This document shows, one piece after another, positions 1-64,000 of a DNA stretch of 64,000 bases. Positions within the stretch are counted from its first letter, which is position 1. Each line of letters starts with the position of its first letter. The stretch is from Lunularia cruciata (lineage: Eukaryota > Streptophyta > Marchantiopsida > Lunulariales > Lunulariaceae). Under the pieces are notes generated by a model, which searched no databases, had not been told where the DNA came from, and saw only the letters and a program-made list of their open reading frames with translations. The translations under genes were made by a program, and so were the position numbers. Where the stretch lies: the NCBI GenBank assembly GCA_948567375.1, contig OX419762.1:34973465-35037464 (forward strand), given 5' to 3'.

Positions 1-2630
1 GAAAAAATCCTTGGATCCTACTAGCACTCCAAGAATACATAGGCCATCTATAGATGTGATACACCCCTTTGGAAGCTAGAGGAATATCTAAAAGGACCAT
101 GATCTACAATTTGACACCTTAACTCTCATGCCTACAAGATTAAGCTTGGTAGTCAAGTGGTCAAAGGTGTACATAATCTGATCTACAAGGCCCATGATGT
201 GTGTATCATCTACCAAGGAGGGAAAAAAACAACATGAAATGGCCAAAGTAGTAGATGAGAGGGCTCTAAAGTGAACCATGGCAATAAAGGTCCTCCTATA
301 GGATCTTTCTATCATGAACCAACAACCAACTCCAAGACAATGATTCTCTCTTACAAGAAACCATGTTGATAATAAAGGAAAAAAGGACAACATTGAAAGA
401 CCAAATGAAAGGAATAAAACTTGTCAAGGATCTACCAGCCTCCTAATCTCTCTAAAGATGGATGCACATGAGATATTATTAAAAGTGTTCTCAATATCTA
501 CTTTTAAAACAATCAACTTTAGGTGGATATCTAAAGGTGTTCTAAGCTTAGAGATATAGCCTCACAACCTTTGGATGTAGTAATTCCAAAAATGATGTAG
601 ATTGAGGTGTTATCAAAAGGGAGAATGATGCTAAAGGACAATGCTATAGCTAACAAGATGCAAAAAGACCTCCCCAATAGCAACCAGTCTAATGCTCCTC
701 ATGTCCTTCTCATTGCAAGAATCAACTAGCACCTAATACTTGACTAATTGATGTAGGAATCTCTCTCCTTGCTAATGCTATAACCACATGAAATAGCTTG
801 GTAAAACCACTAGAAGGATCATTTAGCTAGGAGCACTATCTAAGATGCTCATATACCATCCTTAATACATCTCACAAGGAGAAGCATGGAGCTATGTACA
901 AAGCTTATGCAACGAGTGATCTATCAAGACATAAAAGCTGCTCAAGCTAATAGTCTAAGACCTCAAATGGTTTGCAACATGATATAAGCACAAGCAAGAG
1001 ATAGTCTTATCAATGAGACTAGCCACATAGAAAGGATGTAGGGCTTGTAATGCTCTACCATACTTTCTTGCTTGACCTAATATCCTATACTATCATAATC
1101 AAGTAGAAGTTTTAGTATCTTTTGGTTGAACTTCTCTCTTATGACATGTAACTCATCTAGACTCCTCTTGTAGGGTAAACCAATATCTCCCTCAAAATTT
1201 GCAAAATCTCAAAATCAGCTCTCTCTGCTCCACATGCCCCATATAATATTGCAAAGACACCATCATGGGAGTAAGAAGAATAAGAACCATGCTAACTCAT
1301 CCATGGGATCATAGGCCAATTGATCAAGTGGTAAGTGAAATGCCTATCTAGCCTCATCATGGAATGTCAAAGGAAGTTTATGGAAGACGTGGAGACAAGG
1401 AAAACTAGTCTCAAGTGATCCCAAAATACAACCCATTTGTGATGCTTATCACTCCCATGACTTGATCAATATCCTTGAGACAATCAACAAAAGGATAGAC
1501 AAAGCATGTGTAATCCCAAGTATCAATTATCTCAATGTGGTCATACATCTCATGTGAGCATCCCAAGTGGTCCAATCATAGTCCTTATGCATCTTTCCTA
1601 CATGAGCTTTTACCTCTTGTGAAGTAAAGAGGTAGTGACTCACAAAGCATGGTGTATCTTGAGCTGCTCTAGGCAACTACACTAGATCACTTTGTCATGA
1701 GTCCTTGTCATTTTGTTAATGATTAAACTCATTGGCATACTTGTATAATACCCGTGCCAAAGTCTAGCACATCCATGAGTAATGAGAGCTTCTCCCAAGA
1801 CCTACTTCAAGAAATTATTGGCAATATACATATATGTGAGTACGTATCTGAATATATGAGTAAGGATGTGAGCAGATTCAACCAAAGTAGTGGGTTTAGA
1901 TAAGGACTCAAAGATTCATATGGTCTATTAATTTTTTGTGATCTGACGGATAATATCAATTGAATAGTCTATCTTGTTCCAAAGGTTTGTGTGCATTGCA
2001 TATGGGTGGTAGAAGACAATATGGTGAGCTCACATTTATAGTCTAAGGTGCATTTAGTTTCTAGATCTGCTCTTGGTACGGCATTCATGTGTGAGATGCT
2101 TTGAGCATATTTAACTATCTATCTTTTGTTGGATCCACTATTTGTTTGGGATTGTTGTGCCCTAGTCCTCATTTTCTCCTTTTGGTTGTATCTTGTATTC
2201 CTTTCTCCTTTCCTTCAAGATACTAAAATTTGTATGCAAAGTAACAATAAGATTTCTCAAACTTGCTAATAAGTACTATGGCGCAAAGGAAGATGAGATT
2301 TGAATTAAATTAATTAGTTAAAAATTAGCTAAATTAAATTAAATTGGCATCAAACTTGTGAGTATGAAAAGTATGTTTAAGGGAAAAAAATTACAAATGG
2401 CATAGATTGTTTTGCTCCTGATTGGAAGCCCACCTCTTGCTGTAAGGAGTTCATATTCAAACTTGCTATAGTCTTACAAGAAGGCCATTCTGTATCTATG
2501 AGATTTGCAAAACTTGTGGAATAACTACCTCACATGTGCAAAATATTCAAGCCCTATCTCAAGTTAAAAGTGTGTTTAGGGACTTTGTGGACAATGTTTA
2601 GATATAAACATACTCTATTAAGTTATACCT
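1..2630. other. Decayed sequence without recognised gene
   Basis: I find no ORF longer than about 100 codons and no domain that I recognise on either strand. The - strand between about 1200 and 1700 has short open stretches broken by stops, which looks like an old decayed coding sequence, but I cannot assign a family. No tRNA, rRNA or LTR boundary is visible. Confidence 0.5.
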
Positions 2631-2754
2631 CTATTAAGTTATAGTCTCGAGGGAGGGGTTTGGCTATAACTTAGGAAGAGGTACCACACCCTATGTTCCC
2701 CAAATTTTTTCAAAAATTGCTTTTCTTGACACTTTTTCCTTGTTTCCACATGTC

Positions 2755-3030
2755 CTCGGTGTGTCCTTATGTGCCTTTTGCAAAAGAGCTATAGAGCAAT
2801 AGTTTTTAAGGTTATAGCTTGTGTTGATTTTTTAACCATGCTTCCCTTGTGGTAGCCATTACCATACTATATGCCTCAATGAAAAGGCTCTTGTGCTTTC
2901 CATTCATTCCACATGTTCTTTTATGTGTTTCATTGTGTCTTTTGCAAAAGAACTATAAGAGAATGGTATGTGAGTTGTTAGCTTGTGCAGATTTTATGGC
3001 CATGCTTTCCCTATGGTAATTGTTGTGATT
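2755..3030. repeat. Diverged direct repeat in front of the pogo-like transposase
   Basis: Two diverged copies of a segment of roughly 110-125 bp lie about 175 bp apart. Each contains TTTTGCAAAAGA, then a CTATA-rich stretch, then an AGCTTGTG..GATTTT run and CCATGCTT. They lie just upstream of the transposase reading frame, so they may be subterminal sequence of that transposon. Confidence 0.5.
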
Positions 3031-3066
3031 ACTTGCATGCAATTGCTATGTTGATTAGGCTTACCT

Positions 3067-4512
3067 ATGAGCAAAAGTAGCAAAGTTGCCAAAAATCCAA
3101 AGATGTCTCAGATGGCCCTTGCTACATGGGCAAAGCACAAATATGGCTTGCTGAATGGGATATCTCAACTTGCAATTGCCAAAATCCTATAGAAGCAACA
3201 TGACTTCAAAGAGTTGAGCGGAGCTGACTTGCTTGCAAAGCACCCTTGCACCATCAACTACCCTTTACTAGAGGAAGCACTTTCTACATGGGTTCTTCAA
3301 TGTCAAAATAAGACGATGAAAATCTCAGGAAAATTCATTAAAGTGAAAAGACACAAGTTTTCCAATGACCTTGGGATCATGGCAGACACTATAAACTTCT
3401 CCAATGGTTGGCTTCAAACATTTAAGCAATATCACAAGTTGAAGATGATGGTTGGTGAAGATTCATGGCGAGAGTGGCTCAGCTGATGTGGAGGCATTGT
3501 AGGAAGCTCTACTGGTGCTCCACTACCTTGTCAACCATTATGCACCTTATGATGTTTATAATATGGACAAAAAATGTATGAAAAAGCTATAATGTGCAAT
3601 TATACCATTTTGGGTTTTCAAAAAATTTCTTATTGTGCTTCTTTGTCATAGGAATTTTTTACAACATTGTGCCAAACACAAATATTGCTGAATAGTAGAA
3701 GGAAGGCCATACAAAAGACAAGGCATGAATCATTGCTTTCATAGTGAATGCCGCTTGATCACACAAGCTACCATCATTTTTCATTGGCCATGAAAGCCAC
3801 TCTACTTCAATCGCAAGACTGGTGAGCAACTCCGGTCTTACTACTACAACAATAAAAAGGCCTGGATGATAGGGGTTTCCTTCAAGGAATGGCTCACAAA
3901 GTTCCGTGATGATATGAAAGTAGGATCATGGTTGAGTGTAGTCTAGCTGGGTGCTCCTATCATTACTCATCTTTTGACCATCTCCCTGCTTGCTCTTTAA
4001 CCATATGAAAAGATTCCATGTCCTCCTCCTTATAGACAATGCTCCCTCCCATGTCATGGATGATCTAGAGTTGAGCAATGTTTGCATAGAAATGCTACCA
4101 CCAAACAGTACTTTGTGTGTGCAGCCAATGGACATTGGCATCATCTCAGCCTTCAAGTGCTATTATTGGGAGATCCACCTTTAGCATACTATGGACAAAG
4201 ATGACCGTGGGGAGCAAAACACCTACAAGGTCAATGCTTTGACAACCTATGCGATTGTGCCTTGCTGCCTGGTCCAACATGACTTTGGAAACCATTGCAA
4301 ACGGCTTCTGCTACATCACATTGTTCAACACTCAGGCAGATGGCAAGGACACCGTAGATCCAATAGAGGCAGGTGTGGAGGGAGAGTTGGAGGAGGCACT
4401 CAACTCTTTGCATCTACAGTCTACAAAATCCAATGTTATTGCCTTCCTTCTGAATCCTATGGACGAGGAGCAAGCTGCACATGTTAAGCTGATGCTGCAC
4501 ATGTTAAGCTGA
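3067..4512 (+). pseudogene. pogo/Tigger-type (CENP-B/Tc5-like) transposase, broken
   Basis: An ATG at 3067 opens a frame that runs, through one in-frame TAG near 3190, into a segment ending at 3486. This segment looks like the tandem helix-turn-helix DNA-binding region of pogo/CENP-B proteins: an LEEALSTWV helix, then FSNGWLQTFKQYH and a GEDS end, matching the usual W-L-x-x-F-K-x-R-H pattern. Downstream, between about 3690 and 3950, fragments in shifted frames resemble the N-terminal half of the DDE_1 domain (an ITAFIVNA-like strand, a YYNNKKAWM-like stretch and an EWL). At 3990-4184 the second catalytic block is clear: LLLIDNAPSH, then LPPNSTLCVQPMDIGII and FKCYY. Frameshifts and stops show it is not functional. 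The tail to about 4510 is open in places and poorly conserved. Confidence 0.8.
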
Positions 4513-4514
4513 TG

Positions 4515-6030
4515 GACTAGGAAATTGTTGGCTTGGTTCAGTAGGAGGAGGAGGATGAAGGGACTGTGATGGAGAAGAGCAGCCGGAGTAAGTGGTTTAT
4601 TTGAGAAATGAGAAGCTCCATAGTATTAGTGTCCTCCTCTACATACTTTGATCTTATTGATGGGAGCCATCGCACTGTTTGTAAATGTCCTCATGATTTT
4701 CAGACATCCCTTACCAACCAAACCACCCATTAGACTACCCTTGATTCCTGGGTGCAGTAAATTTCTAGAGAATTCCCCTCCACAAGATTATAGTTTGTTA
4801 AAATTCAAGGGAATTCAATAAGTTTTTCACCTCTAGAAAGTTATTTCTTTTGTCAAATTCTATAACTTATAACTTAGTTGCCACATAACGATGTCGTCCC
4901 ATGAAAATCCGATAACTTAGCAGATGTATGACTATATAATATTTTGCTTGGGGAACGAGGAAGGACCTGAACGATGTTTTAAAGGGTCATTTTGTGGGAC
5001 CTTCAATTTGTCGAACTCTGAAACCGTACGGAACAGATTGAATTGAATGCTTGTCGCTGTCATACGAGGCACTTGGACGTTGGTGGAAGAAGGTGGTGGG
5101 CGGCGTGACGACGGAAGTTCTGATGTGGGCCGACTTCAGACACCGAAGTCATCTGCGCTCATGAAGGACCAAACTGCCACCGTGTCGGTAAGACTCTAAT
5201 GCCCATCTTCAGATACAGGGGTCGCCCATTACTCTTCAGATACAGGGGATACCCCGTTTGGATGTAAAAACCGTCACTGCTGGTCACCTGCTGAACTGAA
5301 GCGTAACTTCTTGTTACGAAACCCCGTTGGCATGGGTGGGTACCCATGCTATGCATGCATTATGATGGGACTAATTCCAAAGCTTGGAGGAGAGAGCGTT
5401 AAGAGCGTGAAAAGCGAGTCGGTGGGTTACATCGTTAAGGTTTTTCAGTAATATTCGCTAAACTCATTACTTATCCATTCAACAGATTCATAGAGAGATA
5501 ATAGTTGTTTGCATTTGTCCAGTCTACTGCCATGCTCGTCCCTAGACCTCATCTCCTGTTCAAAGTCTAGATTTGCACTTCCTGCACCACGATGAAACAC
5601 CAATGCAGTACTCGCTGCTGCAGATCACGAAGAGTACCAGGTTAACTGGGCTGTGTCGCATCCGCCTAACCAAGTCCACTGGGATTAACTGCAGTCGGAA
5701 TAATACTGTAGGCCCGTCGTCGCGTACATTCTTGGTGAAGACCGTCCAGTGGAGTGCCTCAGTAGAACAGTTAAATATACGACGTACACATATGTATAGA
5801 GTCACGTCCATCGCTCGTACATGTGGATGGGAAGAGTGTAGTGTGTGTCACGCTCTCTTGTACGTCCAGTTCTTCTGCTGCGGCCTTTCGGTCTTCCTTC
5901 CGCGCACTATTTGAATTGGATCATAGTAATTTGCAAAGGGCGTCGTAAAGCTGGTCACGGACGCTCTACGAATTGCAAATTCAAGCTCTTGTGGCCGGTT
6001 TGAAGTTAGACTCACTTCCATCCGACGCGT
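4515..6030. other. Intergenic region upstream of the reductase gene
   Basis: No supported gene. From about 5000 the base composition becomes less AT-rich than in the flanking repeats, and there is no similarity to the retroelements, so this is probably unique host sequence with the promoter of the next gene. The ORFs on both strands here (for example - strand 5848-6282) have no recognisable domain. Confidence 0.45.
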
Positions 6031-6041
6031 CCTGCGGTTGA

Positions 6042-6050
6042 GGTATAAAG
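6042..6050 (+). promoter_or_regulatory. Possible TATA box for the reductase gene
   Basis: A GGTATAAAG motif lies in a relatively GC-rich stretch about 600 bp upstream of the first ATG. If used, it would give a long 5' leader, possibly with a leader intron. This rests on a short motif and position only. Confidence 0.2.
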
Positions 6051-6650
6051 TGCGAAGTGGTTGTAGTCTGGTCGGTTGTGAACTGAGGTGTTTCGGTTTT
6101 GTGTGTTGCTTGCTTCGGTTAGTCCATTTAGCCTCCGCGACAGCATGTTCGATGATTTCTGCTTGAAGGTAGTGAAGGTGAATGAGCTTCTGAATTGATG
6201 TTGATGATGAAATGCACACGAGACTTGAGTTGTTGTCGAGTGAGATGATCGAGGAGAAGTTCATCGGACTGCTAAACTTCAATGAAGGTTTTCTTGTTTC
6301 ATCGTATTTGTTCTCTGCCGACCCGACCCTTTGTGTTGCAAGGAATTTGGATTGAACGCGTTATATGACTTTGTCCTATCAGCTTATGAACTGTGACTGC
6401 GATTTGGGTCGCTGTTTAGTCAGTCGTGTGGGCTGAAGTTTTGTGCCAGTGTTTTAGTTTGGTTCATTTTTTGGAGAACTTCAGTCTGATTTTAACTGAG
6501 AGACAATTCTGTCCTGCAGAAAAACTCGAGGCTGTGGTGGTGTTGGTTGTTGTGTAATTCAAAATTCACGCATCTTGCATTACGAGCATGGGAGCTCATT
6601 TGTGTCGGCGACAATTTTGATAGGCATGCTAGTCAGAGTGCGTTCCAAAT

Positions 6651-9600
6651 GTGCTGAGCAGGACGCTTCGTACGAGCATCGTGCTGCGGGATTTCTTATT
6701 TGAAATGGGTATGGTGTCTGGAGTCCTTTTGTTCGGTTCGACGTGTGCTATCCTTGGCTACTTTCGGCGTCGAAAGCCGTTCATTCCGTCCTTTCAGGAC
6801 AAGCATGTCTTCATAACGGGTGGTTCTGCGGGAATTGGGTACGCTATTGCTCAACGCGCTCTCTCGGAGGGTGCTTACGTAACTTTGGCGGCACGAGGTT
6901 TGGGGAATCTTCAGAGGGCTTTTGATTCTCTCTCTAAGGAGATCGAAGGTTGTCAACTACGCATGCAGATTAAGGTAACTCCATTCGCAGATCCCGTGAT
7001 TTCCGTTGATAATAACGTTCCCAGCTTTAGTCTCGCGATAATCTTGGGTCGCGTTACTGTTGACTTCTTAGTACCGTTTATGTAGTCATCAAAATGGCAT
7101 ATTCAGTCATATTCGGCGCAGCAGTTTCGATAGTATTGAAGACTGAGTAACCACCTTTTCGTGAAGTTTGAGCACTCGAAATGCAGCACCTCTATGTTTG
7201 CATCCTTATGTTCCGCGTTCATTTCTCGTGCTCGCTTTTACGCGGTTTGTCTGCAGGCTGTGGATGCAGGTGACTACGAGCGTATGTCGGAAGCGATCAA
7301 CGAGGCATTTTCTTGGAGGCCAATTGATATTCTCGTATGTAACGCGGGCCTCACAAGGAGTGGTTACTTGGATACGTTGCCCATCGAAGACGTAGAGCTC
7401 ACTATTCGCACCAATATACTAGGCACGGTGTATCCTGTGCATGCAGTTCTCCCTCTGATGAAGCAGCGCAGCCCCGACCATCCAATGTCAATCGTTTTCA
7501 TTGGGTCACTTGCCTCACTGGTAAGTCCAAAGGCGGCCTATACGGCAGTACCCCAGTGTACAAGATGACATAGAATCTTCCTTGACCTCCGCCTCTTGTT
7601 TCCTTCTCTTGATTACTTCGTCCCGGGCTAACCTAGTGGAGTCAAAATATGGCGGTTCCCCGGTAGCATTCTTTTGCTCCAGGAAACAGTCTGTCCAGTA
7701 TTAAGTTGCTGTCATTCGTGATGTTTTTCTTCGCTTTCCTCTTGTAGTACTCTGAAGAATTACGTCAACTTACTCCCGGGCTTAAAGGAAGCCTTTTCTC
7801 TCATGTGCTTCTTATCCAACTTCTTTCAAGAGACAGAAGGGCTGCAAGTTCTGTGATGGTTGAATTGCAGCAACCAGTACCAATTTTGAATTCCTCAGTA
7901 AGCCGTTTCAAACTTAGAAACTTTTATCGCCCTCGGTAGTGAACTGTACTCATACACGTAGTCACTCGAAATCCGTAATTCGTAATTGCGACATTTAAAT
8001 TACGCGGACAAACCAAGCTTGACATTCCCAAGCTCGATGCCCAGATGGTACGAGGGTTGAAACATCAAATGACGGTGAATGCATATTCGTTCCACGCAGA
8101 TTTTAATGAACGGTGGGTGAGCTCCGATTTCCCTCCAAACTGCCAGGGTTTAGAATCCTTTGCCGTGATTGTCTCTAAAATCACCTGGTCCCTTAGATCT
8201 AACCTGTCGGGTAACCTATTATAAATAAACGCATGGACCCATACGCCATTTGAGTATCAGTCTAAGAAGGTTGCTTGGAACCGAAGAGCTGTTGAAATGG
8301 CAACAACATGGTGGAGAAAGGTCCCCGGGAGCTCACTCTTTGGAGTTCTCGGTACTTGTGGCTACATTCTTTGACGTTAGCTGTCATCTCCTGTACATCC
8401 TCTAGTTAGTGAAGAAAGTTCTGACAATTCATTCGGTTTTCCCCATAGTTCTTATGACGTAGAAGAGAGCTGACTTTTCGTGAAGTCCATATTAACCTTT
8501 CTCGGAAACTTCACAGCCAATACTTGGCGATAGCCGATATCACATTGTCAAAAGCCTACGACTTCCAGTTTTGCATGTTTCTTAAATCCTTGGTCCCTTG
8601 CCTCCAGTTTGTTGAATTCTTCTGTTTCTAACTTGCTGTCCTTAGAGCTGAAATCCTCGTGTCTTTCTCCCTCAACAGCATCCTGGTTGCACGTGTTCAG
8701 CACCTTCCAACACAGTGCTGATAGTTTTGAAAGTACAGTTGGTGAGGATATAGATCTTGATGGATAAGTTGAGTAATCAATTGAGTAGAGGTCCAGAACA
8801 TCTCGCTTGGACGTAATGAGGTGGACTATCTCAATATAATAGTCATTAGATGTGAACTTGATTGAACGCGCGCCTTTTGCAGTTTCTTATGTATGGTAAC
8901 AGTGTCTACACTGGAACGAAGTATGCGCTGAAGGGGATCGCAGAAAGCCTAAGATTGGAACTACTCCCATACAGTATTCGGGTTACTATGGTTTGTCCTG
9001 GTTTTGTGCAAACAGCTTTCTTGGACGAAGGTAAGTTATTTCAACGTGCATAACGGCAGAGTTCAAATCCACGGTGAAGGGCATCAACTGATCTCTTTTG
9101 CTTTTTAGCGGCTGTGTTAAGATAAGACACTCACTGACTTATAGGCTAGATGGTTGGTTTGTAGCGTAGCGTATATTGGGCAGATGATTTTTGTAGAAGT
9201 TGCACTGCTTAGGAATATGTGTCTCATTGATGAATCCTGCAATTGCTGCTTAAAGCATGACTTATGTGGAACCAACCTGGTCTCCTAGTTGAATGGCGTT
9301 AAGCACGTCACGTATAATGGACCGCTTACCACGCATCGGTGTTGTGTGCTTGCGTAGCGGAAAAGGCAGATGAACTCCAAATTTTGATGAAAGATATCAA
9401 CATGTACGATCGCAAGCAAGCTCAGAAGCCGGAGGAAGTAGCAAAACGGACTCTTGAAGCGGTTAAGTATGGATCTTCTATTGAAACAACGACACCGGTA
9501 CTCGGATCTGCTCTGCTACTGCTCTCTCGGGGTTTTATGCCGGCTGACTCGATCTTCAAGACTGTACAAGAAATCCTAACCTTCCCACTAGTAAGATTAT

Positions 9601-9689
9601 TCACATCGTTTGCCAAGTTCGATATGCACAGGAAGATTTTCGACTACCACCGACGAAACCCTTCTCCAGGACACACAAAATCTAAGTAA
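6651..9689 (+). CDS. KDSR/TSC10-like: 3-ketodihydrosphingosine reductase (short-chain dehydrogenase), 4 exons
   Basis: I read four exons: 6651-6974, 7257-7520, 8883-9030 and 9358-9689. All introns are GT-AG, the joins keep frame (phases 0, 0, 1), and the product is about 355 residues, slightly longer than typical plant TSC10. This family reduces 3-ketodihydrosphingosine to dihydrosphingosine with NADPH on the cytosolic face of the ER, the second step of sphingoid-base synthesis. Visible features are an N-terminal hydrophobic segment (about residues 21-38) followed by an RRRK stop-transfer, the cofactor motif TGGSAGIG (56-63), NAG (137-139), the catalytic serine region FIGSLAS (about 189-195) and the catalytic YTGTK (Y205, K209). 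A C-terminal hydrophobic stretch follows. An in-frame ATG at 6705 is an alternative start that still keeps the membrane segment. Intron 2 is 1362 bp. No stop interrupts the exons, so the gene is probably functional. Confidence 0.88.
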
Positions 9690-12240
9690 CACATTTATAT
9701 CGCTTGTTGGATCAATCCTCACCGAAGGAGTGGTAAATCGTCTCAAAGTACCGCAACCTGAGCACTTGTTTATGTCAATTGAAATAAGATAATTCTTGCG
9801 TGTAGATAGATTAACAGGGCCCACTAGCTAGGAGAAAATCTTAGACTACGGACCGGAACAGTTCTAGTAGTGGCTACAAGGCAAGGAATGTAAATTACAT
9901 ACTGAAGGCGGACCTTCATATAGACCATAGGATGTAGGAAGACACGGAACTGTATGAACATTGTTTGATACTTGGGGAGATCGTCAAGCGAGTCGTCCTC
10001 AACACATACATCGTTCGACGCCAGGTGGGAAAACTCTGTAGTCTACCACTATGGTCGGGTACGAACCTCGATATACTAAATACCGTCCCATTTCACTGGA
10101 CGGATTGGCATGTACTTCATGACTTTAACATGGTGGACATGAAATGCGTTACCCCATCGTTCCAGTCATCTATTATTATGGTAAAGAAGGTGGCGCAGCT
10201 GGAGTTCAATGGCAAAAAGCTTCTCTATTCGTACAACGAGCAATGTAAAGTCGTGTGCTCAAATAGTAACCTCCAACGTAACGCAGAGTGAACACTGGCT
10301 ACAATTCGTCTAGGTCGAGAAGTTCAGCACAAGTACGATCGATGTAGAGCCGTCCCTCTCAAGCAGTACCGTCTGGCGAGACTTCAATTCAGAGAACGGT
10401 GGTTAGGGATATTACTCAACTGTCACCGTATTCCGCGAGCAATTAAACCGGAATTAGCTGCTGTGTCTAACGATGTGACTAGCAGACGGTCCTTCGTTAT
10501 CCAAATGTCTTTGTCCAGCGTATCTGTAGTGAAGCTGCATTACACATGGGATTGTTCTCGGTATAAGGCATCCTTTACATTCCACCCAAAAAGTGTACCC
10601 TAAGTTGCCCCGCCTACTGGTCAGCCGAAACAAAATAACTGGAGATTGAAGGTTTTCAGAAGGAAAAGAAGTAAAACCTGTTGTCAAAATCTGCCAGATC
10701 ACCTACACCACTTGTTAAATATACGTGTAATCACACAGGCACGTTATGCGAAATGCATAGAATTTACTTGCCTGCTAGTAACACGGAGAATTCATGTAAT
10801 TCAATTTACAGAAATATGTTAACTGAAGCACGCAGAACTAAAAATTTCAAAGAGGTCACCGCTTGGAAAGAACTCAGAAGATATCCACTAGTTTCACTTC
10901 CTACACAGATTTAGAAATAAAATTCATAACTAGGGGCCAAAACTTAAAAGGTAAAATATAGAACCATACACTTAAATTTAAAACTTTACCTTTAACTCCA
11001 AATTTTAGATTATAGTTGAGGGAAAACTATATCTTTTTTGGTGCATCTAACAATGCGACTCGCATAGAAATAAAAAATAAGCGCAAGGATACCAAGGATA
11101 TTTTTATTCCAAGGATATTTTTCCTAGATTCAAAAGACGTAAATTTCTAATAGATAAAAAATAAATTCATGTCAGTACTAATTCCAATTGTCATAGTTAT
11201 AGATTTAAAGGTATTTGGTAATGGTCGAATATCTATGAAAATAAGGAAAAAAGAATCAATGATGTCTAAAGTAGAAGGAGATAGGTTTCAGTAGATGTTC
11301 TCTGTGTAAGAATGGTGTACAAGTGCCATCTCAACAGTCGAACTATGATAGTCTGCTACATTCAGAAGAATTTGTTTTGCATCCTCAAAATTCTGTATTT
11401 TCATATTCGGAATAAAATGTTTGTTTTGCATGTCTAAAATTCTTTAATTTCATATTTGGGACACGAATATGTATTTGATTTCATCAAAAGCTACCGATCC
11501 AAATTATCGATGTTCTTATTATTCATATACGTATAAGTTGATTCCCGTTACCCATGTTCTTATCCCCTAATACGGGACAAGAACATTAATAGAATCTGGT
11601 ATTTTAGTGCTGTCTCGTTGCACACTTGTCGTCATATTATAGACAAGACTCGGTAGTTACCGGTTAGTCTTTCCTTATCCGGTCGTCACCAAATCTGCAT
11701 TTCCGTCTACCGAAGAGCAGCCTTTGAGAAGGACGCAAACGAAGACTGCCGCAAAAGATGAATAAGCGATGCCGAGGAAAGAGAAATTTGCGCAATGGAA
11801 CGTAACTTGATCTGTACGAGATACTAGGACTTCAGTATCTCTTAGATGAATGAAAAAATTGGCCTGCTTTAATAGTAGCATTACCTTGTTATTAGCCTTG
11901 GAACTTTAGAATCTTCGATATTTATATTCCCTTATTGGTCAGAATATCTGCAGTTCTCCGTCTCCAGGATTTTCTCGGACGAATCTGTTTTACTTAGACT
12001 AGATACCCCATACAATTAAACATATAATTGGAATAGGGCTTTCAGTTATAGTTCCCCGATGCTCGATATATTTCCTTATATCGAACCGTTGAGTAAATTG
12101 ATACGGGTTCGGGTAGGTAGAGGAACAGGTCAGACTTCGGAGTTCCAATCAAGTTTCTTATTATTAGCGAAGTCCGCAATGGGTGGTTCCCATGAAATAA
12201 AGAATACCTCGTTGTCATTCCGTAATACATTAATTACACA
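9690..12240. other. Intergenic, no recognised gene
   Basis: Just after the reductase stop there is an AATAAG-type signal near 9783 that could serve polyadenylation. The rest shows only short ORFs without domains and becomes AT-rich from about 10.9 kb. I see no LTR, transposase or RNA gene. Confidence 0.45.
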
Positions 12241-12279
12241 TTAGAGTTACTAGAATGGGTAGATTAGATTGGGGTGAAA

Positions 12280-12590
12280 AGGGTGGCTGCCGGAGGCGCC
12301 ATGAAGATAGCACGAAAATAGGTGGAGCCACAATGATACGTGATGTACGAGGGAATGAGAGAGAATAATATGAACCATGTGAGAGAACGAGAAGGAGAAA
12401 ATTGACGGAGATAATTGAAGATAGGTGAGATCACAATGATATGTGATGTATGAGAGAACAAGATGAATAGCCCAAGAGGTCGAGAAAGAGAAAATTGATG
12501 CATAGAACAAGATGATGAACAGCACAAGATGGCGAGAAGGAGAAAATTGACCCAAAAGAGGAGAAGATTGATGCTTGTTGTGAGAAGAGG
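12280..12590. repeat. Degenerate purine-rich repeats (GAGAAGGAGAAAATTGA)
   Basis: GAGAACGAGAAGGAGAAAATTGA-like units recur at about 12385, 12485 and 12535, alternating with ATGATACGTGATGTA-type and AACAAGATGA-type units. The long - strand ORFs of this stretch are a by-product of the purine bias and have no domain. Confidence 0.55.
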
Positions 12591-12631
12591 AGGAGTGAAT
12601 TTCATTTGAAGTTTAGAGATTAGTGTGGGTT

Positions 12632-12930
12632 GTGTGAAGGTGCAAAGATTAGCAATCTCATTGGGAATGTAAATCTCTCGATATGGAATCCTTTTCTGTC
12701 GAGTTTGAAGATTCTCAATTTCCTTACTTACAAACTAGTTCAAAATGTAATTCTTATATGACAGACCTTGTTCATTAGGTTGTGTGAAGGTGCTAAGATT
12801 TGCAATCTCATTAGGAATGTAAATCTCTTGAAATGTAATTCTTATCTCCCTAGTTTGAAGACTTTCAATTTCATTATTTAAAAACTAGTTTGGAATGTAA
12901 TTCTCATATGGTAAACCTTGTTCATTGTGC
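12632..12930. repeat. Tandem duplication, period about 150 bp
   Basis: The segment beginning GTTGTGTGAAGGTGC at about 12632 recurs at about 12779, followed in both copies by an AGATT.GCAATCTCATT.GGAATGTAAATCTCT stretch and then CTAGTT..AATGTAATTCT. The copies differ at scattered positions. The repeat lies just upstream of the Harbinger relic and may be part of that element. Confidence 0.7.
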
Positions 12931-13060
12931 AAGTACCATCTTTGAAGTGAGAAGAGTAGAGCATGCCCGATCAAGTGTTATTTTTGGTGATTAAAGAATT
13001 GAGGAGTGTAGAGTTATTTTTGGTGATAGAACAATAGAGGAAGACAGAGTTTGGTATAAC

Positions 13061-14373
13061 ATGCAGAGAGTGAGAACTACTGGAGAATTAACTCAAAACA
13101 CAAGGAAATGTATACAATGGTATATACAATTAGATTTGGAGATCTCTACGCAAAGACTAGAAGACAAAGATGAATATGGAGAACTTGATTTAGATATGCT
13201 AGAAGTTTTGATTAGTGGATGTGAGTATGTACATAAGCATAGATACATGGAACCTTGAGTAACTTATCCTCGTAGTCAAGACTTTGTGATAGAGTATATT
13301 AGAAATCTAGATCGAATGGCTTTTCAACAACTTACTAGAATGGATGTTAATTATTTTTCAACCTTGGTAGATTTGGTTAGAACACACCATGTTTTTGAGA
13401 AAACCTACCGACTGGAACAAACACCAGTGTGGCTATAAGTAGCTCTAGCTCTCGATAGATTTGGGCATCAAGGTAATGGAGCATGTGTTGCAAGGGAGTT
13501 AAACCTTTGAGACATTAGTGCAAGTTCAACTATTGCCTTTACTGACAGAGTTATGACTGCCATATTAGATTTCATGAGGAGTCAAGTTGCATGGACTGAG
13601 CACGAGGAGAGGAGAAGGATATCCACTTTCTTTGCACAAAAAGGTTTCCTTGGTTGTGTTGGTTTGGTAGATGGAACATTGTTTCCTCTTGCAACTCGAC
13701 CCATTGTGGATGGAGAAATTTTTTCAGCAAAAATTGCTCCTATTCCATGAACAATCAAGTGATTTGTGATGATAAAAGAAGAATTATAAATTTTGTGGTA
13801 GGTAAATGTTTTATATTTTGTTTTTTTATTTATTTTGTTTATTAGCAATGGAACTGTTTATTAGCATTGGTGCTCTTCTTTGTACATTTGCATGATTGTA
13901 TTATTGCATGACAATATTAAGGTTGGTGGTTGGTTTATTCATATGAAGGAATACTTGGATCATGTAACAACATGACTTGTTTGAAGAAATCATCACTTTG
14001 GAATGATTTGAACCAAAGAGGGGTGTGTTGTAGTTTTGAGGCCAAAGAGTACCTTTTATGTGATTCTGGTTATGTACCCATGCATCACCTTGTCCTTGTG
14101 TTCAAGCAGGCCTGAATAGAGGACAAGCAAGACTTCAACAAATATTTGGCAAAGGCAAGGGTGATAAGTGAGCATTGTATAGGAGTATTGAAAGCTAGAT
14201 GGCATTCTCTTCATGAGCTTAGAGTGCAACTTAAAGATGATAGTAGAAATGCATATTTGTTAAAGTGGATTTCAGTTTCCAATATTATACATAACTACTT
14301 AATCAACAGGTGTGACATTTGGTCAGAGGACGGCGGCAAAGGAAACTCAAATAGATTCAAATATGACTTTTAA
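13061..14373 (+). pseudogene. PIF/Harbinger transposase (HARBI1-like nuclease), broken
   Basis: Fragments in several frames follow the order of a plant PIF/Harbinger transposase. An N-terminal part at about 13261-13550 resembles the region with FVIEYIRNLDRMAFQQL and a helix-turn-helix. The first DDE_Tnp_4 block at 13553-13750 reads EERRRIS..FFAQKGFLGCVGLVDGT and ends near an FSAK that replaces the usual YFNRK. After a gap that could be an intron (about 13800-13920), 14010-14145 holds EYLLCDSGYVP, the second catalytic block. The last block at 14146-14373 reads ARVISEHCIGVLKARW and LHELRVQL, with the catalytic Glu region. Stops and frame changes between blocks mean it is inactive, and the partner Myb-like ORF was not found. 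Confidence 0.82.
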
Positions 14374-14739
14374 TGGAATAGAGCTTGGTAGAGAAGAAAG
14401 TGTGTCTTGAGTGATGCAACAATGCCTCTCTCATCATGTGAATCATATATTGGAATGAAAGGAGATCATGGTTCAATACAATAAAAATATCATTATTTGT
14501 TTTTGAATATTTTGTAAGTAATGAGCAGTTTATTTCTTCTAAAATTTAAAAAATTTAAAAAAATCTTCATATGTTTTCATATATTGCATTTCTTCTATAG
14601 TTAAATTTTTTTTTCATATGATGCTACCTTGACAAACTCCAAGATTTCAAAATTTATTTTGTTTTGGATTTGAAATAAGAATGCAAAGAATGCAGACACA
14701 TGAAGCCTAGCCTTAGGTACACTCTAAGTTGTTGGGTAC

Positions 14740-14960
14740 CTATTGATGATGCTCAAACACTAGAAGTTGTTGGATGGCACTGGATAACACCCAAAGAATT
14801 TCAAGATGACATTGGGAACGCTGGTGTATTTTGGCATGGTGGTTGGTAGGGGGTGGTGCCGGTTGATGCTCACCCAAAGACATTGGGAGGTGCTGGGAGG
14901 CACCAAGTACAAGTGTATTTAGATGGGTGATCCTATCAGTGCTCAAAGGCACCAGTCATT
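14740..14960. repeat. GGTGCC/GGCACC-rich segment
   Basis: Short GGTGC/TGGCAC words recur irregularly in this stretch. Similar word use appears at 15760-16210 and 38720-38870, so these may be pieces of one repeat family. No coding potential is recognised. Confidence 0.35.
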
Positions 14961-15107
14961 ACCATGATCTGTTGCGTGTGCTGGTTTGCGAGGTGGCGTG
15001 ATGCATGTTGTTGCTCATGATTTGTATATTCTCTCATCAAACTCTGGTTCTTCTTCATGAAATATTGATTTAGTGAGACCAATTGATATGAATAATTTGT
15101 GAGGTGA

Positions 15108-15117
15108 GGGCTATATA
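15108..15117 (+). promoter_or_regulatory. TATA box candidate (GCTATATAAA)
   Basis: A textbook plant TATA motif lies about 315 bp upstream of the ATG at 15431 that opens the unrecognised two-exon relic. Spacing and context suit a promoter of that gene or of the repeat it came from. Confidence 0.4.
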
Positions 15118-15430
15118 AACCCTACTCCTTGTAGATTTCACATTCAATCATTTTTTGAAGTTTGGGAGCAATTCAGCTTAGTGAAATTTGAAAAGTTTAG
15201 GAATTCAAAAGTTTTGAATACACCCTTTTGGAGTCTTGAGTAGTGCAAAAAAACAAGGTTCAAGAGTGTGGTGTTTGAGAGTGGGTGGAGTTGGTTTAGA
15301 CAGTCCATTTTGAGACCAGTTTTGAGATTATGCTTTTAGGACCTGGATTTGGGGCTCAGTTGAAGGGTTCAGGAGAGGTTTGTGAGCCATTCTTCCATTT
15401 CATTTCAGTCCTACATTTCCAATATTCTCC

Positions 15431-16910
15431 ATGGCAGAAGTTTGGGGCTATGAGAAGATTGTTGATGGTGAAGACATGAGGAATACTCAGGAAGGAGATT
15501 GGCTTATAGGTTTCTACACCTATTCAACACCCAACAAATTTCATCAAATGGTGTTGGATGGAAAAACATCATATTCAAACAGTGGTGGTTTGAATCAAGG
15601 AGGTTGATCTTGATGCAATTGGCCTCAAAATCACACTTGGACTGCATTACCCACGTCCAAAGGTATTTATCTTTCATTCCTCAGATTTTTTCTACATGTT
15701 TGCTTTAATTTTCAAAAGTTATTAACTATTTTCTATGACAATGTAGCCTCAATATTTAGCACCTATGGGTGCCACCCAGTGGCTCCTAGCACAAAATCCT
15801 AAACCCTTGCCCTGTCCCTGAGCACCAACCAGCGCTACTTGGCACCGCCTCCTTGATTTTTCTGCCCCGTAGCACCCCTCCCGTGCCTCCCTATTTTTTT
15901 ATTGTCTCGAAGTGCCTCCCAACGCTCTTCGTGCCTCCGTGCCTCCTTTTTTTCTTGTCCCAAAGTGCCCCCCAGTGCTCCCCATGCCTCCAACACCCCC
16001 ACGCGTCCGATTTTCTCTATCCTAGAGCACCTTCTAGCACTTCCTGCCTCCTTCTATTTTCCTCTCCCGTAGCGCCTCATAGCGGCTCCCAATGCTCCCT
16101 TGTGCCCCCATATTTTTTCTATCCTGGAGTGCCTCCCAATGCTCCTCTGTGCCCCATTATCCCTGGCATTTTTCCTATCCCAGAGTGCCCTCCCCCCTAC
16201 GTCTATATTTTTTCAATAGTGAAGAATAAGTTTTTTTTCCTTTCTTGTTTGTGTAGGTTCTTCCATGTATTGAGTTTGTTAGGTCTTGGGACAAGAATTA
16301 GTGCATTGGCTTGGTCAAGGGGAGGCAATTTAGATTGAAAATTGATATAGTGAGAGATGCACTTGCAATGCCAAGAGGGAGGACACCAAGGAGGAAGATT
16401 GTTCCTTACACCGCAATTTCAGATTGGTTTCCACAAAGAGATAGAGTTGCAAAGAGGTATCTGGCAAGGCAATGTGTGTATCTTGCTTTCTGGGCTTTCT
16501 TCTAGTTGATGGGTGCACTTGTGGTACCAACTATGCGGCCCAAGATTGTACATTGGCATTTGGTTCTCAACACTACAACAAAGTTGAGGAGATTTGGTGT
16601 GGAGGATTATGATTGGGAGAAGTTAACATTTAGAGCTATCATTGCAGAGGTAGGGAGTTTGCAAAGCCAATTGCAGAGACCAAAGGGGCACAAGTTCAGA
16701 GTCAGCTTCCTTGGGCAGATACTCACTCACCTCTTTGTGGAGAGAGGTTTCATTCCGGAGGAAGAAATGATGTACTTGAGTGATGGAGAGGAGGAGATTA
16801 TACATGATGAAGAGGATGATGATCATGAATATGTAGAGAATGATAATGAGGACAAGTACACACGTGCTGATGATGGGCATGATGAGGGAGAGGATGAGGA
16901 TGGTGAGTGA
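15431..16910 (+). pseudogene. Unrecognised two-exon gene relic with acidic C-terminus
   Basis: An ATG at 15431 opens MAEVWGYEKIVDGEDM and continues to about 15668. A single frameshift near 15600 is needed to reach a GLKITLGLHYPRPK-like end followed by GTATTT. A second coding block starts after TTTGTGTAG near 16256 and runs to 16910, broken by a stop near 16295 and a TAG at 16503-16505. It includes a basic stretch (PRGRTPRRK), a hydrophobic stretch and a strongly acidic tail rich in D and E (last 45 residues or so). I do not recognise the family. The proposed intron (15669-16256) is the C-rich repeat listed below. It could be a decayed lineage-specific gene or a transposon-associated ORF. Confidence 0.4.
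15760..16210. repeat. C-rich degenerate tandem repeat (about 65-75 bp units)
   Basis: Units of the type CC-AGTGCCTCCCA-TGCTCC-TGTGCC followed by a T-rich block and TATCC recur about six times with heavy divergence. The long + strand ORF across it (15853-16338) is rich in Pro, Ser, Cys and Phe and reflects the repeat, so I do not call it a gene. Confidence 0.6.
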
Positions 16911-17170
16911 ATGATTAGATTCCAGTTTTGGCATTGATTTTTCTATATTTTCATTGTTTGAAAACATACAAATATCTAAAATATCTATTGTACATACCAT
17001 TACCAGATTTCATAAATATGTTAATTTAACATACCTTAATTAATGAACTTGCGTATTTACTTTATGCAAGAGTGAGTTTTACTTGATGGATGACTAAATT
17101 AACCACTTGTGAATAGGTGTTCACCCAATTCATGTTAAGACACATGCCTTACGGATAGTGAGGTCTTTGT
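16911..17170. other. Short intergenic AT-rich stretch
   Basis: Nothing recognisable between the acidic-tail relic and the LTR-derived repeat of the - strand element. Confidence 0.4.
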
Positions 17171-17176
17171 CTTCAT

Positions 17177-17281
17177 TGTCGTGCATATATACATTGCTAC
17201 ACAACATACATTGATGTCAACATCATACACTATAGAAGCACAACTCACACATAAGTCATACATAGGCTCTAAAGGGCCACA
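17177..17281 (-). repeat. Second partial copy of the LTR start of the methyltransferase element
   Basis: About 105 bp here match 17735-17839 closely: both begin, on the - strand, TGTGGC-C-TTAGAGCCTAT and share a run through GCACGACA. Beyond that the copies diverge. This is either the start of a second LTR in tandem or an internal duplication of U3. Confidence 0.75.
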
Positions 17282-17839
17282 ATAATCAGATTTTTTACAA
17301 CTCTTGAATCCACTCAACTCAAATCAGTACTTGATCTGTCACTCTATAAACTACAAACAACTCGGCATTGATTACAGTCAAGCCACACCCACTCTAGCTA
17401 AGAGAATCCAAGTGACGCTAGCCAACCTCTGTCCACCATAGCCAAGAACTCAAAGGCTCAACATCAAAGAAGTGAACTCTCTAGAGCTGCACTTTGAAAT
17501 TATACCCTTGGACTCGAGCTAGTTCTGAAACCCTAATGGTCCCACTGACGGCACAATTGATGGTGCAAACGGTGCAAAGTGACGGTGGGTTCTACCGTGA
17601 AGTCAATACCCCAAACACAAAATCTGACCATCGGAAAGTAGTCTCTGAGAAACTACTGAAATAACTCTAACTACTATCACTTGAACTCTAGTGTCCGAGC
17701 AATCTAGATGTGACATTACAAATGGTGTGACAACTGTCGTGCATATATACATTGCTACACAACATACATCACTGTCAATATCATACACTATAGAAGCACA
17801 ACTCACACATAAGTCATAAATAGGCTCTAAAGTGCCACA
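17282..17839 (-). repeat. 3' LTR (U3 side) of the methyltransferase element
   Basis: On the - strand this begins TGTGGCACTTTAG immediately after a polypurine tract, as a 3' LTR should. The downstream end is uncertain because the next LTR-like start follows at 17281 without a clear CA terminus, so the end given is only the limit of the segment. No matching 5' LTR was found upstream of gag. Confidence 0.55.
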
Positions 17840-17852
17840 ATTGTCCCCCTAG
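17840..17852 (-). other. Polypurine tract of the methyltransferase element
   Basis: The - strand reads CTAGGGGGACAAT directly before TGTGGCACT. A G-run abutting the TG of an LTR is the usual plus-strand primer of gypsy elements. It fixes the transcription direction and the 3' end of the internal region. Confidence 0.6.
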
Positions 17853-18008
17853 TTGGCGGTTAGGTCCCTCTAACTCCAGATAGCCATCTACTCCAAGTAT
17901 ATGGTATACCCTATGATGGCAAAAGATCAAGAGGCCGGGTGCTATGCAACCCAATCGTTAGTTGCCTATCTACAATCTATACCATATAAAGAATGAACTA
18001 GCTATAGG

Positions 18009-18272
18009 TCAAGTACATCTAGGACATAAGCATTGTCCTTGAGGAACCACCGTGAGGGGAGGAGTCATACATGCCATATGCCATCCTCTCGAACAGCTAT
18101 CACACACTAACATAGTAGTAGCTCCACCAGAGGAGCCACATAACATACACCTCAAGTCTGCACGTACAAGTGCCAAGCTTGGGTCCATAGTACCATCAAT
18201 GTTTGGGAAGTGGCATGGCATACAATAGTGCACATGATCCTTCCAAATAACACCATCACATCCTTCTAACAC
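18009..18272 (-). pseudogene. C-terminal integrase tail with PHD finger
   Basis: This is the last open block of the element's pol. After a linker (VIWKDHVHYC, NIDGTMDPSLALV) it contains a complete C4HC3 zinc arrangement: CMLC, then 11 residues, CDSC, four residues to H in RGWH, two to C, and a final CPRC before the stop. Spacing and the GWHMAC and PQGQ-x-L-C-P-R-C context are those of a PHD finger. The conserved Trp two residues before the last Cys pair is replaced by Cys here. PHD fingers commonly read the histone H3 tail, so it may have steered integration as chromodomains do in chromoviruses. That role is inferred. Confidence 0.8.
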
Positions 18273-18566
18273 AAGGACTCAAGATGGAAAAACCTCACGC
18301 ACTCTCAAGATAGTACAACTTGTCAAAACATCAAGTGTTGTTGGTGTTGTCTACTGTAGATATACATAGTCGTCTAGATGAAATTGAAGGATCGAGGATC
18401 TATAACTTCCTCATTGAATGGTAACATAGCATAAAGTATCTATATGCTGAGCAATCGCCAAGTTCTCAAAGGCCATTGGCATCACTCTCCAAAAGATCTT
18501 TACCCGTTGAGAACATGCGCTCATCCATGCATCTGGACCATCCAAGTCCAAGACTATAGTAGCATC

Positions 18567-19330
18567 TCAACAAATGGCTACAGGTAAATCTGGATCTCGT
18601 CTATAGAGTAGAAAGTATGAAGAGAAGGATGCTAAGGAGGCTTGCCGGTTGAACCAATAGCCCATGGCCAACCAAGGTAATTGGAGATCCCAATCTCCCA
18701 AGTGGCCTCTCTGCAAACCATACTTTTGCAATCCTCTCTTCATTGTCTGAACCACTCTCTCTGCTAAGCCATCAACCTTAGGGTGATCTTAGGATGTAGT
18801 ATGATGATCAATCAAAGCCTTGTCATACAAGACCTGAAACTCCTCCAAGAAATTTGTACCTTGATCAGTCAAAATCTCAACTAGTGCACCAAAATGACTA
18901 AGAACTTGATCCAGGAACAAGTAAGCTGTCCCTTCACTAGACTTGTCAGGAAGTGCCACCAACTCAATCCACTTGGAGAAGTGCTCCACCATCACCAAAA
19001 CATACCAATGATGTCTCACAGTCAACGGTAAAGGTCTAGCAAATTCCAAACTCTAACAGTAACCCAATCCTATGATAGTTAATGGGTGTAAATGTGGCAT
19101 AGGAGCATTGAATGATACTCTAACTTGGTCACAAACCACACATCTGGCAACAAACTGTTGTACCTCAGTCTGCATACCGTGTCACCAATAATGACTCTAG
19201 AGTAAGCTATATGTACGCTTTACTCCAAAATGTCCTAGCTCCTCATGAGCATGACAGACCAACTGTGGTCTTTGAGATGGAAGTGGTACTACTCGCACTC
19301 TACCATCCTCCTATACATGCAAAAGGTGTC
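18567..19330 (-). pseudogene. Integrase of the methyltransferase element
   Basis: The zinc-binding part reads HAHEELGHFGVKRT, then CVVCDQV, matching H2C2 integrase fingers. The catalytic core at 19049-18789 has HHWYVLVMVEHFSKW and LTDQGTNF (second Asp). The Glu region lies around 18780-18750 as GLAERVVQTMK. The 18755-18567 block ends SFSSYFLLYRRDPDLP, the typical close of the core. The expected first Asp (in the SLD-x-AGPLP context) reads as Glu in SLEFARPLP. Stops break the frame near 19200 and 18785. This is the second half of a standard gypsy pol, so RNase H precedes and the C-terminal tail with PHD follows. Confidence 0.82.
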
Positions 19331-19729
19331 TGCCCTCCAATCTGAACCGTCTAGCTCGCTAAAGAACATGGTCTCTCTCCTTGGCTCCAATTGTGCCACC
19401 CACAACACCAGTGCAAAGATAGTCCATCACTAAGACATCATTATGAATGTCTTGTTGAACTATACTAATATCTTCACTCTCTGGATCTATCACCTCAATA
19501 ACTCCTCTTGTATGCATTGAGAGAGGTACCACCAAAGCCTCTGAAAATATACACAGAAAGGCCGATGCATGCCAACTTGGCACTATCTCCTCATCGGTCT
19601 CACCATGCCAATGTGCTCCTGTCTGATCCTACTGATTGGGACATGGGTCTACTCAACCCATATGCATTACGGTTCACCACTCCACGTCTGTGAACAACCA
19701 TGAAATCATACTCATGTAAAATCAGAGCC

Positions 19730-20012
19730 TATTGTGCAAGCTTCCCTGAAAGCTTGTCGGACTCTATCAACCACTTCAGTGGCTAATGACAATGATGAGA
19801 GTGAAGGGGTTACCAAATAAGGAACATCAGAAATGTGCTATTGCCCAAATTGCTGCCAAGCACTCTCCCTCATATGAACTAAACTTCACCTTTGTTGCAA
19901 TGTTGGAGCAACTAGCATAGGCCACCACAAACTCCTTCCCCTCATCATCATGATGGGTAAGCACTGCTCCAAGCCCCAACATACTCCAATCAATATGAAC
20001 ATGAAATGGTCA
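19730..20012 (-). pseudogene. RNase H domain of the methyltransferase element
   Basis: The - strand reads HIDWSMLGLGAVLTHHDDEGKEF, then VVAYAS and a YEGECLAAIWA helix, the order of gypsy RNase H (first Asp and Glu present). After HF a stop interrupts, and the later TDH-type motif is degraded. It follows the end of the methyltransferase within about 30 bp, so the reverse transcriptase expected in front of it is absent from this copy. Confidence 0.75.
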
Positions 20013-20029
20013 TCCTCTGATCGGGCAAG

Positions 20030-20990
20030 CCAAGGCTCACAATCCAAGTCAAACATTTCAGGTCCATAGCCTGACCTAACACTTGATGCATGGATGCCTC
20101 TTACACTACTAGAACAGCGGTAATACTGGTGCAAAAACCTATCACCCGCTCTCTCTCATCAACGTTGGGCTCCACCAATAGCTATTATTGTGAGTCCCAA
20201 ACAAGTCCTGGTCCTCCCTCTCAAAAAGCATGAGAGCATGGGAAACTCATGAGTGTGGGAAATGCGGCTCTAGGCTGTCCAACTAGGTTCACCACTGCCA
20301 TAGGTGACCTATCAACCACTACCACTATCTGAGATTGACGCCCAACATCCATGATATCATCAACAAGGATGTGGTGAAGTCGTTGAATCCCATCATAAAC
20401 ACATTGTAGAACCTCTCTAGGTAAGAGGTTTGTCCACCAAAGAGGAAGACGATGAGCCCGTGATCCCACTCTAGCTGCATCTAAAATACAACAAGTCTCA
20501 TCCAAGAATGGACCTAATGTGTACTTGCCACCACTCTAGTGCAAGAATTACCTATCAAAGGAACGTTCTCCAAAAGGTAAGCTGGAGAAATGGACTGATG
20601 AACCTAGAGATGTTGTAGTATCCGTAACATCTCTCAAAACACACCAGAACAAGGATCTTGAAGACCCAAACCTCTTCTAACACATGTATGTCCCTGACAT
20701 GGCCATCTAGAAATCACCAAGTGAATAGGCCCATGTCTCTCTAGATCATGTGCCCCTAGTAAGGAAATATCTGTTGGTAGGGCCTTTTGGTAACCTCTGA
20801 CTACTAACATTGATAATAACTCCGGATATTGATAGGCCAAGTGTGCCACATGATGTAGAGAGACTCACCTAGTAGTATCATCTCTCTCTTCATAAAACTA
20901 TCTTTGTACTCGTATACCCGCCTGTAATATCACAACTAGTCCGGTGCTAATCCCATCAAACAACTCCAATATACATATCCCCTCTATTGG
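20030..20990 (-). pseudogene. C5-cytosine DNA methyltransferase domain inside a gypsy pol
   Basis: On the - strand the motifs occur in the correct order. Motif I is ILELFDGISTGL (about 20970-20935), the S-adenosylmethionine site. A stretch IHLVISRWPCQGHT follows with the motif IV PCQ; the catalytic Cys codon is at 20699-20697. Motif VI is LLENVPL (20576-20556), motif VIII is VGSRAHRLPLWW (about 20470-20430), and a motif IX/X-like LGQAMDLKCLTWI (about 20085-20045) closes it. The family transfers a methyl group to C5 of cytosine in DNA. Several in-frame stops and a frameshift near 20515 show this copy is dead. Between motifs VIII and IX the target-recognition part is short. It lies between protease and RNase H in one orientation, so it belonged to the element's polyprotein. 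Retrotransposon-encoded DNA methyltransferases have been reported in charophyte algae and dinoflagellates. Confidence 0.82.
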
Positions 20991-21119
20991 ATACTACCAA
21001 GCAATGAGTGTGGTATCCATAGGTGTCAAAGTAATCTACTCTAGAAGCTCATCTTCACACTCATCTCCTGATGGTATGAAGGCTCCACTCTAAGCCTGCT
21101 GCACCAACTGACCTGCATG

Positions 21120-22183
21120 CTACTGCAACGCCTCCTTTGAACTCCACAATGGAACATCCAAGGTGGATGGAACAATCCCACTTGTACTCCAAATCCGAGT
21201 GATCTCCTTTGGTACTAGAGTATCCTCTATATGGGCGCTCTCCTCCGACAAGTCACTAGGCCAAGTAACTACACCACTGAAAGCTAAAACTAATGCTGCC
21301 ATGGTCCCAAACTGTAGTGAGCCAAGACTGCCACTACTAAAGCGTATTGGTAGGTGACATGCACGTCCCTCACAAGAATGCCAACCTGGTCTATAGAAGG
21401 TTGTCTCTTCCCAATAGTCAATGCTAAAACCCATGGGGTATAAGATTGCTCCCCCAACTAGCACATCATATGACTCAGCTATTGTTGCAATAGCCTGAGC
21501 TCTCACCACCGAGCTATCAATCTGATGACCAGGCTGAACTTGGACAACAAGCTCCCCACGTGTGATGTATTGTGTTGAACCACCACCTAGAGATGATTGG
21601 ATCTGAAATGGACACCTCTCCACATTGGTCTTCCATAACTCCAGATCGACAATTGCAACCTTCCCCAACATAAGGGGATGCACACCAGAGTCTAATAAGA
21701 CTCTTTGTGGTGTATAGACCTTCCTTGAAGGTCTCACAAATGGAAAATCCCCCTTTGGTTATCCAATAGGACGACACCAGGTGTAAACCGTGCTCTCTCA
21801 AAGGACGGTTTAGCTAGCAACTCCTCCAATCTAGCCGTTGATGCCTGCCATAAACCATTGGTCGCTGAACGGATCCCATGCTCCTCAACCAAGTCAGCTC
21901 CACTATCAACCACCTCTGCTCTAGTAGTAGGAACCACATCATCCCTAATCTCACACAACATGGTAGCCAACCGGAACACTGGGGCTAGGTCAACTCCCAA
22001 TGTAAACTTGTCATTGGCCGTAAACAAAGGACGTTGCATAATCAGCCGAGCCGCCCCCAACATCATGCTAGACTCAATTTGTGTAGTAGTAGGTGGTTGA
22101 CTAGCAAGTTGTCCATCATGCACTCCATCACCACCTACCACACCTTCATTGGGATGTCTAGGAGCCATGGATGTTGTCTGCAA
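21120..22183 (-). pseudogene. Gag-pol linker and aspartic protease of the methyltransferase element
   Basis: Two overlapping open blocks (22183-21734 and 21737-21120) are joined by a frameshift near 21735. The second begins just before RVLLDSGVHPLML, where DSG is the retropepsin catalytic triplet (Asp codon at about 21692). It later has YDVLVGGAILYPMGF, which matches the second conserved strand (LLG-type) of retropepsins in this lineage. The upstream block is a linker with no domain that I recognise. The methyltransferase begins about 130 bp after the end of this frame. Confidence 0.72.
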
Positions 22184-22305
22184 TGCTTCAAATAGTGTGA
22201 AAAACTAGGGAACTATGACCTGTCTCCCAACCTCTCCTCTTTGTGGGTCCAACTCCATTGATGCTCCTCTAGGCTCTAGAGCACGTACTGCACTCCTAGT
22301 CACTG

Positions 22306-22790
22306 CTACAAATGCATCCACCTATGTTGCTCTGCACATGAAGTCCAAAGCATCTCTATTAGTATCATATGAGCTGGAAGCCTCAAAACCCAAATCTGAT
22401 CTCCTCTGAGCAATGGCCATACTAGCCAATCTTTGCTCCAATTGCTCAATCTAAGTAGCCATAGCTGTATCAGAAGTAAGGACAAGTATTGCACCACTAC
22501 TAGGTGTAGATCCTCTACCACCACCTCTACGACCTCATCCTTTGTGAACTTGAGCTCCTCTACTACTTGCCATAACAGCCCTACCACTCCGTAACTCCGA
22601 GTGTAGGTCAAAACATTGGTCACTAGTATGACCAAAACTGTGGCAATGATCACATTGACTCTGTGCTGGCTATGATGCACTAGAGGTATCGGGTCCATTG
22701 CCTTGAGTACACTCTCTCCAATGGTGAGGTCCACCACAAGTCCAACAAGCAAGACCACACTCAATGGCTGATGCTGACCCAAAAATGAAG
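22306..22790 (-). pseudogene. Gag zinc knuckles of the methyltransferase element
   Basis: One frame contains two zinc knuckles: CWTCGGPHHWREC (22748-22700, slightly non-standard spacing) and CDHCHSFGHTSDQC (22654-22613, exact CX2CX4HX4C). A TAG lies between them and another stop follows. They are the RNA-binding part of gag or the gag-pol junction. The longer ORF in another frame (22782-22306) is a shadow. Confidence 0.75.
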
Positions 22791-22979
22791 GTAAGGGTCT
22801 AACTCCATTAGGCCCTCCACTCGCTCCATAGGATCTAGGCTATCCACCATGTCCTCAAAAACCAATTGGGCATTGTCGGGAAATTTGTTTGGCCTCAAGA
22901 GTGCACCGGGCACCTGGCTGCTTGTGCTTAGTTTGTCCTCGGCTTTCACAAAACTGGTTAGGTCACACGGTTTCAACTA

Positions 22980-23460
22980 TGGTTTTGGGACATGACGGTT
23001 CCTAAGAGAGGCTGGGTTTTTTATGAACCACTAGTATTCTATTCAGCTCAACCAGGCCAGACTATTGAGTCGAACCTTTCATATAGACGGATTGAGAGCT
23101 CCTAAAATGGAGCTTCCATGATGCTAGTCACAGGTCAAACATACCAGCATCTCCGCTCTACTAGACTTGCAAAATTATCTTTCCTATCCAGCCTTCTCTC
23201 TCTTGTAAGGTCATTCATTCTCTTGCAAAGAAACCCATTTTCTACCCTGCACTCTCAAGGCCTTGCTTTCCTACGAAAATTTCTCTCCTCTACCCTACAC
23301 TCCTTCAAGGCATACTCCCTACCATTTTTTCATCTGGCCACTGTCATGCTCAATAGCACTTTCAAAAGTTTTTTCTCTCCTTCTGTCACAGACCAAGGCC
23401 ACGCAACCTTCAAAAATCTCTCTTCAATAGTTCACTCCTGTCCAGACCAAGCCCTGGAGA
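22980..23460. other. Unassigned sequence inside the gag interruption
   Basis: A CT-rich stretch without a recognised domain. The + strand ORF 23118-23480 is Ser/Leu/Phe-rich and looks like a product of the CT bias. It belongs to the roughly 2.9-kb block that separates the two parts of gag. Confidence 0.4.
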
Positions 23461-23469
23461 CTCTCACTC

Positions 23470-23660
23470 CTTCACTCTGAACAGTCTCTCATTCACTTTG
23501 CCCAGTCTCTCATTCGCTCTGTCCAGTCTCTCATTTACTCTGTCCAGTCTCTCATTCACTTTGTCCAGTCTCTCATTTACTCTGTCCAGTCTCTCATTCA
23601 CTTTGTCGTCTCTCATTTACTCTGCCTAGTCTCTCATTCACTCTGCCCAGTCTCTCCTTC
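23470..23660. repeat. Tandem repeat, about 20-22 bp unit (CAGTCTCTCATTCACTCTGTC)
   Basis: About eight to nine units with small substitutions (TTCACT, TTTACT, TTCGCT; CTTTG or CTCTG) run without interruption. One unit is shortened (TTTGTCGTCTC). The array is CT-rich on the + strand. Confidence 0.85.
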
Positions 23661-24149
23661 ATGAGAATTCTTCACTGTTGCATTTTCAACAGCACATCCT
23701 CTACATTCAAAATTCATTCCACGTCCACCTCTTCACAACAAACATTATTCATTCAAGATTTGCTCTCCTATCAACATTCTCACAATAAGCATCCTTCCAC
23801 ATTCAAAATCATTCCTTGTCCAGCCAGAGCAACCTTAACACAAATCTACCCATGTCACTGGCTACTGCTTAGGGAAGCCAACCTTCAAAATCTCTCCTAT
23901 CTTGTGCAAGGCAAAGTCAGACTCTCAAATTTCTTCTCCTGCTCCCGCCCTAGTTCAGTCCAACCTGCAGATTCCAACTCCTTCTCTTCTCCATCGTTCC
24001 AAATCAATGACCAAGCAAAACTCAAAAATATCCTGCTCTTGCCACAACCATAGGCCTCCACTCTCAAAAAATCTCCCCTTTGTCCTATCATATCCTTGGA
24101 ATCCTTACTCAAAAAAACTCTCCTCTCCTACAACACTCTCACTCAACCT

Positions 24150-25330
24150 TTGAATTTCTTTCTGCTCCTGTCACAGCCCTAAGGCATTTCAAAAATCCAT
24201 CTCTGGCCTTGCAAGACTCTCACTCAACTCCCGAAAAGTTTCTGCTCCTGTCACAGCCCTAAGGCATTTTGAAAATCCATCTCTGGCCCTGCAACACTCT
24301 CACTCAACTCCCGAAAAGTTTTTGCTCCTATCACAGCCCTAAGGCATTTCAAAAATCCATCTCTGGCCTTGCAAGATTCTCACTCAACTCTCAAAATTTT
24401 TTGCTCCTGTTACAGCCCTAAGGCATTTCAAAAATCCATCTCTGGCCTTGCAAGATTCTCACTCAACTCCCAAAAAGTTTCTGCTCCTGTCACAACCCTA
24501 AGGCATTTCGAAATTTCATCTCTGGCTTGCAAGACTCTCACTCAACTCCCAAAAAGTTTCTGCTCCTGTCACAGCCCTAAGGCATTTCAAAAATCCATCT
24601 CTGGCCTTGCAAGACTCTCACTCAACTCCCGAAAAGTTTCTGCTCCTGTCACAACCCTAAGGCATTTCGAAAATCTATCTCTGGCCTTGCAAGACTCTCA
24701 CTCAACTCCTAAAAAAGTTTTTGCTCCTGTCACAACCCTAAGGCATTTCAAAAATCCATCTCTGGCCTTGCAAGACCTTCACTCAACTCCCAAAAAGTTT
24801 CTGCTCTTGTCACAGCCCTAAGGCATTTTGAAAATCCACCTCTGGCCTTGCAAGACTCTCACTCAACTCCCAAAAAGTTTTTGCTCCTGTTCACAGCCCT
24901 AAGGCATTTTGAAATTTCATCTCTGGCCTTGCAAGACTCTCACTCAACTCTCGAAAGTTTCTGCTCCTATCACAGCCCTAAGGCATTTCAAAAATCCTTC
25001 AGCCCTCAAGACTCTCACTCAAATTTCAAAAATTCATCTCCTGGTCCTGGCACAGCCATAAGGCATCTCGAAAATCCTTCAGCCCTCAAGACTCTCACTC
25101 AAATTTCAAAAATTCATCTCCTGGTCTTGGCACAACCCTAAGGCATCTCAAAAATCCTTCAGCCCTCAAGACTCTCACTCAAATTTTGAAGATTCATCTC
25201 CTGGTCCTGACACATCCCTAAAGCATCTCAAAAATCCTTCAGCCCTCAAGACTCTCACTCAAATTTCAAAAATTCATCTCCTGGTCTTGGCACAGCCTTA
25301 AGGCATCTTGAAAATCCTTCTCTGGCCCTG
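24150..25330. repeat. Minisatellite with about 80-bp units, about 14 copies
   Basis: Units begin CACTCAACTCCC-AAAAGTTT, continue GCTCCTGTCACA-CCCTAAGGCATTT and end CTGGCCTTGCAAGACTCT. Starts near 24219, 24300, 24380, 24459 and 24538 show a period of about 80 bp. From about 25000 the units change to a variant with CAAATTTCAAAAATTCATCTCC and CTTCAGCCCTCAAGACTCT, still about 80 bp. The period is not a multiple of three, so ORFs across it (24369-24821, 24848-25141) shift frame with each unit and are probably not genes. Confidence 0.9.
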
Positions 25331-25639
25331 CAAGAGTCCCTCTCAACCTTCCAAAAAGTTTGTGCTCTTGTCACAAAAAAACCTATTTCATCCAGATCCC
25401 AAAAAACCCCTCTTCTGTCTAGCACTTTCCTTTTTCTCCCAACTCTCTTTTTCCAAAACTCTTTTTGGTCCAGCAACAAACCCTCGATACACTTTCCCTG
25501 AAATTTTTCTTCCTCTCGGTCCTCTCCTTTCTTGAAGAAAAATCTTTCCTTCCTTAACACAAGAGAAAATCCTTGAGCCTACAAGAACATAAAACAACTA
25601 CCAGTTTTCCCATAGCATAAATCCTTGAGTTCTCTAACA

Positions 25640-25972
25640 TGAAAAATTCACACCAAATGGCACCAATAATATGTGTAGTTTATTTTCTCAATGGCAGCAT
25701 GGTGCACTCTGCTGCACTCTAGAAGAAGTCACAATTGTGGATGAGGTCTCCCTACCAAATCCAGATGTCACCACTCTCTCCTCTACCATTTGAGCTCAAT
25801 ATGCTCAGCCAAACCGAAGACCACTACCAAAGTAGGCGAAGTAGCATGTAACAACGTAGCATCACAAACTCTACGTTGCAATTTCCTATCCAATATCCCA
25901 TACCAAAATTGTACTGCTTGGGCCCAATAACTCCCGGAGTGAAATTGATCAACCACCTCATGCAAGTGTATG
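25640..25972 (-). pseudogene. Gag fragment of the methyltransferase element
   Basis: The - strand reads HLHEVVDQFHSGSYWAQAV, then FWYGILDRKLQRR and CDATLLHATSP, ending AEHIELKW. This has the look of a retrotransposon gag (Retrotrans_gag type: helices with FW..L and a closing AL-E-IE helix). It is cut on its N-terminal side by the TG of the E1 LTR at 25973 and on its C-terminal side by the repeat-rich block. The continuation is the knuckle segment at 22790. Confidence 0.65.
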
Positions 25973-26716
25973 TGTAATACCAAGAGCTAGCCATATGATC
26001 TAGATGTGAAATTTGGTTTGGTAACATCTAGAATGATGTTATACATGATGGTCAAAATAGATAAGATAGAAGTATCACCAAAAGAGTACTTCTACTAATA
26101 GGGCAAAAACCAAAGTAGACTTGAGAACTTTAGAATCAATAGTTAGACATATGATTTAAAGGTGAGAATTGGTTTGGTAACATCTGGAAGGATGTTACAC
26201 ATGATGGACTAAACAGATCAGAAAGAGGTATCACCAAAAAGGGATTTCTACTAATAGAGTAGGAACCAAAATATGCCTGAAATCTTTGAAGGCAATTTCG
26301 AAGGCCTAAACGGATGAATTAGGCCTCAAAAATGTGCAGATTCCCCCTCCTCCCTACTAGAGGTAAGGTTGGCCTGCCCTCCTCCTTGCTTTGTCTCGTC
26401 AAGAGCTTTCCAATGGTACCTTACTCACGTGATTTTTAGATTCCTATAGGAGGATTCCCTAAAAGATTCCCTATGGTCAAAGCTTGTTTGACCAACCAGA
26501 TAGGACCTAGACCAGACATGTCATCCATCCAAGTAAGTAATCCAAGGGTGGAGCTTGCTAACATGTCACCTATCTGTGTCCCTAATCCTATGGTGGAGCT
26601 TCCTTGGAGGAGATCCTCTTTGTCTATATAATAAAGAGAAGGTGCTCCTTTGGGGCATCGATTGTTTGAGTGTGCAATCTGTGTTTTCTCTCTTCTCTTG
26701 TCCTTGGAGTATTACA
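25973..26716 (+). repeat. 5' LTR of E1 (744 bp)
   Basis: It begins TGTAATACC and ends ATTACA directly before the primer-binding site. A TATATAATAAAG promoter motif is near 26625. Inside, a segment of about 156 bp is tandemly duplicated (GCTAGCCATATGATC at 25986 against GTTAGACATATGATT at 26142). A related LTR stands at 60303-61019, and a more diverged one at 59609-60274. Confidence 0.8.
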
Positions 26717-26717
26717 A

Positions 26718-26729
26718 TGGTATCAGAGC
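26718..26729 (+). other. Primer-binding site (tRNA-iMet) of E1
   Basis: TGGTATCAGAGC lies one base after the LTR end and is the standard complement of the 3' end of plant initiator tRNA-Met. It marks the start of minus-strand DNA synthesis and confirms the LTR boundary. Confidence 0.9.
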
Positions 26730-26847
26730 GAGTGTTTTAGTCCAAGAGAGTGGATCACCCTTCTTGGAATAGCATGAACTACTGAAACTGAGTAATTTGA
26801 GGTGGAGAACATAGAGTAGTTGCTAGATTTAGGAAGAACTTTAGAGA

Positions 26848-27078
26848 GTGGATGGGATGGATGCACCGGGAGGCCAATTTCCCACACCTAGCTTTCCATT
26901 CTCAAACCCATTCCACATCAAGGTTATGTATATCCAACATGAGCAGATGAGGGTATTGCTAGTTTATCACTTTGGCGTAGAATTCATGGACAGAGTGATG
27001 AACTCACCAAACTTGGTGATTCTACTTGTGGTGATATATGACAAAGAGTGGGATTTGACAATCTATATTCTATCATGA
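26848..27078 (+). CDS. E1 leader ORF A (76 codons), unknown function
   Basis: A short ORF between primer site and gag. Its core (HIKVMYIQHEQMRVLL, then HFG-EFMDRV and a closing WDLTIYIL before the stop) recurs nearly unchanged in E5 at 61105-61377, and in diverged form in ORF B here and in two leader ORFs of E2. Conservation at protein level across copies suggests translation. There is no known domain, signal peptide or zinc motif. It may be a small accessory protein, an upstream regulatory ORF, or the 5' remains of a larger product. Confidence 0.5.
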   Translation: MDGMDAPGGQFPTPSFPFSNPFHIKVMYIQHEQMRVLLVYHFGVEFMDRVMNSPNLVILLVVIYDKEWDLTIYILS

Positions 27079-27082
27079 TAAA

Positions 27083-27286
27083 ATGGATATGAATGTCCCA
27101 AATCCTCTCCCTTTCAATACTCAAGTAGAAATCCGTTATGTAGTGAGGCCAAAAGTGATATTTAGAGATTTTGTGGTTATGAATTTTGGTGAGGAGTATT
27201 ATCAACGAGTGATAGCTTCTGAGGTCCCAATAATAGTTCCAATAGTTTGTGTGCCTTCCAGAGTGATTATATTGACTCTATATTGA
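27083..27286 (+). CDS. E1 leader ORF B (67 codons), paralogue of ORF A
   Basis: It starts four bases after the stop of ORF A. The pattern I-Y-V, then FRDFVVMNFGEEYYQRV and VIILTLY before the stop lines up with HIKVMYI, VYHFGVEFMDRV and LTIYIL of ORF A, so the two look like an old tandem duplication. The E5 counterpart starts at 61382. Confidence 0.5.
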   Translation: MDMNVPNPLPFNTQVEIRYVVRPKVIFRDFVVMNFGEEYYQRVIASEVPIIVPIVCVPSRVIILTLY

Positions 27287-27318
27287 AGTAGACATTAGCA
27301 ATTGAGTGTTGCAAGAAC

Positions 27319-28344
27319 CATGGATCCGTAATTGCAAGAGTTGGTGCAAGGAATGCAAAGGATGTTGAATGAATTCCGAGAGATTAAGATGACCATGGAG
27401 ACATTACAAAGTCAAGTGCAGATCCTCAGGAATGATCAAGCCATGCAAGAAGAAGAGTTGTCTCAAAACCCAGTACCTACAACTGAAGTACTTGGAAAGG
27501 CATCCGTGCCTACAAACCCTATCAACAATGAAGCCACATTGCTACTCCAGATGAAGAAGACCTGCAACATCGAGCCTTACAAGGGGCAACGTTCAATGGG
27601 AGTAGTGGAAAATTGGATCTCGAGAATGAATCGATATTTCCAATTGTTCTCAACAGAGATCACAGAGCATGCTACAGACGTGTTTGCATGTGGGTACTTG
27701 ACCAATAAAGCCCTCACATAGTATGATGCTTGGGAATGATCCATGCTGGCATAGAGAAGGGAGGTCATATGGACAACAATGCAAGAAGGATTGCTGAAGA
27801 ATTTCCAATCAGTGAATTTTGTGCAAATGGCTCGAACCCGACTATGGGGATTGAGACAGAAGAATAGCGTACAAGAGTATGTGGAGGCATTTCTAGATCT
27901 ACAAGTTGCAATTACCGACATGAGTCCAACAGAGGCTCGTGACAATTTCAAACAAGGGTTGAAAGAGTGGATTCGCCAAGAAGTCATGGTGCAAAATCCT
28001 CACACGGTATTTGAAGCCATTGCTTGTGCGCAGAGAATAGTAGGAGCATTAGGTGGAGGTGAAGGAGTAGCTCCACCTCAACATTATTGGGCAGAAATGC
28101 CACACATGGGTGGACCAATACCGATGGAATTAGGCAACCTTTGATTCCGGGATTGAGGAGCACGACCGCTTCAAGGGGAGCGGGGACGGGTAGAAGAACA
28201 AAGAGATGGAGTCCCACGAGGAGAAGGGACTTGAGGAGAACAACGCCTTTGTTACAATTGTGGCCGTATTAGGCACATATCTACCAACTATTGCACTTGT
28301 TTCCTTAGAGGCCCTCGGCCTTTGTTTAGGTGATCTTTGAATAA
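27319..28344 (+). pseudogene. E1 gag, broken
   Basis: It opens with ATGGATCCG and then a TAA at codon 4 (the E5 copy has CAA there), so the start is damaged. A coiled-coil-like region follows (LQELVQGMQRMLNEFREIKMT), then a capsid-like stretch with VENWISRMNRYFQLF and, after two stops near 27720-27755, LRQKNSVQEYVEAFLDL and FKQGLKEWIRQEV. The knuckle near 28250-28300 reads CYNCGRIRHISTNYC, slightly degraded. Gag packages the element RNA in cytoplasmic particles. Several stops make this copy inactive. Confidence 0.75.
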
Positions 28345-28489
28345 CATGGAGAGGCACATTGAAGAGGAGGAGGTGGAAATTACTTCGGGAAATGAAGATC
28401 ACTAGTAAATGTACCTTGCGGCCTTATTGGCTCAATAAAGAAGTAGAGAAGCAAGGGAAGGAAGAAGAATAATGTGCAAAGATCTCGAA

Positions 28490-30264
28490 AGGCAACCTCA
28501 CAATTGATTGTCGTGAATGGAATCCTAGAAGGTAATCAAGTGAGAGTACTGATAGATCCGGGAGCAACAAAGAATTTCTTTGTCTTGCTCTATTGCAATA
28601 AGATTGGGAATGGATCTAGAGAGAGATGGAAGTGAAGAAGTAGAGTTACCAAAATGGGCAAATAGAGAGGATTGAATCATTACCTAGACGGGTAACCCTC
28701 TCTATAGGAGAATATCAAGAAGCAATTGAGTGGCAAGTGATACAGTTAGCTCGTTATCATGCAATTTTAGGCATGCCATGGATGGAGCAATACAATCCTA
28801 TGGTGGATTGGAGGAAGAAAGTAGTGAGAACCCACCAATTGTCAATCATTGGGGTTAAAGAAAAATCACATAGGCAGAAACTGCCTCTATATGTCGTAGG
28901 GACGGCAAATGTTTGTAAGACCGATAGATGTTTTATGGGTCTAATAAGAGAAGTCCAGAGTGCACAACTCGATGGACAAATTCTTGAGAAATTGAAGGAT
29001 GTGGTGGATGAGTTTCAAGATGTCTTTCTCAATGATCTACCCTTAGGATTACCACCAAAAAGGCGAGTAGATCACAAAATTGAGACACTTCCGAGGAAGA
29101 CACCTCCTTGTAAGGCCCCATATCGCCTATCACCTCATGAGTTGGAGGAGTGTAAGACTCAAATTGAGGAGATGCTGCAGAAAGAGTTCATCCAACCTAG
29201 CGTATCACCATATGGGGCCCTTGTCTTGTTTGTGAAGAAGAAGGATGGTACAATGCGCATGTGCATTGACTATCGGGGTCTCAATCAGCAAACTGTGAAG
29301 AACAAGTACCCCTTACCTTGCATGGATGACCTATTTGATCAACTCCATGGATCGAGATACTTCACCAAACTAGACTTGCGGAGTGGTTACAATCAAATCC
29401 GAATTGCAGAGGAGGATGTGTACAAAACTGTCTTTTGAACCAAGTATGACCACTTTGAGTATCTTGTGATGCCTTTTGGCCTCACCAATGCACCTGCCAC
29501 TTTCATGAGTCTAATGAATGACATATTTTGTCCATACTTGGATAAGTCTGTTATCGTCTTCCTGGATGATATCTTAGTATACAATAGCACGATGACAAAA
29601 CACAAACAACATCTACGAGAGGTCTTCCTGATTTTAAGACAAAATTAGTTGTATGCCAAAATCTCAAAGTGTGAGTTTGGCAAGTTTGAAGTAGACTACT
29701 TGGGGCATAGAGTAAGTGCAGAGGGAAAGTATTGATAGATAAAATAGAGGTCATTCAAAAATGGAGTGCACCAGAAGATCAGACTCAACTTAAGAGCTTC
29801 TTGGGGTTGACGGGATTCTATCATAGATTTGTCAAGGACTTTTCTAAGGTTGCATAGCCTTTAACGGCACTACTTGGCAAGGGGAAGAAGTGGACATGGG
29901 GAATTGCACAAGAGTTGGCCTTTCAAGAATTGAAGGCCGCCTTGCTACATGCACCAATCTTGAAGTAGTATGACCTAAAACGTCCAATCAAGTTGGCTAT
30001 AGATGCATCAGGCGTAGCAATAGGAGCAGTCCTACAACAAGAGTGGCATGATGGATGGCATCCAATTGCATATTTCTCTCGAAAGTTGTTAGCGGTAGAA
30101 CGCAACTACCACACCACAGAATGAGAAGAGCTGGCCATCGTTCTAGCAACCAAGCATTGGAAGCACTACTTGGGCGAGAATCAATTTTTAGTCAAGACAG
30201 ACCACAAATCTCTAGTCTACCTCGAGACGTAGAAGGATCTATCTCATTGCCAAATTTGGTGGGC
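28490..30264 (+). pseudogene. E1 pol: protease, reverse transcriptase, part of RNase H
   Basis: Protease remains are visible near 28540-28570 (LIDPGATKNFF, with DPG instead of DSG). A long open block at 28737-29438 carries [39 protein letters not shown] and [13 protein letters not shown] (first RT Asp). After a TGA at 29436 come [12 protein letters not shown] and the active site [11 protein letters not shown] (about 29545-29580). A stop at 29646 and a frameshift near 29735 follow. RNase H runs from about 29995 (AIDASGVAIGAVLQQ) to SLVYLET and breaks at 30264. The FLDD type, the iMet primer site and LPPKRRVDH suggest the chromovirus-like side of gypsy. The integrase is missing. Confidence 0.85.
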
Positions 30265-30943
30265 TGTAACACCCATTTGTGCATGTGTGTGGTATTGTGA
30301 TATTTAGCTTGGTATTACAAGTACTTAAGAGATATTATTTATATAGAGATAAAGGATGGTTCTATATTAGTCATGGTTAGCTAAAGTTAGTCATAGCTAA
30401 GATAGATGGGACCTTACTTTAGAGGAAGTAGAAAAGATGAGCACCACTATTTTGGATTTTAGTGTGTTGACTTGGTATTATTCCTAGGTGTTTGGCTTTG
30501 GGGAAAGAGTTGAGAACTCTTGGGCCCGCAAGCCTTTTTGTTTTGGATTCTTCTTTAGTCCAAGGATAGCCCATGTGAAGGAATCCTTGCTTTAGTGGTT
30601 GGGTCAAGATAAGGGGAATATGCCCATGTGAATGGATATTCCTTTCTACTTTTTGACTTTACTTGACTTTTAGTCTAGTAACTTGAGTTACTACGGTAAT
30701 TAGTAACTTTGGTACGTAACTATTTCACAAGTATATAAACAAGGAGTGAGGAGGTACTCATCATCCTTTCATTTGCAACTATCTCTCTCTCATTGAGTTC
30801 TCTAGTGAGCAATGTCTTGAGTCTTGGAGTGTTAGCCTTGGAGGAGTATGATGGAGTTGGGGTTCCTTGCCTTCTTAGTCCATGGTGCGCTACCATAATA
30901 GCCATCAGAGGTTTATCCTGAGTGAGAGACAGGCCGGCTCACA
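30265..30943 (+). repeat. 5' LTR of E2 (679 bp)
   Basis: It begins TGTAACACCC and ends GGCTCACA. A TATATAAAC promoter box is at about 30733-30741. By eye it is identical over its full length to the 3' LTR at 37388-38066, which means very recent insertion or gene conversion. Confidence 0.95.
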
Positions 30944-30947
30944 TTTT

Positions 30948-30966
30948 TGGTTCCGTTGCCGGGACC
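30948..30966 (+). other. Primer-binding site (tRNA-Asp type) of E2
   Basis: TGGTTCCGTTGCCGGGACC starts four bases after the LTR. It resembles the TGGCGCCGTTGCCGGGG site used with tRNA-Asp by many plant gypsy elements of the Tat/Athila side, with two changes near the 5' end of the site. E3 has a closer version. Confidence 0.7.
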
Positions 30967-30984
30967 TCTCTAGAAGGTAAGATA

Positions 30985-31155
30985 ATGTTCCGCGTCCAAT
31001 TCTACATTAGGCAGAAGGAGGCTATGAGAGCTCACTTGGAGAGAACATTAGGAGAGGAGAGGGCTGAACTTATGTTAGAGAACCAAGATCCATTTGTATA
31101 CCCTGTAGTTCATTATGATGTCTTTGAGGTGATTTTGTACATCTTGTACACATGA
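30985..31155 (+). CDS. E2 leader ORF A (56 codons), unknown function
   Basis: The first ATG after the primer site opens MFRVQFYIRQKEAMRAHL, then LGEERAELML, PFVYPVVHYD and EVILYILYT before the stop. The layout (basic MR-x-x-L helix, G-E, then P-V-x-Y and L-Y-I-L-Y end) matches leader ORF B of E2 and, more weakly, those of E1 and E5. An in-frame upstream extension exists to 30922, but it overlaps LTR and primer site. No known domain. Confidence 0.5.
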   Translation: MFRVQFYIRQKEAMRAHLERTLGEERAELMLENQDPFVYPVVHYDVFEVILYILYT

Positions 31156-31779
31156 GAGGAATTGGAGAGATTGTGTGAGGTGGATTGCAGATTTTGGGGA
31201 TTAAGGTGATTTTGGGCAAAATCTCAAGTTTGAGATCTGGACTTGATATTTCTACACATGATAGCTTGGGTTATCTTTCAGTTAGCACACTTGAAATTAT
31301 TGAGAGAGCTTCTATGCGCACTGGGCTAGAATTTTTGAAAGTTGATAGGGTAAAGTGCTCCCGCAACTGCATGCTCTCTGGAAAATTGTACAGAGTCTGC
31401 CATTTCTTCAATGTTTAGTGAATTGTCCTGAAAATTTCCAAGAAAATTCAGTGCATTGTATCCTACCTGGTGCCACAAAAATTGGAGAGAGATCATTTTT
31501 GCGCAGTGCGTTATGAGTTTTTGAAGTGAGGGGGGTGGTTTTCAGACCAAATCTGAAATATGAGTGCTGAATAGAAAGGTGTCTAGGCCGAATGGCTCGA
31601 TGAAAAGATCTAAAATTTTGCAGGGAGGGACGCCCTAGAGTTGTGATCAAGTGTGGAAAATTTTAGAGGACTGTGACATATTCGTTGGGAGATTTGAGTG
31701 ACATTGTGAGGAAGGGTCAATTCTGCAGAGTGGAGATCTCATGCATGAGAAGTTTGAGATCAACAAAAAGCATGTTTGA

Positions 31780-32277
31780 GTGTTTAGATTCATCTTTGGG
31801 AACATGGAGGGTCATCAAGAGTGGAAATTGAGATTATGCAAGGTTCCCCAAGGGTTTGAGGTGATTGTAGGGGTGGATTTGAGGAAAAGAGAGTTTACAA
31901 TAGAATTTGAAGAGAGTGTTGAGAGGATCCAAAAACCTACACCACTTGGAGGAAAGAGTGAGTCTAAGTGCTTTCTATGTGGAGAGAAGGGACATAAGGC
32001 AAGTTCATGTCCATTGACCTTTGAGAGCAAGAGATTGAGGGAAAGGAGAGGCTTACTTGACTTGGGTTTGCATGTTGGACCTTCTTCACCAAGATTGGGA
32101 GGGAGAAGATCTAAGACCAAGGAGTTGTGTGAGGTTTGTGGAGTTGAAGGACTTCCAAAAGGACATGAGTGTAGTGGAGTAAAAGCACTTTTGGAAACTT
32201 TGGTGAAGGATCTTGGAGAGAGTCTTAGTACAGCTACAGAAATACTACCACCTTCATCAGCTAGTTCTCAAGATTAG
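31780..32277 (+). CDS. E2 leader ORF with CCHC zinc knuckle (165 codons)
   Basis: An open frame well upstream of gag-pol. It begins near MFRFIFGNMEGHQEWKLRL and has VIVGVDLRKREFTIEFEE and a basic linker, then the exact CX2CX4HX4C knuckle CFLCGEKGHKASSC. A second Cys/His group follows (CEVCGVEG..KGHEC), then a Ser-rich end. E2 gag-pol has its own knuckle, so this is an additional nucleic-acid-binding protein, possibly an RNA chaperone, packaging factor or captured gag. An in-frame ATG at 31807 is an alternative start. It lies between leader ORFs A and B. Confidence 0.6.
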   Translation: MFRFIFGNMEGHQEWKLRLCKVPQGFEVIVGVDLRKREFTIEFEESVERIQKPTPLGGKSESKCFLCGEKGHKASSCPLTFESKRLRERRGLLDLGLHVGPSSPRLGGRRSKTKELCEVCGVEGLPKGHECSGVKALLETLVKDLGESLSTATEILPPSSASSQD

Positions 32278-32279
32278 TG

Positions 32280-32444
32280 ATGGAGATAATCTTTCAACTT
32301 ATGGATAAACTATCCATGAGAGTTAGATTAATATGCACTCTAGGATTTGATGTTGCTATAGAAATCTTGGAGCAACCTGAACCTTTTGTGTTCCCTAGAG
32401 TGGATTATTCTCAGATGGTGTTAGTCATGTATATACTCTATTAG
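32280..32444 (+). CDS. E2 leader ORF B (54 codons), paralogue of leader ORF A
   Basis: It starts three bases after the stop of the knuckle ORF. The product reads MRVRLICTLGFDVAIEIL, then PFVFPRVDYSQM and VMYILY before TAG, aligning end to end with leader ORF A (MRAHLERTLG, PFVYPVVHYD, ILYILY). It ends about 70 bp before the gag-pol start. Function unknown. Being short and closely spaced, it could act as an upstream ORF controlling gag-pol translation. Confidence 0.5.
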   Translation: MEIIFQLMDKLSMRVRLICTLGFDVAIEILEQPEPFVFPRVDYSQMVLVMYILY

Positions 32445-32512
32445 TAATAGAGTGAGAGAAAAGAAAAGAGGAAAAAAAAATTGAGAGAAAAGAAAGATAG
32501 TGAGGGGTTAAG

Positions 32513-35500
32513 ATGGGGAAACTTCCGGTTTTCTTTGGCAAGGATGGAGAAGATGTGGAGGCCTTTGTGAGAGACTTCAAGAGAGCTTGCATAGGAAACA
32601 ATGAGAGGAGGAAGAATGAGTGGGCCTCATTATTACCAGATTTCTTTGAGGATGCAGCACTTACATGGTATGAGTCAGAATACCAAAAGAGAGAGAGGAG
32701 AGAGGGGGAAGAGGAGTCTTGGGAGACTTTGACTTCAGCACTCATTGAGAACTTTCTTCCTGATGAGAGTTATGAGAGATTGATGAGTGAGGTTACATTT
32801 CTCAAGCAAGGAGATGGAGAGAAAGTGAGAGTCTATGTGGAAAGAGTGGAAAAATTGGAGTCCAGATTTCGCATAGTGTTGAGGAAGGGAGGGGATGATG
32901 TGGAGACTACAATGATTGGCATAGGGGCCATGCTCACCAAGAATTTTGTGGGAGGATTGAGACCACAAATTAGAAGCAAGGTGAGATATGAGAAACCTTC
33001 TTCCAAGGTTGAAGCTATCAAGATCGCAATTCGTATGGAGGAGAGTTTGGAAGGGGATGAAAGTGATTTGGTGGTGAAGGAGGTTGTGCATCCTCCTCAA
33101 GGCTACAAGTATGGTGGAACTTCTGATACTTTGGTGACAAGGGTTGCACCACAAGTAGTAGTTGCTCCAGTTCTTGCACCTCCACTAAAAGATCCACTCC
33201 AAACCATCACAGAACAACTTGCAGATCTCAAGATCAATGTGGTGCAATTATGGGAGAAGAGAGAGGTGGATCAGAATGTAGGGAGAGGGCCTAGGAGTTA
33301 TGGAAACCATCCATATAGAGGAGGCCAACCAGCCAACAATTTCAATGATAGAAATTGTTTTGGTTGTGGGGGAAGAGGCCATATCCAAAGGAATTGCCCA
33401 AATTCCACTTACCATGGAGGAAGGGGTTATGAGGGAGCCAATAGAGGGAAAGAGGGAGGTAGTGAAACCCAAGTGGCTCCTAATCCCAACAAAGGTAAGG
33501 GGATAGCATCCATAGATGTGGTTGAGAGCAAGTATGAGAAGGGAGAGTGCTCAAACTCCAAGGGTCCTAATTTGGAGCTTTTGGCACAAGAGAAGAAGAG
33601 AGCTTGTTTTGCAGAGGATGTTCACTCTTCTCAAGGATTTACTTCAAGCAAGGATACTCCTATGTCTACTAGGAGCACTCGCACCTCAACACCATCAACA
33701 ACAAAGACTCCAAGGAAGAAGTTGGGGATGGAGGACTTCTTGATCTCAAAGCAACAATGGAACTACAATGTGTTGGAGGATGTTGGTAGTCACAAGGCTA
33801 ACATCACAGTGGGCCAATTAATTGCTTTGAACCCTACCTTGAGAAAGGAGCTTAGAGGTGGTTTGAGTTCTACAAGGAGCAAAAAGAAGAAGAAGGCAAA
33901 AGTTCCAGTATCAATGGGGGTGGTGGATGCCAAGCCAGCACCATGGGAGGCTTGTGAATATGCCTCCAAGATTGATGTGAGAGTGAATGGTCACAACATC
34001 AAGGATGCATTGGTTGATGGAGGATCAGCAGTGAATGCCATGTCAGAAAGGTTGATGAAGAAGTTGGGTATGATACCCTCAAGACCTTCAACATTTGTGG
34101 TGAGCATGGCAAACAAGCAACAAGTTCGACCAGTAGGGGTGATGGATAAGGTGGTAGTTTCAGTTATGGGAGTTCAAAATCTCATGACTTTCCAAGTCTT
34201 GAAGGATTCAAGCTATGACTTACTTCTTGGGAGGCCATGGTTGAGAGCAGCACGCACAACTGATCGATGGCACAAAGGGTACTTGAGGATTGGGCCATCA
34301 AACCATAGAGTCACTGTTCCTGTGACTAACACCACCAACACTTCACATTCAGATACCCCATCTTCTAATTATTGGGAATCAGATTCTGAAGAAGGAGCTT
34401 CAGGTGTGGACACAAGCATGGAAGAGGAGACTTCCACGGAGGAAGATGAATCTGAATCTGATTCAGATGTGTATCCCTTGTGTGCTATGGATTTTGCACC
34501 TAAGCCAGAGGTTTTGAAGGACCCAGATAAATCACCATTGACACTTGAGGAGGTAGAGAGAAGGTTATCTACCCTCAAGTATGGCCCAAATGTTACCAAG
34601 GAGGAGAAGGTGAGATTTGAGGAGATTTTCCGCAAGTTCATCCATGTGTTTGCTTTTAGTTACAAGGATTTGAAGGAAGTCACCTTGGAGGAGCACAAGA
34701 TAGAGGTGGAGTCACATGCAAGACCAATCCGCCAAAAGCAACGTCGCATTAGCCCACCAATATCTTTGGTTGTGAAGGAGGAGATTGATAAGCTCAAGGA
34801 GGCTGGATTTATCTTTGAGGTGGAGAATTCAGAATGGGTGTCTCCAATTGTCATTGTGAAGAAAAAGAATGGCAAGCTTCGGGTATGTGTGGATTACAAG
34901 AAGCTTAATGCTGTTACCAAGAAGGACTACTACCCATTGCCATTCATTGATGAGATCTTGGAGGAGGTTGCAGGTCATGAGAGGTACAGTTTTGGAGATG
35001 GTTATAGTGGATATAACCAAATAAAGATTGCACCAGAGCATCAACAACTCACCACATTCACCACACCTTGGGGAACTTACGCTTTCAAGGTCATGCCTTT
35101 TGGGCTTTGCAATGCTCCAGCCACATTCCAACGGTTCATGAACAAGGTATTTGAACCTTTCATTGGGAAATTTGTGAGAGATTTCATTGATGACTTTTGT
35201 GTCTATGGGAGCAAGGAGGAGCACTTTGAGCACCTAATCAAAGTCTTGCAACGCTTGGATGAGGCAAATGCATCACTCAACCCAGAGAAGTGCATTTTTG
35301 GATGTGAAGAAGGTCTACTTTTGGGGCACATCATCTCCAAGGATGGAATAGCAGTTGATCCTGAGAAGGTGAGGAAAATCTCAGACCTTCCATTCCCTTC
35401 AAGCTTGACAAAGTTACGCCAATTCTTGGGAATGGTTGGGTACTATAGGAGGTTCATCTTCTCATTTTCCAACAAGGCTTATGCATTGACCATCTACATG

Positions 35501-37339
35501 AAGAAGGGTGTAGATTACATGGTGATTTTGGAAGACAAGGAGGCTCTCAAAGCTTTTGAGGAGCTCAAGCAATCCCTTGTTGTAGCTCCAATTCTTGCTA
35601 AACCTGATTGGAGTAAGCCTTTCATCCTCTACACTGATGCTTCTAATGTAGCTATAGGATGCACTCTTAGTCAATTAGACCAAGATGGGCATGATCATCC
35701 AATAGCTTATGCTAGTAGGCAGATGGTTTCAGCAGAGAAGAACTACTCTGTCACAGAGAGAGAAGGGTTGGCAGTGATCTTTGGTCTCAAGAAGTTTAGA
35801 CACTACTTGATTGGAGGGAAAGCCACAATTGTCACGGATCACAAGGCTTTGAAGTACATCTTCAACAAGCCTAATGTTGAAGGGAGACTAGCAAGGTGGA
35901 TGATACTCTTGTCTGAGTATGACTACACAATTGAGGATAGGCCAGGAAAGAAACATGCAAATGCTGATTTGTTATCTAGAGCCTATGATCATGATGGAGA
36001 TGAGCCAGTAGATGATTCCTTCCCGGATGAGGAGCTCATGACAATCTCAGTCACTCAAGAGATTCCAATGGAGTACAAGGAGATTGTGGATTTTGTGACA
36101 AGAGGTAACTATCCAGAAGGGATGCATGCTAGGGAGAGGAAGGCCCTTGCAGCAAGATCTAGACCTTACACAATGGTGGATGATATTCTTTTTCACCAAG
36201 GAGCAGATGGTCTACTTCGAAGAGCAGTGGGTAAGGAAGAGTCTATCCTACTCATAAAGGAGTTTCATGAAGGTTTAGTATGTGGAGGACACTTTGCAGG
36301 AAAGGTGACTGCTTTCAAGATTCTAGATGCAGGTTACCATTGGAGAGGGATTTTCAAGGATTGTCTTGATTATTGCAAAACTTGTCATGTTTGTCAAGCT
36401 TTTGCTAGAAAGTCTACATCCACTCCACCACTTAGATCAATTCCATTGCTAGGACCCTTTGAGAAGTGGGGAATTGATTTTGTAGGACCTCTCAATAGAA
36501 CCCCAAGGAACAATCGGTACATTGTGGTAGTTACTGATTACCTTACCAAGTGGGTTGAGGCTAGACCATTGAGGGACAAGAATGAAGATGAAGTGGGTAG
36601 ATTTCTTTATGAACGGATTATCACTAGGTTTGGATGCCCTTTGGAGTTGGTTTCTGATAGAGGAGGAGAGTTTACAGGAAGCATTACTACAGCCATGCTA
36701 CGACATTTCTCTATCACACATAGAGTAACTACATCCTATAAGCCAAATTCCAATGGCTTGGCAGAGAGAACCAATCAGACCTTGTGCATGATGTTGGCCA
36801 AAGATGCAGAAATGGAGGGGGCTAAACATCATTGGGACAAGAGGATTCATGCAGTTTTGTGGGAGTATAGGACAACCATGAAGACTTCCACTGGATATTC
36901 TCCATTCCAATTGGTGTATGGTATTGAGTCTACCTTACCTATTCACTTTGATCTTCCTACCTTCCAAAGCATTCATAGGAGATTGAAGAAAGCACAAGGA
37001 AGTGATGCAGAGAAGTCAAGGAAGGATCAACTCATGGAGTTGGAAGAGGCAAGAGCAGTTGCTATGGTTCGAGTGGAGCAAGCCCAAAGGAAACAAAAGG
37101 AGAGCTATGACAAGAGGCAAGGCAAGAAGAAGGTGGAGCCTTTCAAAGAAGGTGATTGGGTAATGTTGTTTGATTCCATTCGATTCAAGAGAGTACAAAA
37201 GAAGTTTTTGCCTAAGTACTTTGGACCTTTCATAGTAGAGAAGGTGTGGGGAAATTACACTTATGATCTCAAGGAGTTGGGAGGAAGACACTTTGATAGG
37301 ATTAACCATGATAAGTTGAAGATGTACCATAGAAGGTAG
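32513..37339 (+). CDS. gag-pol: E2 gag-pol polyprotein, 1608 residues, intact
   Basis: A single frame encodes all domains. Gag capsid is at about 5-180 (WYESEYQKRERREGEEE, then FLKQGDGEKVRVYVERV), and the zinc knuckle CFGCGGRGHIQRNC at 282-295. Protease has DGGS at Asp502 and LLLGRPWL near 570. Reverse transcriptase spans about 760-900, with Asp829 in the FGDGYSGYNQ context (a Gly where Leu is usual) and FIDDF at 893-894. RNase H starts near Asp1042, with EREGLAVIF and VTDHKALKYIF. Integrase has zinc-finger His1252 and the triad Asp1322, Asp1382 and Glu1418, an exact D,D-35-E. The C-terminus has a KYFGPFIVEKV (GPY/F-like) module and no chromodomain. FIDDFCVYG and the tRNA-Asp-type primer point to the Tat/Athila side of plant gypsy. 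No stop or frameshift is present. Confidence 0.96.
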   Translation: MGKLPVFFGKDGEDVEAFVRDFKRACIGNNERRKNEWASLLPDFFEDAALTWYESEYQKRERREGEEESWETLTSALIENFLPDESYERLMSEVTFLKQGDGEKVRVYVERVEKLESRFRIVLRKGGDDVETTMIGIGAMLTKNFVGGLRPQIRSKVRYEKPSSKVEAIKIAIRMEESLEGDESDLVVKEVVHPPQGYKYGGTSDTLVTRVAPQVVVAPVLAPPLKDPLQTITEQLADLKINVVQLWEKREVDQNVGRGPRSYGNHPYRGGQPANNFNDRNCFGCGGRGHIQRNCPNSTYHGGRGYEGANRGKEGGSETQVAPNPNKGKGIASIDVVESKYEKGECSNSKGPNLELLAQEKKRACFAEDVHSSQGFTSSKDTPMSTRSTRTSTPSTTKTPRKKLGMEDFLISKQQWNYNVLEDVGSHKANITVGQLIALNPTLRKELRGGLSSTRSKKKKKAKVPVSMGVVDAKPAPWEACEYASKIDVRVNGHNIKDALVDGGSAVNAMSERLMKKLGMIPSRPSTFVVSMANKQQVRPVGVMDKVVVSVMGVQNLMTFQVLKDSSYDLLLGRPWLRAARTTDRWHKGYLRIGPSNHRVTVPVTNTTNTSHSDTPSSNYWESDSEEGASGVDTSMEEETSTEEDESESDSDVYPLCAMDFAPKPEVLKDPDKSPLTLEEVERRLSTLKYGPNVTKEEKVRFEEIFRKFIHVFAFSYKDLKEVTLEEHKIEVESHARPIRQKQRRISPPISLVVKEEIDKLKEAGFIFEVENSEWVSPIVIVKKKNGKLRVCVDYKKLNAVTKKDYYPLPFIDEILEEVAGHERYSFGDGYSGYNQIKIAPEHQQLTTFTTPWGTYAFKVMPFGLCNAPATFQRFMNKVFEPFIGKFVRDFIDDFCVYGSKEEHFEHLIKVLQRLDEANASLNPEKCIFGCEEGLLLGHIISKDGIAVDPEKVRKISDLPFPSSLTKLRQFLGMVGYYRRFIFSFSNKAYALTIYMKKGVDYMVILEDKEALKAFEELKQSLVVAPILAKPDWSKPFILYTDASNVAIGCTLSQLDQDGHDHPIAYASRQMVSAEKNYSVTEREGLAVIFGLKKFRHYLIGGKATIVTDHKALKYIFNKPNVEGRLARWMILLSEYDYTIEDRPGKKHANADLLSRAYDHDGDEPVDDSFPDEELMTISVTQEIPMEYKEIVDFVTRGNYPEGMHARERKALAARSRPYTMVDDILFHQGADGLLRRAVGKEESILLIKEFHEGLVCGGHFAGKVTAFKILDAGYHWRGIFKDCLDYCKTCHVCQAFARKSTSTPPLRSIPLLGPFEKWGIDFVGPLNRTPRNNRYIVVVTDYLTKWVEARPLRDKNEDEVGRFLYERIITRFGCPLELVSDRGGEFTGSITTAMLRHFSITHRVTTSYKPNSNGLAERTNQTLCMMLAKDAEMEGAKHHWDKRIHAVLWEYRTTMKTSTGYSPFQLVYGIESTLPIHFDLPTFQSIHRRLKKAQGSDAEKSRKDQLMELEEARAVAMVRVEQAQRKQKESYDKRQGKKKVEPFKEGDWVMLFDSIRFKRVQKKFLPKYFGPFIVEKVWGNYTYDLKELGGRHFDRINHDKLKMYHRR

Positions 37340-37365
37340 AGAGACCTTCACTTTGAGGACAAAGT

Positions 37366-37387
37366 GAAAACTTAGTCCGGGGGTAAA
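37366..37387 (+). other. Polypurine tract region of E2
   Basis: The 3' end of the internal region, after CTTTGAGGACAAAGTGAAAA, ends CCGGGGGTAAA directly before the TG of the 3' LTR. The G-run is the probable primer for plus-strand synthesis. Confidence 0.6.
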
Positions 37388-38066
37388 TGTAACACCCATT
37401 TGTGCATGTGTGTGGTATTGTGATATTTAGCTTGGTATTACAAGTACTTAAGAGATATTATTTATATAGAGATAAAGGATGGTTCTATATTAGTCATGGT
37501 TAGCTAAAGTTAGTCATAGCTAAGATAGATGGGACCTTACTTTAGAGGAAGTAGAAAAGATGAGCACCACTATTTTGGATTTTAGTGTGTTGACTTGGTA
37601 TTATTCCTAGGTGTTTGGCTTTGGGGAAAGAGTTGAGAACTCTTGGGCCCGCAAGCCTTTTTGTTTTGGATTCTTCTTTAGTCCAAGGATAGCCCATGTG
37701 AAGGAATCCTTGCTTTAGTGGTTGGGTCAAGATAAGGGGAATATGCCCATGTGAATGGATATTCCTTTCTACTTTTTGACTTTACTTGACTTTTAGTCTA
37801 GTAACTTGAGTTACTACGGTAATTAGTAACTTTGGTACGTAACTATTTCACAAGTATATAAACAAGGAGTGAGGAGGTACTCATCATCCTTTCATTTGCA
37901 ACTATCTCTCTCTCATTGAGTTCTCTAGTGAGCAATGTCTTGAGTCTTGGAGTGTTAGCCTTGGAGGAGTATGATGGAGTTGGGGTTCCTTGCCTTCTTA
38001 GTCCATGGTGCGCTACCATAATAGCCATCAGAGGTTTATCCTGAGTGAGAGACAGGCCGGCTCACA
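37388..38066 (+). repeat. 3' LTR of E2 (679 bp)
   Basis: Same length as the 5' LTR and reads as identical to it, from TGTAACACCC to GGCTCACA. The TATATAAAC box is at about 37856-37864. The sequence after it does not continue E1. Confidence 0.95.
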
Positions 38067-38405
38067 GTCCAACAAGAGAATGAGTTTAGAGGACTTAAAA
38101 TTAGATCATATGAGCATCTCACTACATTAGGTTTAGCACTTTGTGATCTTCTTATCCTAGACTTTTTTTCACTCTCTTATTACAGGAACCATCCACATGG
38201 TGCTATCCATCCTAACCACTTCCATCCTTACAAGGTAGAGAGAACTTCATACACTTGCTCATTCAGCCCTTTGATGAGTGCTTTGGATAGATTTGTTCAT
38301 GATAGACCTACTATTATTTGGGCAGAAGAGGAGTGGACATCAGGTAGACTGATTTCTTATAGTAGTATTCTTTTCTTGCTACCAGTATTAGGCACCAACC
38401 CTTAG
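38067..38405 (+). other. Open stretch after E2, unrecognised
   Basis: Directly after the E2 LTR a frame is open for about 110 codons up to a TAG, with NHPHGAIHPNHFHPYKVERT and ALDRFVHDRPTIIWAEEEW. I recognise no domain. It could be a decayed coding fragment cut by E2. It is not the missing RNase H or integrase of E1. Confidence 0.3.
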
Positions 38406-38719
38406 ATGAGAGAGAGAGTGGCCTCTTTGGTGGTCATTGAGTCCATTCCGGATTCAACATCATGTATGTTGGAGTAGATTTGAGGATGCATTAGCATGAA
38501 TTCTACACCATGACTTCTTCACCTCCTTCTCCTCTAGCATAGTTACATGCTTTAGTGGCTCTCCTTTTATACACATCTTATGTACCTTTATACACATCTT
38601 ATGTATCATATTCTCTCTCATACCTTTTATCACATTTTCTCTCAATCTCCTTGTCAAACTCTTGTGGATCATTATTGTGTTCTATGTGACTTCTTTTATG
38701 TTTGATTGGTCATTAATTG

Positions 38720-38870
38720 GCACCTACAAGTGCCATCCCCACTGTTCAAGCACCATCACATGGCTTTGAGTGCCATCCCAACAACAAGCACCATTGCCTT
38801 ATGCTACTCACGGCACCAGGTGGCATTCCACAAGATTGGGTGCTTATGAGTTTGTGGTGCCCACATTTTT
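38720..38870. repeat. GTGCC/GCACC-rich segment
   Basis: Words such as AAGTGCCATCCC and CAAGCACCAT recur irregularly, similar in style to 14740-14960. A T-run follows at 38866-38876. No coding function is seen. Confidence 0.35.
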
Positions 38871-39557
38871 TTTTTCTGTTTATTAGCATTTGAGGGAAGA
38901 AGTAAGCACAGAAAGCTGAATTGCAAAAGAAGAATGGACGGAAGTGACTTTGGAGGAAATCCAAAGAAGGCGAGATTGGATCCAATGATGGAGGTACTCA
39001 GAAGAAGGGTACAACGGAAAAAAGTCCGAAGAGCATTGTCTTTGGGTCGGAAAGCGTAGGTGATACGAAGACCGTCTAACAACCTTGGTACATGGCAAGA
39101 AAGTACACTTCAAGAAACGGCGAAGGCAAAAGAAGCATGTCTTGACAATGACCAGACATCAACACGCAGAAGAGTGAAAGTCAAATTTGAAATTGACTGA
39201 AGAATGATTGCAATTTGGGGTAATATAAAATTGTGATTGCGCAGGGACAAGTTGAATATGCCAAGTAAATTTCCAATTCCTTTGAGTAGTTTTCATGCAG
39301 TAATGCGTGTCCGGAAGCCAATTGAGAGTGCAATTTTCCAAAATCCAAAAGAGGTTAGAGTGTCTCGTCCAAGAGAGGGCATAGTCTTTTAGTGTCAAAG
39401 AACAAGAGAGCAGATCATGGCAAAGAAGGTCACAAATGCTCTGGCGGTGTGAAGTTTTGCAATTTGTAGGTTAGATGTGGTAGCCAGAATCGAGGTCTTG
39501 AATAGACTTTGTATTACATTTTTAGCATGGAACTAGAATTTTAGTTTCCCAAGAGTG

Positions 39558-41364
39558 ATGGCAAAGATAGCTGCCAGTAATTGTGAGGAGGGTCCCAAAG
39601 TTGAAGGGAAGAGAGGAAATCCGGCTCGATGGACTGAGTTGGATTGGAGGTTAGTGTTGGGGAAGGAAGCAAGGGAACCGACGGGGATCACTTTGGACTT
39701 GTGACACATCTGTGAGCCAATGATGAACACTTCTTGAAGACAAGACAATGGAAGATGGAAGAAGTCACAAGTCCAAAGAAGAAGAAGCGCAATAAACCCA
39801 AAGAAGCAAAGTTGCCTCTAGCTCAAAGGAAGACTTAAAGACTGGTTGTGCAGAGTAAGAAGATGGTGAGAGAAGCATCATCGGAATTAGAGTCGCAAGG
39901 AGAGGAATCAGAAGAGGATGAACTCACCTTACAAAGTCTGGAAGTGAGAGTGAGGGGGAACTTGAGGTTCAGCAAGCGGTGGGAGTGAGTGAAGCTTGTC
40001 ATGTGATGATTGACAAAGTACCTGGAACAATGAGTCATTGCATAGCCCTGGTGGTGGATAAGCAGAGACTAGAGGAAAAGGAGGAGTATCCTACGGGGCC
40101 AAGTTCAATTGGTAAAAGAGAAGAGAGTTTAGAAGTGGTGTCTTTGAAGATACAAAGATCGCGACTCTGGCAGAAGGAGCCGATGAAGGAGCCAAAGAAT
40201 GAAGACAAAAACGATGACAAAGATAAAAATAACTTTGGTAGGATACTGTATCTAACAAAGGTTGTCACACCGTTGTTGGAGCTACTGAAGGAGCACCAGA
40301 AAGTAATTCCCCAAGATCGTAGAAAGGTGATGAATGAGTTGCAGGTAGTGAAGCATCTGTTGAGTGAAGTGAAGGGGTTGCAGGAGCAACAAGTCCGAAG
40401 AAATGAAGAAATTGGAGAACTTTGGAGAGAGGAAGTCTTGAAGAAGAAGACTTTCGAGATGTTAAAAGAGAGCTGCAAGTCAAGAGGGAAAGAACTGCAG
40501 AAGCAAGCAGGGGAATTGAAGGAGCAGGCAATGTGGCTGAGCAAAATGAAGGAGGAAGTGAGTGATGTGCGCATCAAGAATATTCATTTGAAGGCAAAGG
40601 CATCAATAATGGAGCAAGAGTTGGACAACTTGAAGAAGAGTGCAGCTGGGAAGGATCAAGCATGGCAGAGGGAGTTAGCAGTCAAGCATGAAGAAGAAGG
40701 ACAATTGCAAGAGCTGGTATGAAGTGCTGAGTTACAGAGTGCACAGTATGCGGAGGAGAAGAAGATGCTTGTTGTTGAGTACAAAGATGAGTTGAAGATG
40801 TACCGCAAAGAGTTGAAGGCAGAGTGATCTCAAGGGTATGAGTCAGAATTAGTAGGAGAAGTTGCAGGAAAGTTGCGAGCAATCTTGGGCACGGAGGCTA
40901 AAGGGAGATTGGAAGAAGCACGTCTACATGAGTTAAAGTTACTTGTGTAGGAAACTTGGAACAGAAAAGCCAAAGATGTAGATATGAACACGTTGCTGAT
41001 CCGATTAAGGGAGCAAGTAGATCAAAAGATGTTAGAAGTAAAAGACAACGTAAGTCTCAGATTAGATTTAGTCAATTCGTAGTTAGAGAAAATTAGGAAT
41101 AGTGTAACAGCGGAGAGGAAGTCTGATGTTGCAGAAGTAGGAATTCAGGTGTCATCGGACTTATTATTAGAGACATTAGAGAAGAGTGGGTCAAGAGATA
41201 AGGAAGTATATGGATTACCCATGAGCTTAATTGTAGATTGTAGTGTAGAAGTAGTTGAATTAGTGCAGGAATTGGTAGAATTAAATATACCCAAAGAAGG
41301 AGAAGTAGTAGGAAGATCATCGGGTTTGGAAGCCGATGATAAGGTAGACATCGGATCGGTGTAA
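39558..41364 (+). pseudogene. Decayed coiled-coil protein ORF upstream of E3
   Basis: An ATG at 39558 opens an N-terminal block (RWTELDWRLVLGKEAREP) that reaches a stop near 39704. After frame changes, an acidic stretch (about 39885-39975) leads into a 247-codon open block at 39979-40722. That block is strongly charged and reads as coiled coil (LLEVKGLQEQQ-type heptads, EEIGELWREEVLKKK, IMEQELDNLKKS). Beyond the stop at 40720 the same frame stays readable with only a few stops to about 41364, still helical and ending SSGLEADDKVDIGSV. I do not recognise a family. It precedes the E3 LTR and primer site, so it is either a host gene relic, part of a very long E3 LTR, or a separate element. No intact start-to-stop version exists. 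Confidence 0.5.
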
Positions 41365-41389
41365 GTACCAATTTTGAGATAGGAAGAGG

Positions 41390-42150
41390 CAAATATGAAG
41401 AGATGTATTGTCAGTTTTGATCTATAGGTAGGAAGAGATGTTAGGAAGCGGTATAGTAGGAAGAGAACTACCGTTTGCTTTAGTATTTAAAGGGAGCATT
41501 CGCAATACTATGTTGTTTAGTATTCATATTTTTGAAGATAGATAAAGCAAAATGCTATTTTCAGTGCTTGTCGCTTGAGCTTAATTCCGATTGTCAATTT
41601 TGTGTTTGTGTTTGTGAGTGTGTGGAGAATTCCAAAGTGCAAGTTAGTGTGTTTGTAGATGTTGGATTCTGCAAACTTGATCTTCATTCTGTGTGTTCGA
41701 TCTTGAGTGATGTGCATTGGAGTAATGCCTTGACAGATCTAAGAGGAATTGTAGTGTTGGTAGTATTCTTCATTCGTGAGTGCAACACAAAGTTGATGTG
41801 AAGCAATTTTGATCGAGGAAGTTGTGCCTTCAGTGGAGTGGTGGAACACAATTTTGAGGTGAAATTGTTCTTTGCAGTGAAGTGCCATCTTCGGGAGAAT
41901 CTAAATCATCACAATCAAGAGTTGTTTGGACAGAATTTATTATGTGTGTGTATATTCGTGACAAGTTGTCAAGATTGTGAGCTTGTTACTCTCTTCTGGG
42001 TGTAGTTGCTACCTGAGAGACTAAAGACGCAACCAAGAAGAACTACATGTTACTATTTGACTTTGTATTTGACCAATTCTGAATTGTATCTCTGCAAGAA
42101 TGAACTTTACTTACCCAATTACCACAAAAGTGATATTTGCCGGGTTGTCA
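41390..42150 (+). repeat. Probable 5' LTR of E3 (left end uncertain)
   Basis: The right end is set by CA at 42150, eight bases before a primer-binding site. A TATTTAAAG box at about 41485 would drive transcription. The left boundary is unclear because no second copy is found downstream of the pol, so the start given is only a guess. Confidence 0.4.
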
Positions 42151-42159
42151 TATGATTTT

Positions 42160-42174
42160 TGGCGCCGCTGCCGG
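42160..42174 (+). other. Primer-binding site (tRNA-Asp type) of E3
   Basis: TGGCGCCGCTGCCGG differs by one base from the common plant TGGCGCCGTTGCCGG site for tRNA-Asp. It follows the LTR end by a few bases, as expected. Confidence 0.75.
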
Positions 42175-42842
42175 TAATACAAAACTCGGAAGTGGAAGAA
42201 TACAAAGACAAATTTGAAACTGGGCGTCAAAGCAATATGAATGTATGCATCAAGAGAGCAACAGGAAGAGAGAGTCCAAAGATGAACATTGCATCGTGAA
42301 GAAGAACGTATGAAGATCCAATCTACTTTGGCCGAGACTAAGCGAGAAGCATTGGACTTTCAACTTCTTCATGAAGTTCAAGAATCTTTGTGAGGACTCA
42401 AACAAAAGAGACGTGAAGGAGGGTGACAAGGCTACTTTTTGTCCCGTCTTCCAAGAAGAAGAAAGACTCGAGCGGGCAGACATATGCATTACGACCCAGT
42501 ACATTGACTTCCCCTAAAGCTGTAAAGGAAGTTGAATTCATTAAGAAGTTTGTTTGCAAAAAGACAGCATGAACACTTACGGAAGAAGAGTGTCAACATC
42601 TTGTACAAACAATCCCCTGGTTGTCCCAAAGAAATTTCAAAGACCAAGTTGAAGGTGTGGAACCGCTTACTTCTAATCGGGTTGAAGTCGACACAACCAG
42701 AGAAGAAGAAATTGTCAAAGAAGACCCCACTTTGAACTTGACTAATTGGAACCCTTGGGCAGACAACATGACGTCCATACCAAGTAGCTCTTTGGTTCCC
42801 ACAAGTTCAAACTTACCACAGCCAATTCTGTCGCATTGAACG

Positions 42843-44625
42843 ATGACTTTGTTACCTGTGACCCAACACGCCTATCAGAAGTATAAGGGGACAGAACAAG
42901 ACAAAGACCCTGACAAATTTATCAAGGAGTTTGAAGTCATTTCCTTTGCCAACAAGGAACATGACTCCGCGGATCGACTACAGATTTTTCCAAGTCTACT
43001 CCGAAAGAAAGCTTGGAGTTGGTACACCCATGTAACTCAGAAGGGGTTCACACCAGCAAACTAGGTAGACTTACGAAATGGCTTCTTGGAATGATTTCAG
43101 GAAGTGGATTATGATACACGTGTCTTTGCAGCACTTAATGATTTGGATCGAGGGAAGAAGGAAAGATTGAGAGATTACTCTAAGCGGTTCATGGCCTTAT
43201 TGAACCAAGTTCCAAAACAATCCAATGTGGTGGGTTATTCCGATGCCCAAGCCTTTACCTGGTTTCTTGGAGGGCTTTCACCGGAGATTTGAATCTTTGC
43301 CAATGAGAGGAATGTAACTTCCTTGGACAAAGTACTCAAACATGTTGCCCAATATGAGGCGGCTCACTCTCACTCATCTAGCAACCAAAGAAATTGGGAG
43401 AAGAAGAGCAAGAAGCCTAGACAAAGAGCTTCTCGCAGCACCTCCCCTTCTTTGGAGGAATCCTCTACATCTTCGAGTTCTTCTTTGGAATCCGACAAAG
43501 AAACCAAGCCGTGGAGAATACAAAGACACAGAGGAAAGAAGCCAGTAACACCGCTAGCAAAGAATGTACCTAAGGCGGATCAGAAGTTGGAGACTCTTAT
43601 TAAAGTGTTTGCGGATTTCAAGATCCAGATGATTGGGGCTAAGGACCGAAGAAAGCCCCCGTCATTTGGTCGACCAAATGTATGGTGCACTGCGTGTGGT
43701 AAATCTGGCCACGTTAATACGGAGTGTCTGACCCGCACTTCATTTCCAGTGCAACAAATTGATTGGGTCCCCGGATGGGACCAGGGTGAGGAAGAAGAGT
43801 CTGTATACCAAACCCAAGAAATACAATCTCCAGCGAGCACATCATATCAAGGTCCCAAGTATGGACCACAAGAGCACAATACTAATGCTTCCCCATGAAG
43901 ACCACCAATGAGTGGAAAAAATAGACCTCAAAATGTTGCATCGGGTGCTTGTTACAATTGTGGCTCGATGGGACATTGGTCTCCAAATTGTCTAGAGCCA
44001 AGATGGCAAATTGGGTACGTGCCTCTTTGTGGAAATTGTAAAGGATTGGGGCACACAAGAAATCAGTGCTCACAACCACCCAATCCAAAGCACCCTATAA
44101 AGTATGTACATACCTCCGTTGAGCGTGTTGTGCTCCAGGCAAAGGGGGGTACAAATGTGAATTTTATCACAATTGAGGAAGAGAGACCTCAAGAAGGGAG
44201 TCCCGCTTCAGAAGGAGAATGGCCGGACCTTGAAATTTTGAAGGTAGAAACTAGTGCGGGGAGGAAGAATCGAGCTCCCAAAGAAGTGAGTACTACGTCT
44301 TTGTCTTCACGAAAAACAAAGAGACTACGACCAAAAGCTATCCTTTTTGTTAAGGAGGAAAAGGTCCTAGCAAAAGCCTTGCAGAAAGAAATTAAGGAAG
44401 TAGTACTTTGCACACGAGAGATGAGTTTGGAGGAGAATACAAAGACACAACCTCCAGTTTTTCCGGCGGATATCAGGTCCAAAGTTAAATACTTGATCCA
44501 AGCCAAAGTTTGTCAACCCAATGATCATCGGGTCAAGGACATACGCACTTCGATTACCATCCTTAAGCACCCTGAAGTCCACTTTGAACAAGCACAAACT
44601 TCAGATCCAAAGACAAAGGCAAAGC
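42843..44625 (+). pseudogene. E3 gag with three zinc knuckles, broken
   Basis: The capsid-like part reads DKFIKEFEVIS, RKKAWSWYTHV, then (after a stop at 43062) ERLRDYSKRFMALLNQVP and WFLGGLSPEI before another stop near 43292. A Ser-rich basic linker follows (43323-43600). Knuckle 1 is CTACGKSGHVNTEC (near 43690), knuckle 2 CYNCGSMGHWSPNC (near 43950) and knuckle 3 CGNCKGLGHTRNQC (near 44030). The block after that (to about 44620) is a charged linker toward protease. A helical, charged N-terminal region from about 42240 may also belong to gag. Confidence 0.8.
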
Positions 44626-44632
44626 AGGTGAA

Positions 44633-45556
44633 ATGGGAGGAGTTCCACAATACGATATTGTGGCAGATATGGCATCTACAAGTGCTAATGTCACATTTAA
44701 ACAATTGTGGGAGGACAACAAGCTGTACAAAAAGCAGCTGAGTTCAGCCCTCAAGAAAGTAAGGGCAATGACCAAGAAAGACTTGCCCGCAATTTATCAT
44801 ATCAAACAAGAAGATTTGGGATCTCTTGAGGTGGATGCGGAGATAGCAGGCTGTATGATCACATCCATACCCATTGATTCAGAGTCGAGTGTGAATGTCA
44901 TGATAGAAGACACTGCACATTGACTGAGGTATACAACATTTGAACCAACACCCCGAATTCTGAAATTTGCAGATCAAACCAAGAGACGGTCCTTGGGCAT
45001 GCTGTCAAATATCACCACAATCATAGGAAGGGTGCCCTTCAAATTGAATTACATTATGCTACGACCAGTAACCAAAACTGGTTATCTTCTCTTGATCGGA
45101 AGATCCTGGTTGTACAGTGCACATGTCATGGTGGATTGGCACCAGCAAAAATTAAGATTTAAAGACATTTCGTCCAAAGAGCAAAAGTTGGTGACCGTAA
45201 GTTGGACAAAGGTTCCTCACCTTGGGGAAACTACTTTGTCAAAAGATGAAGATGAGTCCAAAGATTCATTGTCTTCGTCTTCCGAGGACTCTGAAGACAA
45301 AGTCCAAGTTAATTACCTAGAATGCTACGAGGTAGAGGTCAAAGATGAAGACCTATACAACATCGCCTCGGGTGAACAAGACTTGGAGGAAGGGGGTTTG
45401 ACAGTAGTACATCTCGGATTGAGCCGAGTGAGCCACGTGGAAGGTGTCATTAACCCCGATGACTATCAAGATGTGGTCTTGACTGAAAGAAAAACTTTGA
45501 AGATTTTGAAGACAGTCACTGCAAAGGAGTTGGCAGGATACATTGCCCTGTTATAG
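44633..45556 (+). pseudogene. E3 aspartic protease region, broken
   Basis: IPIDSESSVNVM near 44870 stands where retropepsins have D-S/T-G; the Gly of the triplet is Glu here, which would disable it. A stop at 44923 interrupts. In the second block, TGYLLLIGRSWL matches the later LLLGRPWL-type motif. A long acidic linker (45230-45400) leads to the reverse transcriptase. Confidence 0.7.
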
Positions 45557-45574
45557 AATTCCAGGATGTATTTT

Positions 45575-46584
45575 CCTAGTCTATTGATCAAATGCCGGGA
45601 ATTCCACAAGAATTTGAAGAACACCGGATTGATCTGGTTGAAGTTGCATTTTCAGTTTGGCAAAGACAATACTGCCTGAACCCAAAGTACTCCCTCTTGG
45701 TGAAAGAAAAAATTGACAAGTAATTAGGCGCCAGAATAATCTTTCCTATCTTGAGCAGTGAGTGGGTTTCCCCCATTGTCATCATTCCAAAGAAGAAGAC
45801 TGGAAAGATTTGAGTGTGCCAATATTTTTGCAAATTGAATGCAATCACAAGAAAGAACCATCATCCTTTGCATTTTACTGATACAATTCTAGACCAAGTA
45901 GCTGGTCACACTTGCTATAGTTTTCTCGATGGATTTTCAGGATACAATCAAATATCCATCCAAGAAGAGGACAAGGATAAAACTACATTCACCACCAGTT
46001 GGAGCACCTTTGTGTACAATCAAATGCCCTTTGGGTTGTGTAATGCTCCCGCTACTTTCCAATGGATGATGAATGCAATCTTCAAAGATTTTCTGCGCAA
46101 ATTTGTGGAAGTCTTCATTGATGATTTTTGTGTGTTTGGACGAAGAGATGTACATTTGGATTACCTTTGCAAAACTTTTGAAAGATGTTGTTTTGCCGGT
46201 TTGTCATTACACCCGGAGAAATGTTTCTTCGCAATGGAAGAGAGAATTCTTTTGGGGCATTGGGTGTCAAGCCGAGGTATTGAAGTTGATGTCGAGAAGG
46301 TCAAAGTAATCTCAATGTTGGAATCCCTGAATAATATTCGGGAACTAAAAGCCTTCTTAGGACATGTCGGATACTACAGACGCTTTGTGTCAAATTATGC
46401 AGTGCTGGTTGCACCCCTTACAAAGCTACTGAAGAAGTCCAAAGACTACTTGTGGGAAGTCGTGCAAGAAGATGCTTTCCAAGTATTGAAGCGGAAACTG
46501 GTTGAAGCACCAGTTATGAGGGCCCCAAATTGGGATACCCCAAATATGTGGACACTTTGTCCATGGCAATCGGAGTTGTCTTAA
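45575..46584 (+). pseudogene. E3 reverse transcriptase, broken
   Basis: Several stops in the first third (near 45720 and 45812) precede an open block at 45814-46584. SSEWVSPIVIIPKKKTGK, YSFLDGFSGYNQI (first Asp), MPFGLCNAPATFQ and VEVFIDDFCVFG (catalytic Asp pair near 46120) are clear. LGHVGYYRRFV marks the connection to RNase H. The catalytic residues are intact, but the frame is not. Confidence 0.88.
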
Positions 46585-46915
46585 GTCAAAAGGACAAGAA
46601 GAATAAGGACTACCCGGTATATTACACCAACCGACAATTATCAGTCTCAGAAAAGAACTATTTGATGATTGAATGAGAAGCACTCAAAATGGTTTATGCC
46701 TGCAAGAAATTTCACCACTACCTGTTGGGATACGAGTTTTTCTTCTATGTTGACCATTATGCATTACAACACTTGGTCAAGAAGACAGATTTGTCCAGGC
46801 AAATTGCATGATGGATCTTGTTGTTACAAGAATTCACATACACTGTACAAGTAAGGAAGGGAGCTTTGCATTCAAATTCGGACTTTTTATCCAGGTTAGA
46901 AACTCAAGACTAAGA
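46535..46915 (+). pseudogene. E3 RNase H, broken
   Basis: A frameshift near 46550 moves the frame. MAIGVVLSQKDKKNK-like sequence, then YYTNRQLSVSEKNY and a KMVYACKKFHHYLLGYEFFF stretch followed by DHYALQHL are recognisable, with stops near 46674 and 46810. These are the motifs of a gypsy RNase H. Confidence 0.65.
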
Positions 46916-46916
46916 C

Positions 46917-48260
46917 TTGGAAATCAATGATCGGTTTCCTGATGAAGAGCTATATCATTTAATGGCTGTTCGAAGTATGAGGTATGCGGCAGAATATCAC
47001 TATTTGCATACATGTCATTGTCTTGAGGGGCTGGACCCGGAGCAAAGGGCAGTCTTCCTCCGGAAAAAGGGACCGTACCAATTAAAACACAACATTTTGT
47101 TTAAGATGGGCAAAGATGAAGTACTTCGGAGATGTTTGGAAGCATACAAAGTTGGAGGAGTCATTGAATCCTTACACTTGAAAGCATCAGGAGGACACTA
47201 TGCCCTAAAAGATACGGTGAAGAAAATTCTTTCAGCAGGGTATTGGTGGCCTATGATGTATAAAGATACTTGTGCCCATATTTGAAGTTGTGATGCCTGT
47301 CAAAGAACAAGGAAACCGACGGCAACTTCCCAGTGGCCTTTGAAACCAATTTTTTCCCTGGCCCCATTTGAGAAATGGGGTATTGATTTTGTGGGCCCTA
47401 TTTAACCCGTGTCACGAGGAAGAGGTACATCTTGGTATGTACCGATTATGCTACCAAGATGGTGGAAGCAGAGGCAACATGAAGAGATGATGCACAAACA
47501 ATTGCATAATTTTTCTTCCGAAACATCATTTCCCATTACGGGTGTCCTCTGGAATTGGTCAATGATCGAGGACCCATTTTTTGAACTCGATGGTGGAAGC
47601 GTTTACCAAGTACTTCCAAATTAAACATTGGAAGACCATGTCTTACAACCTAAAAGTGAATGGATCACGGAGAAGGCCAATGGATTGTTGTGCAAAATTT
47701 TGAATAAGGTGACAATCAATTATGCCTATGACTGGGACACGAAGTTACCTATAGCTTTGTGGGCATATCAAACAACTAAAAAGATTACTACCAAGCAAAC
47801 TCCTTACTTCCTGACATACGGATTGCATCCCATATTACCAGTTGAATTTGAAGTACCGACATATCAAATTCTTTGTGAAGAACGCTTGTCGGAGGAAGAA
47901 AGCCAAGATCTTTGGATCCATCAATTGATGTGGTTGGAAGAGAAAAGAGATGATGCAATGCAAACTACAAAGGAAATTCAAGAACAACGGAAGGTCAGGC
48001 ACGATAAAAGAATCAAACCTATGGCTGTTCAGGAGGGGGACTTTGTATTGTTATATGACAATCACCGCATATTTTTTCCAGGAAAATTACATTTAAGGTG
48101 GATGGGGCCGTATCGCATGATGCACATATATGTCAATGGCTCTATTCAACTGGCAGACCTGGACGGCAATCCTTTTGCCACTCGCGTCAATGGGTGGAAA
48201 CTCTTTAGCTTTGCAAGGTTTAAAAGAATCCATCTTCAACAATTCTCCAAATTTCCCTAA
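46917..48260 (+). pseudogene. E3 integrase, broken
   Basis: The zinc-binding part is in 46917-47285 (LHLKASGGHYALKDTV, then a Cys pair after a stop). FEKWGIDFVGPI with the first catalytic Asp is near 47375, followed by a stop. The core around 47409-47624 is scrambled by frame changes (LVNDRGP-like). The 47628-48260 block is open and carries the rest (LPIALWAYQTTKKIT, GLHPILPVEF) and a C-terminal module with LHLRWMGPYRM and ARFKRIHLQQF. No chromodomain. Confidence 0.82.
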
Positions 48261-49100
48261 TGATGATTAAGGTTGCGAATGCAAACTTGAGTCTATAAAT
48301 TTTGGATCTGCATCCAAAAGTGAGCCTCTTCCACTACAACAAGGTACCTGATCTCCCATTGCTATATTATCACCACCCTTTTGGAGTAAAATCTCTTGAC
48401 CCCCAATCAATTTCTTGGTTGATACAGGGCGGCACAGATCATTTTCCATTACTTGAGCTATCTAGTGCCGCACTAATCTATGGAAATGAACAACCACACC
48501 AATGCTAACTACAAAAATGCCATTTAGTAGACTGACAGAAAGAGCATTTGCACTCTCAAGATACCAAATTTGAGTTGGGATTTTGAATAGTTCAGAGCCG
48601 CATTTGGGATACGCAAACAAATTTCAAATATCTCACTCCAAAACCCACCCAACCAACCTCGTGGCTATCCTATTATTAAACCACATCACCTATTTGTATA
48701 ATTATTTATTTCATTACGGGCATTCCTAAACATCCCGTTTAATTACACCTGAATTTTATAAATGAATGCACATTGGCCCGACATACCCCTTATCACCAAT
48801 TATGGTATGTTCATTTATTAACATCTCATCATGTTACTAAGTTCACTAAAAATAGTTCTGAAATTTATCATTTATCCATAGATATCCCCTTCAAAGCTAT
48901 AATTGAAACCCACTAATGCCAACAGCCTGTACTCTAAAACAGCTTGCACTTGCAGTAACAGATTACTTTTGCACGGATGCTTGTTTGCATGTTCGATGTC
49001 TCCTATTTAATGGATATTTGTCTGCAAGTGTGCATGTATGCTGATTATTACATGCATTTTGGCACGGGACACACTTGACTTGTCCTAGGGTTCCTCTCAC
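48261..49100. other. Unassigned sequence after E3
   Basis: The 3' LTR of E3 would be expected here, but I see neither a polypurine tract nor similarity to 41390-42150. From about 48600 the DNA is AT-rich with no ORF of note. Confidence 0.4.
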
Positions 49101-49108
49101 ACCCGTCC

Positions 49109-49155
49109 ACCGGTGAAGTAAGGAAGAAGGGTCATTCTCCGTTTACTTCACCGGT
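49109..49155. repeat. Perfect 13-bp inverted repeat (hairpin)
   Basis: ACCGGTGAAGTAA at 49109-49121 is the exact reverse complement of TTACTTCACCGGT at 49143-49155, with a 21-nt loop. It could fold into a stem in RNA or be a remnant of a small inverted-repeat element. Confidence 0.8.
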
Positions 49156-49499
49156 TCATCTTTCTTTTCAGTAGTTTAGAATGTATCATCAAATAACTTT
49201 GTTATTTTTTGTACGCTTTTTTATACAAATATAAATTTTCTTTTAGATATTAACAAGATATATCTTTGCTATGTTTGGGTTGTTTTCGATATGAATCATT
49301 GTTTGGTTTCAAGTATTAACAAGGTATGTCTCAAGTCCTTTCCGTTCTCTTGCTCATGATTATGTATTCTTCTTTTGCTCGCAAGTATTCTGCCTTTCTA
49401 TTTATTCCACTTAGACTTCACAGTAGTTCTCTACATGACCTTATTGGTTCTTGGCATAAGTTGTACCTTTTTCCTTATTCATCTTTGTTATCATTTGAG

Positions 49500-49960
49500 C
49501 TGCAGTAGGAGTAGGAGAAGCAACCCAGTTTTCAAACAAAAATTGGATTCTAGGGATATTGACATTCACTCGGCTACTTTCGCATTGCGTTAGACAGTGA
49601 TGAAGTTGTAAATGTTTTTGTGGAAGTTTACTATGACAACCTTTGGTTACCTTCCGTTGTTTTGCGTGTCAGGACTCATAACGCATGGTACAATATACTT
49701 TGTTTAGTCCTCTCACGCTTCGCTCTCTATCTAGTCCTAGAGCAAGGTACTCTGAACTACGTGGATTCTTGTGCGTATGTTTGTGCGTGACTATATATAT
49801 ATATATATATTATATAAAAAAATTAATATATACATATATAATTCTTTTCTTTCTTTCTTCATTAAAGGTACAGATGAATTACAAGGGATCCTCAACAAAT
49901 TTAGTACTGCTATTTGTGAAGGCTTGTTTGAACTGATGCAAAACTTTTCTCTTTAAAAGT
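49500..49960 (+). pseudogene. Exon-like cluster of an unknown gene
   Basis: A block after GCGTTAG at about 49593 reads DSDEVVNVFVEVYYDNLW and LPSVVLRVRTHNAW and ends CATG before GTACAA, so splice-like signals flank it. A second block after CATTAAAG near 49868 reads TDELQGILNKFSTAICEGLF and ends in TAA at about 49956. Both look more protein-like than the surrounding AT-rich DNA, but I cannot name a family or find the rest of a gene. An AT microsatellite lies between them. Confidence 0.25.
49793..49833. repeat. AT microsatellite
   Basis: A run of TATATA at 49793-49810 is followed by TTATATAAAAAAATTAATATATACATATATA. It generates ORFs rich in Tyr and Ile that have no meaning. Confidence 0.85.
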
Positions 49961-49969
49961 ATGCTCTTT

Positions 49970-52900
49970 TCCTCAAAATTGGGTTTACGTTTTGCTCTTA
50001 AATGTTTGCCCTCGAAGGTCTACATAACTGACTATTTTTCTCCCCTGATCGGGCATTATTATAACGATATTAAGAGATGAGAACGGAAGAAGGCGTTCGA
50101 TGGATGGGGATCAAGAACTCATTAAAAGCATTTGAATGCAAATGTAAACATGATACGTGCAAATCCAGATGAGTATTAAATTCATACGGGAGATTAAGTG
50201 GGCATAACAAAGTCAAATGTAAACTGAAGCCAAGGCATACTAGCATACACCACATGTATAGAACTAGCATACAACACACGTATAGAACTAGTAAGCAACA
50301 TGTAAACGATAATTGCTATGTGAAGAAATATTATACATCGAGTAATTGACCACCTACAAGAGGACAGGGTATTAGGAAATGAGAGTAGAAGCAATCCAAC
50401 GAATGGGGTATTCATAGCGAAGCGTTAGAGGGCCAGATATCACTGGGACGTTCTCTCCCGACCAACCCTTTCTTTGCAAAATCTGTTTTCGAGTTATCTT
50501 CATTAATAAGGTTGAATAAATTTATGGAACTTAGCCTATAGATAAGATATGTACAACTTTAAAATTGATATTTCACTCCAATCTTCTAACTCCGCATTTA
50601 GCCCATAATACAAGAAGTAGAATTGAAAAGTGTAATGCATAAGTGTAAACCATTGTTATCTTTGCTGAATGTTTTAATATATAAGCAGGATGTTTAGTAC
50701 ATGTCCAACAACAAAGAATTTGACATTTATTCGAGGCAAATAGTCAAGAGCTACTCTGGCAAAATGTCGCATGATTATCTCATTGATAATACTTACCACT
50801 ACGAAACGAATACAATCTCCATTATAATATAACTTTTATCCATACTTTCAAGGATATAGCAAATTAGAAGTACAAAAGATAGTTTATATATTAAGTAAAG
50901 AAGTATCTATAAATTAAAAAATTAATAATGCTATTTTTGGCTTATCTATTTTAGCTATAAAGTTATAATTCAGAATCAAAGATGATTTTCTTATAATTTT
51001 CTCGTAAATAAGAAATTTTAAACGATGTCACTACATTTAGAATATTTTCAAAGAGATTTCAATAATATTTATTTTTTATGAATTAATTGTGAATAAAAAT
51101 AATATTTAATAATATCTCTATTTTTATCTTTTATGCATTTCATCCAAAATGTATATACATAATGCTTTAAGGTATATATTTGAATTTATATACTATATTT
51201 ATTAAAATTCAAACACTCCTATAAATAGATTAAATAAAATCCAAATTCTATTCCATCAAATTATTTTACAAAAAAATCTGAAGTTTTCCAAACCATAAAC
51301 TACTTTCTTAAAACCAAATCCAACTTCCAAATCCTTAAGATTCAACTTCCATGTCCTTAAGATCTACAAATTGAATCTGGCTTTAAGAGAGTAGTTTATG
51401 GTAAAGTTCTTGAAGCTTTGATTTACAGTAGACTAATCTCTCTCAAGAAAACTACATTCTTAGCGAAAAATTGAAACTGATTTTCATAAGTTAATGATGT
51501 ATGATTGAATAAGATTTAAATATGGCTTACCGTGGATACTAAAGTTGAGTAAAGGCATGCTAAAGTACTTCATATGACAACAATCACAATAGCTTAGAAC
51601 TAATTTACCATCAATAACATTTCTGAATTTTGTCATATTTGGGTGTTTTGTGGAAATTAAAATATAAAAAATTCATGAAAGATATAGATTGGAGAAGAAT
51701 TTTAATTATGGTTACCATTTTTTGGTTTACTTATTTCCAAATTCAAAAATATTGGAACTTTCTTTTTATTTCAACAAAAGTGAAAGGAAGGACACCAATG
51801 AGGTATTTGGTGCAAGATTAAGAGAATCTGAATTTTATTTATTTATATTTCATAAAACCAACAAAGAAGAAAATACATCCATCTAATTCTAAAATTCTGT
51901 AAATGAACTCAAAAATAGGAAAAAAATGATATCTTGAAGGAGATAATCTTGAAGAATTAGTCTTATGTGATATTCCACAATTCCAGAAAATAGCTTGATT
52001 CTTAATGGCATTTAAGGACCTCAACTTTAACAAGGTAATACGGGATTTTCTACAAATTACAATTTAAGAATGCTGATGGCTGATGGCTAGCGGGTGACAA
52101 GCAAGTAGGGGATGTGGAGAATGGATGGAAAGTTGCATGTTAGGTTGTTTAGTTTGTGGAATATGGTGAAGGAGGTATCAAGTATCATTGAGGCATTAGA
52201 ATGGACATTCTGGATAGTCTTCACCATCAACGAAATTATAAATATTCACCAAAGCTATAGAAAGTAATTAACAAGTTAAACTCCTATTTACCAAAGCCAA
52301 ATTATTATGGGTTATCGCTTCGGATTGAAGACCAGATTGGTTTGAACATTTAGCTTTAGTAATAATTATATTGCAGTGGAGAAGGATCTTTGTAAGTTAT
52401 GTGACTTGTCCAAGAGAAAACTTCGCTTGGTCTTAACAGAGCATACCATCCTTCTGTACCAGCATATGTGCCTTGTTTTAAGGGTTATCTTGTTGAACAC
52501 TTTGCCTAGTTCAAGGAAGGAAAATACCAGAGGAGGGGCCATATAGCAAGCAAGGATGTAGAGCAAATGGATTATAACGGAAGATAATGATCGAGAGATA
52601 ATAATTTTCCCTTTCATACGAGTAAAAGAGGTAGTTAACCTATTTGTAAATTTAACGGAGGAAGCTCATATCTTGAAGAGATGTGGAGGAGGTGCCAGAT
52701 TTAGATTAATAGGAGAAATAGGTTAAAAAATGATAATTGATGATGCTTTGAATAATAGACTTTCTTAGAATAAATTTAGTTATTTCATTGATTTGTACAT
52801 CTTATGAATAGTTTGGCTATGCGATGTAGTATATTATTATCTTTTTTCTAAGTGATCTTTCATTTCATGTTCAAACCCTTTGAACACTCAAGTTGATGGC

Positions 52901-54050
52901 ACAAGTTTTTATAGAAAGGTACGTGCATAGTGCAAAGTGCATAATGCTGCAACACTTATAATGACTTTTATTTTCTTGCCATTAATCATAAATAGAATTG
53001 GATAATCAAATTGAAAAAGGCTTATACCAAAGATCATTGCATATTTTAGGCGGTAATTAGATTATTTTTCCCTGAAAAAAAGTCTTTTAAGCCATTTTTA
53101 TTGCATACCATCTCAACAATTAAAAATTGTGTTGCAAATAAGAACAAAGATTTAGTTCTTGATTTTTATGACCTGGTGTTACATATACTATAACTAATTA
53201 TATATGTTTTGTAGCCAGACGGTACAGAGCTTAATAATAACTCCTATGGGATGAATTTGTAGAGTAATGTGCAACTTATATGGGAGCATTAACATGGACA
53301 AACCTATAAAAAAATAACAAATATAGATGAAGTCAATAGTTGAGAAAATTTACTTTATTTGGCAGAAATTATGTCTTAAACTTGGCCTTTCTTTATCGTA
53401 ACTAAAGACAAGAACGATCTCATGGGGTTCGTTCCACTATTTTTCTTGAAGATATGTTAACATCTCTATCGGGAGAAACATCTGCCTAGTCATCTCCACT
53501 GAGTTTTGTCTTACATATTTGCTCCAAAAATGACTATTTAAGCCTTGTTGAATCAATCATTGGTTTCACATGGGGCTTCAAATTTCGGATCTCTGGATTT
53601 TGGCCGAGCAGTGACATCTCAAATATTTTTTTTATGGGTATTCATAGAAAAGTTATTTAGGAATGGAACTGGAATACTTCCGTACAATATTTTATAGGTG
53701 ATGAAACGCTAGCCGGCCTGTAGGGTTTCAGTTATAAAATCAATAAATTAAAGAGAGAGTGACGAGAGGTATTAGGTAAAAATTTATGGGGAATTGGGCA
53801 TGGCAAGGGTAAGGGTACACGCGTAACAACAAGGGGCTATGCATAACCTGAATAGAGAAGAAGGAATAATTGAAAATTTTGAAAATCCTCTCTCCAGACC
53901 GGCAGGGATGAACTGATTCCATTTCTAAAATTCAAAGTTGCTCCCAAAGCAAAAATGTGCCAATTGAGTTTACTTTATTTAATTTCATAGTTGTTGTCGA
54001 TCTATGTTCTTGTCTTTGCTGAATCTATAGTTCCCTCTCATCAAACCCAA
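49970..54050. other. AT-rich intergenic DNA
   Basis: About 4 kb with only short ORFs, no transposon protein motifs, and long A/T-rich runs from 50.8 to 52.0 kb. I see no gene, RNA gene or LTR here. Confidence 0.5.
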
Positions 54051-54060
54051 ACAAAAAATT

Positions 54061-54180
54061 GAGTTGAGATATTTTTGCATGCCAAACATGGAGAGTGAAG
54101 TTATAAAAATTTGAGCAAAAACAAAAGAATGAGTTGAGATGTTTTTGCATGCCAAACATGGAGAGTGGAATTATAAAAGT
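54061..54180. repeat. Direct repeat, period about 71 bp
   Basis: GAGTTGAGATATTTTTGCATGCCAAACATGGAGAGTG at 54061 recurs at about 54132 with a single change at its core and a similar end (AATTATAAAA). It is a two-copy tandem duplication. Confidence 0.8.
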
Positions 54181-55235
54181 CTGTGCATTACAAACTTTGA
54201 AAACTTGGAGTATTGTGAAATTTGGGTTGTTGAAACCATGGAGGATATTTATTCTTTTGATTCCTCTTGTCATTCCCACTTCATAAAGTGTAATTTCCAT
54301 TCCCATTGCTCATTGTGTTGATTCCAATTCCACTTCCATTCCATCATAAAGCTTTAGATTTCAAGGTTGGTTGAGGATGCCTTCTATGTCAAGCAAAGTA
54401 AAATGTGACAACGATAGTTTTAGGATGATTCTTGATAACTATACTCAAATATTAGATTATTTTGATGATCCTAAACACTTCAAGTAGATTCATGGATGCA
54501 ATGCAAAAGCCATTCCAAAATAGTACAAATTTTAGTAATGTGGCCACTTATCTTGTGTGGCATAGGAGAGGGTTCTAGAGTTGATGATTGGAGATAAATT
54601 GTGTAGAAAGTAGGCAATATATAAAATCATACAAGGATGCATGAGAATGGAATGACAAGTGTATGCAAGAAGGTTTGGTTGAGAAGGAGATGAAACTTAG
54701 ATGGAGAATCATAGATGAAAAACTAAATCATATGTCTTCATTTTAAGGAGATTGAGGTAATATTATGAGGTAGAGCAAATATTTCTCCACTTGCTTGTGT
54801 AAGTATTGTTGTTAGAAACAAGGTGCTATTTGTGAAAGGATGGAGCAAGAGTAGGATATTAGATCTAAAGTTCCATTCAAGGAGGAGGAAATTTTTTAAT
54901 GGACTTTCTATTATGTTGGCAACAACTCAGTCATTTCCTTATGTATTCCCTTCCAAACAAGGAACAAATGAACTTTCTCTTACTATCTTGAGTACCAAAG
55001 GGCTAGAACAAGTATTATGTTCCAAGTATGCATCTTTATAAAGATGTTGCTCCATCTATGACTTGCACATTAACAAAAGGAGGAGATTTTAATACAAGAA
55101 GGAGACAAGGAAAGAGCACAAGAGGGTGAAGGCTATAAGAGGAGGAAGCTTGGTTAAGTGAATTTGAAGATGACACCATCCATGGTAGTATTCTTGCATG
55201 ACTTTGCTAGGCATACAAAATTGTGAGTAAATGGA

Positions 55236-55268
55236 ATAGAGAGGAGAGAGAGAGAGAGAAAGAGAGAT
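55236..55268. repeat. GA-rich microsatellite
   Basis: AGAGAGGAGAGAGAGAGAGAGAAAGAGAGA on the + strand. It sits in a stretch (54.6-55.5 kb) with short charged ORF fragments that I cannot assign. Confidence 0.8.
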
Positions 55269-55739
55269 GGAAATTAGCCAAAATTGAAGCACAAAAAATG
55301 GCAAAGATAGAGATGCACCAATTCAAAGGAGTGTTCAGTAAAGAGAAAACTATATCTAAAGTAGAGAAACTTAGATTCAAGGAACAAAACTAGAAATTTA
55401 TGTGCTTCCATTCAATGACTCTCAAATCATGAAGTGCAAGAAAAATTTCAAAGAGATAAAGAGTTTAATCAATACTTTATGATGTGGATGCTTTTCATTC
55501 AGGTTACATTAATGATCCTAAGTTTCCAATACCAAGTACACCTCTTGTTGAAGTGCAAATGATAGCAAGGATAACTATGATTATGAGATGTGAACTAGGT
55601 TTTTGCAATATATGAATTGCACCTATCTTTTCTTATCTAAATATGAGTTTCTATGGAAATTTTTTTGCACAAATCTCTAAGTTTCTATCTACATGTCATG
55701 AATTTTCTTTTGTATTAACACGGTGAGCAATGGGTGCAC

Positions 55740-56020
55740 AACGGTACACAAGGAGATATGTAAGAGTGTATTGGGTGTACAAGTGAATTTATGAGGTGCA
55801 CTTTGGAGTCCACAAGAGTGCATGGGGTATGCAAGGAGATTTATGAGGTTTATCATGCCATTCATGGGATGCACTTTGGGTTTGAAAGGATACAATGTGG
55901 GCACATGGGAATTCCCAGGATATGTTTAGGATTTATGAGGTGCATAGGGTGTGCTCATGGGCTTTACAAGGTGCACTCAAGGGTTTATTGGGTGCACTTT
56001 GGGCAAAAAAGAGGTGTGCT
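55740..56020. repeat. Degenerate repeats of GGTGCAC and ATTTATGAGG words
   Basis: GGGTGCAC/AGGTGCAC and GATTTATGAGG-TGCA units recur about eight times at uneven spacing. The overlapping ORF at 55791-56024 reflects the repeat. Confidence 0.55.
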
Positions 56021-56039
56021 TTAGCATTTAGCACATAAA

Positions 56040-58640
56040 CTAAGAACTTTGGAATTCAACATATTGTTTTCATAAATTAGGAATCATTCAATGACTCAAA
56101 ACCTAAAATTCAAGCCTTTTTTTGGTGATCAAGATACAAAAATGAAGAGATATTATTGTCTAAAGTTGAGGAATACAATTTTGTGCCTATTTCTATAAAT
56201 GGAGAATTTTTGAATGATTCAAATGCATTCTTTGCTGATCAAGAAACTCAAATTAAGAGATATATTATACTTAGATGTGTAACAAAATTATATGTGATAA
56301 AATGAAAATTTAGAAGTGTCTTGGAATATGAAAGTAGAGAATAGTGGTAAAGAGATGCATTGCCAAAATCTAAAACTAAGGGTGTAATAAAGTTGAGACT
56401 ATCCAAAAGAAAGTGCCAGTATCACCATATGTAAAATGTAAAATAAATAATAAATACAGTAGGATGAAATATACAAGTGAACCAAGTTTTATTGCTGTTA
56501 AGATACTCTAGTGCAACATCAAGGTGTGAAAATAAGTTATAGATCCACATTGGACCATAAGTCCACATCTATTGCCTCTCTAAGTGATGCAAAGAGAGAT
56601 CTTCCAAGGATGCTACTAAACTATCATATGGGTCCAAAGTATAATTCTTACAACAACCCAAAGTACACTCCTTGGTGAAGAGGTCAATAGTCAAGTGGAT
56701 GTCTTCTCTAAATCAATCTAAAGGAGAGCTATCAAGAGGGCACATGATAAGGTTTAAGATGTATCAAATCTTGTATGAATATGATTAAATCTAGGAAGAC
56801 AAATAGCACTATGGGAATGGCTCCTATAGAAAAGAATTATGACACTATCAATGTATCTCAAAAGGATAGAGCTAGAGTGGTAAAATTTGATCACAATCTA
56901 AGCATGTAACCTCAATAGGACTCCATGTACCCATCCTCTTGCTCAAACAAGGCCATGACATTTGCACTTAACATACTTCCTCAAGTAGGAAACCTTCATC
57001 CGTCATGGACCCCAATTAGGTACTCTTAGTCTACTTTTGTGCTATTTGTCCAAATGATAACCTCAAACATACTCACACAATATGAAATGAACTCTCTAAG
57101 TCTTGGATAAAGTACATACTCCTACCTCTATGATATGTACATCTACATCATTGGGTGAACTCATACTATTGGTGAAGAGAGGACTATTATCCCATAATAT
57201 CCACTAGCCAACCAATGTCAAAAACTAAGATTTTCCTCCCCCTATCTCCATTATAAATGATGAGGAATGAACTTTTGGATAATCTTATCCTCAATATTAT
57301 ATCCTCAACCATAAAAACATCATCTCCCAAAGTCATCCTCCTCTCTTGAAGCTACTTTATCTCTTCAAGAACATCTTTGAAACGAGTGTGAGGGAGAGAT
57401 CATATGAAACTTGCAATCTTTGTAAAACTATTTCTATCTCAAGTGTCATCACATTAGGTCTCTCCTAGGTACTCTTGCTGCATGAGTCTATGTTGCTTGC
57501 AACTATGTCTTTATGCTAATGCTCTGAGTATTTCAAGATTTCATCTCTAAACTCCTAGTCAAAGTACCATGAATGATCCTCTCTATATTGTTGATCTAAG
57601 CCTCCATATGTAATGTTATCTCTACTGTAGCATGTAAGTTTCTAACCTCAAGAGCCCTTTGGGTAACCTATGACCTCCCTATAATAATATTAGAATCATG
57701 ATTGTAAGATTGATCCTAAACCCAAGGAGCTTCAAACATCATTTCTCTCTTTGTACAAGTCTATCTAACAATCTCTCTACTCTAGTCTTCTTTGCAATCA
57801 TGAAATATTCCTCCTTCTTTGCTAGACTATGCTCTCTCTCAAGAAGAATCATCTCCTTCTACCCTATCAAATTCTCCCTCTTTAGGCTAAGGGATGGTGA
57901 TGGGTCCTTGTCACATCCTAACCCCACAATGGATATTTATGCTCTTCTTAATCTCTCCTTGGTACTCCATAATCAAATATTAGGTCCACTAGACGGTCAA
58001 TATGGAGATGGTGATTTGTCCACAATTAATAATATCAAACCACTATATTTGAATGCAAACAACAAGAACTAGCAAAATTTCATTTATCATGTGCATACAA
58101 TAGTGCATACATAAGAGGAAACATAAGGTTGTCAAAAGTGATAATCAAGTTCACTCTCATTCTTGATCTTGATTCTTGATTTTGTTCTTCCTCCTCCTTT
58201 GCATCATGGCAGAAGACCTCCTCTTCCTCCTCTCTTGTGCTCTCATATATAACCCCATCTTCATACATCATACCTCTCTCCACAAATAGATATGTGAGGA
58301 ACTATCTTACAAATGCAATCTTAAAACAATGATCATTGAGATGGTGGAGTTGCCTATGTAAGATTGTCAACTCAACCTTGAAAACATGCATCATCAACAA
58401 TGCCAAATCATAATCCTCCACACTAGATCTTCATGTTAAAAATAATATGCCCATGCACCACCTTTGGCCTCCTAGCAAGAATAAAAAGTGAATTCATAAT
58501 TTGAAGAAAAGGTTTCAAAGTTGGATATGCTCATTGCTTGGCCAAATATCTCTTAGCCATTTGATTCTACATAGCAAACCAATCCTCCTTCTAACTATGA
58601 GGGACCTTCTTCCTTGTCTACAATGATGCTTCCCAATAAT
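56040..58640. other. Unassigned intergenic DNA, possible decayed - strand coiled-coil ORF
   Basis: Between about 57300 and 57900 the - strand has charged, Lys/Glu/Leu-rich open fragments (for example KKEEYFMIAKKTRVERLL) broken by many stops. This suggests an old coding sequence without a recognised domain. The + strand ORF 57698-58072 has no support. Confidence 0.35.
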
Positions 58641-58648
58641 GCTTGTAT

Positions 58649-59345
58649 TGTAACACCCATTGATGCATATATGCTCTATTAGGATATTTACTTTGGTATT
58701 GTAAATGGATGAAATACATTTTTTGTATGGAGTTTAACCAAGATTCTATATTAGCTATTTTTAGCTAGAGTTAGTCATAGCAAATTTTGGGGTGATCTAT
58801 TTTAGAGAAAGTTGAGGTTAAAGTTTAAGTATTATTATTTTAGGTTATAATATATTGACTTGTATTATTCTAAAGTGTTTGGTTTTAAGGAAATAGTTGA
58901 CAACTCTTAGACCCAAAGCCTTTTAGTTGGATTTTTCTATAGTCCAAGGATAACCTATGTGAAGGTATCCTTGATCTAATTTTTAGGCCCAAATAAGGCC
59001 ATATACTTATGGAATTATTCTCATGAGCTTGGATATTCCCTTAGACTTTAGACTTTATTTGATTTTTCTTAAGTAATTGAGTTACTTAGTTATTGGTAAC
59101 TTTTAAGTGTAACTATTTTACAAGTATATAAAATAGGGATAAGGAAGTACTCACCATCCTTTCATTTGCAATATTGCTCTCTCATTGAGTTCTCTAGTGA
59201 ACAATAGCTTGAGTCTTGGAGGTGCCTTTGAGTTTTAGACTTGGAGGAGTGTGACGTAGTTTAGTTCTTTGCCTTTTTAGTCCATAATGTGTTGCCTTAA
59301 TAACCATCAGAGGTTCATCCTGAGTGAGAGATAGGCTGGCTCATA
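58649..59345 (+). repeat. Solo LTR of the E2 family, diverged
   Basis: It begins TGTAACACCCA and ends with ATCAGAGGTTCATCCTGAGTGAGAG and GGCTCATA, following the E2 LTR throughout with many substitutions and small indels (697 against 679 bp). Shared landmarks include ACAAGTATATAAA, TTGAGTTACT, CATTGAGTTCTCTAGTGA and the terminal block. No internal sequence adjoins it. GTAT stands directly on both sides (58645-58648 and 59346-59349), a probable shortened target duplication. Confidence 0.85.
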
Positions 59346-59608
59346 GTATTGAGAATAAATGGGTTCTCTAAAATCTCATGGTGTGGTGTGCATGTGCATG
59401 TCCCAAGTACTCATAAACTTAATACATAAAGATACTTGTAAAAAATATCACAAATTTCCATCAAACACATGATATAAAATCAAAGAAACATGACATAAAG
59501 TATTTGGTGTGTGTTTGAGTGCACAAGCATTTATATTGGATGGATGTGCACTTGAAATGAGGTGCATTGGGAGGGTGTGCACCATGCTTGGGATCATACA
59601 TAGGTGAG

Positions 59609-60274
59609 TTTTAATACCTTTAGCTAGACATATTATCTAAAGGTGGAAATTGGCTTGGTAATATTTGGAGGGATGTTATATATGATAGTCTAAGTAGATC
59701 AGATAAAATTGTTACCAAAAGAGTACTTCCACTAATAGAGTAGAGACCAAAAACACCCTAATAACTTTAGAGCTAATTTTGGAGGTCTAAATGGATGAAT
59801 TAGGCATTGAAAATTAAAAAATATCTCTCCCTTTAAGGAAAAAGGTGGTTTAGGGTTCAGGGTTTAGGGTATAAAGGGAAGGCAGTGCCTTCTCCTTCCC
59901 ATTTTTTTCTCATCAATATCTTTCCAATGGTACCTCACCCATGTTGTTTTGATCTTCCTACAAGAAGATCCCCTAAAGATTCCATCTAGTGAAACTTATT
60001 TAGTCAAACTTATTTGACCAACTAGATAAGACAAGGCTTGACATGTCACCCATCCATGCAACTAATCTAAGGGGAGATCTTGCTTACGGGTCACCAATCC
60101 ATGTATCTAATCCAAGGGTGGAGCTCCCTTTGAGGAGATGCTCTTTGCTATATAATAATGATAGGGTGCTCCTTTGGGACATCGAGGTATTCATCAAGGT
60201 ACATCAATGTAGTCTTGTACTTCTTTGGTGTTTCTTCTCTTATGTGTCTCTTGGGGGTTCTCTTGTACATTACA
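59609..60274 (+). repeat. Old LTR of the E1/E5 family
   Basis: It begins TTTAATACCTTTAGCTAGACA where the younger LTRs have TGTAATACC, and ends TTCTCTTGTACATTACA. It shares the GGTGCTCCTTTGGGACATCGA block and the TATATAATAA box (about 60151). The internal 156-bp duplication of the younger LTRs is absent. It lies 28 bp before the E5 LTR. Confidence 0.65.
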
Positions 60275-60302
60275 TGATTGCACTACAGGATGCATGGAGT
60301 TT

Positions 60303-61019
60303 TGTAATACCAATAGCTAGACACATGATCTAGAGATGAAATTTGGTTTGGTAATATCTGGGAGGATGTTATACATGATAGACTAAGTAGATCAGATAGA
60401 GATATCACCAAAAGAGCACTTCTACTAATAGGCAAGAAACTGAAACATGCTTGAAGACTTTAGAATCAATAGCTAGACATATGATCTAAACGTAGAATTT
60501 GGGTTGGTGACATCTAGAAAGATGGTACACATAATGTACAAAGTAGTAGATCAGGTAGAGTTATCACCAAAAGAGCACCTCTACTAATATGAAAACTTCA
60601 AGGGCAATTTTAGAGGCCTAAACAGATGAATTAGGCCTCAAAATGTGCAACCTCCCCCCTCCAAATGGAGGAAAACCTGGCCTTCCCTCCCCCTTGATTT
60701 GTCTCACCTAGATATTTCTAATGGTACCTCACCCACATGATTTTGAGATTCCTACAAGAACATTCCCTAAAAGATTCCCTTAGGTCAAAGCCTATTTGAC
60801 CAACCAGATGGGACCAGGACCAACATGTCACCCATCCAAGCAAGTTATCTTAGGGTGGAGCTTGCTGACAGGTCTCCTATCCATGTACCTAATCCTATGG
60901 TGGAGCTTCCTTGAAGGAGATCTTCCTTGGCTATTTATTAAAGAGAAAGTGCTCATTTGGAACATCAGAGGATTGAGTGTGAAATTTGTGTTTTTTTCTC
61001 TTGTCCTCAAAGTATTACA
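60303..61019 (+). repeat. 5' LTR of E5 (717 bp), E1 family
   Basis: It begins TGTAATACCAATAGCTAG and ends AGTATTACA before the primer site. It carries the same tandem duplication as the E1 LTR (GCTAGACACATGATC near 60312 and GCTAGACATATGATC near 60472). The promoter region near 60930 lacks a clean TATATAA. Confidence 0.8.
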
Positions 61020-61020
61020 A

Positions 61021-61032
61021 TGGTATCAAAGC
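61021..61032 (+). other. Primer-binding site (tRNA-iMet) of E5
   Basis: TGGTATCAAAGC, one substitution from the perfect site in E1, placed one base after the LTR. Confidence 0.8.
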
Positions 61033-61104
61033 GAGTGTTTTAATCCAAGAGAGTGGATCACCCCTCTTGGAAGAGCACGAGCTATTGAAACTGAGTGATT
61101 TGAG

Positions 61105-61377
61105 GTGGAGAACATACTGCAATTGCTAGACTTGGGAAGTGCTTTAGTGAGTGGGATGGATGCATCGGGAGGACAATTTCCCACACCTAGCTTCCCATTC
61201 TTGAATCCATTCCACATCAAGATTATGTACATCCAACATGAGCAAATGAGAGTATTGCTAGTTTATCACTTTGGAGCAAAATTCATGGATAGAGTGATGA
61301 ATTCACCAAACTCTGTGATTCTTCTTGTGGTGGTATACAATACAGAGTGGGATTTGAAAATCTACATTCTATTATGA
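61105..61377 (+). CDS. E5 leader ORF A, homologue of E1 ORF A
   Basis: From MDASGGQFPTPSFPF on, the product is nearly the same as E1 ORF A (FHIKIMYIQHEQMRVLL, then FGAKFMDRVMNSPN and LKIYILL). An extended start at 61105 adds 17 residues not seen in E1. The frame is intact although gag of the same element is broken, which points to either recent age or selection on this ORF. Confidence 0.5.
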   Translation: MENILQLLDLGSALVSGMDASGGQFPTPSFPFLNPFHIKIMYIQHEQMRVLLVYHFGAKFMDRVMNSPNSVILLVVVYNTEWDLKIYILL

Positions 61378-61381
61378 TGTT

Positions 61382-61552
61382 ATGGATCTGAATATACCAA
61401 ATCCGCATCCTTTCAACATGCAAGTAGAAATCCATTATGTAGTCAAACCAAAAGTGATGTTTAGGGATTTTGTAGTTTGCAATTTTGATGAGGAATATTA
61501 TCAACAAGTGATGGCCTCTGAGGTCTCAATGGTACTCCCCATAGTTTTTTAA
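61382..61552 (+). pseudogene. E5 leader ORF B, truncated by a stop
   Basis: It follows ORF A by four bases as in E1 and reads MDLNIPNPHPF, then VEIHYVVKPKVMFRDFVV. A TAA stops it after VLPIVF, about ten codons before the end of the E1 version, whose final ILTLY is still readable further on (about 61585). Confidence 0.5.
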
Positions 61553-61627
61553 CCCTCTTGAGTGATTATTCTAACCCTCTATTGAAGTAAGAAGTAGCAA
61601 GTGAACATCAATCATGTGTAGGAATCA

Positions 61628-61885
61628 TGGATCCGCAATTGCAAGAGTTGTAGTAAGGAATGCAGGGGATGTTGAAAGAGTTTTGAGAAATCAAGATGAC
61701 CATGGAGGCATTACAAAATCAAGCACAAACCCTCAAAAATGATCAAAGCAAGAAGAGGAACCGTCTCAAAGCCCAGTACTTGCGATTAAAATACTTGGAG
61801 AGGCACTCGTACCTATGATATCAAACTCGGCCAATGATGAAGCCACATTGTTACTATGGATGAAGAAGACCTATAATATTTAGCT
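61628..61885 (+). pseudogene. E5 gag N-terminal fragment
   Basis: It starts ATGGATCCGCAATTGCAAGAG, matching E1 gag but with CAA where E1 has TAA. Stops (two TAG/TAA within 15 codons) and a frameshift follow. It ends where the similarity to E1 is lost. Confidence 0.65.
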
Positions 61886-61904
61886 TGTGTTTATAAGCAT
61901 CTTA

Positions 61905-62340
61905 GACTCAAGAGGAAAAAGAAGAGGGGTTAGGAACAAAGAGTTTCAACTTGGAAACATGAAAGACAAGATGGATGCGCATATGACAAGGCAAAGCAAG
62001 TTGGTAAGCAATAGGAGAAAATTAGGGTGATATCAAAGGGTACTATCCAATTAGAGGCAAGTTTAAAAACTTGGGTATCAAGTTGGAAAGGAATGTTATT
62101 GGATGAGAGCATGACCTTATCACCAACTTGAAAGTTGAGATCACGGCAATGGTGATCTGCATATTGTTTTTGCCAATTTTGAGCAACAAGGAGATGAGAT
62201 TTGGCTTGTTGGATGGATTAGGAGATGGTGGTCAAGAAGGTGGAAATATGAAGGACATGAGACAGGGGAGGAGCAAGAAGGGAATCTAGAACAAGTGGGT
62301 CTTGGCCAAAATTGCAAAAGAAAGGAGAGAATCTGGTGCT
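61905..62340 (-). pseudogene. E4 integrase C-terminal module
   Basis: The block reads RDLNFQVGDKVMLSSNNIPF, then a region broken by one frame change, and MRIHLVFHVSKLKLF before a stop. This is the usual GD-V-x-L and H-x-V-F-H-V-S-x-L-K module that precedes a chromodomain in chromoviruses. The chromodomain is not present, because the sequence ends at the stop near 61907. Confidence 0.72.
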
Positions 62341-62343
62341 TGC

Positions 62344-62974
62344 CTATTTAGAATTGTTGTATGAAAACTCCGCAACTGCAAGACATTCATCCCAATTGGT
62401 ATGGTGAATGTTGACAAAGGCAAAAAACATATCTTCCAAGGTGCAATTTGCACATTTAGTTTGTCCATCAATTTGAGTATGATAGGCTATGGACAAAGCA
62501 AGCTTGGTACCAAGTATCTGGAAGAGTGCTTGCCAAAACTTTCCAATGGAGCGAGGATAATGGTTGGAAATGAGTACACATGACATCCCATGATGCTTGA
62601 ATACATTATCAAAGTAGAGTTGCACTAAGGTTGGATCATCCACAGTATCAACCGTTGGTGCCAAATGGATTTGCTTACTAAGCTTATCCACAAACCACAA
62701 TTGATGTGTGACCTTGCTTTGTCTTGGGCAAGGAGGTGATGAGATCTAAGCTCACAAGTTCCCAACAAGTAGTTGGAATGGGGAGTGGCTGAAAGAGTCC
62801 ACTTGGCTTCTGAGTACTAGCCTTGTTGCATTGACAATTCTCACACAATCGGACAAACTCCCAAACATCTTGTGCCATGTTGGGCCACCACCATTGGTGT
62901 TGGAGGGTACTCAAGGTCTTGTCCACACCCATATGACTAGCTATTGGTAAATCATGGGCTTCTTGAAGGTGCAC
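62344..62974 (-). pseudogene. E4 integrase, zinc finger and catalytic core
   Basis: Two overlapping open blocks. 62974-62684 has the H2C2 finger (HDLPIASHMGVDKT, then CENCQCNK) and WELVSLDLITSLP with the first catalytic Asp. 62700-62344 continues with FVDKLSKQIHLAP, VLISNHYPRS (the second Asp is replaced by Asn) and DGQTKCANCTLE (the Glu stands at a shifted place: normally Q-T-E-R-x-N). A frameshift near 62690 joins them. The active site is damaged. Confidence 0.82.
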
Positions 62975-64000
62975 AAGTCAAAGATCACTTGTGGTTGGAA
63001 CACAGATCGTGTACTCATGGAATAAAAGGCCTTCCTTGAAGGAGAAGGTATTGTACTTCTTTGTCGTATGCTATTAGACGACCATGTACCATTTGGAAGA
63101 AGGGATCTTGTTGTAGAGCTGACCAAAACTTGTTATGGACCTTGGAGTCAATTGACACCATCATAATTGCCGTCGTGATGAGAAGATGAGACTTCAAATC
63201 AGGTCATCGTGATAGAGCATCAAGGATGACATGGAACCAACCTAGTTTGTACTCAAGTTTGATGTCAAAAATTGGAGTTGCTCCTCCCATTGATGATGTC
63301 AACTCTTCATGTGTTCCAAGTGTAAGGTTTGCAACAATGGTTTGTGATCAATTCGCATGATCACTTGTTTCTCCAAGAGATAATGCCTCCATACCTTGGT
63401 GGCATATACCATTTCAAGTTGTTTCCAATCTCAAGTAGAGTAATTTCTTTCAATTGTATTTAGTCGGCAAGACACAAAGGCAATGGGATGTAATCCATCT
63501 AGGAATTCCTATTGCAACATGGCTCCAATTGCAAAGTTAGAAGCATCAAAATCAACCACACAAGGTAGCTAAGGATCATATGGTTGAAGAATGGATCTTG
63601 AGGACACCATATGTTTCAATATCTAGAATGCTTCTTCATGCTTGGTGGCCCATTGGAAGCTTTAGTTCTTCCTCAATAGGTCAGTCAATGGTGCAGCCAC
63701 ATGAGCATAATAGTGGATGAATTGTTGAAAAAACTGGCCAATCCATTGAATGCTTGTACTTCTATAGTATCCTTTGGAGTAGGCCAATCAATAATGGCCT
63801 TGATTTTCTCCTCTTCCATCTTGATCCCCTCTGATAAGATCTTGTGATCCAAGGTAACCTCTTTCTGCCAAAAGGCACACTTCAACTTCTTGTAGTAAAA
63901 TTTCCATTGTCATAGTTGTCTTAGGACTTCTTGCATATGATTCATGTGTTTTGTCTCTATCTTGCTATAGATTAAGATATCATCCAAGAACACCACCACA
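62941..64000 (-). pseudogene. E4 reverse transcriptase end and RNase H, partial
   Basis: At the window edge the - strand reads VVVFLDDILIYSK, the catalytic block of reverse transcriptase, then HMQEVLRQL. The block 63885-63685 reads KCAFWQKEVTLDHKIL and AIIDWPTPKDTIEVQAFNGL, the connection subdomain. RNase H follows to about 63200 in pieces with many stops (QLEPCCNRNS, IGNNLKWYMPP). The 5' part is outside the window. Confidence 0.8.

What the first reader, a model, noticed from the sequence alone, without database searches (positions are those of the whole stretch)
20030..20990. A Ty3/gypsy element encoding a C5-cytosine DNA methyltransferase
Between the protease and the RNase H of a - strand gypsy element I can read methyltransferase motif I (ILELFDGISTGL), IV (WPCQGHT, with the catalytic Cys), VI (LLENVPL), VIII (VGSRAHR) and a IX/X-like end (LGQAMDLKCLTWI) in correct order. 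Standard plant gypsy pols have no such domain. DNA methyltransferases inside retrotransposons have been described in charophyte algae and dinoflagellates. This looks like that lineage or a relative in another streptophyte. An element that methylates its own or host DNA could hide from, or exploit, host silencing. This copy is inactive.
Basis: partly seen in the sequence, partly recalled or inferred. Interest (0 to 1): 0.95.

Follow-up and report, generated by a model that had tools for sequence, protein, structure and literature searches.

The report
Broken plant retrotransposon carrying DNMT3-like methyltransferase
This is a dead copy of a plant jumping gene whose relatives in liverworts, peat mosses and green algae carry an enzyme of the kind that methylates DNA, and often a chromatin-reading finger as well, a combination that could show how such elements use the marks that usually silence them.

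Summary
On the - strand at 18.0-25.9 kb lies a broken Ty3/gypsy element whose pol carries a C5-cytosine methyltransferase (MTase) after the protease. The domain is DNMT3-type: 33 of 33 PDB matches are DNMT3 or DRM2. Its best named matches are Pol proteins of Calypogeia (E 1.3e-57) and Marchantia (3.8e-55).

Three additions. (1) This copy lacks the reverse transcriptase: relatives of the same order read Gag-PR-MTase-RT-RNaseH-INT(-PHD), and about 1.4 kb is missing here between MTase and RNase H. (2) The integrase ends in a PHD finger that belongs to the family: 25 of 28 rve-bearing relatives have one. (3) The family is wide: Marchantia, Calypogeia, Sphagnum, Closterium, Monoraphidium, many unnamed metagenome proteins. 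MTase and RT diverged together; one subclade has the MTase between RNase H and INT.

Closest known: KnitGypsy-Dnmt3 of the charophyte Klebsormidium (PMC5890265), not compared by sequence. A 2019 paper (PMC6338049) says land plants lack such transposons. The paper listings and passages that I saw report none in bryophytes and no MTase-PHD pairing. Verdict: new variant of a known kind. Self-methylation and PHD-guided integration are inferred.

The parts
25700..25935 (-). Gag fragment, interrupted on both sides
   Evidence: tblastn with Marchantia P0009: residues 187-259, 55-65% identity
22860..25690 (.). about 2.8 kb between two parts of gag, with 80-nt and 21-nt tandem repeats; taken as an insertion foreign to the element
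   Evidence: P0009 residues 259 and 299 map to 25706 and 22756; repeats
21737..22851 (-). Gag nucleocapsid part with two CCHC-like knuckles, and the stretch up to the protease
   Evidence: tblastn with P0009 299-622, 43% identity; knuckles read by eye
21120..21758 (-). aspartic protease region and linker (212 aa open)
   Evidence: 51% identity over 212 aa to Marchantia P0009; no Pfam match in the window; related Closterium P0052 passes PF13975
20030..21000 (-). DNMT3-type C5-cytosine methyltransferase, broken by stops and a change of frame
   Evidence: PDB DNMT3A E 1.5e-6; Pol homologues to E 3.8e-58; tblastn with P0009 through the domain, 51-65% identity
20014..20041 (-). junction where about 1.4 kb with the reverse transcriptase is missing
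   Evidence: MTase end and RNase H start adjoin here but lie 469 and 482 residues apart in P0040 and P0070
19650..20033 (-). RNase H
   Evidence: PF17919 5.3e-14 and PF17917 3.6e-13 for 19827-20009; tblastn extends it
18570..19500 (-). integrase
   Evidence: rve 2.5e-9 at about 19010-18795; 80% identity over 86 aa to Sphagnum fallax P0041; tblastn with P0070
18015..18149 (-). PHD finger downstream of the integrase
   Evidence: PF00628 9.1e-9, 35.7 bits; same place in relatives

Best explanation
The window holds a dead copy of a Ty3/gypsy element of a bryophyte-type lineage. In relatives of the same domain order Pol carries a DNMT3-type cytosine MTase between protease and RT, and a PHD finger after the integrase. 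Most likely the MTase, packed with RT in the particle or the pre-integration complex, puts 5-methylcytosine on the newly made cDNA or on the target site, and the PHD finger, of the class that reads unmodified histone H3, steers the integrase to chromatin lacking H3K4 methylation. The new copy would then land pre-marked in quiet chromatin: harmless in somatic tissue, kept by host maintenance methylation, and shielded from whatever acts on unmethylated foreign DNA. Shown: domain identity, order, co-divergence with RT, conserved catalytic residues, wide occurrence. Inferred: enzyme activity, substrate, histone state read, benefit. This copy can do none of it: RT missing, stops, frame changes, gag interrupted.
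Confidence: 0.5

Rival explanations
1. Self-restraint or host benefit: the MTase slows its own element or silences competing elements, and is kept because gentle elements persist. It acts on the chromosome rather than on the cDNA.
For: Fits the same anatomy; de Mendoza et al. raise slower retrotransposition as one possibility (discussion).
Against: Long co-divergence with RT suggests a use in the replication cycle, though it does not prove it.
Confidence: 0.2
2. The MTase acts on RNA, or is a structural part of the pol complex, without methylating DNA.
For: The KnitGypsy domain gave no DNA methylation in yeast (inconclusive by its authors); de Mendoza et al. suggest RNA as a substrate for the LINE-borne enzyme.
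Against: No DNMT2 among the 33 sequence matches of the window piece; DNMT3 rows lead the fold comparison; catalytic residues conserved.
Confidence: 0.15
3. The copy belongs to a lineage without RT: the MTase replaced RT and the element moves with RT from partners, so the missing RT is not a local deletion.
For: In the window MTase and RNase H adjoin.
Against: Type A relatives in which both domains were found have RT in between (P0011, P0014, P0040, P0053, P0058, P0070, P0073, P0082); of the 86 proteins mapped there only P0012, a gene model, joins MTase to RNase H directly in that order. The 120 proteins were not mapped this way. The copy is also broken elsewhere.
Confidence: 0.08
4. A host DNMT3 pseudogene fell into the element by chance.
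For: Only the decay of this copy.
Against: The same domain sits in Pol of relatives from several plants and algae, with agreeing MTase and RT trees.
Confidence: 0.01

Closest known systems
KnitGypsy-Dnmt3 of Klebsormidium nitens (de Mendoza et al. 2018, PMC5890265; abstract, sections 9, 10, 11 and passages seen)
   Same: LTR gypsy element with a DNMT3-type domain, not rearranged as in DRM, inside the Pol polyprotein
   Different: Alga, reported as an independent acquisition in the K. nitens lineage; PHD is not mentioned in the main text (0 occurrences); domain order is in a figure that I could not see; the sequence was not retrieved, so kinship was not tested
SymbioDIRS-Dnmt3 and SymbioLINE-Dnmt (same paper)
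   Same: Retrotransposon-borne DNMT; the DIRS enzyme methylates CG in yeast
   Different: DIRS and LINE elements of dinoflagellates, other retrotransposon classes
Chromodomain gypsy elements (chromoviruses) and chromodomain or Tudor gypsy of Ectocarpus (PMC12477816, passages seen)
   Same: A chromatin reader at the C-terminal end of Pol, after the integrase
Animal DNMT3A/B
   Same: DNMT3 catalytic fold and motif order; a PHD-like ADD domain and an MTase in one protein (ADD recalled)
   Different: Here reader and enzyme are far apart in Pol, which a protease would cut; the Calypogeia enzyme shares 22-27% identity with DNMT3A/B

Membership tests
DNMT3-type C5-cytosine methyltransferase | Motifs I, IV (catalytic Cys), VI, VIII, X in unrearranged order | tested here: met
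   Window motifs in order; relatives
DNMT3-type C5-cytosine methyltransferase | Nearest to DNMT3 among solved C5 enzymes, by sequence and fold | tested here: met
DNMT3-type C5-cytosine methyltransferase | Pfam PF00145 cut-off (a detection limit, not a defining trait) | tested here: inconclusive
   Window piece below it, 11.1 bits against 22; 5 of 5 relatives scanned above it, 29.2-45.5 bits
DNMT3-type C5-cytosine methyltransferase | Methylates cytosine in DNA | not testable with these tools
   Needs an assay
Ty3/gypsy LTR retrotransposon | PR, RT, RNase H, INT in this order | tested here: inconclusive
   PR-like, RNase H and INT present in order; RT absent from this copy, present in relatives
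Ty3/gypsy LTR retrotransposon | Flanking LTRs | tested here: inconclusive
   No LTR pair of this element found
KnitGypsy-Dnmt3 type elements | DNMT3 domain inside gypsy Pol | tested here: met
KnitGypsy-Dnmt3 type elements | Groups with the Klebsormidium sequences in a tree | not tested
Chromovirus | Chromodomain after the integrase | tested here: not met
   Pfam on 6 relatives (5 with RT, RNase H and integrase) shows no chromodomain; PHD in 4 of 6

The most novel reading that the evidence does not exclude
DNMT-bearing gypsy elements are an old lineage of the green plants, from chlorophyte algae to bryophytes, in which a captured DNMT3 enzyme and a PHD finger for unmodified H3 form a read-and-write unit like the ADD-MTase pair of animal DNMT3: the element chooses silent chromatin and methylates its own new copy. 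The enzyme changed its place in Pol once (before RT, or after RNase H) without being lost, so it is a core function, and the charophyte case would be one branch of this lineage rather than an independent capture.
Probability: 0.35. Interest if true: 0.82.

Novelty: new variant of a known kind. Interest (0 to 1): 0.66.

Why it matters
Transposons are usually targets of cytosine methylation. Elements that carry a methyltransferase raise the question of who writes silencing marks and for whose benefit. Finding them in Marchantia, Calypogeia and Sphagnum, against a printed statement that land plants lack them, moves the question into land plants that can be worked with: Marchantia polymorpha is a model with transformation and methylomes (recalled). 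It also adds a PHD finger after the integrase and a large family for tracing the capture.

Tried and rejected
Pfam on single pieces of the window found RNase H, rve and PHD but not the MTase, protease or RT. PDB search with the C-terminal MTase piece alone gave only chance matches. No tRNA was found in the window. A scan of viral contigs with the MTase profile returned 19 loci from 84 stretches (24-49% identity in the best segment); by their low identity I took them for other C5 enzymes and did not study them. No LTR pair was found: the repeat at 25973-27563 also occurs at 60303-61872 (80%), so I took it for another repeat that cuts gag. Klebsormidium sequences and host DNMT3, DRM, MET1 and CMT sequences were not retrieved, so the origin of the captured enzyme is open.

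The listings were capped: I saw 20 of 99, 19 of 19, 15 of 148, 12 of 45, 12 of 14, 3 of 3, 12 of 15, 3 of 3, 10 of 57 and 1 of 1 papers. Passages found by term were read in PMC6338049, PMC12344493, PMC6453930, PMC12477816, PMC9985172, PMC12730594, PMC9915684 and PMC9033089; of PMC5890265 the abstract, sections 9-11 and passages. Supplements were not available. The library lacks most subscription papers, so absence from print is claimed only for what these listings and passages show.

Rows: in the MTase tree, 13 of 87 rows were left out (11 Marchantia near-copies or fragments, P0084, P0085); P0074 was labelled type B by default although only its MTase had been located, and it falls outside the B clade; the method was the quick one, with warnings about long branches. 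P0085 was dropped from the distance test. The tree used 28 of the 74 rows and 9 chosen proteins.

Full report
What is in the window. On the - strand between about 25.9 and 18.0 kb lies a Ty3/gypsy-like element in pieces. Reading 5' to 3' of the element: a Gag fragment (25935-25700), about 2.8 kb of other sequence with 80-nt and 21-nt tandem repeats, the Gag nucleocapsid part with two zinc knuckles (from 22851), a protease region (21758-21120), the methyltransferase (about 21000-20030), RNase H (20033 to about 19650), integrase (rve core about 19010-18795) and a PHD finger (18149-18015). RNase H, rve and PHD pass Pfam cut-offs. Stops and changes of frame break most parts; the protease region (212 aa) and the PHD region (89 aa) are each open.

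The methyltransferase. The N-terminal piece with X at seven stops matches DNMT3A in the PDB at E 1.5e-6, and all 33 matches up to E 10 are DNMT3 or DRM2. It does not reach the PF00145 cut-off; I count that as decay and divergence, because 5 of 5 relatives scanned do. A search of about 5.8 billion proteins, scoring that piece only, found 15 proteins among 127 candidates at E up to 0.01, at 41-60% identity: 12 of Marchantia polymorpha (best 3.8e-55), one of Calypogeia fissa (1.3e-57) and two unnamed (best 3.8e-58). tblastn with Marchantia P0009 runs through the domain in the window at 51-65% identity.

Architecture of relatives. A second search with the Marchantia domain gave 86 proteins among 7997 scored candidates, the query protein included: Marchantia, Calypogeia fissa, Sphagnum fallax, Closterium sp. 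NIES-54, Monoraphidium neglectum, many metagenome or unnamed proteins, and at the end two fish DNMT3. Mapping domains in these 86 (Pfam for six) shows two orders. Type A (my label): Gag-PR-MTase-RT-RNaseH-INT(-PHD), as far as each protein reaches; Marchantia, Calypogeia, Sphagnum and Closterium are of this order, but no single one of them shows the whole of it. Type B: RT-RNaseH-MTase-INT-PHD, with many unnamed proteins and, up to the MTase, Monoraphidium. Of 28 proteins with the rve domain, 25 also have PF00628; the other three are P0040 (ends in a divergent cysteine-rich stretch), P0041 and P0061 (end before the place). A profile search with 12 domains gave 381 proteins among 7996 scored at E up to 0.001, of which 120 were listed, Sphagnum troendelagicum and Marchantia paleacea among the named. 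P0090 is filed under a bacterial MAG; I take this for a misbinned contig (inference).

The missing RT. In P0040 and P0070 the MTase and RNase H matches lie 469 and 482 residues apart with RT between (296 in the gene model P0011). In the window the two adjoin at about 20030. So this copy most likely lost its RT, about 1.4 kb; a lineage without RT is a weak rival.

History. In an MTase tree of 74 rows the window lies with nine rows of Marchantia, Calypogeia, Sphagnum and three unnamed proteins (SH-aLRT 100), and 30 type B rows form one clade (99) (quick method, with warnings about long branches). A careful tree of 37 rows gives 100/99 for 18 rows: the 11 Marchantia, Calypogeia and Sphagnum entries used, six unnamed ones and the window; the split from type B has 99/96. 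The window's own nearest row inside that clade is not resolved. The RT tree of 29 elements plus one gypsy from the same window has the 22 type B rows as one side of a branch, 100/99. MTase and RT-RNase H distances correlate at 0.78 over 28 elements and 0.80 within 21 type B elements, 0 of 9999 permutations as high in either. So enzyme and RT travelled together, with one change of place. The root of the RT tree rests on one distant gypsy row; a single capture is favoured, not proven.

Known or new. DNMT3 in gypsy Pol is known from Klebsormidium (PMC5890265; abstract and sections 9-11 read). Morozov et al. [quoted passage not shown] A 2025 paper speaks of DNMT3 in LTR Copia and DIRS elements in streptophytes and dinoflagellates (PMC12344493, passage). 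Ten paper searches, with capped listings, showed me no report of bryophyte elements or of MTase and PHD together. The Marchantia proteins are in public databases, one under a DNA (cytosine-5) methyltransferase name, so the sequences are public even if the element seems undescribed. I therefore call it a new variant of a known kind.

Limits. Kinship to Klebsormidium elements and to host DNMT3 is untested. Ka/Ks was not possible. Among land-plant sequences the PHD finger was seen in the window only.

Noticed in passing
window 30265-38066: Another gypsy element with LTRs 30265-30943 and 37388-38066 identical over 679 nt and a 1611-aa open frame at 32504-37339: a young, intact-looking insertion.
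   Followed up: partly
window 58649-59351: Sequence about 75% identical to the LTR of that young element: an older related LTR.
   Followed up: no
window 25973-27563 and 60303-61872: Two copies of a 1.6-kb repeat, 80% identical; the first abuts the cut gag of the element described here.
   Followed up: partly
window 23443-25360: Arrays of 21-nt and about 80-nt tandem repeats in a stretch with strong C over G skew, between two parts of gag.
   Followed up: no
window 28644-30223 and 45625-47840: Pol fragments of further gypsy elements on the + strand; tblastn with the MTase-bearing proteins matched only their RT, RNase H or integrase parts.
   Followed up: no
P0064 (relative): A G-patch domain between MTase and integrase in one type B polyprotein, besides MTase and PHD.
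   Followed up: no
P0090 (relative): MTase of this family filed under a Candidatus Obscuribacterales MAG; probably a misbinned eukaryotic contig.
   Followed up: no
window 6633-7085: Open stretch that by eye resembles a short-chain dehydrogenase exon (GGSAGIGYAIA); likely a host gene.
   Followed up: no
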